Shown here: positions 1 to 47,931 of the stretch, one piece after another
Layout: the number at the start of each line of letters is the position of its first letter
Numbering within the stretch: the stretch's first letter is position 1
IMG/VR virus record: IMGVR_UViG_3300025769_000203
Span: 1-47,931 of that record
Direction: 5' to 3' (one strand)
DNA from: a virus
Length of the DNA stretch: 47,931 nucleotides
Notes under the pieces: generated by a model
What the model was told of the DNA's origin: nothing
The model's input: the letters and a program-made list of their open reading frames with translations, nothing else
The model's database searches: none
Program-made: the position numbers and the translations under genes

Positions 1-91
1 AAACGGCTTGCGCAAGTGTGCGGGTCTTGCAGTAGGCGGCGATCCGCTCCCGGCGCTCGGCGCGCTCGGTATGTGTCAACCGCTTAGCCAA
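1..91 (-). CDS. 5' fragment of the HTH protein gene, duplicated by the contig overlap
   Basis: This is the same N-terminal coding sequence (MAKRLTHTERAERRERI...) as the gene that begins at 47895. It runs off the contig start. The start is TTG at 89-91, which overlaps the TAA stop of the small membrane ORF upstream by 8 bases (TTGGCTAA). It is not a separate gene: it exists only because the terminal 127 bases are present twice. Confidence 0.8.
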   Translation of the reverse strand, partial: MAKRLTHTERAERRERIAAYCKTRTLAQAV

Positions 92-127
92 AGCTGACCA
101 CCCCCAGGAGCAGCACCGCGCCGAGGG
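1..127. repeat. Left copy of the 127-bp terminal direct repeat
   Basis: Bases 1-127 are identical to bases 47805-47931, as read by direct comparison. A repeat of exactly 127 bases is what a de Bruijn assembler run at k=127 leaves at the ends of a circular contig. The simplest reading is that this is an assembly overlap and that the true molecule is circular or circularly permuted. A genuine short terminal repeat cannot be excluded from sequence alone. Confidence 0.93.
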
Positions 128-233
128 CGAGGATCGTAAAGAAGACGGAGCCATCGCCGATGACGTCATCAGAGCTTCGGCCTTGACCGCCAGCGACTAG
201 AGGGGGTTGGACTTGGAGTTCGCGCTTTGCCAT
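84..233 (-). CDS. Small single-TM protein (49 aa)
   Basis: The ORF from ATG at 233 encodes about 30 polar residues (MAKRELQVQPPLVAGGQG...) and then a hydrophobic C-terminal segment, FFTILALGAVLLLGVVSF, consistent with one membrane helix. Its stop overlaps the TTG start of the HTH gene by 8 bases, the same coupling geometry used elsewhere on this strand, which favours it being real. Its start codon overlaps that of the divergent DUF6378 gene, so its promoter would lie inside that gene, which is odd. A holin-type or membrane-anchor role is possible, but nothing identifies it. Confidence 0.45.
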   Translation of the reverse strand: MAKRELQVQPPLVAGGQGRSSDDVIGDGSVFFTILALGAVLLLGVVSFG

Positions 234-549
234 GATGGGCCCAATGGAAGCAGAAAAACAAAGCCCCGTCAACACTCCCGCCGAAGATTGCCGCTCGGTT
301 CTCGACATTGCCGCCGACCTCGTCACCGGGCACCGGAGTGTCGCCTACGGGAAGCCTCTTGAGAACCACGGCCGCACGGCCGCTTTGTGGTCGGCGTATC
401 TCGGGGTGCACATCACCGCGCAAGACGTGTGCGCGCTCAACATCTTGCAGAAGCTATCGCGCGAACGGAATTGCCCGAAGCGCGACAACCGGATCGACGT
501 CGCCGGCTACGCGGAGAACATGGACGAGTGTCACAACCCGACGCGCTAG
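232..549 (+). CDS. DUF6378 family phage protein (105 aa)
   Basis: The sequence carries the conserved core I associate with phage DUF6378 proteins: a GHRSVAYGKPLENHGRTAALW segment, then ITAQDVCALNILQKLSR, then NRIDVAGYAENM. The family has no established function that I know of. It is the only plus-strand gene among the early minus-strand genes and ends tail-to-tail with polA, the two stop codons overlapping by 4 bases. Three candidate ATGs lie at 232, 235 and 244, none with a clear ribosome-binding site, so the start is uncertain by a few residues. Possibly it is expressed separately from the replication operon. Confidence 0.8.
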   Translation: MMGPMEAEKQSPVNTPAEDCRSVLDIAADLVTGHRSVAYGKPLENHGRTAALWSAYLGVHITAQDVCALNILQKLSRERNCPKRDNRIDVAGYAENMDECHNPTR

Positions 550-2669
550 CCGCGGAACCTCTTCGCTCGGTAGCCCTCGGCCGCCACCGGGCAACCACCG
601 GCCCACTGCGGCAGGTCCGCCATCAACCAACAGAACTCGTCGACGTTGCCGGTGCCCTCGGGCACCTCAGACGCGATCGAGTCGTGCACGTGCATTACGA
701 CGGGGTAGCCGGCGGCTTCGACACGCAGCAACCCCTCGGCCAACAGGTCGCGCGCTACGGCTTGCGTGACGTTCTCGGCTAGCTTGCCGCCATACGTGGT
801 CTCGATCGTCATCCCGTTTTTAGACGGGTTCTGGGTCCAGAAGCGAATCTCGGTCGTCTCGAACTCGAAAGGCACGATGGCGCCTTCGTCGTCGATCCGC
901 TTCCCCTTCTTGATGGTGGAGCGCACCGATGGCCGCCAGTAGCGAATCACCCGCCCACTCGGTAGCCGGATGAATACGCAATGCGGGTTGCCGTAGACGC
1001 GCAAGAAGTCACCGACGGCGACCACCTTGTCGCGGTCATCGACCACGGTGATTACGGCCGACTGGAGCTCATCCCAAAACCGTTTGACCATCACGTTGGT
1101 CTCGCGCCACGCCTTCTGGACCTTGCGCGCGAGCTTGCGCTCGATCGGCACGCCCCAGTCGGCGGCGGTCGAATGGAACTTCATCGCACCCATTTGGTAG
1201 CCGAGCGCCAACGCCGCGACCTTGCCAAGCTGCCGGTCCTTCGAGCCGATACCAGCCGCGGTGAACTCGTAGTAGTCGGTGGGCTTGCCGCCCTTCGGCC
1301 GGCCAGCTTTCTCCCAGGCGAGGAGCTCGCGGTCGAACTGGTGGAAGAAGCCGACGGCGTCGTCTTGGCCGGCGAGCCACGCCAGCACCCGCGCTTCGAT
1401 CGCGGAGAAGTCGGCGGCGATCAGGTCCATGCCCGGTGCCGCAGCGATCACCGACCGCAGCTTTTGCGACAGCACGTTCAACGGTCGTTGTTCGACGATC
1501 TCGAGCGCGTCGAGGTCTTCACGCTCGACGAGTAAGCCGACGAGGCCGCTAGCGCCGGGGCCGAGCTTGTCTTTCGGTAGGTTGTGAATCTGGAGCCCGG
1601 TCGACGACCAACGCCCCGTATGCGCCGCGTGAAATTGCAGCGCGTTGCGGAGGCGCCCGTCGGCACCGACCATGACTTCGACGCGTGCGAGCTTCGCTAG
1701 CGACGTGGTCTTCGTGGCCTCTAGCCGGAGCTCCAGCACGCCGCGCACGTCTTCGGGTAGGTTGTCCCGCTCGAGCATCATCGCGACGGCGGTCTTGTCG
1801 GTGCTTTCGGTCTTGTGGAACGTGCCGTCGGGCTTCTTGCGCGTGACTAGCGGCAGGTCGATCTGCCGGCGCTTGAGCCATGCCTTGAGGGCGCGCGGCT
1901 CGGTGGCGTTGGCGCACTCGAAGCTAGTCGCGCGCACGGCCTCGTCGGCCAGCCGGTCGGATCGCTTCTCGGCCATTCGCCGGAGCTTCATCGCATAGGC
2001 TTGGTCGAGGTAGACACCGCGGGCGTTGATCTTCTGATCGAGGCGCCGCACGCGCTCCTCGGTGGCCGTGAGCGGCGACATTCGGGCCCAGGCGTGGCAC
2101 ATGGCCAACACGTCGCGATCGCAGTAGAGAGCGAGCCTCTCGCGGTTCTCCGGGGTGTCCCAGTCCTTGCCCCGGTGCACGGGGCGGCCGTCGTCGTCAA
2201 GGCGGGCCAGCTTCATCATCAGCCGGTGGCCTTCGTTGTCCTTTTCGACAGGGGTGCCGAGCGCCTTGGCGAGCCCCTCGAGCTTCGCCGGCAGGTTGAG
2301 CTCAAGCCCGATCGACTGAGAGTCGAGCCACTGCTCGACGTCAACTTCGGGGAAACCGAAATCCGGCACTAGGATATTGGTCCATATCGCGATTTCGAAC
2401 GATGCGTTGTGAGCCAGCACCCGGCCGCCGGCGAGCAGGTAGGCGACGAGCCCGTCGGGCAAGGGGCCGTCGCCAGGGGTCCAGCGGTTCACTTCCTGGG
2501 GCCTCCCGCCCTCCATGTAGCACCAGCACACGACGTAGACTTTCGTTGACGGGTGCCGGGAGTATGCCCACGCGCCAAGATCCTTGATCTCGGCGCGGCT
2601 TGCGGTCTCGATATCGACACCGACGGTGCCGTTGATGACGTCAAAAAGTGCGCCGGGGCGGCTAACCAT
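546..2669 (-). CDS. polA: Family A DNA polymerase with 3'-5' exonuclease domain
   Basis: This is the phage replicative polymerase, 707 aa. The N-terminal DEDD exonuclease domain shows Exo I VGVDIET (D19, E21), Exo II AHNASFE (N88) and Exo III YCDRD (Y182, D186). The polymerase domain shows the HTGRWSSTGLQIHNLPK signature near 350-366, motif A AADFSAIEARVLAW (D420), motif B RQLGKVAALALGYQ (R479, K483, Y491) and motif C VMHVHDSIASE (D663). No 5'-nuclease domain is present, as usual in phages. The residue aligned with E. coli Pol I F762 is Leu487; Leu there has been linked to slower replication and temperate lifestyles. It is the last gene of the minus-strand replication operon. No obvious Shine-Dalgarno precedes the chosen ATG, so the start is not certain. 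Confidence 0.97.
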   Translation of the reverse strand: MVSRPGALFDVINGTVGVDIETASRAEIKDLGAWAYSRHPSTKVYVVCWCYMEGGRPQEVNRWTPGDGPLPDGLVAYLLAGGRVLAHNASFEIAIWTNILVPDFGFPEVDVEQWLDSQSIGLELNLPAKLEGLAKALGTPVEKDNEGHRLMMKLARLDDDGRPVHRGKDWDTPENRERLALYCDRDVLAMCHAWARMSPLTATEERVRRLDQKINARGVYLDQAYAMKLRRMAEKRSDRLADEAVRATSFECANATEPRALKAWLKRRQIDLPLVTRKKPDGTFHKTESTDKTAVAMMLERDNLPEDVRGVLELRLEATKTTSLAKLARVEVMVGADGRLRNALQFHAAHTGRWSSTGLQIHNLPKDKLGPGASGLVGLLVEREDLDALEIVEQRPLNVLSQKLRSVIAAAPGMDLIAADFSAIEARVLAWLAGQDDAVGFFHQFDRELLAWEKAGRPKGGKPTDYYEFTAAGIGSKDRQLGKVAALALGYQMGAMKFHSTAADWGVPIERKLARKVQKAWRETNVMVKRFWDELQSAVITVVDDRDKVVAVGDFLRVYGNPHCVFIRLPSGRVIRYWRPSVRSTIKKGKRIDDEGAIVPFEFETTEIRFWTQNPSKNGMTIETTYGGKLAENVTQAVARDLLAEGLLRVEAAGYPVVMHVHDSIASEVPEGTGNVDEFCWLMADLPQWAGGCPVAAEGYRAKRFRG

Positions 2670-2730
2670 GCGTTGCGTATTCGTGGTTGTGAGTCAAAGG
2701 AGAACGGCCGCCCCGGCGCGGTGTCTGAGT

Positions 2731-3369
2731 CTACCCGAGAATGTCGTCGACGTCCTCGACGGTGACCGACGTGTCGGCGGTCTCCGGTGCGGCCGCCTCG
2801 ATCGCGTCGAAGACTTCCGACGCACCTTGGCGACCGTCGAGCCTGTCACCGTCGCGCACCAACTGCACGGCGTTGATGTTGAAGCCAACACCGCTCTTGG
2901 CTTGATACTTCCAAGAGTATGCACCGATGAAGAAGCGGCACCAACAGCCGGGGTAGACCCTGGCCTCGGCGACCTTCGCCAGCTTGGCAATGTCTTCGTC
3001 GCTCGTGCCCGGTGCCGGGTTGAACACCGACTGCACGGCTTGGTCGACCACCTCGGGGCGGTAATTCGACTGCACACGCAGAGCGTGCCAGCCATCCTCG
3101 TAGCCCTTCCAGGGCTTTTGACCATTCTCCGCGCGCTCGGCGTTGATCTTGGTCACGGACTTGATCGGGCTGGCGACCTTCGTCAACCCCGCGTCCTTCG
3201 CCGCAGCAGCGGCAGCGGCCTTGATCGGGGCAAGGTCGGTGTCGGGCGGGAACAGGATCGTCGCGGAGAACACGAGGCTAGAGCCTTCGCCGAACTTCGG
3301 CTTGGCTTCGAACAGGGCGGGGAAGGCGAGCCGCGCGGGCTCGGTCTTGACTAGTTTCGGATCGGTCAT
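2731..3369 (-). CDS. Enc34-type ssDNA-binding protein (DUF2815)
   Basis: This 212-aa protein matches the DUF2815 family, whose phage Enc34 member binds single-stranded DNA through an OB-like fold. Recognisable parts are the N-terminal RLAFPALFEAKPKFGEG and SATILFPPDTDLAPIKAA, the central WHALRVQSNYRPEVVD, and GCWCRFFIGAYSWKYQ. The C terminus is acidic (VTVEDVDDILG), like the tails with which SSBs recruit partners. It sits between polA and the Cas4-like nuclease, the usual arrangement of this replication module, and probably coats the template for PolA. Confidence 0.9.
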   Translation of the reverse strand: MTDPKLVKTEPARLAFPALFEAKPKFGEGSSLVFSATILFPPDTDLAPIKAAAAAAAKDAGLTKVASPIKSVTKINAERAENGQKPWKGYEDGWHALRVQSNYRPEVVDQAVQSVFNPAPGTSDEDIAKLAKVAEARVYPGCWCRFFIGAYSWKYQAKSGVGFNINAVQLVRDGDRLDGRQGASEVFDAIEAAAPETADTSVTVEDVDDILG

Positions 3370-3384
3370 GGTGGTTACGGTTGG

Positions 3385-4518
3385 CTACTCGTCTACTGCA
3401 TCAAACACCGCCGCAGGATTGCGGGCGGGCCGTTTGTCCGACTCGGGCACGAGTAGAATGCCGGTCGTCGGTTTGTGCACGAGCGGAGCAACGAGCTTCG
3501 CACGCGCCTTGCCGAGCGCCTTCTCGGCTTTCGCCGGGGAGAGCAACTTCGGTATGTCAAAGGGCTCGATGCCCGCGTCGACGAGAGCCACACGCGCGGC
3601 GTCTTCGTCCTTCCATTTTCGTAGGCCGATCTTGTCGACCATCTTGTAGCCCGTCGGTGGCGTGCCAGCCTTGCCGAGCTCGTAAGCTCGATCCTCGACG
3701 GCCTTGAGCCACTGCCGCACGATCGGTGCCAACGTGAGGATCTTTGACAGTTCCTCGGGCGCGAGCATCTCGGGCAGCGGGGGCTTGGTAGGCACCGGGT
3801 CGAAGGCGAACTTGGCCACCTCTTGCGCTTGCGCGCGGCGGGCTTCGCAGTCGACAGCGGCGGGGCAGAAGCGGCACCCGTCTTCCGTGGGGTTGAGCGG
3901 TGCATCTTTGGCCTCGGTGGCCTTGGCGGCAGGCACTAGCTCCATGTCTCCCCAGATACGCAAGTCGCGGGCATCGCGGGGCTCCTGCCGCCAAGGCTTC
4001 GCACCCTCGTGGCGTGGCTGCACGATATGCACGACGACAGTTTCGATCGCGTATTTGTCGCCGACCTCGTCGAGCAAAGCGACGGCGTAGATCATCGCTT
4101 GCTTGTTCTGCTCGTGGTCGACGTAGACACCGGCGCCGTGCTTGTAGTCCATCACGTGCAACGTGCGGTCCACAACGGCGGCGTAGTCAACGGTGCCGTT
4201 GTCGACCGGGTCCGGTGTCGTGACCTTCTTCTCGATCCAGTCCTTGCGGATCTCGCCGAGTAGAGCCAACGAGCGCACAGCGTCGGTGTAGATCGTGACG
4301 GCGTCGACCATCTCTTGATCGCACGTGTGCTTCGCGTCCTTCGACACCGAGCCGAGCCACTGCTTTGGCTCCATGCCTTTTTCCAGGCACTCCGACGCCA
4401 CTAGGTGCGCAAAGGTGCCTTGGTCGGCGGCGTGGCTCGACGTGTAGGGGTAGGCCGCGCACTTGGCTTCGGAGCCTGGGCACGCGAACCAGCGAGTAGC
4501 GGCGGAGGGGCGGGGCAC
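3385..4518 (-). CDS. Cas4/RecB-like PD-(D/E)XK nuclease (DUF2800)
   Basis: The 377-aa protein has the DUF2800 layout. SAATRWFACPGS at the N terminus is followed by AADQGTFAHLVASE, the nuclease core VVDRTLHVMDYKHG (D117, D124, K126) and NKQAMIYA (Q140), then a C-terminal CRFCPAAVDC cluster (C215, C218, C224). Those three cysteines with C13 match the four-Cys iron-sulphur site of Cas4 and AddB nucleases. It likely resects or processes DNA ends during replication or recombination. Translation starts at GTG directly after the TAG of the upstream gene; the sequence AAGGGGGAGTAG just before it supplies a good ribosome-binding site and indicates coupling. Confidence 0.9.
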   Translation of the reverse strand: MPRPSAATRWFACPGSEAKCAAYPYTSSHAADQGTFAHLVASECLEKGMEPKQWLGSVSKDAKHTCDQEMVDAVTIYTDAVRSLALLGEIRKDWIEKKVTTPDPVDNGTVDYAAVVDRTLHVMDYKHGAGVYVDHEQNKQAMIYAVALLDEVGDKYAIETVVVHIVQPRHEGAKPWRQEPRDARDLRIWGDMELVPAAKATEAKDAPLNPTEDGCRFCPAAVDCEARRAQAQEVAKFAFDPVPTKPPLPEMLAPEELSKILTLAPIVRQWLKAVEDRAYELGKAGTPPTGYKMVDKIGLRKWKDEDAARVALVDAGIEPFDIPKLLSPAKAEKALGKARAKLVAPLVHKPTTGILLVPESDKRPARNPAAVFDAVDE

Positions 4519-5004
<486 letters not shown>

Positions 5005-5037
5005 TGTAGAAGGTCGGGGTTTCGGGGAAGGGGGTAG

Positions 5038-5211
5038 CTAAACGTCGGAAAAGTTCTCTGGGTCCGTTGCGCGGACGAGATCGGCCAGGGCGTTGCCGAC
5101 CGTGTCGGGGCCACACCAGATGCCGTCTCCACGGGCTTCCTCGGCGTCGCGAAGGTCCCGTACGGCCGTCGCGAGTAGGTGGATAGCGTCTCGGATCTCT
5201 TCGGGCGTCAT
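5038..5211 (-). CDS. Small hypothetical protein (57 aa)
   Basis: A short ORF reads MTPEEIRDAIHLLATAVRDL and ends PENFSDV. It fills the gap between the exonuclease and the AT-hook-like gene in the same direction. Its codon use matches the neighbours (strong G/C third positions) and its composition is soluble and helical. It contains a single WCG motif and no recognisable domain. The ribosome-binding site is weak (GAGTAGAAAAG before the ATG). Confidence 0.65.
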   Translation of the reverse strand: MTPEEIRDAIHLLATAVRDLRDAEEARGDGIWCGPDTVGNALADLVRATDPENFSDV

Positions 5212-5254
5212 GGTTGCTTTTCTACTCGGGGAGCATTGACAGGGTCAAGAAAAA

Positions 5255-5800
5255 TTAGGCGATTGCCTCCAAGAACTTGTGCAACGCGACTACGGCCAGG
5301 GCTTGGCGCGCGGCGTCGTGGTCGGCGCGGTGCGCCGTTGCGTATTCCTGCGGCACCGGGGGTGTCTTCACCTTGAGCTTGCGCGCGATCATCTTCGCCG
5401 TGCGGCAGCAGCGCGAGGCCGAGAAGTGCGTCGGAAAGCGGGTGCCGGGGAGCTCGCGCGTCCACGTGTGGCGCAAGAGCATTTCGTCGAAGGTCGGGCC
5501 GTTCGACCAGAAGTTCACACACGCGTGAGTGCGCACGAACTGGGCGAACTGCTCGAGCCCTTGCTTGATCGGCACGCGGAACGTCTCCGATATGACCTGT
5601 TGCGCGGCGGGCTCTTGCTTGAGCCACCACTCAACGGTCGGGCGGTCGATGCGGCCTCGAGGATCGTCGACGACGATCTCGACGGTCTCCTTGATGCCTT
5701 CGGTTAGGTGGAAGGCACAGAGGCCGATAGAAAGGATCTGCGCCCCCGGCGAAGTGCCGAGGGTTTCGAGATCTACCATGAGTTCGGTTGCTTTGGTCAT
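5255..5800 (-). CDS. DEDD 3'-5' exonuclease (Rv2179c-like)
   Basis: This 181-aa protein is a compact RNase H-fold exonuclease of the Rv2179c/RNase T-like type. The motifs are complete: Exo I MVDLETLGT (D10, E12), Exo II WSNGPTFDEMLLR (D105) and Exo III ATAHRADHDAARQA (H157, D162). The family degrades RNA or DNA 3' ends in a Mg-dependent way. The substrate here is unknown, but its place beside SNF2 and polA suggests DNA processing. Its ATG overlaps the stop of the GIY-YIG-like gene by 4 bases (ATGA), so it is translationally coupled to it. Confidence 0.9.
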   Translation of the reverse strand: MTKATELMVDLETLGTSPGAQILSIGLCAFHLTEGIKETVEIVVDDPRGRIDRPTVEWWLKQEPAAQQVISETFRVPIKQGLEQFAQFVRTHACVNFWSNGPTFDEMLLRHTWTRELPGTRFPTHFSASRCCRTAKMIARKLKVKTPPVPQEYATAHRADHDAARQALAVVALHKFLEAIA

Positions 5801-6381
5801 TCGAACGTCCTCACAGGCGACGCCTTGCGCCTCTTTTCGTAAACTCCCCAGCGGTGACGCTCCGCGACCAGTGGGCCGATGTCCTCAGCCCTCACGGTCT
5901 TGCGGACGTCAGCTCTGTCCATGACACCTATGACGGACCGGGCGAACGCCGCGTCCTCGTAAGCCATCATAAAAGCGTAGACCCCGGACTCCTCCGGCAG
6001 GCTGTCCTGGCGCTCGACTTCGCGCAGCGGGTAACGGCGGCCGGGCTCGGACATGTGGCGTTCGCGAGAGTCGCGGCAGGCACCCAACCCCGGCCACGTG
6101 ACCCCGAAGAGGGGTAACCAGAAATTCACCGCCGCCAGCTCGTAGGTGTTGAGGTCTACCGTGTCGCTACACACCCCCCAAAACCAAAGCTGGACGGGGA
6201 GTTTATCGTGCGCGTAGATCCTCTCGCCACGATATCGGTGCAGGCGCGAAAACGCATAATCCAGCCTAACCAACATTGTGTGCGGCAGTGAGAAACGTTC
6301 ACGTAGGTTGCGCGTCTGGCCGACGTAGAGACACACTTCACCGGGGGTGTCTGTTGATTCGGGAGTATCTGTCGAAGTCAT
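5797..6381 (-). CDS. GIY-YIG-like protein with rearranged or degenerate motifs
   Basis: Near the N terminus the 194-aa protein shows the YIG half of a GIY-YIG nuclease, CLYVGQTRNLRERF (about 17-30), and then a candidate catalytic Glu in YELAAVNFWLPLFG (E81). The GIY half expected about 10 residues before YVG is missing. A GIY-like segment, ESGVYAFMMAYEDAAF, appears only at about 131-146 and is followed by IGVMDRADVRKTV. It may therefore be a degenerate two-domain or permuted nuclease. It is coupled by ATGA overlaps on both sides (SNF2 upstream, exonuclease downstream). Nicking or repair of DNA is a guess from the fold. Confidence 0.7.
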   Translation of the reverse strand: MTSTDTPESTDTPGEVCLYVGQTRNLRERFSLPHTMLVRLDYAFSRLHRYRGERIYAHDKLPVQLWFWGVCSDTVDLNTYELAAVNFWLPLFGVTWPGLGACRDSRERHMSEPGRRYPLREVERQDSLPEESGVYAFMMAYEDAAFARSVIGVMDRADVRKTVRAEDIGPLVAERHRWGVYEKRRKASPVRTFE

Positions 6382-7721
6382 TCCATCACCTCTCTAATCA
6401 TTGCCGTCTTGCGGCGGAGAACGCCGACAAGCGACGCGTCGAGTGTGCCTTCGAGCGCCACGAAGCGCACAAGGCACGATTGCTTTTGGCCGATGCGCCG
6501 AATGCGGTCGGCGGCCTGGGCGTTCTCGCCCGGCACATAGCTCATCTCTACGAACACCACGTGGGCGCTTGCCGTGAGCGTGGTTCCGGTGCCGCCGGCT
6601 ACTATGTTGCACACGATCACGCGCGCCGACGGGTTCGACTGGAAGTCGGCGACCGCGTCACGGCGTGCAGTGGCGCTAGTGGCACCGGTAATGGTGGATA
6701 CGCCGAAACGCTTTAGCCGCTCTTCCAGGCGCGCCACTACCGCGCCGTGATGCGCGAACAGCACCACCTTTTCGAGACCGCCTTCGAGCTCCATCTCGAT
6801 CAGGTCTGCCGCGGCGTCGGCTTTCGCTAGCCCGCACAACCGCCGGTAGGCGGCAAACTGCTTCTTCGAACCGAGTAGCTCGAAGGCTTCCGCCGGGTCG
6901 GTGGCTTCGTCGAGCAGCTTGCGCAAGGTCGGCCCGAGCTCGCCCTCGAGTGCGGCGATCTCCTGCGGCCGTTGCGTAGCGTGCAAGTTCACCTGTTGAT
7001 ACCGCACCGGCGGCAGGTCCTTGAGCACGTCGTCTTTCTTGCGGCGAAGGATCTTGCCGGCGAGGCGCTTGCGAAGGTCGGCGACGTTCCGGTTGCCCAC
7101 GATCTTGACGTTGTCGCCGTAGGGCTGCCAACGCGTCTCGCAGTAGCGATCGCGGAAGTCGACGAACCGCTCGGGAAACTCTTCGGGCCACAAGCCGTGG
7201 AGCATCGTCCACAACTCGGACGCGTTGTTCGGTGCCGGCGTGCCGCTCAAACACCAAACGCGCTCGGCGGCGTCGACGACACCGGTCGTGCCCGGGCCGC
7301 CGTAAGGGCCGACGCCGTAGAAAGACTGCGTGCGCTTCGCCGTGTGCGAACGGAAGAAGTGCGACTCGTCCAATACGACGACGTCCCACGTGTGGCGCAG
7401 GATCTCGGCGCGCACGGTCTCGTTCAACAACAGGCCGTGCGTAACGATGACCGTATCGTTGGCCGTGATCTTGGCCGCCATGCGGCCGGCGGACACTACC
7501 GCCGGTGTCGCACGCTCCGGTGCCCACGTCTCAAACTCGCTTTTCCAGTTCCACACGACACACGTCGGCGCGAGCACCAGCACGCGCTTAGCGCCGACGA
7601 GGCCGGCCGCCGCGATGGTCGATACCGTCTTGCCGAGACCCATGTCGTCGGCGAGACAGGCGCGGGGGTTGCTCGCGAGCCACTCGGCACCGGCGGATTG
7701 GTAGGGGTAGAGCTCAAGCAC
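6378..7721 (-). CDS. SNF2-family DNA helicase/translocase
   Basis: The protein has the full SF2/SNF2 motif set: LADDMGLGKT (Walker A, about 23-32), VLVLAPTCVVWNW (Ia), VVVLDESHFF (II, DESH at 118-121), WCLSGTPAPN (III), VVLFAHHGAVV (IV), VCNIVAGGTGTTLT (V) and RIRRIGQKQS (VI, about 406-415). A longer ORF reaches 7895, but its first 58 residues are Arg/Ala-rich and lie over the upstream Cys-rich gene. I chose GTG at 7721, which has GAGGGGG about 8 bases upstream and overlaps the previous stop by 8 bases (GTGCTTGA). That gives 447 aa, beginning just before LELYPYQ, where such phage proteins usually begin. Single-domain SNF2 proteins are a standard part of this replication module. Confidence 0.95.
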   Translation of the reverse strand: MLELYPYQSAGAEWLASNPRACLADDMGLGKTVSTIAAAGLVGAKRVLVLAPTCVVWNWKSEFETWAPERATPAVVSAGRMAAKITANDTVIVTHGLLLNETVRAEILRHTWDVVVLDESHFFRSHTAKRTQSFYGVGPYGGPGTTGVVDAAERVWCLSGTPAPNNASELWTMLHGLWPEEFPERFVDFRDRYCETRWQPYGDNVKIVGNRNVADLRKRLAGKILRRKKDDVLKDLPPVRYQQVNLHATQRPQEIAALEGELGPTLRKLLDEATDPAEAFELLGSKKQFAAYRRLCGLAKADAAADLIEMELEGGLEKVVLFAHHGAVVARLEERLKRFGVSTITGATSATARRDAVADFQSNPSARVIVCNIVAGGTGTTLTASAHVVFVEMSYVPGENAQAADRIRRIGQKQSCLVRFVALEGTLDASLVGVLRRKTAMIREVME

Positions 7722-7974
7722 CGCCCGCCCCCTCGCCGCCAGCCGCCCGCAGCTTCGCGTTCTCCCCCGCCAGCCGCTCGCACTCCATGCACGAGCCGGT
7801 CTTGCCGCGCAGGGTTTCGAGTTCGGCCAGCGGCATGTGCCACTCGTGGCCTCGGGTTGCGCAGATCTCGCATAACAACCGCCACTCACCACCATCCTGG
7901 TCGTCCCTGCCGACGTGCGTGGCCTGTAGCGTCTCGCACATGTCGCACGGGTTGGTTACGTCGTGCTCAGCCAT
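7714..7974 (-). CDS. Small CxxC zinc-binding-like protein (86 aa)
   Basis: Starting at ATG 7974 the protein reads MAEHDVTNPCDMCETLQATH and contains three CxxC pairs (CDMC, CEIC, CMEC), consistent with one or two structural zinc sites. The C-terminal part (MECERLAGENAKLRAA) looks helical. A longer in-frame start at 8019 exists, but 7974 has a GGGGTGG ribosome-binding site and an 8-base overlap (ATGGCTGA) with the upstream stop. The function is unknown; it is embedded in the early operon next to SNF2. Confidence 0.75.
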   Translation of the reverse strand: MAEHDVTNPCDMCETLQATHVGRDDQDGGEWRLLCEICATRGHEWHMPLAELETLRGKTGSCMECERLAGENAKLRAAGGEGAGGA

Positions 7975-8176
7975 TGTCACCACCCCGCTTCGCCAGCTCA
8001 TCCAACGAGTGCGCAACATTGACCCGCATCGTCACCTTGTCACCGAGACTGACTAGGCAGTCAGAGCACAGAACGACCGACGTCCCGGAGAACCTGATCT
8101 CGGTGGCGTCATCTGGTGTGTTGCTGCACCCATCGCAACGCCCACGTTCCGTGGCCCATTCGAGTATGCGGATCAT
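7967..8176 (-). CDS. Small CxxC protein (69 aa)
   Basis: From ATG 8176 the protein begins MIRILEWATERGRCDGCSNT and has CDGC and CSDC pairs about 21 residues apart, a likely treble-clef or zinc-ribbon arrangement. AAGGAG lies about 9 bases before this ATG. The longer ORF up to 8251 starts with a Pro/Ala stretch that lacks such a site. Its last codons (GGDNG) contain the ribosome-binding site of the next gene. Confidence 0.7.
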   Translation of the reverse strand: MIRILEWATERGRCDGCSNTPDDATEIRFSGTSVVLCSDCLVSLGDKVTMRVNVAHSLDELAKRGGDNG

Positions 8177-8189
8177 TCCTGTTGCTCCT

Positions 8190-8285
8190 TCAGCTCCCGC
8201 AACTCGCGCCGCAGCTTGCGGCACCGTTCGCGGTGGTGGTTGGCGCGACAACGACGAACAGCAGCACGATGACAGCGCCTAGCAT
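8190..8285 (-). CDS. 31-aa small membrane or secreted peptide
   Basis: An ORF of 31 codons (MLGAVIVLLFVVVAPTTTAN...) has the best Shine-Dalgarno in the region, GAAGGAGG ending 7 bases before the ATG. It overlaps the upstream TAG by 7 bases. The N terminus is one hydrophobic helix. Its second half is Thr/Ser/Cys/Gly-rich, whereas the -1 frame over the same bases encodes a charged helical tail (RCRKLRRELRELKEQQE) that stops at 8173, overlapping the next ATG by 4 bases. The real product may therefore be a TM helix plus charged tail joined by a frameshift. Confidence 0.5.
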   Translation of the reverse strand: MLGAVIVLLFVVVAPTTTANGAASCGASCGS

Positions 8286-8515
8286 GGCTTGGCCTCCTTC
8301 GCCTTCTTGCGAGCGATGCGCGCTTTGGCCTTCTCCATTTCCTCGTCGGTCGCGAAGGTGAACTTGACGTCCACCTTGCTCCATCCGGTCTCGGCGTCGC
8401 CCCATTTCTCGGCGTTCGCATCGTCCGCACGCTGATTCGCCACGCGTAGCTGCTCCATTAGGTCCCAACCTGCTCGAACCAGCTCGGCCCTAGATCGTGA
8501 GAAGGGGTCATCCAT
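8279..8515 (-). CDS. Hypothetical protein (78 aa)
   Basis: This small soluble, helical protein runs from MDDPFSRSRAELVRAGWDLM to a basic end (EKAKARIARKKAKEAKPC). I placed the start at ATG 8515 because GGAGG lies 5-6 bases before it and it overlaps the DUF3307-like stop by 8 bases (ATGGATGA). The ATG at 8527 has no such site. No domain is recognised. Its 3' end carries the strong ribosome-binding site of the 31-aa ORF. Confidence 0.7.
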   Translation of the reverse strand: MDDPFSRSRAELVRAGWDLMEQLRVANQRADDANAEKWGDAETGWSKVDVKFTFATDEEMEKAKARIARKKAKEAKPC

Positions 8516-8843
8516 TGATGCCTCCATGGGTTGCCAGGATGGCCACGTATGCGATCTTGCAGAGCAAGTGCATTCCTTGGTCTTGGTTGAAGGTCAGGTA
8601 GCCCCTGCACTTCGCATCGTCGATTGCCGCGTGCAACACCAACTCCATCAGCGCGCACATCAGAGACCCCGTTGCTGCCATGACGACGCCAGCATGGATG
8701 GCCGCATGAGCGAACAGGGCATGCCAGAACGGGACGCCCGGAATCGGGTTGGTGGCGTTCTTGGCGCGTGAGAGGAAGTCGCCTTGCAACGGGTAGTCAG
8801 CAACGCAATGGCCAACGACGAGCCAGAAGAGAAGCTCAGCCAT
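8508..8843 (-). CDS. DUF3307-like membrane protein (111 aa)
   Basis: The sequence is mostly hydrophobic helices with polar landmarks typical of DUF3307: HCVADYPLQGDFLSRAKN near the N terminus, WHALFAHAAIHAG in the middle, and AAIDDAKCRGYLTFNQDQGMHL toward the end. Three to four membrane segments are likely. The family is found in phages and bacteria, and its function is not established. The start at ATG 8843 is preceded by GGGGAGG and overlaps the upstream stop by 8 bases. Confidence 0.75.
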   Translation of the reverse strand: MAELLFWLVVGHCVADYPLQGDFLSRAKNATNPIPGVPFWHALFAHAAIHAGVVMAATGSLMCALMELVLHAAIDDAKCRGYLTFNQDQGMHLLCKIAYVAILATHGGING

Positions 8844-9051
8844 TGTCGCCACCTCCCCGCCCCACGTTGATGTTCTCGACGCTCAGCCACACCCGGACAA
8901 CCTTGGCGTCGGGGCACGGTCGACCACGGCTGAGGAGTCCTTGGCGCGTCGGCTCCGTCCAGTGGCACAACTGCCACTTGCGTCCGTCCGGGGTTGGGAC
9001 CGCCCACGCATAGACTCGCGGTGCTCTGCCTCGGATATCGCTGGCCTCCAT
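8836..9051 (-). CDS. Hypothetical protein (71 aa)
   Basis: From ATG 9051 the protein reads MEASDIRGRAPRVYAWAVPT and continues as a compact strand-rich protein with WQLCHW and VRVWLSVENINVG. GGAGGTGG lies about 7 bases before the ATG, and the start overlaps the upstream stop by one base (TGATG). The C-terminal GGGDNG codons double as the ribosome-binding site for the membrane protein gene downstream. No family is recognised. Confidence 0.65.
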   Translation of the reverse strand: MEASDIRGRAPRVYAWAVPTPDGRKWQLCHWTEPTRQGLLSRGRPCPDAKVVRVWLSVENINVGRGGGDNG

Positions 9052-9836
9052 CACTTGCCACCTCCCGTCGCCCGCCGCGCCAGCTCGCTGCGGCTCAGCT
9101 CTTGGACAGCCTTCCGCAGAACGTCTGGATTGGCCCAAGAGACTAGGACCCGCTCAAGAGGTGCGTCGTCCGGCCGCTCGGCTTCTTGGGCGGGCTTCTT
9201 GGCTGGCTCGGAGAGCAGGCGGTCGATCTTGCCTTCTGCGCGAGTCAAACACACTCGATAGCCTTCACGCTCCATCCTTGCCCTTGCCGACTCGCCTTTC
9301 GTACGCGCCACGCACTCGTCGCTAGGCTGCACGGCCCTCGCCTTCTCGACCGTCTCCTTGATCCGCCCCTCGTCCAGCGGCTTCGGCTCGACCGCTAGCT
9401 TGGCCTGCTCGTCTGGGGTGTAGGTGGGTTCGATCGACGTGATCCACTCGGCGACCTTCCTGCGCGGCTCCGGGCACGTCTTACATAGCACCACTTCAAG
9501 CACCCAGTCTTTGACGAAGTCCGGCACCTGCACCGCGCTCGGCGGCGGGGTGAGCTTGAGCTTGGCGAGGTCGTTGACTATCTCGTCAGCCTCAAGCCCT
9601 TTGCGCTCCATCCCAGCCTGATCGCCAGGATCCAGCTCGCACCATGCGACGGACCGCTCCACCAGCCCGGCCAACTTCGCAGGCTGCGCAGCGGGGGCGG
9701 TGCGCATCAGTTCAAGCCCTACCGTCAACTGGTCGGCGCTAATGTACGCCAGCGAGTTGCTCTTGAGCTGGAGGGCCAAAGGCTCGCCCCACGCCTCGAC
9801 GGCCTTGTCGTGTTCGGTCTTGTCCGTATCGCTCAT
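9051..9836 (-). CDS. Hypothetical protein, first gene of the minus-strand operon (261 aa)
   Basis: No domain is recognised. The protein is mixed charged and helical (KLAGLVERSVAWCELDPGDQ, GRIKETVEKARAVQ) with an isolated CKTCPEPRRKVAEWI motif and a basic C terminus. It is the promoter-proximal gene of the early operon and faces the primase operon across a 385-base control region. A TAGATT hexamer lies 5 bases before its ATG and could be a -10 box, but no matching -35 is evident. Confidence 0.75.
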   Translation of the reverse strand: MSDTDKTEHDKAVEAWGEPLALQLKSNSLAYISADQLTVGLELMRTAPAAQPAKLAGLVERSVAWCELDPGDQAGMERKGLEADEIVNDLAKLKLTPPPSAVQVPDFVKDWVLEVVLCKTCPEPRRKVAEWITSIEPTYTPDEQAKLAVEPKPLDEGRIKETVEKARAVQPSDECVARTKGESARARMEREGYRVCLTRAEGKIDRLLSEPAKKPAQEAERPDDAPLERVLVSWANPDVLRKAVQELSRSELARRATGGGK

Positions 9837-10221
9837 CAGTAAATCTAGTGCAGGGGTAAAACGCCCCCGCGGTGCCGGTCAAGCACCCCGGGAGCTAAGG
9901 GTCTCATTAACGTCTGAAGGGAAAGAACAAGCCGCCCAAAGTGTCAGTCTCCGGCGGCGAACGAGACACACCGTTACCCGAAGATCGGAGCGGGCGCAAG
10001 GGTCTCGCCCTAGATTTTTCGTTCGGGCACCGACTCGACGCCATAGGCACCGGGGGCTAGTGTGCTCTGTCCGGGTCGGCTACCAGATCGTGTGGCTTGC
10101 AATCGCGAGCCGTTTGCGTTCTTGTCGACCGTGACAACGCCCGCGACCTAGAAAAAAGGGCGCGTCCGACTAATGAGCAACACCGCCGAACGCGCCCGCC
10201 TCAAAGCTATGGAAGCCTCGC
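9837..10221. promoter_or_regulatory. Divergent control region between early operon and primase operon
   Basis: This 385-base region separates the minus-strand replication operon from the plus-strand primase gene and must hold both promoters. What I can see: a TAGATT hexamer just before the minus-strand ATG; the short inverted repeat TTGTC-GACCGT-GACAA at about 10121-10136; an arm pair GTGTC/GACAC around 9945-9975; the minus-strand terminator-like hairpin at 10152-10197; and a 20-codon leader ORF from 10173. No clear sigma-70 pair was found for the plus-strand promoter. Confidence 0.55.
10152..10197 (-). terminator. Rho-independent terminator-like hairpin reading on the minus strand
   Basis: On the minus strand, GGGCGCGTTCG (10197-10187) pairs with CGGACGCGCCC (10168-10158) over 11 bp and is followed at once by TTTTTT (10157-10152). 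The one imperfect pair is G-U when read as minus-strand RNA but C-A on the plus strand, which favours minus-strand function. No annotated minus-strand gene lies upstream, so it may end an antisense transcript from the primase region or form part of the leader control. Confidence 0.6.
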
Positions 10222-10235
10222 ATGGAAAAGAATAG
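10173..10235 (+). CDS. 20-aa leader ORF overlapping the primase start
   Basis: An ATG at 10173 opens MSNTAERARLKAMEASHGKE and stops at 10235, 14 bases inside the primase gene. The ORF spans the loop and right arm of the hairpin described at 10152-10197. Ribosomes translating it would disrupt that arm and end next to the primase start, so it could couple or attenuate primase translation. It is short enough to be chance. Confidence 0.3.
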   Translation: MSNTAERARLKAMEASHGKE

Positions 10236-12408
10236 CCACCACGACCCCGCCCAGCAAGGCGGCGTGCCCGAAGAGCTACGGCAACTCAACCAGTGGATCC
10301 GCTGGAAGCTCGAGCTAAACCGGCAAGGCCGGAAAACGAAGATCCCCTACCACCCCAACGGCGAGCAGCAATTCGCCACGAGCCGCGACGAGCCCTATAC
10401 GTTCGAGAACGTGCTCGGCAAAGGTGATTGCGACGAGACCGAGGGCATTGGCTTCGTGCTGCGCACCGACGGCGACGGTGTCAAACACCCAACAGGCTTG
10501 GACTGCACTCTAGTAGCGATCGACGCCGACGGCTGTCGTGACCCGCTCACCGGTGCCCTTACGCCTTGGGGCCGCGAGCTCTTCGAACTGACGGGCCGCA
10601 CCTACACCGAGGTATCGCCCAGCGGTTGCGGGTTCCGGGCGTTCGTGTGGGTAGACAATCTGCCAACCGACCTTGCACGCTCCAAGGTCAAGGTGCCGCA
10701 CCCCGCCGCGCCGAACGTGCCAGAATACAAGGCCGTCGAGGTCCAGCTCTTCACCACGACCGGATACGTCACCGTCACCGGTGAACGGCTCATCGAGGCT
10801 AGCGCACTCATCGAGCGCAAGCCCTCGCTCGATTGGCTCACGTCGGTCTACCCGCAGTTTCGCGAACAGGACCGCGACACGGGCAAGCTACCCGTCGGCC
10901 GCGGCGACGCTCCGACAGTGGAGCAGATCGGCGCCGAGATCAACCGCTCAGCACCCAACGTGCGCGAAGCCGTCGTCGACGCCAACTGGCCCGCGATCAT
11001 GCCGAACGACGAGGGCTCAGCCTCAGAAGGCTACTATCGCGTTGTGCAGCACGTGCTGCGCGCGGCCCACGGCCACGGCGCCCCCGCAGTCGACTACCTG
11101 CTCCAAGAAACCGACTGGGGCCTCGGCCTGTGCGACGACTCAGCCGACCCGCTCAAATACGCCCGAAGGAATTGGGTGCGCAAAGAGGTCGGGCGCGTCG
11201 GTGGCAAGGCGTCAACCACCAACGCGGCGGAAGCCTTCGACGACGGCTTCGATGCGAAGACGTGGACACCAGACGAGACCGCGACACCGGAGTCCAAGCG
11301 GTCGGTCATCCTCGACCTGTTCCCCAGCGCCCCACGGCGTTGGAGCCGTAACCGACCACCGGACCGGCGCTTTCTGTTACGGCACCCCGAAGACGACGCC
11401 GGCGCGCTGCCGCTCGGCGAGGTCGGTATCCTCAGCGCCGAAGGCGGCGCCGGCAAGACAACCGCCGTTGTGCAACTGGCGATCGCCATTGCGACCGGTG
11501 GCCGTTGGTTCGGGCATTACAAGATCGACGAAGGGGCACCGAACCGGGTGCTCGCACTGCTCGGTGAAGAAGACCAGGAAGAGTGCGACCGCAAGCTCTA
11601 TTGGGCCGCGCACCGCCTCGGGCTCAGCGACGAACAAGTGCGCATTGCGGAGGATCGTATAACCATGGTGCCCCTCGCCGGCCACTACACCCCGCTTCTA
11701 CGGCCAGGGCCCAACGGACCCGAAGCCACCGAGCACGGCGGCGCTATCCGCGACGTCCTCAACACACCCGGCGACCCCTGGGGCTTGGTCATCGTTGACC
11801 CCCTGTCGCGCTTCGCTGGCGTCAACGTCGAGGCGGACAACATCGACGCTACGCGCTTCATCGTCGAGCTCGAGTCGTTCTGCAAGGCTCCAGGGACACC
11901 GACGACGTTGTGCCTAGCTCACTCGTCCAAGGCGGCGAGGCGGCTGGGTGAGGCCGACAACCGTGGTGTGACCGGGTTGACGGACGGCGCCCGGTGGTGG
12001 GGCACCCTCGTCAACGCCGGCAAGGAACGCGCTCGGTTCGACGTGCGCAAGAGCAACTACACACGCCCAGCCGAAGAGCTTGGCCTCGTGCGTGGCGAAC
12101 TCGGCGTGCTGCAAGTGGAGTCGACGGCCGACAAGGAAGCACGCAAGGCGATCGAAGTCGAAGACGCCGCCAGCAGGGAGCTACGCAAGGAACGCGAGAG
12201 GCACGACCACATCGGACGACTCTTGGCGCGCCTCGTGGATACGATCCTGCGCATACCGGGACTGTCGAAATCCCAGGCGTGCGCGGAGACCGTCGGCAAG
12301 CGTGCCGACCTCATGGAAGCACTCGACAGGGGCCTTGCCAACGGGACGCTCGAGGGGCACCGTGAGGGCTCACGGATGGTGCTCACCGTCGCGGAGATAT
12401 TCAGATAA
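10222..12408 (+). CDS. PrimPol-like primase fused to RepA/RecA-type helicase ATPase
   Basis: The 728-aa protein is a two-part replication initiator. The N-terminal part resembles the archaeo-eukaryotic primase/bifunctional primase-polymerase fold: TLVAIDADGCRD (about 96-107, metal-binding acidic pair), TEVSPSGCGFRAFVWV (129-144) and VQLFTTTGYVTVTG. The C-terminal part is a RecA-fold AAA_25/RepA-like ATPase: Walker A AEGGAGKTT (about 407-415) and Walker B WGLVIVDPLSRF (about 520-530), then CLAHSSK. The tail (LARLVDTILRIPGLSKSQAC...) looks like a winged helix. It opens the plus-strand operon, and the iteron array lies directly after its stop. This suggests it primes and unwinds at that site. 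Confidence 0.9.
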   Translation: MEKNSHHDPAQQGGVPEELRQLNQWIRWKLELNRQGRKTKIPYHPNGEQQFATSRDEPYTFENVLGKGDCDETEGIGFVLRTDGDGVKHPTGLDCTLVAIDADGCRDPLTGALTPWGRELFELTGRTYTEVSPSGCGFRAFVWVDNLPTDLARSKVKVPHPAAPNVPEYKAVEVQLFTTTGYVTVTGERLIEASALIERKPSLDWLTSVYPQFREQDRDTGKLPVGRGDAPTVEQIGAEINRSAPNVREAVVDANWPAIMPNDEGSASEGYYRVVQHVLRAAHGHGAPAVDYLLQETDWGLGLCDDSADPLKYARRNWVRKEVGRVGGKASTTNAAEAFDDGFDAKTWTPDETATPESKRSVILDLFPSAPRRWSRNRPPDRRFLLRHPEDDAGALPLGEVGILSAEGGAGKTTAVVQLAIAIATGGRWFGHYKIDEGAPNRVLALLGEEDQEECDRKLYWAAHRLGLSDEQVRIAEDRITMVPLAGHYTPLLRPGPNGPEATEHGGAIRDVLNTPGDPWGLVIVDPLSRFAGVNVEADNIDATRFIVELESFCKAPGTPTTLCLAHSSKAARRLGEADNRGVTGLTDGARWWGTLVNAGKERARFDVRKSNYTRPAEELGLVRGELGVLQVESTADKEARKAIEVEDAASRELRKERERHDHIGRLLARLVDTILRIPGLSKSQACAETVGKRADLMEALDRGLANGTLEGHREGSRMVLTVAEIFR

Positions 12409-12410
12409 TG

Positions 12411-12562
12411 GTGGTTCCCCACCAGTTCCTAGTCGGTTCCCAGGAACTAGAGGAATCGCCAAGGAAACGGTTCCCCAGTTCCCAGTTCCCCAACCCGTAT
12501 ATACGGGTTGGGGAACTGGGGAACCGTTCCGTATTTCCGATTAACCAAAGACAGCGAAAAGA
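12411..12562. other. Candidate replication origin: iteron array, 40-bp palindrome and AT-rich stretch
   Basis: Nine copies of an 8-mer of the form RGTTCCYM lie within 113 bases. Direct copies start at 12413, 12424 and 12435 (11-base steps, about one helical turn) and at 12469, 12477 and 12484. Inverted copies occupy 12442-12449, 12510-12517 and 12518-12525. They are followed by an unusually AT-rich stretch (about 12526-12580) for this GC-rich genome. Iterons next to a helicase gene and an AT-rich unwinding element are the hallmark of theta-type origins. An operator cluster controlling the next genes is the alternative. Confidence 0.7.
12481..12520. repeat. Perfect 40-bp palindrome
   Basis: The left half CCCAGTTCCCCAACCCGTAT is followed immediately by its exact reverse complement with no spacer. 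It contains one direct and one inverted iteron, and flanking repeats allow an outer arm to extend with a small bulge (GGTTCCCC at 12469 with GGGGAACC at 12518). No T-run follows on either strand, so it is unlikely to be a terminator. A cruciform or dimer-binding site in the origin fits better. Confidence 0.85.
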
Positions 12563-12688
12563 ATGGAAAATAATCAGCAAGAATTAGCGCGCGTCGCGCT
12601 CTACGTCGGCAGCTCCCGGTGCCTGAGAAAGCGGCTCGACCACGGCCGGGGCACAGCGCCCCGTGCTGAGTGGGGTTGCGGTGGGTAA
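12563..12688 (+). CDS. 41-aa ORF with a lone YIG motif (GIY-YIG remnant or mini-protein)
   Basis: The ORF starts MENNQQELARVALYVGSSRC and continues LRKRLDHGRG. The VALYVGSSRCLRKRL segment matches the YIG half of GIY-YIG nucleases and resembles LYVGQTRNLRERF in the minus-strand GIY-YIG-like gene of this genome. There is no GIY half and no catalytic Glu, since about 50 residues of the domain are missing. Its stop overlaps the nuclease start downstream in the 8-base form GTGGGTAA, suggesting it is translated. It begins within the AT-rich side of the putative origin. Confidence 0.5.
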   Translation: MENNQQELARVALYVGSSRCLRKRLDHGRGTAPRAEWGCGG

Positions 12689-13022
12689 GGCCCAACGTGA
12701 CAAGGGCAAGCGTGGCGAGCTCCTGCTCCGCGACGTCTTGCGCCGCGCCGGGTGGCCCCACGCCGAGCGAGGGCAGCAGCGCCACGGTGGCCCGGATTCC
12801 CCCGACGTTCGCGGTGGACCGAAAGGGGTCCATTTCGAGTGCAAGTTCGTGGAGGCCCTCAGCACGCGCGTGGCGCTCGATCAGGCTAGGGCCGACGCAG
12901 GGCCGGGGGAGATCCCGATCGTGGCACACAAGCGCGAGCGGAGGCCCTGGGTGGCAATCATGGACCTCGACGACGTGCTGGGCTTGCTCTACGAACTCGA
13001 AGTGCGGAGAATTACGGAATGA
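12681..13022 (+). CDS. PD-(D/E)XK nuclease, Holliday-junction-resolvase-like
   Basis: The 113-aa protein has the small PD-(D/E)XK layout: KGKRGELLLRDVLRRAGW with a leading Glu, then GGPDSPDVRGG (metal Asp), then GVHFECKFVE (E-C-K catalytic pair), then a Gln-containing helix VALDQARADAG and PIVAHKRERRPWVAIM. The size and arrangement resemble resolvase or VRR-NUC-type nucleases common in phage replication modules. GTG at 12681 is chosen because it overlaps the previous stop (GTGGGTAA) with GAGTGGGG upstream; GTG at 12663 is the longer alternative. It likely resolves recombination or replication branches. Confidence 0.8.
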   Translation: MGKAQRDKGKRGELLLRDVLRRAGWPHAERGQQRHGGPDSPDVRGGPKGVHFECKFVEALSTRVALDQARADAGPGEIPIVAHKRERRPWVAIMDLDDVLGLLYELEVRRITE

Positions 13023-13025
13023 CAC

Positions 13026-13053
13026 TTGCGCGGTCTAGGTTTACTGCTACGCT
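13026..13053 (+). promoter_or_regulatory. Promoter TTGCGC-16-TACGCT, 7 bases before the next ATG
   Basis: TTGCGC (13026-13031), a 16-base spacer and TACGCT (13048-13053) are followed by 7 bases and then the ATG at 13061. A transcript starting at the usual distance would begin at or within a base or two of the ATG, giving a leaderless mRNA. The geometry is identical to that at 16222-16249. Confidence 0.6.
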
Positions 13054-13060
13054 TTGAGGC

Positions 13061-13525
13061 ATGAGCGACAAAACCACACAAGGGAGGCCGCCACTAAAGC
13101 CGCTCGTGCTTAACGAGCGGCAGGCCGCCGCGTTGGTCAAACGTAGCCTTTCGACCGTAAGACACTGGCGCGAGACCCGGTGGCTGCCTTGGGTTCGGTT
13201 GTCGCCGCGCCGGGTAGGCTACTTCGCCGAAGACCTGCATTTTCTCAACGGGGGGCCTCTGCCGGCCCTGCCTGATATACGGGCAGGGTTAGAGCGAGGC
13301 TTGCAGGGGCGCACAATGCTTAACGCGGCAGAGGTTTCTAGGCTAACAGGGCTGGCCCCTCGTACTGTGTGGGTGGGCATCAAGGGTGGTTGGTTGCCCG
13401 CGGTTGTCGACGGCCCGTACTACCACGTGCGGGCGTGTGATCTTGTTGATTGGCTGCTGGGGCGCCGGGTGGGCGCGACCGAGACGCCGCGTCGTCGTCG
13501 TCTGGTGGGCCGGGTGGACGCGTGA
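13061..13525 (+). CDS. Tandem helix-turn-helix DNA-binding protein
   Basis: The 154-aa protein contains two HTH_17/MerR-like repeats. The first is LNERQAAALVKRSLSTVRHW followed by WLPWVRLSPRRVGYFAEDL. The second is LNAAEVSRLTGLAPRTVWVG followed by GWLPAVVDGPYYHVRACDLV. They are clearly internal duplicates. The end is very basic (TPRRRRLVGRV). It could be a regulator or a terminase-associated DNA-recognition subunit, since it heads the packaging operon. It has its own promoter-like element just upstream and overlaps the oxygenase gene by 4 bases (GTGA). Confidence 0.75.
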   Translation: MSDKTTQGRPPLKPLVLNERQAAALVKRSLSTVRHWRETRWLPWVRLSPRRVGYFAEDLHFLNGGPLPALPDIRAGLERGLQGRTMLNAAEVSRLTGLAPRTVWVGIKGGWLPAVVDGPYYHVRACDLVDWLLGRRVGATETPRRRRLVGRVDA

Positions 13526-14214
13526 CGCAACGGCAAGACAAGTTCGTCAAGCTGGATGGCTTCATGCTTGACGATTGGGCAAGTGCGTTCCTGGCCTACG
13601 CGAACGCTCGAGACGCCGACCTCGTCGACGTGCACGGCTACGGTGTCGACGAACCGTATGCCACCAATAACGACGGACCGCAAACGTGCGGGCACATCTA
13701 CTTCGACGACGGCGACGAGTTCCTCGCCGGCTTGTCCGCCGCGTTCCTCGAGAACTTCGAATACGGTTGTCGGCAATGCGGCGTCGAGCCCTTCGAGATC
13801 GCGCACTTCGAATCGAAGCTGACACTTCGTTGGGACAACCAGCGGTTCGACTGGCACTCGGACCACCGCGCCGATGGCGACCCCGAGACGCGCGCGCTGA
13901 CCGTGACCTACAACGTGCACAAGACGCCGCGGCTCTTCACCGGCGGCGAGCTTGAGCTCTACGACGTCGAGAAGCCCATCGACCCGACGCACAACTCGGC
14001 CGTCTTCTTCGCGCCGTATCAGGTGCACCGAGTGCGGCCCGTGGCTGGCGTGCCGCGCGCGCATCGTAGCTTCGGTCGCTGGACGTTCGTTGGTTGGTTC
14101 CACGCGAAAGAGCCCGTTGTGCCGGCGATGCTTCTCGACCCCCACGACCCGCACCCGTTCTTGACGAGCACACTGGCCAGGAAACGGCTATTCTCTGAGG
14201 CGTCTACACGATGA
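13522..14214 (+). CDS. 2OG-Fe(II) oxygenase, prolyl-4-hydroxylase-like (230 aa)
   Basis: The protein has the double-stranded beta-helix dioxygenase motifs: DWHSDH (H112, D114) for iron, a distal His in YQVHRVRP (H169), and a 2-oxoglutarate-binding Arg in SFGRWTFVGWFH (R186). LFTGGELELYD (139-148) is the segment usually seen in P4H-type enzymes. I start at GTG 13522 (MTQRQDKFVK), which overlaps the HTH stop by 4 bases. The upstream in-frame extension is Ser/Gly-rich shadow of the HTH gene. The substrate is unknown: protein Pro/Lys or a DNA base are the options. A second member of the family lies at the end of the late region. Confidence 0.88.
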   Translation: MTQRQDKFVKLDGFMLDDWASAFLAYANARDADLVDVHGYGVDEPYATNNDGPQTCGHIYFDDGDEFLAGLSAAFLENFEYGCRQCGVEPFEIAHFESKLTLRWDNQRFDWHSDHRADGDPETRALTVTYNVHKTPRLFTGGELELYDVEKPIDPTHNSAVFFAPYQVHRVRPVAGVPRAHRSFGRWTFVGWFHAKEPVVPAMLLDPHDPHPFLTSTLARKRLFSEASTR

Positions 14215-14612
14215 CCAACCTTCCCGAACCCCGCGGCGGCCGAACAGGGCGCGTCGAGTTCATCGCCGCTTGTCGGCGCATGGCCATCGAAGACGGCACG
14301 ACCCTTGAGGCCGCGTTGTGGGAGGGGCTCAAAGCGATCCTCATCGACATCCGAGACAACGCCGACCTCGACAAGCTCGAGCGGGTGCTCAAGTGGGTGG
14401 CGCGCTTCGAGCGTGACGGCATGGTGCCGCAAGAGGGCAAGGGCGACGGTGGCGCACCGGTGCAGGTCAACGTCGGTGTCGCCGGCACCGGGCCGCAGTT
14501 CCCGCCGCAGCTCGACGCCTACTTCGACGAGCTCGAAGAACTGGAGCGCCAACACCGCTCCAAGCGCATCGAGATCACACGCGACGACGACATCGACGAC
14601 GTGCTTTCGTGA
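14211..14612 (+). CDS. Putative small terminase subunit (133 aa)
   Basis: It has no clear family match by eye. It lies directly before terL, overlapping it by 4 bases (GTGA) and the oxygenase by 4 bases (ATGA). The order of parts fits a small terminase: an N-terminal helical domain (RVEFIAACRRMAIEDGTTLE...), an oligomerisation-like middle, and an acidic, charged C-terminal tail (ELEELERQHRSKRIEITRDD) that could bind TerL. Position is the main argument. The tandem-HTH protein is a rival candidate for DNA recognition. Confidence 0.55.
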   Translation: MTNLPEPRGGRTGRVEFIAACRRMAIEDGTTLEAALWEGLKAILIDIRDNADLDKLERVLKWVARFERDGMVPQEGKGDGGAPVQVNVGVAGTGPQFPPQLDAYFDELEELERQHRSKRIEITRDDDIDDVLS

Positions 14613-16204
14613 CAGCCGAGCCCGCACAACTCAGGTCCCGGGTGTTGATGCCGCCGTTCATCGTCGGCAATGAATACATCCCGGCCGACCACGCCCCACA
14701 CCCCAAGCAGTGCTACGCGCTGCGCGCGCACGTAGGCCGCAACTCCGAGACGCCGTTCGAAATGCTCTACGGCGGTGCCGCCGGTGGCGGCAAGTCGGAC
14801 TTCCTGTTGATGGCCGCGGCGCAATACGCATGGAAGTATCCGCACTTCCGCGGCGTGCTCATCCGCCGAACGCACGCCGAGCTCGCCAAGTCGGGCGCAC
14901 TCATGGACCGCGCGCGCAAATGGTGGCTACCCCTCGGTGCCCACTGGAACGGCTCCGACAAGGTAATCACCTTCCCCAACGGCGCGACGATCGAGTTCGG
15001 CTACCACGAGCACCCGAAGCACGACGGCCAATACCAGGGCGGCGAGTGGCACTTCTGCGGCTTCGATGAGTTGACGCACTGGCCGGACCCCAACGCCTTC
15101 GAGTGGTTGAAGACGCGTCTACGCAAGACCGACGGCGACCCGATCCCGCTACGGCTCTACGGCGCGAGCAACCCGGGCGGCCCAGGGCATACCTGGGTTA
15201 AAGAGCGGTTCGTCGGTGGGCGCGACATCGTCACCGGCGCGGCGTTCGACGCCAAGTCGTTTTACCTGCCGGCGACTATTGACGACAACCCGTCGCTTAA
15301 CCGCGAGGCATACAAAGAGACACTGCGCGACATCCACCCGACCCGCCGCGCGCAACTGCTCGACGGCGACTGGAGCGCACGCGAGCCGGGCGACTATTTC
15401 CGCCTTGAGTGGTTCGGGCCCCTGCTCGAAGAAGACCGCGACCTTGGCGAGCGCGTCAAAATTCGGTGGTGGGACCTTGCGGCGAGTGAGCGAGACGACG
15501 CGGCACGCACCGCCGGTGTCCTGATTTCCCGCCTACAGGCCGGCGTTCGCGTGGTCGAACACGCCACCGCGTTCCGAGCGACACCGGGTAAGCGCGACGG
15601 CAAGATCGTGGCGCAAGCCATGGTCGACGGCCGCGCCACGATCGTTGGCCTCGAGATCGAGGGTGGCAGCGGCGGCCCCGCACAGTTCGAAGCCTTGTCG
15701 AAGATTCTCCGCGCGAAGGGCTTTCGCGTCGTCGGCGCGCGTCCGCGCGCAAACGAGACCGACAAGACCAACATCGAAAAGAAGACGTTGGCAATCAACA
15801 CGCCCAGCGACGATAGCAAGATGCGGCGGGCGGCACCGGTCGCGTCGTGCCTGGAGCGGGGCTACCAGCGCCGCGGCGAGTGTGACCAGACCGACGAGCC
15901 GTGGTGGGGTGACGACGTAGGCAATAGCGTCACATCGCAGCGCGACGGCCTCAGACTCGTGGCGGGCACGTGGACGCAAAGCTACCTCGACGAGCTCGAA
16001 GGTTTCCCCGACCAGACGCTAAAGGACCTCGTCGATGCCACGTCCGGTGCCTGGAGCTGGTTGGAGTCGCACCCCTACGGCTTGCGGCACGCTCCGGCGC
16101 AAGAGCAGAAGAAGCCGGCCACGTCGCACAACGTGCACCCGGACGACCGCCCAGAACTGGACGAAGACACCGGCCGATCGACGTCGGGGCACTGGACGCC
16201 GTAA
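14609..16204 (+). CDS. terL: Terminase large subunit
   Basis: This 531-aa packaging motor has an ATPase domain with Walker A GGAAGGGKS (55-63) and Walker B EWHFCGFDELTHW (Asp/Glu 153-154), then a SNPGGPGHTW coupling motif. The C-terminal RNase H-fold nuclease carries KIRWWDLAAS (D289), VGLEIEGGSGG (about 346-356) and a late acidic motif KDLVDATSGAW. The length is normal for a TerL with both domains. It starts at GTG 14609, coupled to the gene before. The remaining late genes are not adjacent: about 7.5 kb of accessory genes separate it from the portal. Confidence 0.96.
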   Translation: MTAEPAQLRSRVLMPPFIVGNEYIPADHAPHPKQCYALRAHVGRNSETPFEMLYGGAAGGGKSDFLLMAAAQYAWKYPHFRGVLIRRTHAELAKSGALMDRARKWWLPLGAHWNGSDKVITFPNGATIEFGYHEHPKHDGQYQGGEWHFCGFDELTHWPDPNAFEWLKTRLRKTDGDPIPLRLYGASNPGGPGHTWVKERFVGGRDIVTGAAFDAKSFYLPATIDDNPSLNREAYKETLRDIHPTRRAQLLDGDWSAREPGDYFRLEWFGPLLEEDRDLGERVKIRWWDLAASERDDAARTAGVLISRLQAGVRVVEHATAFRATPGKRDGKIVAQAMVDGRATIVGLEIEGGSGGPAQFEALSKILRAKGFRVVGARPRANETDKTNIEKKTLAINTPSDDSKMRRAAPVASCLERGYQRRGECDQTDEPWWGDDVGNSVTSQRDGLRLVAGTWTQSYLDELEGFPDQTLKDLVDATSGAWSWLESHPYGLRHAPAQEQKKPATSHNVHPDDRPELDEDTGRSTSGHWTP

Positions 16205-16221
16205 AAACTAAAGCCGGGGTA

Positions 16222-16249
16222 TTGCGCTGGCCGATTTAATCGCTACGAT
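16222..16249 (+). promoter_or_regulatory. Promoter TTGCGC-16-TACGAT, 7 bases before the ATG
   Basis: TTGCGC at 16222-16227, a 16-base spacer and TACGAT at 16244-16249 are followed by 7 bases and the ATG at 16257. This is the same arrangement as at 13026-13053. It drives the accessory block that starts with the 57-aa ORF and the methyltransferase. Confidence 0.65.
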
Positions 16250-16253
16250 TAAA
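16235..16253. promoter_or_regulatory. Operator-like perfect inverted repeat over the -10 box
   Basis: TTTAATCG-CTA-CGATTAAA is an exact inverted repeat with 8-base arms and a 3-base centre. It covers the whole -10 hexamer and the presumed start site of the promoter at 16222. Such placement is typical of a repressor dimer site that blocks RNA polymerase. The binding protein is unknown; the HTH proteins of this genome are candidates. Confidence 0.65.
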
Positions 16254-16256
16254 CCT

Positions 16257-16430
16257 ATGGAAGACCACGAAAGATCGCAGGTGTGTGAAGTTGTTGAGGA
16301 CGTCAAACACCAAGGGCTGACTAATCAGCAGTTGGTAGCGGTTGCCTTGGGGTTGATTCAAGATGCATTGATGCTTACGGACTACCCGAACGAAGCCCTT
16401 GCCGTAATGCTGGGGGGCGCTCGTGCGTGA
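16257..16430 (+). CDS. Small hypothetical protein before the methyltransferase (57 aa)
   Basis: This short ORF reads MEDHERSQVCEVVEDVKHQG and ends EALAVMLGGARA. It follows the promoter/operator at 16222 and overlaps the methyltransferase GTG by 8 bases (GTGCGTGA). Its codons are less GC-rich than the neighbours (GTT, TTG, AAT), hinting at a different origin. It is helical and acidic. It could be a small regulator of the methyltransferase, but nothing identifies it. Confidence 0.65.
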   Translation: MEDHERSQVCEVVEDVKHQGLTNQQLVAVALGLIQDALMLTDYPNEALAVMLGGARA

Positions 16431-17418
16431 GCTTCATCTATTCGCCGGTGCGGGGGGCGGCCTCCACGCCGCGAACCTGCTCGGACATACGCCCGTGTGC
16501 GCCGTGGAGATCGAACCCTACTGCCGACAGGTATTGCGTGAGCGGCAGGCCGACGGCACCTTTCCGCCGTTCCCGGTGTTCGACGACGTCAAGACGTTCG
16601 ACGGTAAGCCGTGGCGCGGTATTGTTGACGTCGTCTGCGGAGGGTTCCCGTGCCAGCCGTGGAGTTCCGCGGGTAAGCGCAAGGGCACCGACGACCCCCG
16701 CCACCTTTGGCCAGAAATGGCCCGCGTCATCAGTGAGGCTCGACCACGATATGTCTTCGCAGAAAACGTCAACATCAAAGCATTCGCCGAGCCCTGGAGA
16801 GACCTTCGAGCAATGGGTTACCGAGTGCCGCCAGCTCTCTGCCTCAGTGCGGAAGACGTTGGCGCACCACACTTGCGAAAGCGGTGGTGGCTCTTGGCTT
16901 CCGACACCAACCGCGACGAGCTACGGGACGAACCGCGGCGGCGCAGCGGGGCGGGTGGGCAAAGTGAGGCACTCGCTAGCGTCGATGGCGAAGCACGACA
17001 AGTTCCCGACACCGACGGCGAATTGCCACACGGGAGCGGGGCACAGCGGGCGACAGGGCGGGCTAAATCTACAGACGCATGCGCAGCGGTTCCCGACGCC
17101 GACGGCGAAGGCGAAGGCGAACCAGCTATCCCCGTCGATGATGAAGCACCCGGGGTGCCGGGAGTTGGCGAAGTTTCCGACGCCGGCGGCGCGAGACTGG
17201 AAGGACACGGGCAAAGCCCCCGCGGAGCTCGCGCGGAAGACACCGCCGCTAGCGACCCACGCTGGTGGGCAGTTGAACCCGACGTGGGTCGAGTGGCTCA
17301 TGGGGTGGCCAATCGGGTCCAGCGCCTCAAAGCACTGGGCAACGGCCAAGTCCCGCAGTGCGCGGCGGAAGCGTGGCGAATCTTGATGGCGCGCGAAGCG
17401 GAGTACGTGCTGTCGTGA
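16423..17418 (+). CDS. C5-cytosine DNA methyltransferase (Dcm-type)
   Basis: The 331-aa protein has motif I LHLFAGAGGGLHAANLLG (5-22), motif IV VCGGFPCQPWSSAGKRKG with catalytic C77, motif VI FAENV (112-116), motif VIII DVGAPHLRKRWWLL (145-158) and motif X VQRLKALGNGQVPQCAAEAW near 300. It methylates cytosine C5 using AdoMet, probably to protect phage DNA or mark it for packaging. The target-recognition part (about 160-270) is low-complexity in this frame (Asp/Gly/Ala/Arg). The +1 frame over the same bases encodes a well-formed alternative C-terminal half. Start GTG 16423 is coupled to the small ORF before it, with a G-run upstream. Confidence 0.93.
   Translation: MRELHLFAGAGGGLHAANLLGHTPVCAVEIEPYCRQVLRERQADGTFPPFPVFDDVKTFDGKPWRGIVDVVCGGFPCQPWSSAGKRKGTDDPRHLWPEMARVISEARPRYVFAENVNIKAFAEPWRDLRAMGYRVPPALCLSAEDVGAPHLRKRWWLLASDTNRDELRDEPRRRSGAGGQSEALASVDGEARQVPDTDGELPHGSGAQRATGRAKSTDACAAVPDADGEGEGEPAIPVDDEAPGVPGVGEVSDAGGARLEGHGQSPRGARAEDTAASDPRWWAVEPDVGRVAHGVANRVQRLKALGNGQVPQCAAEAWRILMAREAEYVLS
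16890..17386 (+). other. Alternative (+1) frame over the methyltransferase C-terminal half
   Basis: The +1 frame stays open to 17386 and carries repeated PTPTA motifs: SWLPTPTATSYGTNRGG, KFPTPTANCH, RFPTPTAKAK and KFPTPAARDWKDTG, then QLNPTWVEWLMGWPIG. These are signatures I know from another large group of phage cytosine methyltransferases with the same N-terminal catalytic half. A +1 slip soon after RWWLLA would yield that type. Dual coding, a frameshifted product or relic sequence are the possibilities. Confidence 0.6.
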
Positions 17419-17636
17419 TCGTCTACCGCACAGAAGCGAGCACCGGCGACGGCCTCGTCCATCATTTCGACGCCACGCTCGAAGAGGCGAAGCGCACGCG
17501 CGCTTCGCTCGTCGAGGTATACGCAGAGGTCCGACTCGAGCGAGTCGAGATCCCGCCCGGCCGCGAGGGCATTGTCGCGGCACTCAACATGGCAACCGCA
17601 TCGGCGGTAAACTGGGAAGGAGAAAGAATCGCATGA
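17415..17636 (+). CDS. Hypothetical protein (73 aa)
   Basis: The protein begins MIVYRTEASTGDGLVHHFDA and continues with strand-helix-strand character (EEAKRTRASLVEVYAEVRLE). It starts at GTG overlapping the methyltransferase stop by 4 bases (GTGA) and ends overlapping the next ORF by 4 bases. No family is recognised. By position it belongs to the methyltransferase transcription unit. Confidence 0.65.
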   Translation: MIVYRTEASTGDGLVHHFDATLEEAKRTRASLVEVYAEVRLERVEIPPGREGIVAALNMATASAVNWEGERIA

Positions 17637-17794
17637 GACGCTACGAACACAAGAAGCCCACCCCGTTCGCCACGTTCTTCAAGGCAACGCTTGGGGTCCT
17701 GCTCGCCGGTGTCGCTGCGCTCACGATATTCGCTGGGGGGTGTTGCGGCCTCGTGGTGGGTGCGGCCTCGAGCGTTGACGCGAAGGAAAAGTAA
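17633..17794 (+). CDS. Small single-TM protein (53 aa)
   Basis: The ORF reads MRRYEHKKPTPFATFFKATL, then a hydrophobic helix (LGVLLAGVAALTIFAGGCCGLVVGAA) and a short charged end. The basic N terminus suggests an N-in topology. The start overlaps the previous stop (ATGA), with AAGGAG upstream. The function is unknown. The paired Cys residues lie at the outer membrane face of the helix. Confidence 0.65.
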   Translation: MRRYEHKKPTPFATFFKATLGVLLAGVAALTIFAGGCCGLVVGAASSVDAKEK

Positions 17795-17804
17795 GGCCGT
17801 GCCG

Positions 17805-17834
17805 TTGACACCGCGCAGGTTTACCGAGTATGGT
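17805..17834 (+). promoter_or_regulatory. Promoter TTGACA-18-TATGGT, 7 bases before the ATG
   Basis: A consensus -35 TTGACA (17805-17810) is followed after 18 bases by TATGGT (17829-17834), and 7 bases later by the ATG at 17842. No Shine-Dalgarno fits between, so the transcript is probably leaderless. It would drive the PP-loop gene. Confidence 0.65.
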
Positions 17835-17841
17835 CTAGCTC

Positions 17842-18618
17842 ATGGGTAGCACAAACAACGCGCCGGTAGCCGTGAGCTACGGCGGAGGCACGAACAGCGT
17901 CGCCATGGTTATCGGCATGCTCGAGAACCGCGAGTTGCCGGATCACATTCTATTCGCGGACACCGGGAGCGAACGCCCTGAAACCTACGCATACAACACG
18001 CTGTTCGATGCGTGGCTCAGCGACTACGGCCTCAAGATTACGACAGTGACAAACGGCGGCCGGGGCTACGGCGACTCGCTCGAAGAGAATTGCCTCATGC
18101 GCAACGAGCTCCCTTCGCTCGCCTACGGCTTCAAAGGTTGTTCTACCAAGTGGAAGCGCCAACCGATGGACCGCTACTTGCGCGACGAGGTGCCGGAGGT
18201 CAAAGCGGCTTGGTCGCGCGGCGAGCTTGTAGCTCGGTGCATTGGCATTGACGCCGGTGAGACGCGGCGGCGCAAGCTGCCGCCGGACAACCGCTACGTC
18301 TACCGCTACCCCCTCGTTGATTGGGGGTGGGACCGCGAAGCGTGCGTCGACGCGGTGAAACGCCACGGGCTCCCGAGCCCCGGCAAGAGCAGTTGTTTCT
18401 TCTGCCCCGCGATGAAGAAGCACGAGATTCGCGATCTTGCCGAGAAACACCCCGCGCTAGTCGACCGCGCGATCGCGATCGAGCGCAACAGCAAGGCGCA
18501 CACGATCAAAGGTCTCGGGCGTCATTGGTCGTGGGAGCAGTTCCTCGCCGACGACCAAAGTTACTTCCCCGAAACCCTCGACGTGCCCTGCGATTGTCAC
18601 GACGGAGACGAAGAGTAA
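17842..18618 (+). CDS. PAPS-reductase-like PP-loop protein
   Basis: The 258-aa protein belongs to the PP-loop ATPase superfamily of PAPS reductase/CysH and DndC. VSYGGGTNSVAM (11-22) is the PP-loop and HILFADTGSERPETYAY (35-51) the next conserved block. Cys residues cluster at GFKGCSTKW (C100), SSCFFCPAMKKHEI (C185, C188) and CDCHDGDEE (C250, C252), which could hold an iron-sulphur cluster or act in sulphur transfer. Phage versions are common, and their role (sulphate assimilation, or thiolation of nucleic acid) is unsettled. The methyltransferase nearby makes nucleic-acid modification attractive but unproven. No other Dnd gene is present. Confidence 0.85.
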   Translation: MGSTNNAPVAVSYGGGTNSVAMVIGMLENRELPDHILFADTGSERPETYAYNTLFDAWLSDYGLKITTVTNGGRGYGDSLEENCLMRNELPSLAYGFKGCSTKWKRQPMDRYLRDEVPEVKAAWSRGELVARCIGIDAGETRRRKLPPDNRYVYRYPLVDWGWDREACVDAVKRHGLPSPGKSSCFFCPAMKKHEIRDLAEKHPALVDRAIAIERNSKAHTIKGLGRHWSWEQFLADDQSYFPETLDVPCDCHDGDEE

Positions 18619-18932
18619 TGGCCAAGCCCAACACGACCCACTGTCAGAAAGGCCACTCCTACGCCGAGTTCGGCCGCTACAAGAGCAACAACCAGTGCAA
18701 AGAGTGCAAGCGCCTTAACAACCTCGCCATGGCCAAGCGCACCGGCGGCTGGCGCAAGCCCGGGCAACACCAGCGCCGGCGATCGGGGCACCAGAAGCTA
18801 AGCGATACTGCGAAGGACGCCATTCGCACGAACCGCATCCTGGCGCTACACGAAGAGCTCGAGAAGGCCACGACCCCGTGGGAGCGGGAAGACATCCGGG
18901 CCGAGATCGCCGCGGCACAAGCCCAGCTCTAG
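18618..18932 (+). CDS. Small zinc-finger/HNH-like protein (104 aa)
   Basis: From ATG 18618 (overlapping the previous TAA by one base) the protein reads MAKPNTTHCQKGHSYAEFGR, then NNQCKECKRLNNLAM. The C-x2-GH...C-x2-C arrangement is the zinc knuckle seen at the start of many phage HNH-like proteins. The C-terminal half is a charged helix (HEELEKATTPWEREDIRAEI). No HNH catalytic motif is evident, so nucleic-acid binding is more likely than cleavage. It is co-transcribed with the PP-loop gene. Confidence 0.7.
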   Translation: MAKPNTTHCQKGHSYAEFGRYKSNNQCKECKRLNNLAMAKRTGGWRKPGQHQRRRSGHQKLSDTAKDAIRTNRILALHEELEKATTPWEREDIRAEIAAAQAQL

Positions 18933-18952
18933 CGGTTGACGGCGTCTGGCGC

Positions 18953-18958
18953 TACGAT
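18953..18958 (+). promoter_or_regulatory. -10 box TACGAT 8 bases before the next ATG
   Basis: GCTACGAT precedes the ATG at 18967 by 8 bases, matching the -10 motif found at 16244 and 45254. TTGACG at 18936 is too close (11-base spacer) for a normal sigma-70 pair, so the -35 partner is doubtful. Confidence 0.4.
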
Positions 18959-18966
18959 CCGCCGCC

Positions 18967-20313
18967 ATGGCAAAGTGCGGTGGATGCGAAGCGGCGATCC
19001 CGAGGTATAGCAACTCGCTCACGGTGGGCTTTAGCGACTTCACCGCCACCGACGGCGGGGAGTATCAACACGACCCCGTAGTCGGCCCCGAGTTCGAAGG
19101 CGCGAGCGGTTCCGACGTCTACACCGCGCTGGCGCCGACGCTCGACGTGCTCCCGGGCAACGGCGAGTGCAACGCCGATTGCACGCAATTGACGTCTTGC
19201 GACTTCACGCTGACGCTGACGCTGACGGTCACGCTCATCACCACCGACCCGAACGGCTCAGGTCCGGCACTGTTCTTCACCCCGCCGTGGGGCGGTGGCC
19301 AACAGTCGATGACCAAGGGCACGCCGGTCACCGAAGAATACGACCCGGTCGATGGCGTCTACACGATCACGATCGCGCACACGTTCGAAGACACCATCAC
19401 GCCCGGTTGCGACACGACCGTGTCGTTCACGCTTGCCGACACCGACTTCGACATCGACTCGATAACCGGCGGCGCCTGGACCAAGAGCGCCGGCGACGAT
19501 GACGAAGACACCGACTACGAGTTCGAGTGTGAGCCGTGTGACGGCGCGTCGGCCTCCCTCGACGTGACCACGCAAGCGAGCGGCAAGCAGGAGAACCAAC
19601 GAGCGATAGGCGGCTCGGCGTCGATGGCGGCCCAGGCCGCCCAGGAGGAGGCCGACGACACCGGCGGTTGCGGGGGGTGCGCGGCGGTCGGGCTTGAGGT
19701 CTACGACTCCGCGACGTTCAAGTGGGTGCCCGCGGGGGACACGCAACCGACGACCGAGCAGGGCTTCGGGGGCTCTGACGGCTCGCAAACTTACGACGTG
19801 TCGGAGATCAAAATCTGGCACAACCCGTACGACGGCGCTTGTGTTGAGGACAGCTCGAGCGGCGGTTGCACGGCGGACTACTCTTGTTGGTACACAATAG
19901 GCGTCGAGTTGAACGGGTCGGTGTCGTCCACAGACCCAAACTGGGAGGGGCCAGACTTCACCCACACACCACCGCCGGGCTGGGGCACGTCACTGGTTCT
20001 AGGGGACCCGCCCCACTACGGCAAAACGTTCGACGTTGACGAACAGACGGAGTCGGGAGGCATCTACACCACCCCGGTAAAGTGGTCTTGGGACTACTCC
20101 TTCGAACCGGGCTGCAATAGCTCGATCGAGTCGGCCGTCAGTGCTGACGACTTCATCGTCGCGGGCGCCGAGTTCAACACGTTTACGAACATCCCCGAGC
20201 TACCGAAAGAGAGGATCCGGCTGCGCATGGGTTGCACAAAGTGCGAGAAGAAAAAGAAGAAGCCGACAGGCGGCACAGGCACCGGAGGCTCCGGCCCAGG
20301 GAGCATCGAATGA
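18967..20313 (+). CDS. Cys-rich protein with internal duplication (448 aa)
   Basis: The protein is a tandem duplication with no recognised family. Each unit begins with a CGGC motif (C4-C7 and C235-C238), followed by a beta-rich domain. Matching landmarks are LTVTLITTDPNGSGPALFFT (87-106) and ELNGSVSSTDPNWEGPDFTH (314-333); PPWGGGQ and PPPGWGT; DGVYTITIAHTFEDTITPGC and GGIYTTPVKWSWDYSFEPGC; then ADTDFDIDS and SADDFIVAG. A Lys-rich tail (GCTKCEKKKKKP) ends in a Gly-rich stretch. It is acidic overall and has no signal peptide. It could be a virion appendage or an adhesin-like protein. It overlaps the lipoprotein gene by 4 bases. Confidence 0.75.
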   Translation: MAKCGGCEAAIPRYSNSLTVGFSDFTATDGGEYQHDPVVGPEFEGASGSDVYTALAPTLDVLPGNGECNADCTQLTSCDFTLTLTLTVTLITTDPNGSGPALFFTPPWGGGQQSMTKGTPVTEEYDPVDGVYTITIAHTFEDTITPGCDTTVSFTLADTDFDIDSITGGAWTKSAGDDDEDTDYEFECEPCDGASASLDVTTQASGKQENQRAIGGSASMAAQAAQEEADDTGGCGGCAAVGLEVYDSATFKWVPAGDTQPTTEQGFGGSDGSQTYDVSEIKIWHNPYDGACVEDSSSGGCTADYSCWYTIGVELNGSVSSTDPNWEGPDFTHTPPPGWGTSLVLGDPPHYGKTFDVDEQTESGGIYTTPVKWSWDYSFEPGCNSSIESAVSADDFIVAGAEFNTFTNIPELPKERIRLRMGCTKCEKKKKKPTGGTGTGGSGPGSIE

Positions 20314-20960
20314 GCCTTCGTCGCGGTGTCCTGTTCGCCCTTCCACCTTCCCTGCTCGTGTGGCTGGCGGTCGGTTTGGCCCTCGTGGCGTGCACCACGC
20401 CCGAGCCTTTCCCCGCACCGACCGGTGGCGGCATGCCCCAACCCCTCGCGCGGGCGGTCACCCTCGACACCGCGGAGGCGCCCCAGCACCGCTACGGGCC
20501 GCGGGGGCGCTTCCGTGTGGTGCACAAGTCGGCGTGCGATCGCTCCGACCACGGCGGCAACCCTCTCGTGTTTCCTGACCTCTCGATGCCCCCGACCGTC
20601 GGCGAGCCACTCCGGGTTATGTGGACGACCGAGGGCACGGTCGCACCGTTCCCCGCCGCGCCGGCGGTCCTGCTCATTTCTCTGGGCGACGTCCAGCCGG
20701 TTGAGCTCGCCGGCGTCGGGCTCCCTGGGTGCACGTTCCACGTCGACGGCAACCCGAAGAACCTGCACGTATTCGCCCCAGGCACCGTGCCTTGGCTCAC
20801 GCAAGACGGCGGCCGTATCTGGCTCCACTGGACACCCACGCCCATTTTCGCCGGTGTCGAAATCAACATGCAGCTCGCCGTCAAGGCGCCCGGGGCGAAC
20901 GCTGCGGGGTGGCTTCTGTCGCCCGGGCTTGAGCTTTGGGTCGGGCGCGGCGACACTTAG
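20310..20960 (+). CDS. Phage-encoded lipoprotein (216 aa)
   Basis: MSLRRGVLFALPPSLLVWLA opens a signal peptide that ends in lipobox LVAC (C28), followed by a Pro-rich linker and a mature domain rich in strands. The C-terminal half shows the pattern VELAGVGLPGCTFHVDG...IWLHWTPTPIFAGVEINMQ...APGANAAGWLLSPGLELWVG. From memory this resembles a domain common in secreted proteins of some Planctomycetes and other large-genome diderms, so it may have been acquired from the host. Role unknown; superinfection exclusion or a lysogenic-conversion-type surface protein are possible. Start ATG 20310 is coupled to the previous gene (ATGA). Confidence 0.8.
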   Translation: MSLRRGVLFALPPSLLVWLAVGLALVACTTPEPFPAPTGGGMPQPLARAVTLDTAEAPQHRYGPRGRFRVVHKSACDRSDHGGNPLVFPDLSMPPTVGEPLRVMWTTEGTVAPFPAAPAVLLISLGDVQPVELAGVGLPGCTFHVDGNPKNLHVFAPGTVPWLTQDGGRIWLHWTPTPIFAGVEINMQLAVKAPGANAAGWLLSPGLELWVGRGDT

Positions 20961-20965
20961 CCGCC

Positions 20966-22990
20966 ATGGCGACGATCCCGGGCATTCTTCTTTTCGGCGG
21001 CACCGACCTACAGGGCGGGTCTGGGGGCGTGCCGGCGATCGTGTCGGTGGCGGACGTTCTCGCAGGCAAGGCCGCGACGCAGCTATTCGACCGTGACTTG
21101 CTGCGCATCATCCCCGATGACTCCGAAGGCGAGCCCGCAGCGGCCACGCTCTCGTGGTGGCCGTGGATGGATTTCAACCTGGGCGACCTTCTCACCGTCG
21201 ACAGCGCGACCGCAACCACGGTGACGGTTTCACCCGACCCCGGGTGGACAACGAACGAACACGCGGGCGCGAAGGTCTCGACGTCGTCGGCAAACCTCGG
21301 CCTCGACAACCAAGCGGTCGCGGTTATCAGCAACACCAGCGACACGCTAACAGTCGCGTCGTGGACGCTGACGCCGGTCGTTGCCGGGTCGCTCTGGCTC
21401 AACGAGGGCCGCTTCTCCGACTATGCGGCGCTCGTCGGATACCGGTCGCCTGACGAAATCCTCGCCGTTTCCGCCACCCGCGGTGGCGGTTCGGCCATCA
21501 CCGCGGGCGTCGGTGTCGGCTACGACGCGGGGCTCTTGGCCTATCTATGGGAAGACGTCTTTTCGTCGAGCCCGTATTTCGTCTGCGCGAAGTACTCGAA
21601 CACCCACGACGCCAGCGACTTCGCGTCGGCGGGTTCGCCCCGCACGACCGCCGAGAGCTACGTCGCGGCGGCCGAGGCCGCGTTCGCGCTCAAGTACCCG
21701 AGCGATACGCTGGAGTGGCGATACATCTTCGTGAACCACGTGCACCAGGACGTCGACGCGTGGATCGCCGAGCTACCTGCGTTCACGCAGCTACTCAGCT
21801 ACCAATCCGACCTCGAGGCCGAGATCACTTGGCTACGCGGCGCGACGATGGCCAACAACGCCAACGCACGTATCTTGCTGCCGAACCACAAGACCACGTT
21901 GCGGGAGGCCGACGCGACCGCGGCGGGCTCAGCCATCAACATGATGGGCACGTCGCACGCGGGGCACGCCCTCGTCGCGGCGGATGATTCGCTCGTGCGA
22001 ACGGTCGACTTTAACGGCCAGAACCCGCCGACGATCTCGGCGGAGCTCGCGTACTCGCCGGACGAGGACCAGATCGCCTACGCGGCTTCGTTCTACTGGC
22101 GCGAGGGTGCCAAGATGATCTCAAAGTCGATTGAGCTTTGGGAGAACGGCGACGGCACCGCGACCGACGGCGTCATGCCCGTTTACATCATCTTCGGCGA
22201 CAGCATCGAGACGGGCGAGATCACGACCGCGTATTCGACGGCGCTCGACTCCGACGTCTACACGGCGACCCCGCGCGACACCCGCCAACGAATCTGGAAC
22301 CGCACAAACCAGACCGTCGAGACCTACGACGCGCACACCAACACGCAGACGAGCGGCCAGTCGACGACGAACGTCGGCGCGCACTTCTCGCTTACGCACA
22401 AGCTCATGTTGCGCCACCCCGACACCGGGTTCGTGCTCATCCAGCGTGGCAGCGGCGGCAGCTCGCTTGCCGAAGAGGTGCAAGCATACGCCTCCGGTAG
22501 CTACGGTACGTGGCTCAGCAGCGTGAGCGGCGAGAACTGGGAAGAGTTCAATGACGACGTGACCAACTGCTACGCCGCGATCAACACGCAGTTCGGCAAG
22601 CAGGCGCAGCTACGCGCGATTTACGTTGGCCTCGGGACCAACGACGCGTTCACCGCAGGTGGCGGCACGTCCTTCGTCAACGCGCTCGACAACTTCGTCG
22701 CCGAGATGCGCGACAAGTGGGGCCACGTCGTCGAGGGCAAAGAGACCCCCGTCATCTGGCGTATGCCCCAGCTCGGCACGGCCAACCGGATATACGACGA
22801 GCTCATCACGATTCGCGCGGCGCTCACCGCGAAGGCGAAGGCGGACCCCCAGTTCACGGCGCACAACGTCGACGACCTGGAGCGCAAGGCCGACAACCTG
22901 CACGAGACCGCGGCGTCGAACGTCACCCGCGGCGAGCGCATCGACGACGAGATCGCGAAGATCGAGCTACCAAACTGCACCCGCGACTAA
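20966..22990 (+). CDS. SGNH-hydrolase/carbohydrate-esterase-like protein (675 aa)
   Basis: The C-terminal half has an SGNH/sialate O-acetylesterase-like layout: VYIIFGDSIETGEI (block I, Ser near 412), FVLIQRGSGGSSLAEE (Gly block), IYVGLGTNDAF (Asn block) and DNLHETAASN (Asp643, His646 catalytic pair). The N-terminal half is strand-rich and Thr/Ala/Ser-rich, with VTVSPDPGWTTNE typical of virion proteins. Removal of O-acetyl groups from surface polysaccharide during adsorption is the likely role if it is virion-borne. The start at ATG 20966 is preferred over 20936, which lies inside the lipoprotein gene. Confidence 0.7.
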   Translation: MATIPGILLFGGTDLQGGSGGVPAIVSVADVLAGKAATQLFDRDLLRIIPDDSEGEPAAATLSWWPWMDFNLGDLLTVDSATATTVTVSPDPGWTTNEHAGAKVSTSSANLGLDNQAVAVISNTSDTLTVASWTLTPVVAGSLWLNEGRFSDYAALVGYRSPDEILAVSATRGGGSAITAGVGVGYDAGLLAYLWEDVFSSSPYFVCAKYSNTHDASDFASAGSPRTTAESYVAAAEAAFALKYPSDTLEWRYIFVNHVHQDVDAWIAELPAFTQLLSYQSDLEAEITWLRGATMANNANARILLPNHKTTLREADATAAGSAINMMGTSHAGHALVAADDSLVRTVDFNGQNPPTISAELAYSPDEDQIAYAASFYWREGAKMISKSIELWENGDGTATDGVMPVYIIFGDSIETGEITTAYSTALDSDVYTATPRDTRQRIWNRTNQTVETYDAHTNTQTSGQSTTNVGAHFSLTHKLMLRHPDTGFVLIQRGSGGSSLAEEVQAYASGSYGTWLSSVSGENWEEFNDDVTNCYAAINTQFGKQAQLRAIYVGLGTNDAFTAGGGTSFVNALDNFVAEMRDKWGHVVEGKETPVIWRMPQLGTANRIYDELITIRAALTAKAKADPQFTAHNVDDLERKADNLHETAASNVTRGERIDDEIAKIELPNCTRD

Positions 22991-23023
22991 AGTCTCGGGG
23001 CCTCGCCGTCCGATAGCGGGCGT

Positions 23024-23161
23024 ATGCAATCACCAACCCGAAAGCTACTCCGCCTCGTCCTACGCAACACCCGGTGTCCGGATACCCGAGCTAAGGCGCT
23101 CCAGCTCCGGCGAGAGACCCGGGCCGCCGAAACCCGGTGGTCGCGGAGGGTCCGGCGGTGA
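23024..23161 (+). CDS. Basic 45-aa ORF
   Basis: The short ORF (MQSPTRKLLRLVLRNTRCPD...) is extremely Arg-rich and overlaps the GTG of the sigma/Fis-like gene by 4 bases (GTGA), the standard coupling in this genome. There is no clear ribosome-binding site and no family. It may be a small nucleic-acid-binding peptide or chance. Confidence 0.3.
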   Translation: MQSPTRKLLRLVLRNTRCPDTRAKALQLRRETRAAETRWSRRVRR

Positions 23162-23769
23162 GTTGCCTTACCAGTGACGAGGTCGCCCAGGCCAAGCGCA
23201 TAGCCGCGTGGGCGGGGCGAGCCGACAAGTGGGAGATCGTCGACGAGATCCGGCGCAACCGTGGGCGGGGGCTTGCCCCCCGGTGCCCGTTGACTGGCGC
23301 CGAGACGTCCCCAGACCCCGGCCCGCACGAGCTAGCCGAGAGGCGCGAAGCGGTCGAGCGGTTGCTTTGCCGGGTCGCCAAGCTCCCCGATGACTTGCGC
23401 TGGCTCGTCGAGCAACGGCTCGCCGGCGACAGGCTACAGGACACCGCGGAAGTGCTCGGGCTCACCTACTCGCGCGCGTGGCGGTTGTGGCGCAAGGCGC
23501 TCGACGGCATCATCAACCCGGTGGACGCCGCACCGGAAATCAGGATCAAGGCAATAGACGACGCCGAACTCGAGGCGATCCGGCCGATTGACGACGTCAA
23601 ACGCGAAGCGGTCGCCGCTGCGCTCCGGGCCACCCGTGGTGACGTAGAGCACGCCGCGCGGCGGCTAAAGGTGGGCAAGGCAACGCTATACCGGTGGCTT
23701 AAACGGTGGGGCCTGCTCGCCGTCGGCTACACCGCCCCGGCAGATTCCGGGCCCCTTGACGGTGGGTAG
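23158..23769 (+). CDS. Sigma-region-4-like plus Fis-type HTH regulator (203 aa)
   Basis: Two DNA-binding modules are visible. The first, AKLPDDLRWLVEQRLAGDRL followed by QDTAEVLGLTYSRAWRLWRK, looks like sigma-70 region 4. The second, VKREAVAAALRATRGDVEHA followed by ARRLKVGKATLYRWLKRWGL, is a Fis/NtrC-type C-terminal HTH. The combination suggests a phage transcription factor, perhaps the activator of the late head operon that begins right after it. I start at GTG 23158, which has GGAGGGT upstream and overlaps the previous small ORF; GTG 23137 is the longer alternative. Confidence 0.75.
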   Translation: MSCLTSDEVAQAKRIAAWAGRADKWEIVDEIRRNRGRGLAPRCPLTGAETSPDPGPHELAERREAVERLLCRVAKLPDDLRWLVEQRLAGDRLQDTAEVLGLTYSRAWRLWRKALDGIINPVDAAPEIRIKAIDDAELEAIRPIDDVKREAVAAALRATRGDVEHAARRLKVGKATLYRWLKRWGLLAVGYTAPADSGPLDGG

Positions 23770-23772
23770 CTA

Positions 23773-23799
23773 TTGACCTACGGCCCGCCGTGCTATCGT
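23773..23799 (+). promoter_or_regulatory. Late promoter candidate TTGACC-15-TATCGT, 7 bases before the ATG
   Basis: TTGACC (23773-23778), a 15-base spacer and TATCGT (23794-23799) precede the ATG at 23807 by 7 bases. It lies between the regulator gene and the first head gene and would start the structural operon. Confidence 0.55.
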
Positions 23800-23806
23800 G
23801 TGGGCT

Positions 23807-24082
23807 ATGGTCAAGCTCACCGAAGCAGAGAATCTCGCGGCGCTCAAAGCCGCCAAGGCGCGCGGCGCACGCGTGCACGGGCAGCTCGACACCAAGTCGG
23901 CGAAGATTGTTGCCGAAGAGCAAGCGAAGATGCTTGCCAAGCGCCCGGGCGTCAAGATGACCGCCGCCGAGGCCGCGACCGAAGAGTCGATGCGGTCCGC
24001 CGGAGAACTGGCGCAAGAGGCCGCGGCAAACGGCGAGACTGACGAGCCGATGGGCCAGCCGATCGCGGGCGGGGGCGCCTAG
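23807..24082 (+). CDS. Hypothetical protein before the portal (91 aa)
   Basis: The protein starts MVKLTEAENLAALKAAKARG and is Ala/Glu/Lys-rich and helical, with a flexible Gly end. A longer GTG start at 23798 is in frame but would overlap the -10 box. It resembles short helical proteins found next to portal genes, but no family is recognised. The portal begins 3 bases after its stop. Confidence 0.65.
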   Translation: MVKLTEAENLAALKAAKARGARVHGQLDTKSAKIVAEEQAKMLAKRPGVKMTAAEAATEESMRSAGELAQEAAANGETDEPMGQPIAGGGA

Positions 24083-24085
24083 CCC

Positions 24086-25462
24086 ATGACTACCGAGCTC
24101 CGCACGCGCAACCAAGCGCAGCAAATCTACGTCCGCGCATTGTCGTCGACGTGGCGCAACAACATCGAGCTACACGACCCGAGCTTGTGGTTGCTGCGCG
24201 AGCCGGAGCTCGAAGAGAAGATGCTACGCGATGCCGACATCGCGCACGCGGTGCAATACCGGCGCCACATGATCGCCGGCCAGCGGTGGTCGTGTGTGCC
24301 CCGCGTCGAGGGCTCCGCCCGGGCACCGATGGCGGTGGCGATCGCTACCGAACTCGTCGACGGCATCAAGAACTTCACGCAAGCGCGGCTCAACCTCGCG
24401 CGCGCGTTCTTCTCCGGGTCCCGTTTCGGCTACATCCACGGCGAGGCCCGCCGGCTCAAGATCGGCGACGGCATCGAGCGCACGTGGTGGGTGCCGACTC
24501 AGATCGAGGACCGCGACAAGCGGTTCTACCGGATCGTGCCGGAGCACGACAACACAACCGGCTCGCTCAAAGCGCACTGGGAAGTGTGGGACATCGTCGA
24601 AACGCAGTTCAAGCCTGAGAGTGTCGACGACTGGAAGCAGACAATCCGCCACGTCTACCAGGACGACCAAGCGTCGCTCGGCCACGGCCGCGCGCTGCGT
24701 GAGGCGCTCGGGTGGTGGTGGTACGCCAAGACGCACGTCTTCAACGAGTCGCTACAGGCCGTGGAGCGTTTCGCGCAAGGGATCATCACCGCGAAGATCG
24801 ACGGTGCCCGCGATGCCGATACGGGCATGCCGAACACCGAGCTAATCAACGAGTGGCGGCGAGTGCTCGAGGACCTCCGCTCCCGTCACGTGCTCGTATA
24901 CGATTCGGCGGACCAGATCGAAACGGTGAGCATGAGCAGCGAGGGGTGGCAGTTGCTCCATACGATCCGCGACGAGTTGCGAACCACAATCTTCACGTTG
25001 ATTCTCGGTGCGAACCTCACCACGCAAGCGAGCGAAGGCGGCAGCTACGCCTTGGCCCAGGTGCAAGAGAACAGCACCGAAGCCCTCGTGCAGTATGACC
25101 GCGAGACGCTCGAAGAGACGCTCACCGACCACTTGCTCGGGTGCCTCTGGTTCAAGAACCACGCCAACTTGGTCGAGCTCGGCATCGCCGAAGAGAAGCC
25201 CCGCTTCTCGATTGTGCAAGAGAAGCGCGAAGACCCGAAGGAACGCGCCGACGTCGCGGCCGTGCTCAACGGCATGGGCGTAGAGCTATCGCGCGCCGAC
25301 GTGCTCGAGCAAACCGGATTCCGCCAACCGGAGCCGGGCGAAGAAGTCATCGAGAAGGCGGAGCCCGTCGACCCGTTCGGCGGCATGTTGAGTGCACCCC
25401 AAGGGCCGGGCGGCGGCCAAGGGCCTTTCCCGGCACCGAAACTTCCGTTCAAGAAGGGCTAA
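24086..25462 (+). CDS. Portal protein, Mu gp29-like (DUF935)
   Basis: This 458-aa protein matches the DUF935/Mu gp29 portal family. Signatures include the N-terminal RDADIAHAVQYRRHMIAGQRW, the mid-region WWWYAKTHVFNESLQAVERFAQG, LVYDSADQIE, then FTLILGANLTTQASEGGSYALAQVQ and a Pro/Gly-rich C terminus. It forms the dodecameric DNA gate at the capsid vertex, to which TerL docks. It is followed by the Mu-like minor head, protease and capsid genes, in the usual order apart from one inserted structural gene. Confidence 0.92.
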   Translation: MTTELRTRNQAQQIYVRALSSTWRNNIELHDPSLWLLREPELEEKMLRDADIAHAVQYRRHMIAGQRWSCVPRVEGSARAPMAVAIATELVDGIKNFTQARLNLARAFFSGSRFGYIHGEARRLKIGDGIERTWWVPTQIEDRDKRFYRIVPEHDNTTGSLKAHWEVWDIVETQFKPESVDDWKQTIRHVYQDDQASLGHGRALREALGWWWYAKTHVFNESLQAVERFAQGIITAKIDGARDADTGMPNTELINEWRRVLEDLRSRHVLVYDSADQIETVSMSSEGWQLLHTIRDELRTTIFTLILGANLTTQASEGGSYALAQVQENSTEALVQYDRETLEETLTDHLLGCLWFKNHANLVELGIAEEKPRFSIVQEKREDPKERADVAAVLNGMGVELSRADVLEQTGFRQPEPGEEVIEKAEPVDPFGGMLSAPQGPGGGQGPFPAPKLPFKKG

Positions 25463-25465
25463 CAG

Positions 25466-26272
25466 ATGGGCGTTCGCGGTGTAATCCCTGGGGTTGCCAC
25501 AACCCGGCACGTAGAGCTACTGGCCGCGCAACGCGCGGCACCGGCCGACCTATTGACCATCCACAAGTTCGGCAAGAACAGAGCCGTGGGCACAACCTTC
25601 GCCCCCGTCGCGCTCGGAGGCATCTACCGCACTCCGGGCGTAGGCGCGGAGACCGCGCTACGAATCAAAGCCGGGGGGAACGCCGCCGACACAGCGGCGG
25701 GCGCCGGTGCCCGCGAGGTCACGCTCTACGGTGTCGACGCGACCGGCGCGGAGGTCTCCGAAGCCGTCGCTACGGCCGGCATCGCCGCGTCGGCGGCGAC
25801 CACGACGGAGTTCCTACGGCTATTCCGCGTAGTGGTCACCGGGTCCGGCACATACGCGTCGGCTAGCGCAGGGTCGCACGCGGGCGCGATCACCATCGAG
25901 AACGCAGCAGGCACCGAGGATTGGGCGAGCATTCAAGCCTCCGACTTCCCGAGGGGTCAGTCAGAGATCGGCGCCTACACCGTCCCGGCGGGGTGGACAG
26001 CGTTCCTTTACTACGCGGCGATCTTCACCGACTCGACGAAGCGCACCGACGTCTTGTGCTTCCGCCGCGGGGGCGTGCTCATCACGGCCGCGCCGTTCGA
26101 GGCCATGCGGCTAGTGTTCGAGACGCAGGCCCGGGGCAGCGAAGAAGAGGTCACCTTCGGGCTACCGGTGAGGTTTCCCGAAAACACCGACGTCGGCTTT
26201 ATGGCAAAGGTGGACTCGGGCACCGCCGAAGTCGACGTCGACTTTGAGCTCCTACTTATTCGGAACACATGA
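25466..26272 (+). CDS. Virion structural protein (268 aa)
   Basis: It begins MGVRGVIPGVATTRHVELLA, followed by LTIHKFGKNRAVGTTFAPVA and NAADTAAGAGAREVTLYGVDA. This sequence pattern (HKFGRN..., NDTAAGSGARTV...GLD) is known to me from uncharacterised virion proteins of marine and other phages. The rest is strand-rich with an Ala/Thr/Gly-rich core, consistent with a trimeric jelly-roll-like decoration or fibre. Its position between portal and MuF is unusual. It ends with a 4-base overlap into the MuF gene. Confidence 0.7.
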   Translation: MGVRGVIPGVATTRHVELLAAQRAAPADLLTIHKFGKNRAVGTTFAPVALGGIYRTPGVGAETALRIKAGGNAADTAAGAGAREVTLYGVDATGAEVSEAVATAGIAASAATTTEFLRLFRVVVTGSGTYASASAGSHAGAITIENAAGTEDWASIQASDFPRGQSEIGAYTVPAGWTAFLYYAAIFTDSTKRTDVLCFRRGGVLITAAPFEAMRLVFETQARGSEEEVTFGLPVRFPENTDVGFMAKVDSGTAEVDVDFELLLIRNT

Positions 26273-27168
26273 GCCAAGCCGACAAGATCATCGAGTCACG
26301 CGGCGCGCGCTATGCCCGCGTCTACTTCGGGGCCATTCACGACCTCTACGTCGCGACGGTCCGGGGCAACGCTCCGGCCGCACGGTCGGCGCGCGAGCGC
26401 CTGGGCAAAGCGATCGCCGAGACGATGGGCGCCGCGGAGATCGTCGGCGCAAAGCTGGCCCTGGCCGCAGCGGTGCGGGGGTCGAACTTCGCCGCCGAGC
26501 AAACGGTCATCCCGAACGTGTCGCTCGCCGAGGCCCTCGACGACTTCGTCTCGAGGACACCGAAGGTAGTGCGCAGTGCGGCCGAAAGGACCGCGCAGCG
26601 CATCGCCGAGCTATACACCGAAGACCGCGTCGTCGCGTTCGTGCGCGCCGCCGAAGAGTCGGTCACGCGCGAGGCTCAGTCGTTCATCGCTCGGGCTTTG
26701 CGGGAAGGCATCGGAGAGGGCGAGGCGGGCCAACGCCTTGCTATGTCCGTGAACCAGATCCGCGAAGGCACCGAGGCTTGGTCGGAGGGTTACGCACGGA
26801 TGGCGTTCCGAACGAACGTCAACACCGCCGTAACCGCCGGCCGCTTTCGTGCGTCGCAAGACCCCGACGTCAAGCTCGTGGTGCCGGCGTTCCGGTTCGA
26901 TGCCGTCGGCGACTCCGACACCCGACACAACCACGACGCGGCCGACGGCATCATCCTCACCGTCGACAACCCGGCGTGGAATCGCATCGCCCCGCCCCTC
27001 GGCTACAACTGCCGGTGCCAAGTATCCCACGTGTCGGTTATGGAGCTCGACGCGATGAATCGTTTGCGCGCTGACGGGTCGGTCATCGAAGACCGCATCC
27101 CGAGTGACGCTTTCCCCGACGACGGTTTCCGCCACGGCGGGCGCCCTGACCTCTTCGTGAGCGTATGA
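26269..27168 (+). CDS. MuF/SPP1 gp7-like minor head protein
   Basis: The 299-aa protein shows the phage_Mu_F (PF04233) signature near the C terminus: an RTNVNTAVTAGRF helix, then DSDTRHNHDAADGI, NPAWNRIAPPLGYNCRCQVS. The N-terminal two thirds are helical. Members bind the portal and are packaged in the capsid; some are ejected with DNA. No C-terminal toxin domain is fused, since the protein ends about 50 residues after the CRC motif. Confidence 0.92.
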   Translation: MSQADKIIESRGARYARVYFGAIHDLYVATVRGNAPAARSARERLGKAIAETMGAAEIVGAKLALAAAVRGSNFAAEQTVIPNVSLAEALDDFVSRTPKVVRSAAERTAQRIAELYTEDRVVAFVRAAEESVTREAQSFIARALREGIGEGEAGQRLAMSVNQIREGTEAWSEGYARMAFRTNVNTAVTAGRFRASQDPDVKLVVPAFRFDAVGDSDTRHNHDAADGIILTVDNPAWNRIAPPLGYNCRCQVSHVSVMELDAMNRLRADGSVIEDRIPSDAFPDDGFRHGGRPDLFVSV

Positions 27169-27368
27169 CCGAAGAATGGGACGACACATATCGGAAGTTC
27201 CGGCACATCGCGGCACGCGAAGGCGTGAAGCGAACCGCCGAGAGCGTGCCGACTGACCCGAGCAACCTATACAAGCTACTCCGCGGCGACACGCAAAGGC
27301 CGTCGCGGGCCGTTCGCGCCGGCATCGAGCGCGTCGTCAAGGAACACGAACAGGACGAAGAACAATGA
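27165..27368 (+). CDS. Small HTH protein (67 aa)
   Basis: The protein starts MTEEWDDTYRKFRHIAAREG, followed by ESVPTDPSNLYKLLRGDTQR and PSRAVRAGIERVVKEHEQDE. The middle matches the second half of lambda-repressor-type HTH domains (a bipartite recognition turn and RGDTQRPS loop). It is embedded in the head operon with 4-base overlaps on both sides. A DNA-binding role is likely, and its target could be the phage's own operators. Confidence 0.7.
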   Translation: MTEEWDDTYRKFRHIAAREGVKRTAESVPTDPSNLYKLLRGDTQRPSRAVRAGIERVVKEHEQDEEQ

Positions 27369-27670
27369 ACGACTACCGCACCGAACTCGCCACAGTCATC
27401 GCCGACACGTCGCCGGGTGCTAACACCGATATTTTCGGGGCAGACTTCCAGCTTAAGCGGGCGGGCAACCTGCTGCGCATCACCGCGCAATGCGCTAGCG
27501 ACGTGACCTTGTCGCTCGTGCCGAGTTCGGGTACCGCGGTAGCCCTCGGGACTGTCGGCGCGTCCGCCGTCACTTTCGAGGTTGCGGTCGACCAGGGGCG
27601 GACGTGGAACGCCCAGATCAACGGCGCCGTCGCCGTGCATCACCTAGTTGTAGTTGAGGTGCAAGCATGA
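27365..27670 (+). CDS. Small strand-rich structural protein (101 aa)
   Basis: The protein (MNDYRTELATVIADTSPGAN...) is beta-rich, with SLVPSSGTAVALGTVGASAV and WNAQINGAVAVHHLVVVEV, typical of small phage decoration or fibre-base proteins. No family is recognised. It is coupled by ATGA overlaps to the HTH gene upstream and the protease downstream. Confidence 0.65.
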   Translation: MNDYRTELATVIADTSPGANTDIFGADFQLKRAGNLLRITAQCASDVTLSLVPSSGTAVALGTVGASAVTFEVAVDQGRTWNAQINGAVAVHHLVVVEVQA

Positions 27671-29199
27671 AGTACCGCACTTCCCGTAACACGCAAGGAC
27701 ACCTCGTGGTGCACCGCGTGCCTATCTTCGTCGCGTGCACGCGCGGCGACTTCGAGTTCGACGACGAGTGGATCACGTCGGCGGTGCTCGCCGCGAAGCT
27801 GGCGGAAGCTGACGGCTACATGCCGCCGCTACACATCCGCCACCACGGCGAAGACACCCCGGCCGAGCCCGCGGGCTTCTTCCGCGTCGTCGGTGCCGAC
27901 CCGATCTCGTTCAAGGGCGACCAAAAGCTCGCGATATTCGCTGACCTTGTCATCACGCAACCGTGGGTCGAAGACGACGTGCTCGCTATGCGACTCCCCT
28001 ACCGCTCGGTTGAAATCTTCAACGTCGACAAGCCGGTCATCGACTCACTGGCGTTGCTCAACCACGAGCCGCCGTACTTGCAGTTGCCAATGCTCATGGT
28101 GGACCAACCAGCCGCAGACACCACAGGCGGGCCACCGACCAGCGGGCAGCTTGTGCGTCTGGCAAATGCCACTATCTCCAACCCGTGGAAAGCGGAGGGC
28201 TACTCGAAGGCCAATCCCGTGGTAGCGTGCTTCCGGCACGGCACCGCCGCGCACTTCTTCACGCAGGACACCGACGACATGAAGATCGAAACCAAGACCG
28301 ACGGCGAGAAGGGCGAGAAGTTCGCCGACGACTCGAAGAACCCGTTTGAGTCTGGCGACGAGACGCCCGCAGATGGTGACGTCGCCGGTGTCGAAGACGA
28401 CCCGAACAACCCCGAAGACGGTGGCGAGGCTATGGAAGCCTCGACGTCGGATTCGATCAAAGCGATCTGTGAGACGATCAAGAGCGGCGCCATTTCGGTT
28501 GCCGACCTCGAGGCGCTCAAGCAGTCAATCATCGAAGTTCTCGGCGGCAACGACGAGAACAGCGAAGAGGAACCCCCCACCGAAGAAAAGGCGGCCGCGC
28601 CCGCCCCATCCCCTGGCGAAGCCATGAAGAACCAACCGAAGACCGACGACGCGGCCAGCAAGGCGAAGGCCGACAACGACACCCCGACGACCGAGAAGAA
28701 GGTCGACACGAAGGCCGCCCCGAGCGCCGACCTTGCGTCGCAGTTCGCCGCCCTCGCGGGCGAGAACAAGGCACTCAAGGCCCGACTCGACGAGAAGGAC
28801 GCCTCGGAGCAACGCCGCAACGACGTTGCCGATGCGGTCAAGCGCCTCGAAGGTCGCCCGCTGGGTTCGAACCTCGAAGCCGACCTCGTCGCGTTCCACG
28901 AAGAGCACGGCGCCGCCGCGTTCAAGGGCTACGTCGACAAGATGGAGGCGACTTTCGCCGAACTCGGCGGCAACACCGACGGTGGCAAGGCGGCCTCGTT
29001 CGCCCGCGACCCGAAGACGCCGGCACCGGCTCTGGCCTACACGGAGCAGGGCACCGACGCCGTCGAGAAGGCGGCCAAGTTCGCTCGTGAATACGAAGAG
29101 CTCAAGGCCGTCCGTGGCACTCGCATGAGTTGCGAGCGTTACGTCGAAATCAACATGGGCAAGATCGGCATCGACAAGCCCGCCGCCGCTGCGAAGTAG
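27667..29199 (+). CDS. Head maturation protease fused to scaffold
   Basis: The 510-aa protein has an N-terminal domain like the Mu gpI-type prohead protease (MPPLHIRHHGEDTPAEPAGF, IFADLVITQPWVEDDVLAMR, YRSVEIFNVDKPVIDSLALL), in which buried His and Ser residues are the likely catalytic ones. A long acidic, low-complexity linker (about 205-350) is followed by a coiled-coil scaffold region (FAALAGENKALKARLDEKDA and RRNDVADAVKRL). The fused order matches phages in which the scaffold is cleaved during capsid maturation. It directly precedes decoration and capsid genes. Confidence 0.82.
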   Translation: MKYRTSRNTQGHLVVHRVPIFVACTRGDFEFDDEWITSAVLAAKLAEADGYMPPLHIRHHGEDTPAEPAGFFRVVGADPISFKGDQKLAIFADLVITQPWVEDDVLAMRLPYRSVEIFNVDKPVIDSLALLNHEPPYLQLPMLMVDQPAADTTGGPPTSGQLVRLANATISNPWKAEGYSKANPVVACFRHGTAAHFFTQDTDDMKIETKTDGEKGEKFADDSKNPFESGDETPADGDVAGVEDDPNNPEDGGEAMEASTSDSIKAICETIKSGAISVADLEALKQSIIEVLGGNDENSEEEPPTEEKAAAPAPSPGEAMKNQPKTDDAASKAKADNDTPTTEKKVDTKAAPSADLASQFAALAGENKALKARLDEKDASEQRRNDVADAVKRLEGRPLGSNLEADLVAFHEEHGAAAFKGYVDKMEATFAELGGNTDGGKAASFARDPKTPAPALAYTEQGTDAVEKAAKFAREYEELKAVRGTRMSCERYVEINMGKIGIDKPAAAAK

Positions 29200-29237
29200 C
29201 GGCCCCATCACCCCTACCCACAACCAGGATTTGACCC

Positions 29238-29717
29238 ATGGCCGACCTCGGCGCAAACAGAGTTCACAAGACGTCGCCCCGCAGCGGGGCCAACAGCTAC
29301 CCGATTGCGAACGGGGTAACGCTCTACCCGGGCGCCCTCGTCGCGCTGGAAGGCGGCTACCTCAACCACTGGGCCGACGGCGCGAACGACGTGTTCGTCG
29401 GTATCGTCCTAGGTGACGCCCTCGGCGTTTCGCCGGGCTCCGGTCTCGTGGGCGACACCAGCGCAACCCCGATCCCCGAGGCGCGCGTCGATCAATCCGG
29501 CGTTACCTTGATGCACCTGGGCTCGGTCGGCGGCACCCCGACGCAGGCCAAGGTGGGCGACCTCGTCTATTCCGCAGACAGCGACACCGACTCAATCACC
29601 CTGACGATCGGCGCGCTCAACCACCCGATCGGCTACATGAGCCGGTTCCGTTCGGCGACTGACGTCGACGTGACACTCTTCACCCCGGCCGAGATGCTGG
29701 CCCAGGCCACCGCCTAA
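29238..29717 (+). CDS. Head decoration protein-like (159 aa)
   Basis: The protein is Gly/Asp/Val-rich and strand-forming (PIANGVTLYPGALVALEGGY, DVFVGIVLGDALGVSPGSG, GDLVYSADSDTDSITL). It sits between scaffold and capsid, the standard place for DUF2190- or lambda-D-like decoration proteins. It should bind the outside of the capsid. AGGA lies 8 bases before the ATG. Confidence 0.75.
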   Translation: MADLGANRVHKTSPRSGANSYPIANGVTLYPGALVALEGGYLNHWADGANDVFVGIVLGDALGVSPGSGLVGDTSATPIPEARVDQSGVTLMHLGSVGGTPTQAKVGDLVYSADSDTDSITLTIGALNHPIGYMSRFRSATDVDVTLFTPAEMLAQATA

Positions 29718-29735
29718 AACCAAAGGTAACGAACG

Positions 29736-30728
29736 ATGAGTACCGTAATCAGCAGCGGCGTCCTGGCAAACGGGCTCCGCACCGACTTCTGGGACACCTA
29801 CGCGGCTATCCGCAACCGCCAACCCGACTCGCGTCTCTCTCAGGTCATGGACCTGGGTATCGGCGCGACCAACCGCGAGCACAAGTTCGGCTACTTCGAA
29901 GCGGCACCGCACTTCGAACAGTGGATCCGAGGCACGTCCATTCCGACGGACGGGTTCGACTCGGTCGACTTCGACGTGCCGGTCTACACCTGGGGTCGCC
30001 GTGTCAAGTGGCACAACGAAGACCGCGAGGACGACCAGACGCAAAGCCTGTTCGACGTCGCCCGCATGGCGGGCCAGTCGGCCGCGCTTCTGCCGGAGCG
30101 TTTCTTCTTCGACCTCATCACCGGCAGCACGAACACGCTCCCGGCGGTGCCGCTCGCCCCGGACGGCGCAGCGATGTTCGCCACGACCGCCGGCGGTGCT
30201 GACCGCTTTGGCGTGAGCTCGGGCAACCTGCTCACCGGTTCCGGTGTCGCGTCGGTGTCGGCCATTCGGACCGACTACTACAACGGCATCGAGCAGTGGA
30301 AGCAGTACCAAGACGGCAAGGGCCAACCGCTCCTGTCCGACGAGGTCATCGACTCCGGCGTCATCATCATCCACGGCGCGGCCAACACGGAAGCCTTCGA
30401 AGAAGCCTTCTTGCAGCGCCGCCAGGGTGAAGTGATCGGCACCGACGCCGGCGCCACGCCGACGAACCTCGTGCAAGACGCCAGTCGTAACGTGACGCTC
30501 TGGGGCTCCCAGCGCATCGCCGACAATGACTGGTTCATGTTCTTGAAGAACCCGCCGAAGCAAGCCACCTTCTTCCTCGACCGCAAGGGCATCATGGAAG
30601 AATCGAGCATGCGCGGCGAGAACAACGGCGACCACACGCGCGACACCGGCGAAGAATACGTGCAGTGGCACTCGCGTTCCGGCGCGGGCATCGCGTTGCC
30701 GTTCGCCGCCATCAAGTGCAACAACTAG
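29736..30728 (+). CDS. Major capsid protein, Mu gpT-like
   Basis: The 330-aa protein has the gpT-type HK97-fold pattern: an N-terminal arm (VLANGLRTDFWDTYAAIRNR), an E-loop-like FGYFEAAPHFEQWIRG, the WGRRVKWHNEDREDDQTQ helix region, then NLVQDASRNVTLWGSQRI and FFLDRKGIMEESSM. Its position after scaffold and decoration and before a terminator supports the call. AAAGGTAACG provides the ribosome-binding site. Confidence 0.92.
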   Translation: MSTVISSGVLANGLRTDFWDTYAAIRNRQPDSRLSQVMDLGIGATNREHKFGYFEAAPHFEQWIRGTSIPTDGFDSVDFDVPVYTWGRRVKWHNEDREDDQTQSLFDVARMAGQSAALLPERFFFDLITGSTNTLPAVPLAPDGAAMFATTAGGADRFGVSSGNLLTGSGVASVSAIRTDYYNGIEQWKQYQDGKGQPLLSDEVIDSGVIIIHGAANTEAFEEAFLQRRQGEVIGTDAGATPTNLVQDASRNVTLWGSQRIADNDWFMFLKNPPKQATFFLDRKGIMEESSMRGENNGDHTRDTGEEYVQWHSRSGAGIALPFAAIKCNN

Positions 30729-30755
30729 CCGACGCCGGCTAGTCAAGGCTCCCCG

Positions 30756-30798
30756 AACGGGCCGACCGCTCAAGGTGGGCGGCCGGCCCGTTTCAATT
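30756..30798 (+). terminator. Rho-independent terminator after the capsid gene
   Basis: AACGGGCCG (30756-30764) pairs with CGGCCCGTT (30784-30792). After one mismatch the stem continues with CCGC (30766-30769) and GCGG (30779-30782) around a 9-base loop. A short T-rich tail (TTTCAATT) follows. It would end the head operon downstream of the most abundant product. Confidence 0.8.
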
Positions 30799-30830
30799 CC
30801 CCGTAACGCCATGAACTGGAGATACCCCAG

Positions 30831-31526
30831 ATGAGCAACGAAACGAACCTCCCCCCGACCAAGAACCCCGACGCAGGCAAGCCGGCGAAGGTCAACGCCC
30901 CGCGCCGCAAGGCCGCGAAGGCAAAGACCAACATCGGTGGCAGCGAACTGACGGCCAACATCGCGGAGCGCAGCAACTCCGCTGGCACGTCGCGACGCTA
31001 CCGCTACTGGGTCGGTGTCTCCCCGTCGTGCCCCGTCGAGTCGATCGACCTCGCGGGCGTCAACTTCCCGAAGGTGAACGCCAACCTCGTAGCGGATCCG
31101 ATGCGCACCGGCCGCAAGAAGCGCGTTCCGGTCATCGGTGCGATCGTCTACCTGGACGAAGGCAAGATCCGCAAGATGCGCGAGAAGCTCCCGCGCACGA
31201 TTCTCCGGTTCACCTCGGACGTGGGCGACCACGACGAGCCGGGCACCGGCGAGAACATCGGCGACGTTGCCCGCCGGCCGCGCCGCGGCCAGCTCATCAC
31301 GATCCCGACCGACGCCGAGATCGAAGAGCGCCGGAAGAAGGGCAAGCCCACGCGCGCCTACTCCCCCAACCTCGAGCGCGACGTTCCGGCGTCTCGCTTT
31401 ATGTTCGCCGTGCTCTGCGAAGACCAAGAGAACGGCGAGCGCCGCGAAGAATACCCCGACCCGCTCGAAGTGACTGGCCTACAATGGCCGGACGAACTCG
31501 CGGCGGTCGAAGACATCCTCAGCTAA
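30831..31526 (+). CDS. Hypothetical protein (231 aa)
   Basis: The N terminus is basic and disordered (KVNAPRRKAAKAKTNIGG). The rest is mixed, with PVIGAIVYLDEGKIRKMREK and VARRPRRGQLITIPTDAEIE, and an acidic end (WPDELAAVEDILS). It follows the capsid terminator, in the connector region. No family is recognised. The basic tail could contact packaged DNA. TGGAG lies 8-9 bases before the ATG. Confidence 0.65.
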   Translation: MSNETNLPPTKNPDAGKPAKVNAPRRKAAKAKTNIGGSELTANIAERSNSAGTSRRYRYWVGVSPSCPVESIDLAGVNFPKVNANLVADPMRTGRKKRVPVIGAIVYLDEGKIRKMREKLPRTILRFTSDVGDHDEPGTGENIGDVARRPRRGQLITIPTDAEIEERRKKGKPTRAYSPNLERDVPASRFMFAVLCEDQENGERREEYPDPLEVTGLQWPDELAAVEDILS

Positions 31527-31535
31527 GATACGACC

Positions 31536-32873
31536 ATGAGTGGAACCCCAACCGAAGCCGAGATCCAAGCCCAGTGGGTCGCTGTCGTCGACATTCTGGA
31601 GACGTTCCGAAACCACGTCGACGGGACGCTCGCGGGCACCGCGGGCAAGTGGGATACACTCATCAAGGCGCTCGAGGGTGAATACACGCCCTCGGAGCTC
31701 GCCGACTGGGTAAACGGCATGCGTGCGGGGTGCTCGGCGCTCATCACGCAGCAAGCGGCCAACTCGGCGCTTGTGCCGATCCTGTTCGAATACGCCGGGC
31801 GCATCGACTCCGACGCGACCGGCACGGACGGCTACGGCACCGGCTACCGGACCGCGTCGCAGCTCTTCCGCATGCTCTACGACTGGTTCGTGGCCAAAAG
31901 CTACACCGTCGAGAGCCGCGCCATTACCTACGACACGGCTACCGCCGGCGGGTCGAACACCGGCAACGGCACGATCACCCGCCTGACGGTCGACGAGAAC
32001 GCACACAACCTCGAGGCGTGCACCGTCGAAAAGAAGCTCTTTCGGTGCGTCGCCGACCAGAACAGCGGCGTGCAAGAGCACGCCGAAGTGTTCGAAGTGC
32101 TCGGGCAGGCCGCGAGCTTCGATGCCGTCTTGCGCGCGAACTACGGCTCAGGCGCGTCGGCCAACACGACGATCATCAGCAAAAACGCCGGCTCCGGTGC
32201 CGGCGGGTCCCTGTTGTCCAACTCGTCGTTCTCGGACTACGACGCGGCAGCGGCGGCCAAGTTCACTAGCTGGACCGAGGCGAGCGGTGGGTCGAACCTC
32301 ACCCAAGAGACCACGACGGTTTACCGCTCGTTCCCGGGTGAGCAGACGAGCGCCGCCATGAAGATCAGCGGAAACGCCAAGGTCACGCAGGCACTGTCCG
32401 CAATGAAGGTGCGCCGCTTGGACGCGGACACGCCCTACCAACTGCGGCTCATGTACAACCGCGCGGCCGGCTCCGGTGACGGCACGTTGACGATTCGCTG
32501 CGGCAGCAACTCGAAGGCGGTTGCCCTCTCGGCGCAGACCGGGTGGAACGAACTCATCCTCGACTTTGACGAGAACCTCTGGTTCCGCAACTTCAACGAG
32601 GACCCTATGGACGTCGAGGTCGAGCTCGCGTCGAATACGACGGGCTACGTGCTCGTCGACGACGCGATCTTCGCCCCGCTCGACCTCATCGACGGCACAT
32701 ACTGGTTCTTGCGCGGCAACAACACCTCGCACACGTCGTGGCTTGTCGACGACGTCTTCGAGTTCACCGACACCGGCGGTGCCCCAGCCACGGGTAAGCT
32801 ACAATGGTGGCTCTACGTCGCCGGCCTCGGGTATCTGCCGAGCTCCGGCACGCCCACCCTCGCGGACCCGTAA
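31536..32873 (+). CDS. Virion protein with carbohydrate-binding-like C-terminal jelly roll (445 aa)
   Basis: The N-terminal 120 residues are helical (WVAVVDILETFRNHVDGTLA, ASQLFRMLYDWFVAKSYTV). The C-terminal 220 residues begin with LLSNSSFSDYD and continue with FTSWTEASGGSNLTQETTT and YVLVDDAIFAPLD, the pattern of CBM4/9-type jelly rolls (N-terminal SF.DYD, late VLVDDV). It may bind glycans on the outside of the virion. A TAAGAT box lies 6 bases before the ATG and could be a promoter -10. No clear Shine-Dalgarno is present. Confidence 0.65.
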   Translation: MSGTPTEAEIQAQWVAVVDILETFRNHVDGTLAGTAGKWDTLIKALEGEYTPSELADWVNGMRAGCSALITQQAANSALVPILFEYAGRIDSDATGTDGYGTGYRTASQLFRMLYDWFVAKSYTVESRAITYDTATAGGSNTGNGTITRLTVDENAHNLEACTVEKKLFRCVADQNSGVQEHAEVFEVLGQAASFDAVLRANYGSGASANTTIISKNAGSGAGGSLLSNSSFSDYDAAAAAKFTSWTEASGGSNLTQETTTVYRSFPGEQTSAAMKISGNAKVTQALSAMKVRRLDADTPYQLRLMYNRAAGSGDGTLTIRCGSNSKAVALSAQTGWNELILDFDENLWFRNFNEDPMDVEVELASNTTGYVLVDDAIFAPLDLIDGTYWFLRGNNTSHTSWLVDDVFEFTDTGGAPATGKLQWWLYVAGLGYLPSSGTPTLADP

Positions 32874-32876
32874 ACC

Positions 32877-33344
32877 ATGGCCGACAAAGACACACTTTGG
32901 GCATACGTCAAGACCGTATACAACTCTACCGGGCTCACGACGCTTACGAACATCGGGGCCCCGGAGGCTACGGCTGTCGACAACGACGTCGGCACGGCCG
33001 CGGCTCTGAGTACGATCAACTTGTGGCCCGCCTACGCGCAAGTGTCGTTCGACGTGAGCGACGCGCTGCACCTGGAGGTCGCCGCGGTGGGGGTTATCGC
33101 TCTGCTCTGGCGGCGTGGCGGGACCAGTTCGGAGATCGAGCAAGTCAAGTGGGACACCGTCTTCGGTGACGGAGGCATGATTGAAAAGGTCCGTCGCACG
33201 GACCCCCGCGCGCACCGAGGGCCGAAGTCGAACTCGGGCACGACCACGTCGCAGGAAAGCGGCACCCAATACGGTTGGTCCGACAAAGCCTCGCTACCCC
33301 CGGGCATTCTCCCTTCGGCGTTCGACGTCAACTCGGAGGACTGA
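32877..33344 (+). CDS. Putative head-tail connector protein (155 aa)
   Basis: The protein starts MADKDTLWAYVKTVYNSTGL and has a helical body (VSFDVSDALHLEVAAVGVIA, IEQVKWDTVFGDGG) with a Ser/Thr-rich C terminus. Size and place, between the capsid block and the tail-completion gene, fit an adaptor (gp6/gp15-type) protein. The assignment rests on position more than on motifs. Confidence 0.5.
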   Translation: MADKDTLWAYVKTVYNSTGLTTLTNIGAPEATAVDNDVGTAAALSTINLWPAYAQVSFDVSDALHLEVAAVGVIALLWRRGGTSSEIEQVKWDTVFGDGGMIEKVRRTDPRAHRGPKSNSGTTTSQESGTQYGWSDKASLPPGILPSAFDVNSED

Positions 33345-33347
33345 CAT

Positions 33348-33932
33348 ATGCCCCGCGTAACCTTCGAAAAGGGTGCGAAGGTGGGTCGGATCGAACGCAA
33401 CCTCGCCAATCCCGAAGCCACCCTGAAACAGATCGGCGTATTGATGGTCGCCGAGAGCCAACGCTCGTTCAAAGCGCAGCAGTTCGGGGACAAGAAGTGG
33501 GACCAGCGGGCACCGGTCAACGTGTTCGGTGTCATCGCGGATTTCCACGCCGGCAAGCGCAAGCCCGCCGCGCGCCGCTTCGACCGCCGGCCCGCCTTGC
33601 GCGACACGGGGCGGCTGGCTAGCTCGATCGCTTTTCAGGTGGTCGGCGACACCGTCGAGGTTGGGACCAACCTTGACTATGCCGAAGTGCACCAGACGGG
33701 CGGCGAGACCGAGTCGAAGCCGCTCACCAGCTCGGTCCGATCAAACCTCTGGCGCTGGCTCCGCAAACAGTCGAGCGAGATCAAGCGCCGCCTGGGCTGG
33801 GTGCTTAACAAGAAGTTCCGCGACGAGAAGCTGACGCAGAAGGTGCCGGCGCGGCCCTTCCTCGGCATCACCCCGCAAACGCGCAAGACGATCTCCAAGA
33901 TGATCGGCGTGCACATCATGGAGGCCAAGTAG
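33348..33932 (+). CDS. Tail completion / virion morphogenesis protein (Mu gpG-like)
   Basis: The 194-aa protein shows the phage virion morphogenesis signature (PF05069 type): RPALRDTGRLASSIAFQV, VEVGTNLDYAEVHQTGG and VPARPFLGITPQTRK. Such proteins join heads to tails or complete tail ends. Its neighbours (connector before, tail-tube-like after) fit. GGAGG lies 9-10 bases before the ATG. Confidence 0.85.
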   Translation: MPRVTFEKGAKVGRIERNLANPEATLKQIGVLMVAESQRSFKAQQFGDKKWDQRAPVNVFGVIADFHAGKRKPAARRFDRRPALRDTGRLASSIAFQVVGDTVEVGTNLDYAEVHQTGGETESKPLTSSVRSNLWRWLRKQSSEIKRRLGWVLNKKFRDEKLTQKVPARPFLGITPQTRKTISKMIGVHIMEAK

Positions 33933-34493
33933 ATGGCAGCAGGCAGCGCGACGCGCATCCTACGGGCCCCCGGGCGACTCGTCGCCGACCCCGACGACTT
34001 GACGCTCAACTACCCGTATGGCGGCGTCGAAGTGGGGCGCACACGGCTTGTCGTCCTGACGAACCTTGCCACGGCCTACCGCATCGAGTGCGAAGGGCTC
34101 GGTGGGGAGCCTAGCGACATCCTCGAGCGCCCCGCGCGCTACGTCTTCTCGTGCTTCTTGCGCGGGTGGGACGACGAGGCCGTCGAGAACCTGTTCGCGA
34201 ACCACTTCGTGCAGGGCGACGCCTCGGGCCACGCGGTCATGCGCGAGCCGGGCGACCGCACCGCCGGTGCCTCTGCGCTCGCTCGGGGGCTCAAGCTCCT
34301 ATACGTCCCTGACGACCCCGTGCACGCTCCGGCGTGCATGATCTACCGAGGCATACCCGATTGGTCGGACGGCGCCGAGATCGCGTGGCAGCGGCAAGAA
34401 GAGCTCGGCATCCCCCTTGCCGTCGAGTGCGTCCGCGGCACGACGGGCAAGATCCTCGAGGTCGGCCGGCTCGCCGACCTGTCCTTGACGTAA
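33933..34493 (+). CDS. Putative tail tube or tail terminator protein (186 aa)
   Basis: The protein (MAAGSATRILRAPGRLVADP..., GGVEVGRTRLVVLTNLATAY, ARYVFSCFLRGWDDEAVENL) has the mixed alpha/beta profile of small tail-tube-related proteins. It starts directly at the stop of the morphogenesis gene. No clear family signature is seen, so the call is mostly positional. Confidence 0.45.
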   Translation: MAAGSATRILRAPGRLVADPDDLTLNYPYGGVEVGRTRLVVLTNLATAYRIECEGLGGEPSDILERPARYVFSCFLRGWDDEAVENLFANHFVQGDASGHAVMREPGDRTAGASALARGLKLLYVPDDPVHAPACMIYRGIPDWSDGAEIAWQRQEELGIPLAVECVRGTTGKILEVGRLADLSLT

Positions 34494-34498
34494 CCGCC

Positions 34499-34921
34499 AT
34501 GAAGCTCCTACCCCTACTGTTGCTCTGCGCTTGCTCGCTGCCGGATAACGTCGGGGTGAGCACCAGCGCCGGCCAGCGCGACTACCTCAGCGCCGAGCCG
34601 GGCGGTTGGCCCCTGACCAACGGAACAGGCGACTCGTTCGGGGTCCAGGTGTGGGCCTCGTGGCAGCTCAAGCCGCAACGGATGACCCTCGTGCGCAGCG
34701 CGCGCGAGATCGACTTCGACTTCCCCAAGAACGCCCCGGCACCGGTGGAGGTCAACGTCGAGGCCGCCGAGGACAAAAAGAAGCCGGGAATCGTGGCGGA
34801 CGTTACTGAGCTAGGGAACGCCGCGAACGAGTGGTCGCCCGTGCTCCAGGTGGCCGCAGGCTTGGTTATGATCGGTATCGCTGGCGTCGGCTTGTGGCTC
34901 CTGCTACGCAAACGAGGGTAG
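34499..34921 (+). CDS. Lipoprotein with C-terminal TM helix, candidate u-spanin (140 aa)
   Basis: MKLLPLLLLCACSLPDNVGV is a short signal peptide with a lipobox-like LCAC (C12). The middle (residues 20-110) is soluble. The C terminus is a clear TM helix followed by basic residues (VLQVAAGLVMIGIAGVGLWLLLRKRG). A protein tethered by lipid to the outer membrane and by a C-terminal TM to the inner membrane is the architecture of unimolecular spanins such as T1 gp11, which is of similar length. It would fuse the membranes at lysis. The position among tail genes is unusual, so a tail-associated lipoprotein remains possible. Confidence 0.6.
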   Translation: MKLLPLLLLCACSLPDNVGVSTSAGQRDYLSAEPGGWPLTNGTGDSFGVQVWASWQLKPQRMTLVRSAREIDFDFPKNAPAPVEVNVEAAEDKKKPGIVADVTELGNAANEWSPVLQVAAGLVMIGIAGVGLWLLLRKRG

Positions 34922-34931
34922 ACTAGGTGCC

Positions 34932-35366
34932 ATGTTCTTCCGACGAAAGCCACAGGCACCCGAGCTTACCGGCCCCGCATACTCGCGGTGGCTACGGGCT
35001 CACCGTCCGCCGCTCACTCTCTTTCTCGGGCTCGCCGAGCTAGAACAAGAAGCCCTCGCCGACATCGGCGACGCGCACGCGCAAGAGCTCGTTGAGGCGT
35101 TCGCTCTGGCCCTGTCGAACCCGCAGGCGCTCGCCGCCGGTGTCGACGCGCGCGACGCAGCACAGGGTGACACAGGCGTCGAGGCGACGCTCGCGGCGCA
35201 GCTCGCCAAGGGCCTCGCGGCGAAGCTCGCAGGGAACCAACAGGCCGCGCAACCGGTCGAAATGCCCCGGGAGACGATGGCCGGTTTCGGCGAACGCAAG
35301 GTCGCCGAGCTCGACACCAAGGACAAGCGCCCGTCGTTCCTCGGCAAGCAGGGGGTCGCCCAGTGA
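34932..35366 (+). CDS. Hypothetical tail-region protein (144 aa)
   Basis: The protein (MFFRRKPQAPELTGPAYSRW...) is largely helical and Ala-rich (ELVEAFALALSNPQALAAGV). It could be a tail assembly chaperone by position, but no slippery frameshift site or paired ORF was found. A TAGACT hexamer 7 bases before the ATG resembles the promoter -10 boxes of this genome, without a good -35. Its stop overlaps the next GTG by 4 bases. Confidence 0.6.
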   Translation: MFFRRKPQAPELTGPAYSRWLRAHRPPLTLFLGLAELEQEALADIGDAHAQELVEAFALALSNPQALAAGVDARDAAQGDTGVEATLAAQLAKGLAAKLAGNQQAAQPVEMPRETMAGFGERKVAELDTKDKRPSFLGKQGVAQ

Positions 35367-36145
35367 ACCCCTGGCAGATGGCGCAGCAGATCAAGCACGA
35401 GCTTGCGAACGTCGTCTGGACTGACGGCGCGGGCGACGTGGTGTTCGGCCCGCGGCACGTGTTCGTATACGCCGGAGCGCCGGCGGACAACCAGCACCCG
35501 CCGGGCTTCCCGTTCGCCCTCGTGACGATCGACGCCGGCACGCCGGACCCCGACGACCCCGACGTCATCGACCAGACGTTTTCGATTGCTACGGCGGTCG
35601 AAGTCTCCGGCGACGCCATGGGCGAGCACGCGGTCATTGGCGGTGCACGCGGCGACCTGGGCAAGAGCGCGGGGGCTGGCGCGGCCGAGGTCGCCGAACG
35701 GGTCCGCGCGGCCGTGCAGAAGCTCACGGGCTTCGACGGTGCCGCGGCGGTTGTGTCCGGTTCCGGCACCGGGGGGACGCAGACGCTAGGCCAAGGCAAG
35801 CACGTGGCCTTCGACGAGTTCAACGTCTCGGCGTTGTGCACGAGCCAACCCCGATACCACGCGCCGCAAGAGCTTCGCCTATCCGGCGAAACGTGGTCCT
35901 GGGTCGGTTCGTGGTGCTCGTCGCGCTTCGACTTCTTGCAGTTCCGCCTAGGCTACAAAGCCGGGTCGCTGCCGTCGTCCGTCGCGGATTGCGACGGGTT
36001 CGTCTACACGGGGACCAACACCGAATACGCCGCACCGTCGGTGGCGGGCCGGTTCTACGTGGTGTTCGCTGACTACTCGCGCCGCGGAGGCTCAGCCCCC
36101 GACGCCAGCTCGGAACCAGTTCTGGGGAGCTACCTGGAGACGTGA
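35363..36145 (+). CDS. Hypothetical tail-region protein (260 aa)
   Basis: The protein starts MNPWQMAQQIKHELANVVWT. It has a first domain with HVFVYAGAPADNQHPPGFPF, LVTIDAGTPDPDDPDVIDQT and FSIATAVEV, resembling tail-terminator-type proteins (gpU/gp37-like measurement of an input window). A second, Trp/Tyr-rich strand domain follows (ETWSWVGSWCSSRFDFLQFR). GTG start coupled at both ends. Tail terminator is a tentative call. Confidence 0.45.
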   Translation: MNPWQMAQQIKHELANVVWTDGAGDVVFGPRHVFVYAGAPADNQHPPGFPFALVTIDAGTPDPDDPDVIDQTFSIATAVEVSGDAMGEHAVIGGARGDLGKSAGAGAAEVAERVRAAVQKLTGFDGAAAVVSGSGTGGTQTLGQGKHVAFDEFNVSALCTSQPRYHAPQELRLSGETWSWVGSWCSSRFDFLQFRLGYKAGSLPSSVADCDGFVYTGTNTEYAAPSVAGRFYVVFADYSRRGGSAPDASSEPVLGSYLET

Positions 36146-36921
36146 CACTACGCGACGACATGGTCTTTGCGCCCGACATCGGGCCGCAGCGTCTCCCGAA
36201 CGCGCGCACGCGCGCGCGGGAGGAGCGCCGCCTCGCCGGTGCCCGGAAGCGCGGGGGCCTGTTCCGTCGTCTGCGCGCGGCGAGGGCACTGCGGAAGTCG
36301 AAGCCCGGGGCACGCCGGGCACGTTCTGGCAGTCGTCTGGGCTCGATCGCCCGTCGTGGTGTCGGGGGTCTCGCGCGTGCAGGGGTCCAGCGTGCAGGGC
36401 TCGCCGCGTTCGCCTCGCCCGTCGGGCTTGCCGTCGGTGCGCTGTTGATCGCCGGCGTGACTACGCTGCGGCTCGCCAGCGGTCAACCGCTGGAAGGCAC
36501 CGGCGAGATGCTCAACCGGATGATTCTCGGCGACATGGACGACGAGGCGCGCGCGAAGATGACCACGCGGCAGACGTTCAAGGGCGACAGCGACATCGCC
36601 CGGGTAGTCGGATCCGACGGGAGGGTCAACTCCCAGGTGGCGAGCATCGGCAACGACGTGTTCGAACTCAACAAGCGCCGCGAGGTTGGCGCCTCGTTGC
36701 TTCGCGAAGAGTTCCCCGTGAACAGCATCCTCGACATGCTCATTCTGCGCGGCAAGAAGGCGTTTCTTGACGTGTGGAACGGCTCCGGCGGACCTGACAA
36801 GGTCACGGAGGTTGCCGCGAGGATCGGGTCGCACGCTGTCGGCGGCATGGCAGCGGGGGCGGGCTCGGTGGCCATCCGGGCGGGCGCGCACATGGCCCGC
36901 GCAGTGAGAGGGGGTCGCTAG
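36142..36921 (+). CDS. Tape-measure-like protein with TM segment (259 aa)
   Basis: A very basic N terminus (ARTRAREERRLAGARKRGG, RRARSGSRLGSIARR) precedes a hydrophobic helix (AAFASPVGLAVGALLIAGVT), then amphipathic helices and a Gly/Ala-rich end (HAVGGMAAGAGSVAIRAGAH). The composition is that of tape-measure or injected proteins, but the length is far below that of usual siphovirus tape measures. It is coupled upstream by GTGA and abuts the next, related-looking gene. Confidence 0.55.
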   Translation: MTLRDDMVFAPDIGPQRLPNARTRAREERRLAGARKRGGLFRRLRAARALRKSKPGARRARSGSRLGSIARRGVGGLARAGVQRAGLAAFASPVGLAVGALLIAGVTTLRLASGQPLEGTGEMLNRMILGDMDDEARAKMTTRQTFKGDSDIARVVGSDGRVNSQVASIGNDVFELNKRREVGASLLREEFPVNSILDMLILRGKKAFLDVWNGSGGPDKVTEVAARIGSHAVGGMAAGAGSVAIRAGAHMARAVRGGR

Positions 36922-37488
36922 ATGGCAGAAACCAAAATCAAGGTCCGGCTCGACACCCGGCAGGCGAAAAGCGAGCTCGGCGGCCTCACGCGCGAAGCCG
37001 CGCGCACTGCGGGCAAGGTAGCATCGGGCATCCGGGCCACCGTTGGTCGCGGCCTCGGTGCCGTCGGTGTCGGTGCGGCAATCGGTACCGGCATCTCCGC
37101 GGTTCGCGGCGCTACCGAAAGCGGGCTCGGCGACACCGTCGGCGAAGCCCTCGGCGGCATCGGTGCGCAGATGGCCGAGTTTTTCCTCGGGGACCTCGAC
37201 GAGAAGGCCCGAGCGTCGCGCACGGCACGCGAAGAGACGATCCAGGCTTTCGGTGCGATCGCCGGCCAGCGTGGCGCAGTGCCCCCCGCAGCGCGCGAGT
37301 TCTTCACCAACGTGAGGGCCTTGCGACTCCAAGAAGAGAAGGGCCGCGAGCTCTTCGAACGCGACGACAAGTTCCGGGGCCCTGGCATCGGCGAGATCGT
37401 TGACCGGATCATGGGCGGGCTCGGGAAGCTGTTGTCCGAAGCCGTCGACAACCTCGTTTCAAAGATCCCCTTCGTGGGGGGTAAGTAG
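36922..37488 (+). CDS. Short tape-measure-like protein (188 aa)
   Basis: The N terminus IKVRLDTRQAKSELGGLTRE, then GLGAVGVGAAIGTGISAVRG, is the classic opening of phage tape measures (strand, then helix, then Gly/Ala-rich hydrophobic segment). The rest is helical. At 188 aa, or about 450 with the preceding gene, it would specify only a very short tail at the usual ratio of about 0.15 nm per residue. Confidence 0.6.
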   Translation: MAETKIKVRLDTRQAKSELGGLTREAARTAGKVASGIRATVGRGLGAVGVGAAIGTGISAVRGATESGLGDTVGEALGGIGAQMAEFFLGDLDEKARASRTAREETIQAFGAIAGQRGAVPPAAREFFTNVRALRLQEEKGRELFERDDKFRGPGIGEIVDRIMGGLGKLLSEAVDNLVSKIPFVGGK

Positions 37489-37490
37489 CT

Positions 37491-38939
37491 ATGGCCATCA
37501 CAAACCCGATTTCGATCACCTACGGCAGCCAAGAGATCGGCGGGGCAAGCGCGACCTACCAGATCGTCGGGCCCTACATCATCGACAAGAGCTACGACGC
37601 GATCCGCATCGTGGTCGACGTCGTCGTGGTGGCCGCGTCGTTCGCGGGCTTGCAGAGCGCCGCCGAGACGCTCGAGGATGAGTTCCGCAAGCGCCTCACC
37701 GACGACGACACGCTCGTTATCAACGTGTCGGGCAACTCGTGGACATACACGGTTGGCCAAGACATCCTCAAGGTGCGAAGCTCGATTGCCAAGAGTGGCA
37801 ACCCCGAGATCGACCGCGGATACTCCCGCGGCTACACGATCACAATCGAGGGTGAGCTACCCGCCGACGACAGCAACGACAGCGGGCTCCGAGACATTGA
37901 AGTTCTGACCGACTTTACCCCGAGCCGGCAAGAGATTGTCACCTTCCGCGGCGCCTACACGGCCACCACGTCGGGCGACGCCAAGACCCGCTACGAGGCC
38001 GACGCGGACGACACCTGCGAAAGCTACCTCGACGTCATCAACTCGGCGGCCACCTTCGAACTCGTCGACGAGACATACACACTTGACCGTGAAGGGGACG
38101 GTTCGACACCGGCGCCGCACGTGCTCAACTTCACGCGCCAATACGTCGCGCTCCTGGCAGACCAAGCGAGCTCTACAGACGACTCGCAGATCCGCGACCA
38201 CCGCGTCACGTTCACGGACCTAGGCCAGCACCCGGGCGACTCGAACGCCGACGCCAAGCGGCTCCGGCGCGTCGTCGGTAGCTACGACTGCGCGATCGAC
38301 ATCACCGAAACAACGAACCTCAAGGCGGTCTACGACTCCAAGATCAAAGACCACGTGCGCGAGTTGTTTGATTCGAACTTCCAGCCGTCCGTTTTCGGTG
38401 TCGAAGAGGAACGCGCGAGCTACGACGAGACGTCGAAGCGGATCTCGGTGTCGCTGCAATTCATCTACCAACCGAGCGGCGGCGAGGCCCTCGTCGAGAT
38501 CGCGCAGTCGGTCGCCTACCGTGAGGCGCGCAATATCGACTACACCGCGACGCACGAAGACGACGAGTTCGCGCACTTCGCGGACGTCGGATTCGCTACT
38601 CTCGAGCGCGTTTGGAACAGGACGGCAATCGCCGTCGGTGCCGAACCGCCTAAGCTACGCATTCGGGAACGGGCGACCAACGAAGGGCCGATCGGTCGAT
38701 TTACCGACACGATCCGGGGGCAGCAGGGCCCCGACAGCAACAACACTTCGGAGATCCAAACCGAGGGCTGGAACGTCGTCGCGAGCACGTCGCAGGTTAC
38801 GCCGCGCTGGCTCGGCGACCCGGCGTTCGGCGAGCAGATCGAAGTGACCGTGCTGACCGAGACCGTTGTCGAACGGTTCACCACCAAGCCGGGCAACCGG
38901 ACGTCGACGCCGATTCAGAGCGGGGCGACCACGGGCTAA
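37491..38939 (+). CDS. Tail/baseplate protein (482 aa)
   Basis: The protein is strand-rich throughout (PISITYGSQEIGGASATYQI, VINVSGNSWTYTVGQDILKV, GYTITIEGELP; late VTVLTETVVERFTTKPGNRT). It lies between the tape-measure-like genes and the hub-like gene, the position of distal tail or baseplate wedge components. No family is recognised by eye. Confidence 0.6.
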   Translation: MAITNPISITYGSQEIGGASATYQIVGPYIIDKSYDAIRIVVDVVVVAASFAGLQSAAETLEDEFRKRLTDDDTLVINVSGNSWTYTVGQDILKVRSSIAKSGNPEIDRGYSRGYTITIEGELPADDSNDSGLRDIEVLTDFTPSRQEIVTFRGAYTATTSGDAKTRYEADADDTCESYLDVINSAATFELVDETYTLDREGDGSTPAPHVLNFTRQYVALLADQASSTDDSQIRDHRVTFTDLGQHPGDSNADAKRLRRVVGSYDCAIDITETTNLKAVYDSKIKDHVRELFDSNFQPSVFGVEEERASYDETSKRISVSLQFIYQPSGGEALVEIAQSVAYREARNIDYTATHEDDEFAHFADVGFATLERVWNRTAIAVGAEPPKLRIRERATNEGPIGRFTDTIRGQQGPDSNNTSEIQTEGWNVVASTSQVTPRWLGDPAFGEQIEVTVLTETVVERFTTKPGNRTSTPIQSGATTG

Positions 38940-38940
38940 C

Positions 38941-41175
38941 ATGGCACAAGCGAAGAAAGCATCCGTCAAGCTGGGGAACGTCGCCCTCGCGGCAACGTCG
39001 GGCATCGCTTGGCGGTTCGTTGGCGGGGTGCAGCCGTATACATCGGTCTTCTACGTGCACAAAAGCCGATGGGGCCGTCTGAAAGCGTCGATCGGGCAAC
39101 CGCTGCAACTTGTCATCAAGGACAGCCGCGGCACCGTGACGACGATCAGCGAGGTCTACATCCTCCACGAAGCGCCGAGCGACTCGCCCCACCGCGTCGG
39201 GTTCGTCGTCGCCGACAAGCGGTGGAAGTGGCAATACAAGCTCGTCGCGCGCGACTTCAACATGATTCGCAAGACGGGCGACCGCACGGCCAAGCAGGCG
39301 GTGCCCGTCGAGACGCAAGTCGTGGTCGACAAATACGACTACCTCCCGTATTCGCTCAAGCTCCCCCAAGGTACCCGGTGGTCGGCGCGCGAGGCCGTCG
39401 AAGAGGTGCTCGACATCGTCCACGACGAAGACACCGGCGGCTACAAGGTCGAGAACTTCCCGATCAAGGACACCGCCGGCGGCACGAATAGCGGCGAGTT
39501 CACTTTGCAGAACGTGACGCTACGCGACGCCGGCGACGTGGCGATTTCGCGGGTGCTGTCATACGTCCCCGGGGCCGACGTCTACATCAACGCCGAAGGC
39601 CAGACGATCGTTTACGACGCGACCGACCTACAACAGCTCGACAACTACTACCAAGGGTTGCCGGTCGACACCTACGCCGGCGAAAAAGCCGCGTGGATCG
39701 ACCGGGGCAAGATCCGCCCGAACAAGGTTGTCGTGCACTACCAACGCGAAGTCGAGCTCCTGCTCGAATACGAAGACGACTACAGCGGCGGCACGTCAGC
39801 GCAGCTCGTGAGCTCACGCCCCTACGTCGAAAACGTATGCCCTACGGTCGACCCCGAGACCGAAATCTCGAACGAGTTCGAGCCCGAGTCGGGCCTCTAC
39901 TTGCGCAAGACCGTTCCGGCAGGCACGTGGGTAGAAATGAAAGAGCTACTCGCGGCGTGGAACAACGACCGCCCCGAGGGCTCGTTGCCGTGGACCTTCG
40001 ACACGATCAAACGCCACTGGCTCAAAGGCGACCTTGAGGGCGTGCTCGGTGCCCGCGGGCTCGACAAGGACGAAGAGGCCAACGTCGCTATGCGGGTGCA
40101 GGCGTTGCGCCAGCACTTCCGGCAGTCGTTCCGCGTCAACCGACGATACATGGAAGGCATGCGTTCGCTGCGCGCGGTGCGCGTCGGGCTTCTCGACCCC
40201 GTCACCGGTGCCCGCGCGCCGGCGGCCGTGTGGGGTCAAGCGTGCATCGTCCCGAGCACCAAGGGCAAATACATCGCAGCACGCGGCACCGAAGACATCT
40301 CCAAGCTCAAGGTATTCCGCAACGTCGATTACATCGCGCCATCGCTCCAGGGTGCCAACATCATCGACACCGCGCCCGGCCCCGCGCGCGTGAACATCAT
40401 CGACGAAGAGATCGGCGTATTCCGCCTTGAGTGGATCGTCTCGCCCTACGGCACCGTCGAGAGCTTCATCCCCTCGAAGCTCGTCAACGAGCAGAACTTC
40501 GACGGTATCGCCGTCACGCGCGACCTGTCGCAGCAAGAGGATCAGCCGATGGGCGCCGCGATGCAGATCGAAGGCGGCACTAACGGGATCTTCCTCGACT
40601 CGTCGCTCGAAATGGCGGTGCTCGTGACCATGGTGCCTGCGGCCCCCAACTCCCCGATGCAGTTCCACCGCGAAGAAGTCGAGGCCAGCGACGTTGCTTC
40701 GGTGTTCCGTAGCGAGTTCGGTATCAAGGACGGCGACGGGCCTACGCTCGAGGTCTACGTGCCACCCGGCGAAGCCACCGCCCGCTTCGCCCTCACGGAC
40801 CAGAACGACGCTACGAACACCGTGCAAGACTTGCTCGGGCTCCGCAACGGTGAGGGCATCGAGGGCCCCGAGCTTCCCGGGTATCAGTTGATGAACCAGG
40901 AACGCCACCTAACCGGTCACGCGGTGTCGCTGGCGGCCGAGTTGCTCGTCGACTACGCCGACAACGTGCAAGGCTCGATCGTCACCCCGGTGCCCTCGGG
41001 CGGCGTCGAGCTCAAAGGTAACACCAGCTCGGCCACTGTCCGCGTCGCCGCGGCACCGAGTGCCAAGGTTGACGCCGTGCACGCGTTCCCGGGCCAATCT
41101 CGGCAGATCAGCCGGCTTGCGGTCATGCCCGAGTCGACGCGGCAAATCGTTCTCGGTATCGTACCCTTCAAATGA
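38941..41175 (+). CDS. Tail hub/baseplate protein (744 aa)
   Basis: This large soluble protein starts MAQAKKASVKLGNVALAATS at ATG 38941. Segments such as LQLVIKDSRGTVTTISEVYI, QGTRWSAREAVEEVLDIVHD and YVPGADVYINAEGQTIVYDA are typical of tail-hub or late-control-D-like proteins that cap the tail tube. A helical region (MRVQALRQHFRQSFRVNRRY) and a C-terminal strand domain follow. The 4-base overlap with the fibre gene fits a baseplate-fibre pair. Confidence 0.65.
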   Translation: MAQAKKASVKLGNVALAATSGIAWRFVGGVQPYTSVFYVHKSRWGRLKASIGQPLQLVIKDSRGTVTTISEVYILHEAPSDSPHRVGFVVADKRWKWQYKLVARDFNMIRKTGDRTAKQAVPVETQVVVDKYDYLPYSLKLPQGTRWSAREAVEEVLDIVHDEDTGGYKVENFPIKDTAGGTNSGEFTLQNVTLRDAGDVAISRVLSYVPGADVYINAEGQTIVYDATDLQQLDNYYQGLPVDTYAGEKAAWIDRGKIRPNKVVVHYQREVELLLEYEDDYSGGTSAQLVSSRPYVENVCPTVDPETEISNEFEPESGLYLRKTVPAGTWVEMKELLAAWNNDRPEGSLPWTFDTIKRHWLKGDLEGVLGARGLDKDEEANVAMRVQALRQHFRQSFRVNRRYMEGMRSLRAVRVGLLDPVTGARAPAAVWGQACIVPSTKGKYIAARGTEDISKLKVFRNVDYIAPSLQGANIIDTAPGPARVNIIDEEIGVFRLEWIVSPYGTVESFIPSKLVNEQNFDGIAVTRDLSQQEDQPMGAAMQIEGGTNGIFLDSSLEMAVLVTMVPAAPNSPMQFHREEVEASDVASVFRSEFGIKDGDGPTLEVYVPPGEATARFALTDQNDATNTVQDLLGLRNGEGIEGPELPGYQLMNQERHLTGHAVSLAAELLVDYADNVQGSIVTPVPSGGVELKGNTSSATVRVAAAPSAKVDAVHAFPGQSRQISRLAVMPESTRQIVLGIVPFK

Positions 41176-44100
41176 GCGGCCTAGGCTTCACCGACTTTAT
41201 GGACGTGGGATACTTCCCGCTCCAAGACCACGCGGCAGCGCAGGACGGCACCCCCCTCGGTGCCCGGCAGATGATCGCGGGGGGTCGGATCACTCGCATG
41301 ACCGACCCGGCCGACACCGACTCGCCCGCCGAGACGATGGTCGAATACGGCAAGGTGAACGGCCTCGGCACGCTCGGCGACGTGCACCCGTGGTTGTTCT
41401 GGCAGACGCGCGACCGGGCGAAGCGGGGCTCGGGCTCGTGGATGCAGGCCGTTGGCATGATGGCGGTCGACGCCGATGGGTACTACGCGACGATCGACGC
41501 CCAGCCGGTGCGCGACGACCGGTTCACGAACGACACCCGGTACCGACAAGAAACCCCGAACTGGCCGCAGAACTTCCCTCGCATCGCGCGCGGCTCCCTC
41601 TTGATCGGGTTACCGGGCACCGAGGAAGCCGAGCAACACCACCAAGCGTATTGGGCCGACCCGCGGCTCGTGGCGCCGAGCAACGCCGGCCCGGGTGAGT
41701 GCGGAACCCTCGTAGTCGACCTGCAACCTTCGCAAGAGCTTTGCATGGACGACAGCGAGACCCCGGGCTACGGGGGCCGCCACGCGCGTCTGCAATCCAT
41801 CTTCCGCGTCATCGCGGTGGGCGAGCAACAGGGCTTTGCCAACCTCTCGGGCTCCGGCAACACGATCGCGCTCAACTTCGGCACGACCAGCGTCGAGGGT
41901 ATCGGCAACTTCGGTGCGTGCTTCGGCGAGATCGACAACCGCGGCGGCGGCGGACCGACGACGGGCGGCCCCAGTAGTCAAGGGCCGATCACCGGTGGCC
42001 CGAGTGGCCCCACCACGGGCCCGATCCGCCCCGGCGGCGATCGGGGCCGGTCGAGCTACGGCGACCAAGGCACCGGCGCCGGTGCCTTCGGCGGCTCCGC
42101 GGGCGGTGTCGACGACCCCGAGGACGAGGTCACCGTAGCGGGCTTCGGCACGTTCGCACCCAACCCCCGCGGCAACTACGGCGTCGGCTTGCTGGCGCAG
42201 CGTAGCAGCGCCTTCGGGCCGATCGACCTCGGCGCGCGCGGCGACAAACACCAGCACGGCACCGACCGTGACGGGCACCCGATCAACGCGGCGCACATCT
42301 CGACGAACGCCTACTTCTTTCAGGACAACCAGCGCGACGCCCCTATCGCCTTCGAGGGCGTCTATCCCTACCCGTCGCCGCTCCCGATCCCCGCCAAGGC
42401 CTATTGCAGCTATGACGCGATCGGTTCGCACGCGTTCGCCGGGGGCACCCGCTCGGGGCAATGGCGCTTTTGGTGCGAGACGCCAGACGTTGCGCCCCCG
42501 GGCGTACCGACGGACCCGCCGACGGACCCGCCCGGAGGGCCCGGCCGCCCAGGCGGCCCCGGCCCAGGTCGACCCGGCGGACCCGGCCCCGGCGGACCCG
42601 GTCGCCCTGGCGGCGGTGGGGGCCCCTCGCGGCCCGGTGGCGGACCCTCTACCGGCGGCCCCCGGGGCCCCAAGCCCGGCAAGCCACAAGGCCCGATCAC
42701 ACCGAACCCCGGCGGGAAGCGTTTCCCTGGCTACCCGCCGACGGGCCCGGTACGCCCTGGCGGCCCGGGCGGCGGTTCGCGCCCCGGCGGCGGGGGCGGG
42801 CGCCCCGGCGGCCCGACCCGCCCCGGCGGCGCCGGCGGCCAACCTTCGGTGCCCTGCAAGGCCCCGGTGCCGACCCGACCGATCGGCAACAACCCGACCC
42901 GCCCCGGTGGGTCTGGGCCGGTCCGCCCGGGCGGCAGCGGCCCCGTGCGCCCCGGAGGCAACGCCACCGGTGCCAGCGGACCCACGCGCCCAGCGGGCCG
43001 CCCGCGCGGCCCTGTAGGCACTCCGCAACCCATTGAGACCGGTGTCGGCCCGGTCCGCCCCGGCGGCGAACCCATCAAGGGAGCGCCAGCACCCGGCGGA
43101 CCGATCCGCCCCGGTGCGGGCGGTCGTGGTCGCGGCGGCGGTCGCTCGAGCGGTTCCGTCGGCATGCCATCCGGTGCGAACGACTTCCCGACGTACGCGC
43201 GCGAGCTCAACCTCGGTGGCGGCGAAATCCTCCCGATGAGCGACACGCCGGCGGGCGCTGGCGCTTTCGGCACGCCGCAGAAGGACCCGCGCGAAGAGCT
43301 CGGCCGTTGGTCGGGCATGAACCACGTCACCAACACCCCCGAAGAGGTGCCGGGCGTGGTCGAACGCATCGGCGAGGCGACCAGCGAGCGGCCAGGGCTC
43401 TACTCCCTGTTCCGCCCGATGGCGCAGGGCTTCGCTGCGCTCCAGTTCCGGCCGCAACTCACCATCGAGGGCTACCCGAACTTCGAGCACAACCCGCAGT
43501 TGCCGACCCCCATGTACTTCCAAGACGAGGCCCTACGGCCTCAGACGGTGGCAGTGCATGCGTTCGGCGGGCAGCTCAGCGGCGACCCTGATTGGGCCTA
43601 CGTCGAAGACCCAACGACGTCCCGCGCCCGCGGCGGCACCGCGCACGGCGGCGTGGTCTTCCACCCGCCGCGCTTCGAACTCAGCGACTACTACGGCGTC
43701 GGTGACGTTATCGACGTTGACGACACCACGAGCGCACGGGCTACGACCGTGCACGTGCTCGCGGCGCCGGGCGTGAGCTACTCTCTCGGCAAGCCCAACG
43801 CCGACGGCACCCTGCAAGCGAACGGCGTTACGATCGCGCAGGAAATCCCCACGAGCTACGCGCCCCTTGTCGTCGAGCACAACGCAACCGAAGTGCTCAG
43901 GGCCTACGACGACGGCACCGACGTCGTCGTCTCGCTCGGTGCCGGGGGCAACGGCGCGATCATCATCCCGAACGGCACGACGGCGCAGCAGCCGGCGACG
44001 CCGACGCGGGGCATGTTGCGCCTCAACACCAGCGGTGCAAATGACCTCGTCGAGTTCTACGACAACGCGGCCGGCTGGACGTCGCTCGGTGCCGGCGGTG

Positions 44101-45233
44101 GCGGCAGCGGCATCACGCAGCTAACCGGCGACGTCACGGCTGGCCCGGGCTCGGGCTCGCAGGTCGCGACGATCCCCGACGAGACGATCACGTATGCGAA
44201 GATGCAGCACGTATCGACGCGATACCGTCTGCTCGGGTTGTCGTCGGCGACAGGGCCTGCGGACGTCGAAGAGGTCGAAGCCACGGCTTCGAGTGTCGAT
44301 TTCCTCGCGATTGATGCGACGCGCGGTGACATGCTCTACAGCGACACCGACGGATCGTGGGCCGCGCTCGGCCTGACGACTGCCGGCGGCCGATCGCTAC
44401 TGCAACTCACCGGTGCCGCTGACAAGCTAGCCAAGTTCACGAGTTCGAGCGCGTCGACGACGGTCGACCTGACATCGACCGGCGAAGACATCATCGGGGC
44501 GAACGGGACCCAGGCGGCGCAAACCGCTATCGGCATCAACGACGAGACGGCGCACGTGCACTTCGCCGACTTCATCGTCGGCAACGTCACCGCGAACGGC
44601 TACGCGACTACGACCAGCGGATCGGGTGCGGGCACCCGCCAGCTATGGCAGTTTATGACCGCCGCGAGCAACAACCAGGGGGTGCTTGAGCTCGGCGCAG
44701 GCACCGCGGCGACGGGTTACTGCTCGATCAACGTCGGCAATAACGCGATATACACCGGCGCGGCGTCGGGCGGCGGTGCCGCGTTCAAGATCGGCAGCCG
44801 TTCGCAGTTCGGGACGCTCTCGAACGCGACCGACGAATACATTTATCGGTTCGGCATATCGAACGACACGACGTCGAACGGTGTCGGCAGCAGCGAGATC
44901 GGCTTTCGCTACGACCGCGCGACGGACGGCGCTAACTGGCAGTGTATCACGCGCAGCGGAGGCACCGAGACGAAGACCGACTCGGGGGTCGCGGTCACCG
45001 CGTCAACCACCGGGGCCAATATGCAGGTCTTGGAGTTCACCGTCAACGAGGCCGCTAGCTCGGTCACTTTCCAGATCGACGGCGTCGACGTAGCCACGCA
45101 CACGACGAATATCCCAGCTAACCGCATGGGCTACGGGTGCGAGATCGAGGCTAGCACCGCGTATACGACGAACGAGGCGGTCGTCGGTATTGACTGGCTT
45201 CGCTTTGAGTGTACCCGTTCCAGCGCCCGCTAG
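41172..45233 (+). CDS. Tail fibre with long Pro/Gly-rich central region (1353 aa)
   Basis: This is the largest protein. Residues 1-255 form a globular attachment domain. About 257-660 is Gly/Pro-rich and contains HGTDRDGHPINAAHISTNAY and many RPGG, GPVRPGG and GGPGRPGG repeats. After a folded middle domain, the C-terminal part is typical tail fibre (GITQLTGDVTAGPGSGSQVA, ITYAKMQHVSTRYRLLGLSS) and ends in a beta-sandwich-like domain (SVTFQIDGVDVATHTTNIPA). The Pro/Gly region is collagen-like in composition but not strict Gly-X-Y. It probably makes the receptor-binding fibre. Confidence 0.85.
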   Translation: MSGLGFTDFMDVGYFPLQDHAAAQDGTPLGARQMIAGGRITRMTDPADTDSPAETMVEYGKVNGLGTLGDVHPWLFWQTRDRAKRGSGSWMQAVGMMAVDADGYYATIDAQPVRDDRFTNDTRYRQETPNWPQNFPRIARGSLLIGLPGTEEAEQHHQAYWADPRLVAPSNAGPGECGTLVVDLQPSQELCMDDSETPGYGGRHARLQSIFRVIAVGEQQGFANLSGSGNTIALNFGTTSVEGIGNFGACFGEIDNRGGGGPTTGGPSSQGPITGGPSGPTTGPIRPGGDRGRSSYGDQGTGAGAFGGSAGGVDDPEDEVTVAGFGTFAPNPRGNYGVGLLAQRSSAFGPIDLGARGDKHQHGTDRDGHPINAAHISTNAYFFQDNQRDAPIAFEGVYPYPSPLPIPAKAYCSYDAIGSHAFAGGTRSGQWRFWCETPDVAPPGVPTDPPTDPPGGPGRPGGPGPGRPGGPGPGGPGRPGGGGGPSRPGGGPSTGGPRGPKPGKPQGPITPNPGGKRFPGYPPTGPVRPGGPGGGSRPGGGGGRPGGPTRPGGAGGQPSVPCKAPVPTRPIGNNPTRPGGSGPVRPGGSGPVRPGGNATGASGPTRPAGRPRGPVGTPQPIETGVGPVRPGGEPIKGAPAPGGPIRPGAGGRGRGGGRSSGSVGMPSGANDFPTYARELNLGGGEILPMSDTPAGAGAFGTPQKDPREELGRWSGMNHVTNTPEEVPGVVERIGEATSERPGLYSLFRPMAQGFAALQFRPQLTIEGYPNFEHNPQLPTPMYFQDEALRPQTVAVHAFGGQLSGDPDWAYVEDPTTSRARGGTAHGGVVFHPPRFELSDYYGVGDVIDVDDTTSARATTVHVLAAPGVSYSLGKPNADGTLQANGVTIAQEIPTSYAPLVVEHNATEVLRAYDDGTDVVVSLGAGGNGAIIIPNGTTAQQPATPTRGMLRLNTSGANDLVEFYDNAAGWTSLGAGGGGSGITQLTGDVTAGPGSGSQVATIPDETITYAKMQHVSTRYRLLGLSSATGPADVEEVEATASSVDFLAIDATRGDMLYSDTDGSWAALGLTTAGGRSLLQLTGAADKLAKFTSSSASTTVDLTSTGEDIIGANGTQAAQTAIGINDETAHVHFADFIVGNVTANGYATTTSGSGAGTRQLWQFMTAASNNQGVLELGAGTAATGYCSINVGNNAIYTGAASGGGAAFKIGSRSQFGTLSNATDEYIYRFGISNDTTSNGVGSSEIGFRYDRATDGANWQCITRSGGTETKTDSGVAVTASTTGANMQVLEFTVNEAASSVTFQIDGVDVATHTTNIPANRMGYGCEIEASTAYTTNEAVVGIDWLRFECTRSSAR
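42490..43150 (+). repeat. Pro/Gly-coding repeat region in the fibre gene
   Basis: Imperfect repeats of CCCGGCGG and CGCCCCGGCGG-type units encode PGG, RPGG and GPVRPGG motifs. Near-identical units at about 42895-42960 encode TRPGGSGPVRPGGSGPVRPG. Such repeats can expand or contract, so fibre length may vary between isolates. Confidence 0.75.
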
Positions 45234-45259
45234 CGCGCGCCGCCGAAACACCATACGAT
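45231..45259 (+). promoter_or_regulatory. Promoter candidate TAGCGC-17-TACGAT, 8 bases before the ATG
   Basis: TAGCGC (45231-45236), a 17-base spacer and TACGAT (45254-45259) precede the ATG at 45268 by 8 bases. The -10 is identical to that at 16244. It would drive the small-protein and putative lysis block after the fibre gene. Confidence 0.5.
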
Positions 45260-45267
45260 TCCGAGCT

Positions 45268-45543
45268 ATGGAAGACTCAGCCAAGAAGCCGGCGACAGCC
45301 GATACCCCGCCCGAACAACCTGCGAAGCAAGGCACCCACAAGCCCCTGACACCGGTGCCGGCGGAACCGGACCCGCAGGAGCTCGCCCGCACACGCGCCG
45401 CGCACTGCGGCCAAGAGGTCGAAGCGATCCTCGCCAAGCACCGGTGCCGCATCGTCCCTTTCTTGAACCACCCCGAGAGGGTCGGTGAAGACGGTGCCAA
45501 GCTCATCGTCTCGGCGTCCTTCGGCATCCAACCCTTGGCATAG
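45268..45543 (+). CDS. Hypothetical protein (91 aa)
   Basis: The protein starts MEDSAKKPATADTPPEQPAK, a disordered Pro-rich N terminus, then a compact C-terminal part (RTRAAHCGQEVEAILAKHRC, then RIVPFLNHPERVGEDGAKLI). The start is placed at the ATG behind the promoter-like element. Upstream in-frame codons belong to the end of the fibre gene region. No family is recognised. Confidence 0.6.
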   Translation: MEDSAKKPATADTPPEQPAKQGTHKPLTPVPAEPDPQELARTRAAHCGQEVEAILAKHRCRIVPFLNHPERVGEDGAKLIVSASFGIQPLA

Positions 45544-45549
45544 CCACAT

Positions 45550-45822
45550 ATGACTACCCCCAAGCCCGTGACGCTCGACCGCACCACCAAGGTAAACGTC
45601 GGCATCCTCGTAACGCTCCTGGCGTCGACGGGCGGTGGTGCCGCCTACCTAACGACCATGAACACCAATGTTCTGGGCGTTACTAAGTCATTGGGGGAAG
45701 TCAAACAGGCGATTGACCGGATCACGGTCCAGCTACAGCACGACGGCAAATCGCTTGCGGTGCTGCAAGCCCTCGTGCAGACGCTCGATAGACGCGTCGC
45801 CGATCTCGAGAAGTCGAAGTAG
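45550..45822 (+). CDS. Small membrane protein with coiled coil (90 aa)
   Basis: A hydrophobic N-terminal helix (VNVGILVTLLASTGGGAAYL) is followed by a coiled-coil region (LGEVKQAIDRITVQLQHDGK, then LVQTLDRRVADLEKSK). This N-in, C-out single-TM architecture is shared by pinholins, i-spanin-like and tail-associated membrane proteins. Placed right after the fibre, it is a candidate lysis protein. Confidence 0.65.
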   Translation: MTTPKPVTLDRTTKVNVGILVTLLASTGGGAAYLTTMNTNVLGVTKSLGEVKQAIDRITVQLQHDGKSLAVLQALVQTLDRRVADLEKSK

Positions 45823-45829
45823 CCCCTTG

Positions 45830-45849
45830 GCCTTTCTGCGCAGAAAGGC
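45830..45849. promoter_or_regulatory. Perfect 20-bp palindrome between two small membrane genes
   Basis: GCCTTTCTGC is followed directly by its reverse complement GCAGAAAGGC. No T-run follows on either strand. It could be a dimeric operator or an RNA hairpin separating the two small genes. Confidence 0.6.
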
Positions 45850-45903
45850 GAAGCTCTAGGGAGAGATCCGCGCGGGCGAAAGGACCGCGAAGGCCGGGGC
45901 ACA

Positions 45904-46203
45904 ATGAAGCACGAAACCGCGTCTGCACTAACGTTAGGGGGGCTTGCCGTTGTCGCTATCATCGTGACAATTGCTGGCGCAAAGCTCGTAGAGCTCAACA
46001 CCAACGTTGCCGCGCTCGCGGAGCGCAGCGCAGACCACGCGAAGCAGAAAACCACCATGGCCGAACTAACAACTACCTGGACGTCCGCACTAGGCGAGCA
46101 CTCCGTCACCACCACCCAGAACGACGGCGAGACCGCCGCAGCACACGCAGCACGCCACAAGGCCGCGGTCGTCGCGGCTCAAGTCGAGTTCCCGCCGGTG
46201 TAG
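45904..46203 (+). CDS. Small membrane protein (99 aa)
   Basis: MKHETASALTLGGLAVVAII opens a single N-terminal TM helix, followed by a helical soluble part (AALAERSADHAKQKTTMAEL). The topology repeats that of the previous gene. Holin or spanin-like roles are possible. GGCCGGGGC precedes the ATG, and the 81-base gap before it holds the 20-bp palindrome. Confidence 0.6.
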   Translation: MKHETASALTLGGLAVVAIIVTIAGAKLVELNTNVAALAERSADHAKQKTTMAELTTTWTSALGEHSVTTTQNDGETAAAHAARHKAAVVAAQVEFPPV

Positions 46204-46227
46204 CTTTCGGGTAACCTCGGGCGTGCT

Positions 46228-46722
46228 ATGAAGCACGCACTAACCGACCGGACAACCCTTGTCCTTCTCGCGATTTGTTTCGCACTCCTGACCCTCGCCG
46301 GATGCACCGCCGCCGAGGTCGCATCCGCCGGCGCAACGATCGCCGCGCTCGGTGCCGCTGCGCAAGGCTTGCTTGACGTCGCCGCGCCGTTGATGAGCCC
46401 CGAAGACTTCGCCACCTTCCGCGAAGGCGTAACCACGCTCGACGGCGGCGTGCAAGCGACGAAATCGGTGCTCGGCGCGATCGTCGACGCCTTCGAAGGC
46501 TTCCGCGACGGGGTCAACGCCAAGAACGCCACGGTAGCTATGACGCTGCAAGAGCAGGCTACCGCGCTCATCCAGCACGCCGCGGAGATCGAGGGCAAGC
46601 CCTCTACGGGCGAAGTCGTTCTCTACGGCACCGGTGGCGGCAGCGCCGGTGGCACGGCGGTCTCGCGCATCCTGTCCATGCTCAAGCACGGCGTGCCCGC
46701 GAAGGCACCGAAGGTGGCCTAA
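46228..46722 (+). CDS. Lipoprotein (164 aa)
   Basis: MKHALTDRTTLVLLAICFAL is a signal peptide with lipobox LAGC (C26). The mature part is helical and Ala-rich (SAGATIAALGAAAQGLLDVA, VAMTLQEQATALIQHAAEIE), ending in a Gly-rich and basic tail. An outer-membrane partner for the single-TM proteins upstream (o-spanin-like) is one option, although at 164 aa it is longer than usual Rz1-type proteins. Superinfection exclusion is another. Confidence 0.65.
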   Translation: MKHALTDRTTLVLLAICFALLTLAGCTAAEVASAGATIAALGAAAQGLLDVAAPLMSPEDFATFREGVTTLDGGVQATKSVLGAIVDAFEGFRDGVNAKNATVAMTLQEQATALIQHAAEIEGKPSTGEVVLYGTGGGSAGGTAVSRILSMLKHGVPAKAPKVA

Positions 46723-47435
46723 TGACCGCGAAGCAAGACCACGCGTCGCCGACGCGCGAAACGCTCAAGGCGGACCCGAAGCCGCCTTGCGTGCCGAACC
46801 GGTTCCGCGAGCCTCTCTTCCACACCGTCGACTCGGCGATGCCGGAAGACTGGCTCGCGGCCGCGGGACAGTGGTTGTTCTCGAAGCGCGACAAGTTCAC
46901 GCGCGGCGGGGACGACCAAGGGCTCGTGCGATTCAACTACGAATGGTGCGACCTGGACAAGAACCCCGACGCCACCGACCTACTCGCGCCGCTCAAGAAG
47001 AAGATCATCGCGCAGATCGGCGACAAGGCCGTGCTCGACAAGCTCGCGGTGCCCGAGTTCGATCTACGTTACTTGGAAATGCACGCGACGATGCACCACC
47101 ACGGGTCGCACTTCACGTGGCACGACGACGCCCCGGGCTACGACCAAGAGATCGTGCCGTCACGACGGGTGACGTTCTGCTACTACATGCACTCCGACCC
47201 GAAGATGTTTGAGGGCGGCGAGCTTGAGTTCCTCGACGGGACGCAAGTAGCACCGCAGAACAACAGGCTCGTCTTGTTCCACCCGGTGCAACAGCACAAG
47301 GTCAACAAGGTGAACTGTTGGAGCTCGCATTTCCTGCACGGCCGGTGGTGCATCATGGGTTGGATCCACGGCGACCCGCCCGAAGGTTGGCTCGAGCGGT
47401 TGCCCGAACTGCGCGGCACCCCGCACCAGGGCTAA
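46722..47435 (+). CDS. 2OG-Fe(II) oxygenase, prolyl-4-hydroxylase-like (237 aa)
   Basis: This is the second dioxygenase of the genome. It has the iron ligands FTWHDDAPGYD (H134, D136) and VQQHKVNKV (H192), the 2-oxoglutarate Arg in HGRWCIMGWIHGD (R208), and the MFEGGELEFLDG segment (162-173) shared with the 13522 protein (LFTGGELELYD). It requires Fe(II), O2 and 2-oxoglutarate; the substrate is unknown. It is the last plus-strand gene, starting one base into the previous stop (TAATG). Its late position suggests a virion or lysis protein as substrate rather than DNA, but that is inference. Confidence 0.88.
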   Translation: MTAKQDHASPTRETLKADPKPPCVPNRFREPLFHTVDSAMPEDWLAAAGQWLFSKRDKFTRGGDDQGLVRFNYEWCDLDKNPDATDLLAPLKKKIIAQIGDKAVLDKLAVPEFDLRYLEMHATMHHHGSHFTWHDDAPGYDQEIVPSRRVTFCYYMHSDPKMFEGGELEFLDGTQVAPQNNRLVLFHPVQQHKVNKVNCWSSHFLHGRWCIMGWIHGDPPEGWLERLPELRGTPHQG

Positions 47436-47437
47436 CG

Positions 47438-47478
47438 AAAAAACGCCTCGCGACCGGTCGCACGGGTCGCGAGGCGTT
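47438..47478 (-). terminator. Strong terminator hairpin with U-run for the minus strand
   Basis: AACGCCTCGCGACC (47442-47455) pairs perfectly over 14 bp with GGTCGCGAGGCGTT (47465-47478) around a 9-base loop. Read on the minus strand it is followed by TTTTTT (47443-47438), so it terminates the HTH transcript. On the plus strand no T-run follows, but the hairpin may still protect the 3' end of the late transcript. Confidence 0.85.
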
Positions 47479-47562
47479 AGCCCTGCAATGGAGGCAACCT
47501 CTCCCAAGGTGCCGGTTGTAGATGGTAGCGCACCGCCCCGGCGGCCACCACCTACCGCGGAG
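47479..47562. other. Intergenic stretch after the HTH gene
   Basis: This short non-coding gap between the terminator hairpin and the stop of the minus-strand HTH gene contains two CCGCGG palindromes six bases apart (about 47555-47573). I see no gene in it. Confidence 0.5.
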
Positions 47563-47895
47563 TTACCCGCGGGATTTCACAGGGACACCGGCCGCGAGGC
47601 AGCGAGTAGCGAACTGCTCGACGGCCTGACGTGTGATTCCGTGGACCTTAGCCAACTCCGCATACGAGGCGTCGGTCTTCACCAAGGCCGCTACGAGCCG
47701 CAGGCGACTCCGGTCGGGCATGTTCGACGGCTTCGGTGCCTTTGGCGTAACCCCGTGCTCGCGGCACGCAGATTGAACCAGCGACTCGCTGACGCCAAAC
47801 TGCGAAACGGCTTGCGCAAGTGTGCGGGTCTTGCAGTAGGCGGCGATCCGCTCCCGGCGCTCGGCGCGCTCGGTATGTGTCAACCGCTTAGCCAA
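47563..47895 (-). CDS. Tandem-HTH DNA-binding protein (110 aa)
   Basis: The protein starts at TTG 47895 (MAKRLTHTERAERRERIAAY) and carries two helix-turn-helix units, TLAQAVSQFGVSESLVQSAC (about 26-45) and SYAELAKVHGITRQAVEQFA (about 77-96). Each has the A-x3-G-V/I-S/T turn pattern. It is likely a small transcription regulator on a minus-strand unit ended by the strong hairpin. GGGGGTGG lies about 7-12 bases before the TTG, and the start overlaps the small membrane ORF by 8 bases. After circularisation the gene sits beside the DUF6378 gene. Confidence 0.8.
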   Translation of the reverse strand: MAKRLTHTERAERRERIAAYCKTRTLAQAVSQFGVSESLVQSACREHGVTPKAPKPSNMPDRSRLRLVAALVKTDASYAELAKVHGITRQAVEQFATRCLAAGVPVKSRG

Positions 47896-47931
47896 AGCTG
47901 ACCACCCCCAGGAGCAGCACCGCGCCGAGGG
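47805..47931. repeat. Right copy of the 127-bp terminal direct repeat
   Basis: Identical to bases 1-127. It contains the 5' part of the minus-strand HTH gene that starts at 47895, so that gene is complete here and truncated in the left copy. One copy should be removed when the genome is circularised. Confidence 0.93.

Follow-up and report, generated by a model that had tools for sequence, protein, structure and literature searches.

Short iterons placed immediately 3' of the gene for an initiator helicase, whose C-terminal domain binds them, are known from the rep-ori of SaPI/PICI elements and from the cch2-ori of SCCmec (PMC6092414, PMC7581432). The locus described here, in the virus record IMGVR_UViG_3300025769_000203 (47,931 bp; the window, meaning the whole stretch of DNA that was analysed), shares this arrangement. 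As in that class, repeats exceeding chance were found 3' of a helicase gene, together with an adjacent AT-rich element and a predicted C-terminal DNA-binding domain. The strict features of PICIs were absent, as the helicase is of the AAA_25/RepA type, whereas SaPI, PICI and SCCmec elements use DUF927 or D5_N/Primase_Cterm helicases, and the AT-rich stretch lies on one side of the repeats, whereas in PICIs such a region sits between two sets of iterons and there is no 40-bp palindrome.

Experimental precedent for the repeat itself is provided by the Streptomyces theta plasmid pWTY27, whose origin contains five GTGGGAAC and five TTCCCAC repeats, long inverted repeats and AT-rich regions beside repA and the primase/polymerase gene repB; RepA binds the inverted repeat in EMSA and DNase I footprinting, and replication is bidirectional (PMC3583192). 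According to the published description, pWTY27 and the window share the GTTCCC core and the placement of direct and inverted repeats inside a long inverted repeat, and RepB is of the PrimPol type, like the window protein. The two differ in that pWTY27 is a plasmid with a separate primase (RepB) and binder (RepA), whereas the phage encodes a single 728-aa protein. The repeat family had been regarded as new when the locus was first noticed; because the footprinted pWTY27 repeats carry the same core, "not entirely" new is the more accurate description. The locus probably represents an iteron-origin class already known, located 3' of the initiator gene, with a repeat core that has experimental precedent.

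In pRN1, a hairpin directly 3' of the gene for ORF904, a protein of the PrimPol-helicase-winged-helix type, is essential as origin (PMC4234260). Protein type and hairpin position are the same in the window, but pRN1 differs by an SF3 helicase in place of the RepA/RecA type, by a 58-nt loop where the window palindrome is gapless, and by having no iterons described as essential. The RepA of the IncQ plasmid RSF1010 (PDB 1g8y) belongs to the same hexameric helicase family as the window protein. RSF1010 differs in having one further protein, RepC, for iteron binding and another, RepB, for priming.

A 127-bp direct repeat was found at the termini of the window, which is therefore likely to be a complete circular genome (47,804 bp). 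The features of the locus and its surroundings were as follows.

546 to 9836, minus strand: leftward replication module with a family-A DNA polymerase, gp2.5-like SSB, DUF2800 exonuclease, a further exonuclease and an SNF2 helicase (Pfam/PHROGs)
10222 to 12408, plus strand: initiator candidate, 728 aa, with a PrimPol-like N-terminus, a RepA/AAA_25 RecA-type helicase (about residues 394-572) and a predicted C-terminal winged helix (about 675-723)
12413 to 12442, plus strand: three direct iterons spaced exactly 11 bp apart (GGTTCCCC, AGTTCCTA, GGTTCCCA; pattern scan)
12442 to 12448, minus strand: inverted iteron AGTTCCT (AGTTCCTG), a near-match that abuts the third direct iteron
12469 to 12491, plus strand: three tandem direct iterons (12469, 12477, 12484), spaced 8 and 7 bp (pattern scan)
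12481 to 12520, no strand: perfect 40-bp palindrome without a gap, CCCGTATATACGGG at its centre, in which iterons face one another (sequence analysis)
12510 to 12525, minus strand: two inverted iterons (12510, 12518; pattern scan)
12527 to 12586, no strand: candidate DNA unwinding element, with the highest AT content of any 60 bp in the genome (composition scan of the circle)
12663 to 13022, plus strand: next gene, RusA/Hjc-like Holliday-junction nuclease (PHROG 244, E 1.9e-18)

The first repeat starts 5 bp past the stop codon of the PrimPol-RepA gene. Eight exact RGTTCCYM octamers (12413+, 12424+, 12435+, 12469+, 12477+, 12484+, 12510-, 12518-) were found by pattern scan of the window, all within 113 bp (12413-12525). 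Because only 7 more occur in the remainder of the 47.8-kb circle, 0.027 would be expected in 180 bp, giving a Poisson probability for eight or more of about 6e-18. The original prediction counted nine octamers, which was slightly generous, because the one at 12442- fits only seven of the RGTTCCYM positions; the three copies exactly 11 bases apart, the perfect palindrome, the AT-rich stretch behind the repeats and the location right after the helicase gene were all as it had described. After the first three iterons, spacings are 7, 27, 8, 7, 27 and 8 bp.

No other palindrome in the window exceeds 22 bp, 18 bp less than the 40-bp one, for whose length fewer than 1e-6 are expected, and a second, shifted inverted register has its arms at 12466-12483 and 12511-12528. 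As single-stranded DNA, the array region folds at -43.4 kcal/mol, compared with -20.5 +/- 2.9 for shuffled sequences (z = -7.9). No Rfam family matched the region. The palindrome was also considered as a terminator and rejected; it is without a T-run, and the sole terminator-like site found is elsewhere. Such a strong perfect hairpin might instead be the nick site of a rolling-circle origin, a reading published for the similar pRN1 stem-loop (cited in PMC4234260). We consider this very unlikely, as no HUH Rep was recognised among the scanned proteins, the phage encodes its own polymerase, SSB and helicase, and replication of pWTY27, whose repeats have this core, is bidirectional (PMC3583192).

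The AT-rich stretch, which flanks the array on one side only, has 33% GC, the genome minimum, the second-lowest 60 bp having 42%. An analysis of GC skew had been proposed as a check and gave no clear signal: over the circle, the detrended skew had no extreme at 12.4 kb, its extremes being at 1.3 and 26.8 kb, and a local dip near 10 kb was attributable to divergent gene orientation there. From 12563 onward, the original interval, 12411-12590, overlaps the start of a 41-aa ORF (MENNQQELARVALYVGSSRCLRKRLDHGRG..., 12563-12688). This ORF, which may be a real small gene, starts within the AT-rich stretch, and its end overlaps a GTG that could serve as start codon for the nuclease gene.

The 728-aa protein gave a Pfam match to AAA_25 (E 7e-24), a primase/helicase annotation in PHROGs, and PDB sequence matches to viral primases and RSF1010 RepA (1g8y, E 1e-4); its RepA/AAA_25 domain places it in the RSF1010 RepA helicase family. 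An AF2 model of the last 128 residues, built from nine sequences of array-flanked relatives, predicted a winged helix (pLDDT about 95) with helices spanning 683-689 and 694-707, followed by a wing of two strands (710-723). Compared with the PDB by Foldseek, the model matched chiefly winged-helix proteins with moderate scores, none at E <= 0.001; among viral models, the best matches were phage RepA, AAA and Prim_Pol proteins. A profile of the winged helix matched proteins encoded before arrays in the window, L045, L178, L202, L226, L265, L277, L099, L173 and both genes of L278, although the profile is small and all of its array-flanked matches except L099 and L173 were themselves profile members. 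Searched alone by tblastn against plasmids, the winged helix gave no match. On the plasmid pKRAD02, a gene of the same type encodes an AAA-ATPase in which a winged-helix-like motif (RGRP) occurs; the 3' end of this gene contains nine GTTCC sites (GTGGTTCC array) and a dyad, and no other initiator was recognised on pKRAD02.

The Foldseek matches included, among many others, the plasmid centromere-binding folds AspA and TubR, and together with tandem sites spaced 11 bp apart this resemblance would fit a centromere for the partition of a phage-plasmid. A centromere is very unlikely, as none of the scanned subset of the window's ORFs was recognised as ParA/ParB-type, and the genes that precede the array in relatives encode helicases, not Par proteins. 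The predicted winged helix, which is common to its array-flanked relatives, lends indirect support to binding of the iterons by the 728-aa protein.

Relatives were sought to determine the generality of the arrangement. A DNA-similarity search with the window found none, direct protein searches retrieved no close relative of either the 728-aa protein or the SNF2 helicase, and relatives of the terminase were without such repeat clusters. A two-sequence alignment of the 728-aa protein with that of L202, a locus first found by its repeat pattern, was then used as query and retrieved eight viral and five genomic relatives, one of them being L202 itself (as L279), to which more were added by tblastn in phage and plasmid records. 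L279 thus depends on the repeat search, while the remaining protein-found relatives are independent of it. The L202/L279 protein is 34% identical to the 728-aa protein across the helicase and C-terminus; the flanks are unrelated, and the L279 gene stops 5 bp ahead of its own GTTCCC array.

In 20 genes, the window included, a 300-bp segment surrounding the stop codon was examined for a repeated hexamer relative to dinucleotide shuffles, and a strongly significant iteron array was found in 9, or 8 of the 19 relatives without the window; of the remaining 300-bp segments of these loci, only 2.4% contain six or more copies. The other 11 of the 19 had no strongly significant array in the helicase 3' flank, so that the arrangement is not universal. 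Presence of the repeats in relatives with the same replication genes had been set in advance as a test of the prediction, and a GTTCC iteron was indeed present behind the homologous gene in L202/L279, L288 and Rhizobium phage RHph_Y3_1, and other iterons (GTACC, CGGTTAC, GGTGAAA, TCCGCAG, CGTCCA) lay at the same position elsewhere, GTACC being that of L278, and L284 and L290 likewise being among the loci with an iteron other than GTTCC. A conserved array position with a variable iteron is expected of a target that co-evolves with its binder. Facing iterons around a short GC-rich hairpin, with a stem beyond that of shuffles, were found in L215 (19), L278 (14) and L265 (11) and not in the others; the 21-bp stem of the window is the extreme among the dyads compared.

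Two of these arrays, both unannotated, stand after DUF927/MCM-like helicase genes, in Thermoanaerobacterium phage THSA-485A (L292:5407-5720; GGTTAC) and Faecalibacterium phage Epona (L293:5653-5950; GGTGAAA). In each, SaPI-like iteron sets surround an AT-rich gap, and they are likely the replication origins of these two phages.

In the converse search, viral contigs were scanned for tandem or inverted GTTCCC, which gave many arrays, coding repeats being set aside; many pattern matches were dropped as collagen-like coding repeats or isolated matches. The ORFs beside the arrays were mostly initiator helicases and PrimPol/Toprim proteins. The 72 array-adjacent ORFs, antisense frames among them, were scanned against Pfam and yielded AAA_25 (19), Toprim_3 (12), DUF927 (11), Prim-Pol (10), DUF7146 (9) and VapE (6), the exceptions being integrases (4) and a resolvase (1), and a PHROGs scan agreed; GTTCC having been the selection criterion, these counts speak to position and are no evidence on their own of a preference for this motif. 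A restriction of the motif to a single protein family was rejected, because several helicase classes share it.

In prophage loci that, from the impression given by their sequences, we take to be Rhodobacteraceae-like, the array lies within the last 290 bp of the primase coding sequence. In L263, L242, L206, L247, L272, L192 and L167, the array is inside the 3' end of a gene for a primase of about 980 aa, where it translates as GEPGEPGEP ... GSPGSPGSP, origin and protein tail sharing sequence.

These positions bear on whether the array is an operator, with repressor sites or autoregulation of the helicase and downstream genes, instead of an origin. Initiators commonly autoregulate through their own iterons, and the array lies upstream of co-directional genes (the 41-aa ORF, the nuclease and a 154-aa helix-turn-helix protein). 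Against regulation as its function, a search limited to sigma-70-like promoters found none in 12300-12800, the Rhodobacteraceae-like arrays sit inside the primase 3' coding end, many unrelated phages have the same gene class beside the array, and the AT-rich element is a genome extreme. An operator function is thus unlikely.

GTTCC arrays were also observed immediately after tyrosine integrase genes (L129, L203, L238, L274), where they may represent arm-type sites or else mark the far side of a replication gene in convergent orientation. That a few arrays of other contigs adjoin integrases, together with the Holliday-junction nuclease and terminase genes near the window array, might point to a recombination, packaging or att site. 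There is little chance of this, as no integrase was present among the scanned ORFs, the terminase-side genes begin 1.6 kb off, and the array of the relatives follows the initiator, not the terminase.

The repeat array, the compositional extreme beside it and the array position in relatives all support the proposed function, as do the predicted winged helix, the two gene-array pairs of contig L278, the array of pKRAD02 and the precedents of pWTY27, pRN1, SaPI/PICI and SCCmec, and we conclude that 12409-12590 is very probably the theta-type replication origin of the phage, directly 3' of its initiator gene. The events that we infer, including binding, unwinding (melting), initiation and the direction of replication, may proceed as follows. 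Copies of the 728-aa protein would use their C-terminal winged helix to bind the RGTTCCC iterons, and the facing iterons of the palindrome would allow two protein sets to form in head-to-head orientation, perhaps accompanied by extrusion of the hairpin. The AT-rich stretch next to the array would then open and RepA-type helicase rings would load onto the single strands, after which the PrimPol domain would prime synthesis and the phage family-A polymerase and SSB would extend.

For the window phage alone, an origin at this position is expected biology; of more interest is that several classes of helicase make use of one iteron core. A natural test of cognate pairing between winged helix and iteron is provided by L278, in which two RepA/winged-helix ORFs (2005-4056 and 5419-6336, the second being the C-terminal part only) are separated by 2 kb and each has an iteron array of its own behind it (GTACC and GTTCC). 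In all GTTCC cases the residue after the glycine preceding the recognition helix is K or R (GKR, GRR, GRK, GRP), while the single GTACC case has GNR, one example being too few for a rule. We tentatively suggest, with more doubt than confidence, that RGTTCC(C) is one origin code for RepA/AAA_25, DnaB-like, DUF927, VapE and Toprim-DUF7146 initiators in phages of very different GC, their C-terminal winged helices having been exchanged or having converged, and that the tip residues before the recognition helix (G-K/R vs G-N) determine one-base variants such as GTACC. If the origin reading is right, the origins of many uncultivated phages could be found from sequence alone, by looking for an iteron array just 3' of the PrimPol/RepA, DUF927 or VapE gene, and ready winged helix/iteron pairs, two of them in one contig, would be available for testing how initiators choose their origin.

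Elsewhere in the window, the 2OG-Fe(II) oxygenase family PHROG 61 was matched by two separate ORFs (13450-14214 and 46722-47435). A DNA methyltransferase gene followed by a PAPS-reductase-like gene (16423-18618) indicates possible DNA modification functions. Within a 1353-aa ORF, positions 42001-44000 have 70-77% GC and include a 22-bp palindrome at 42067-42088.
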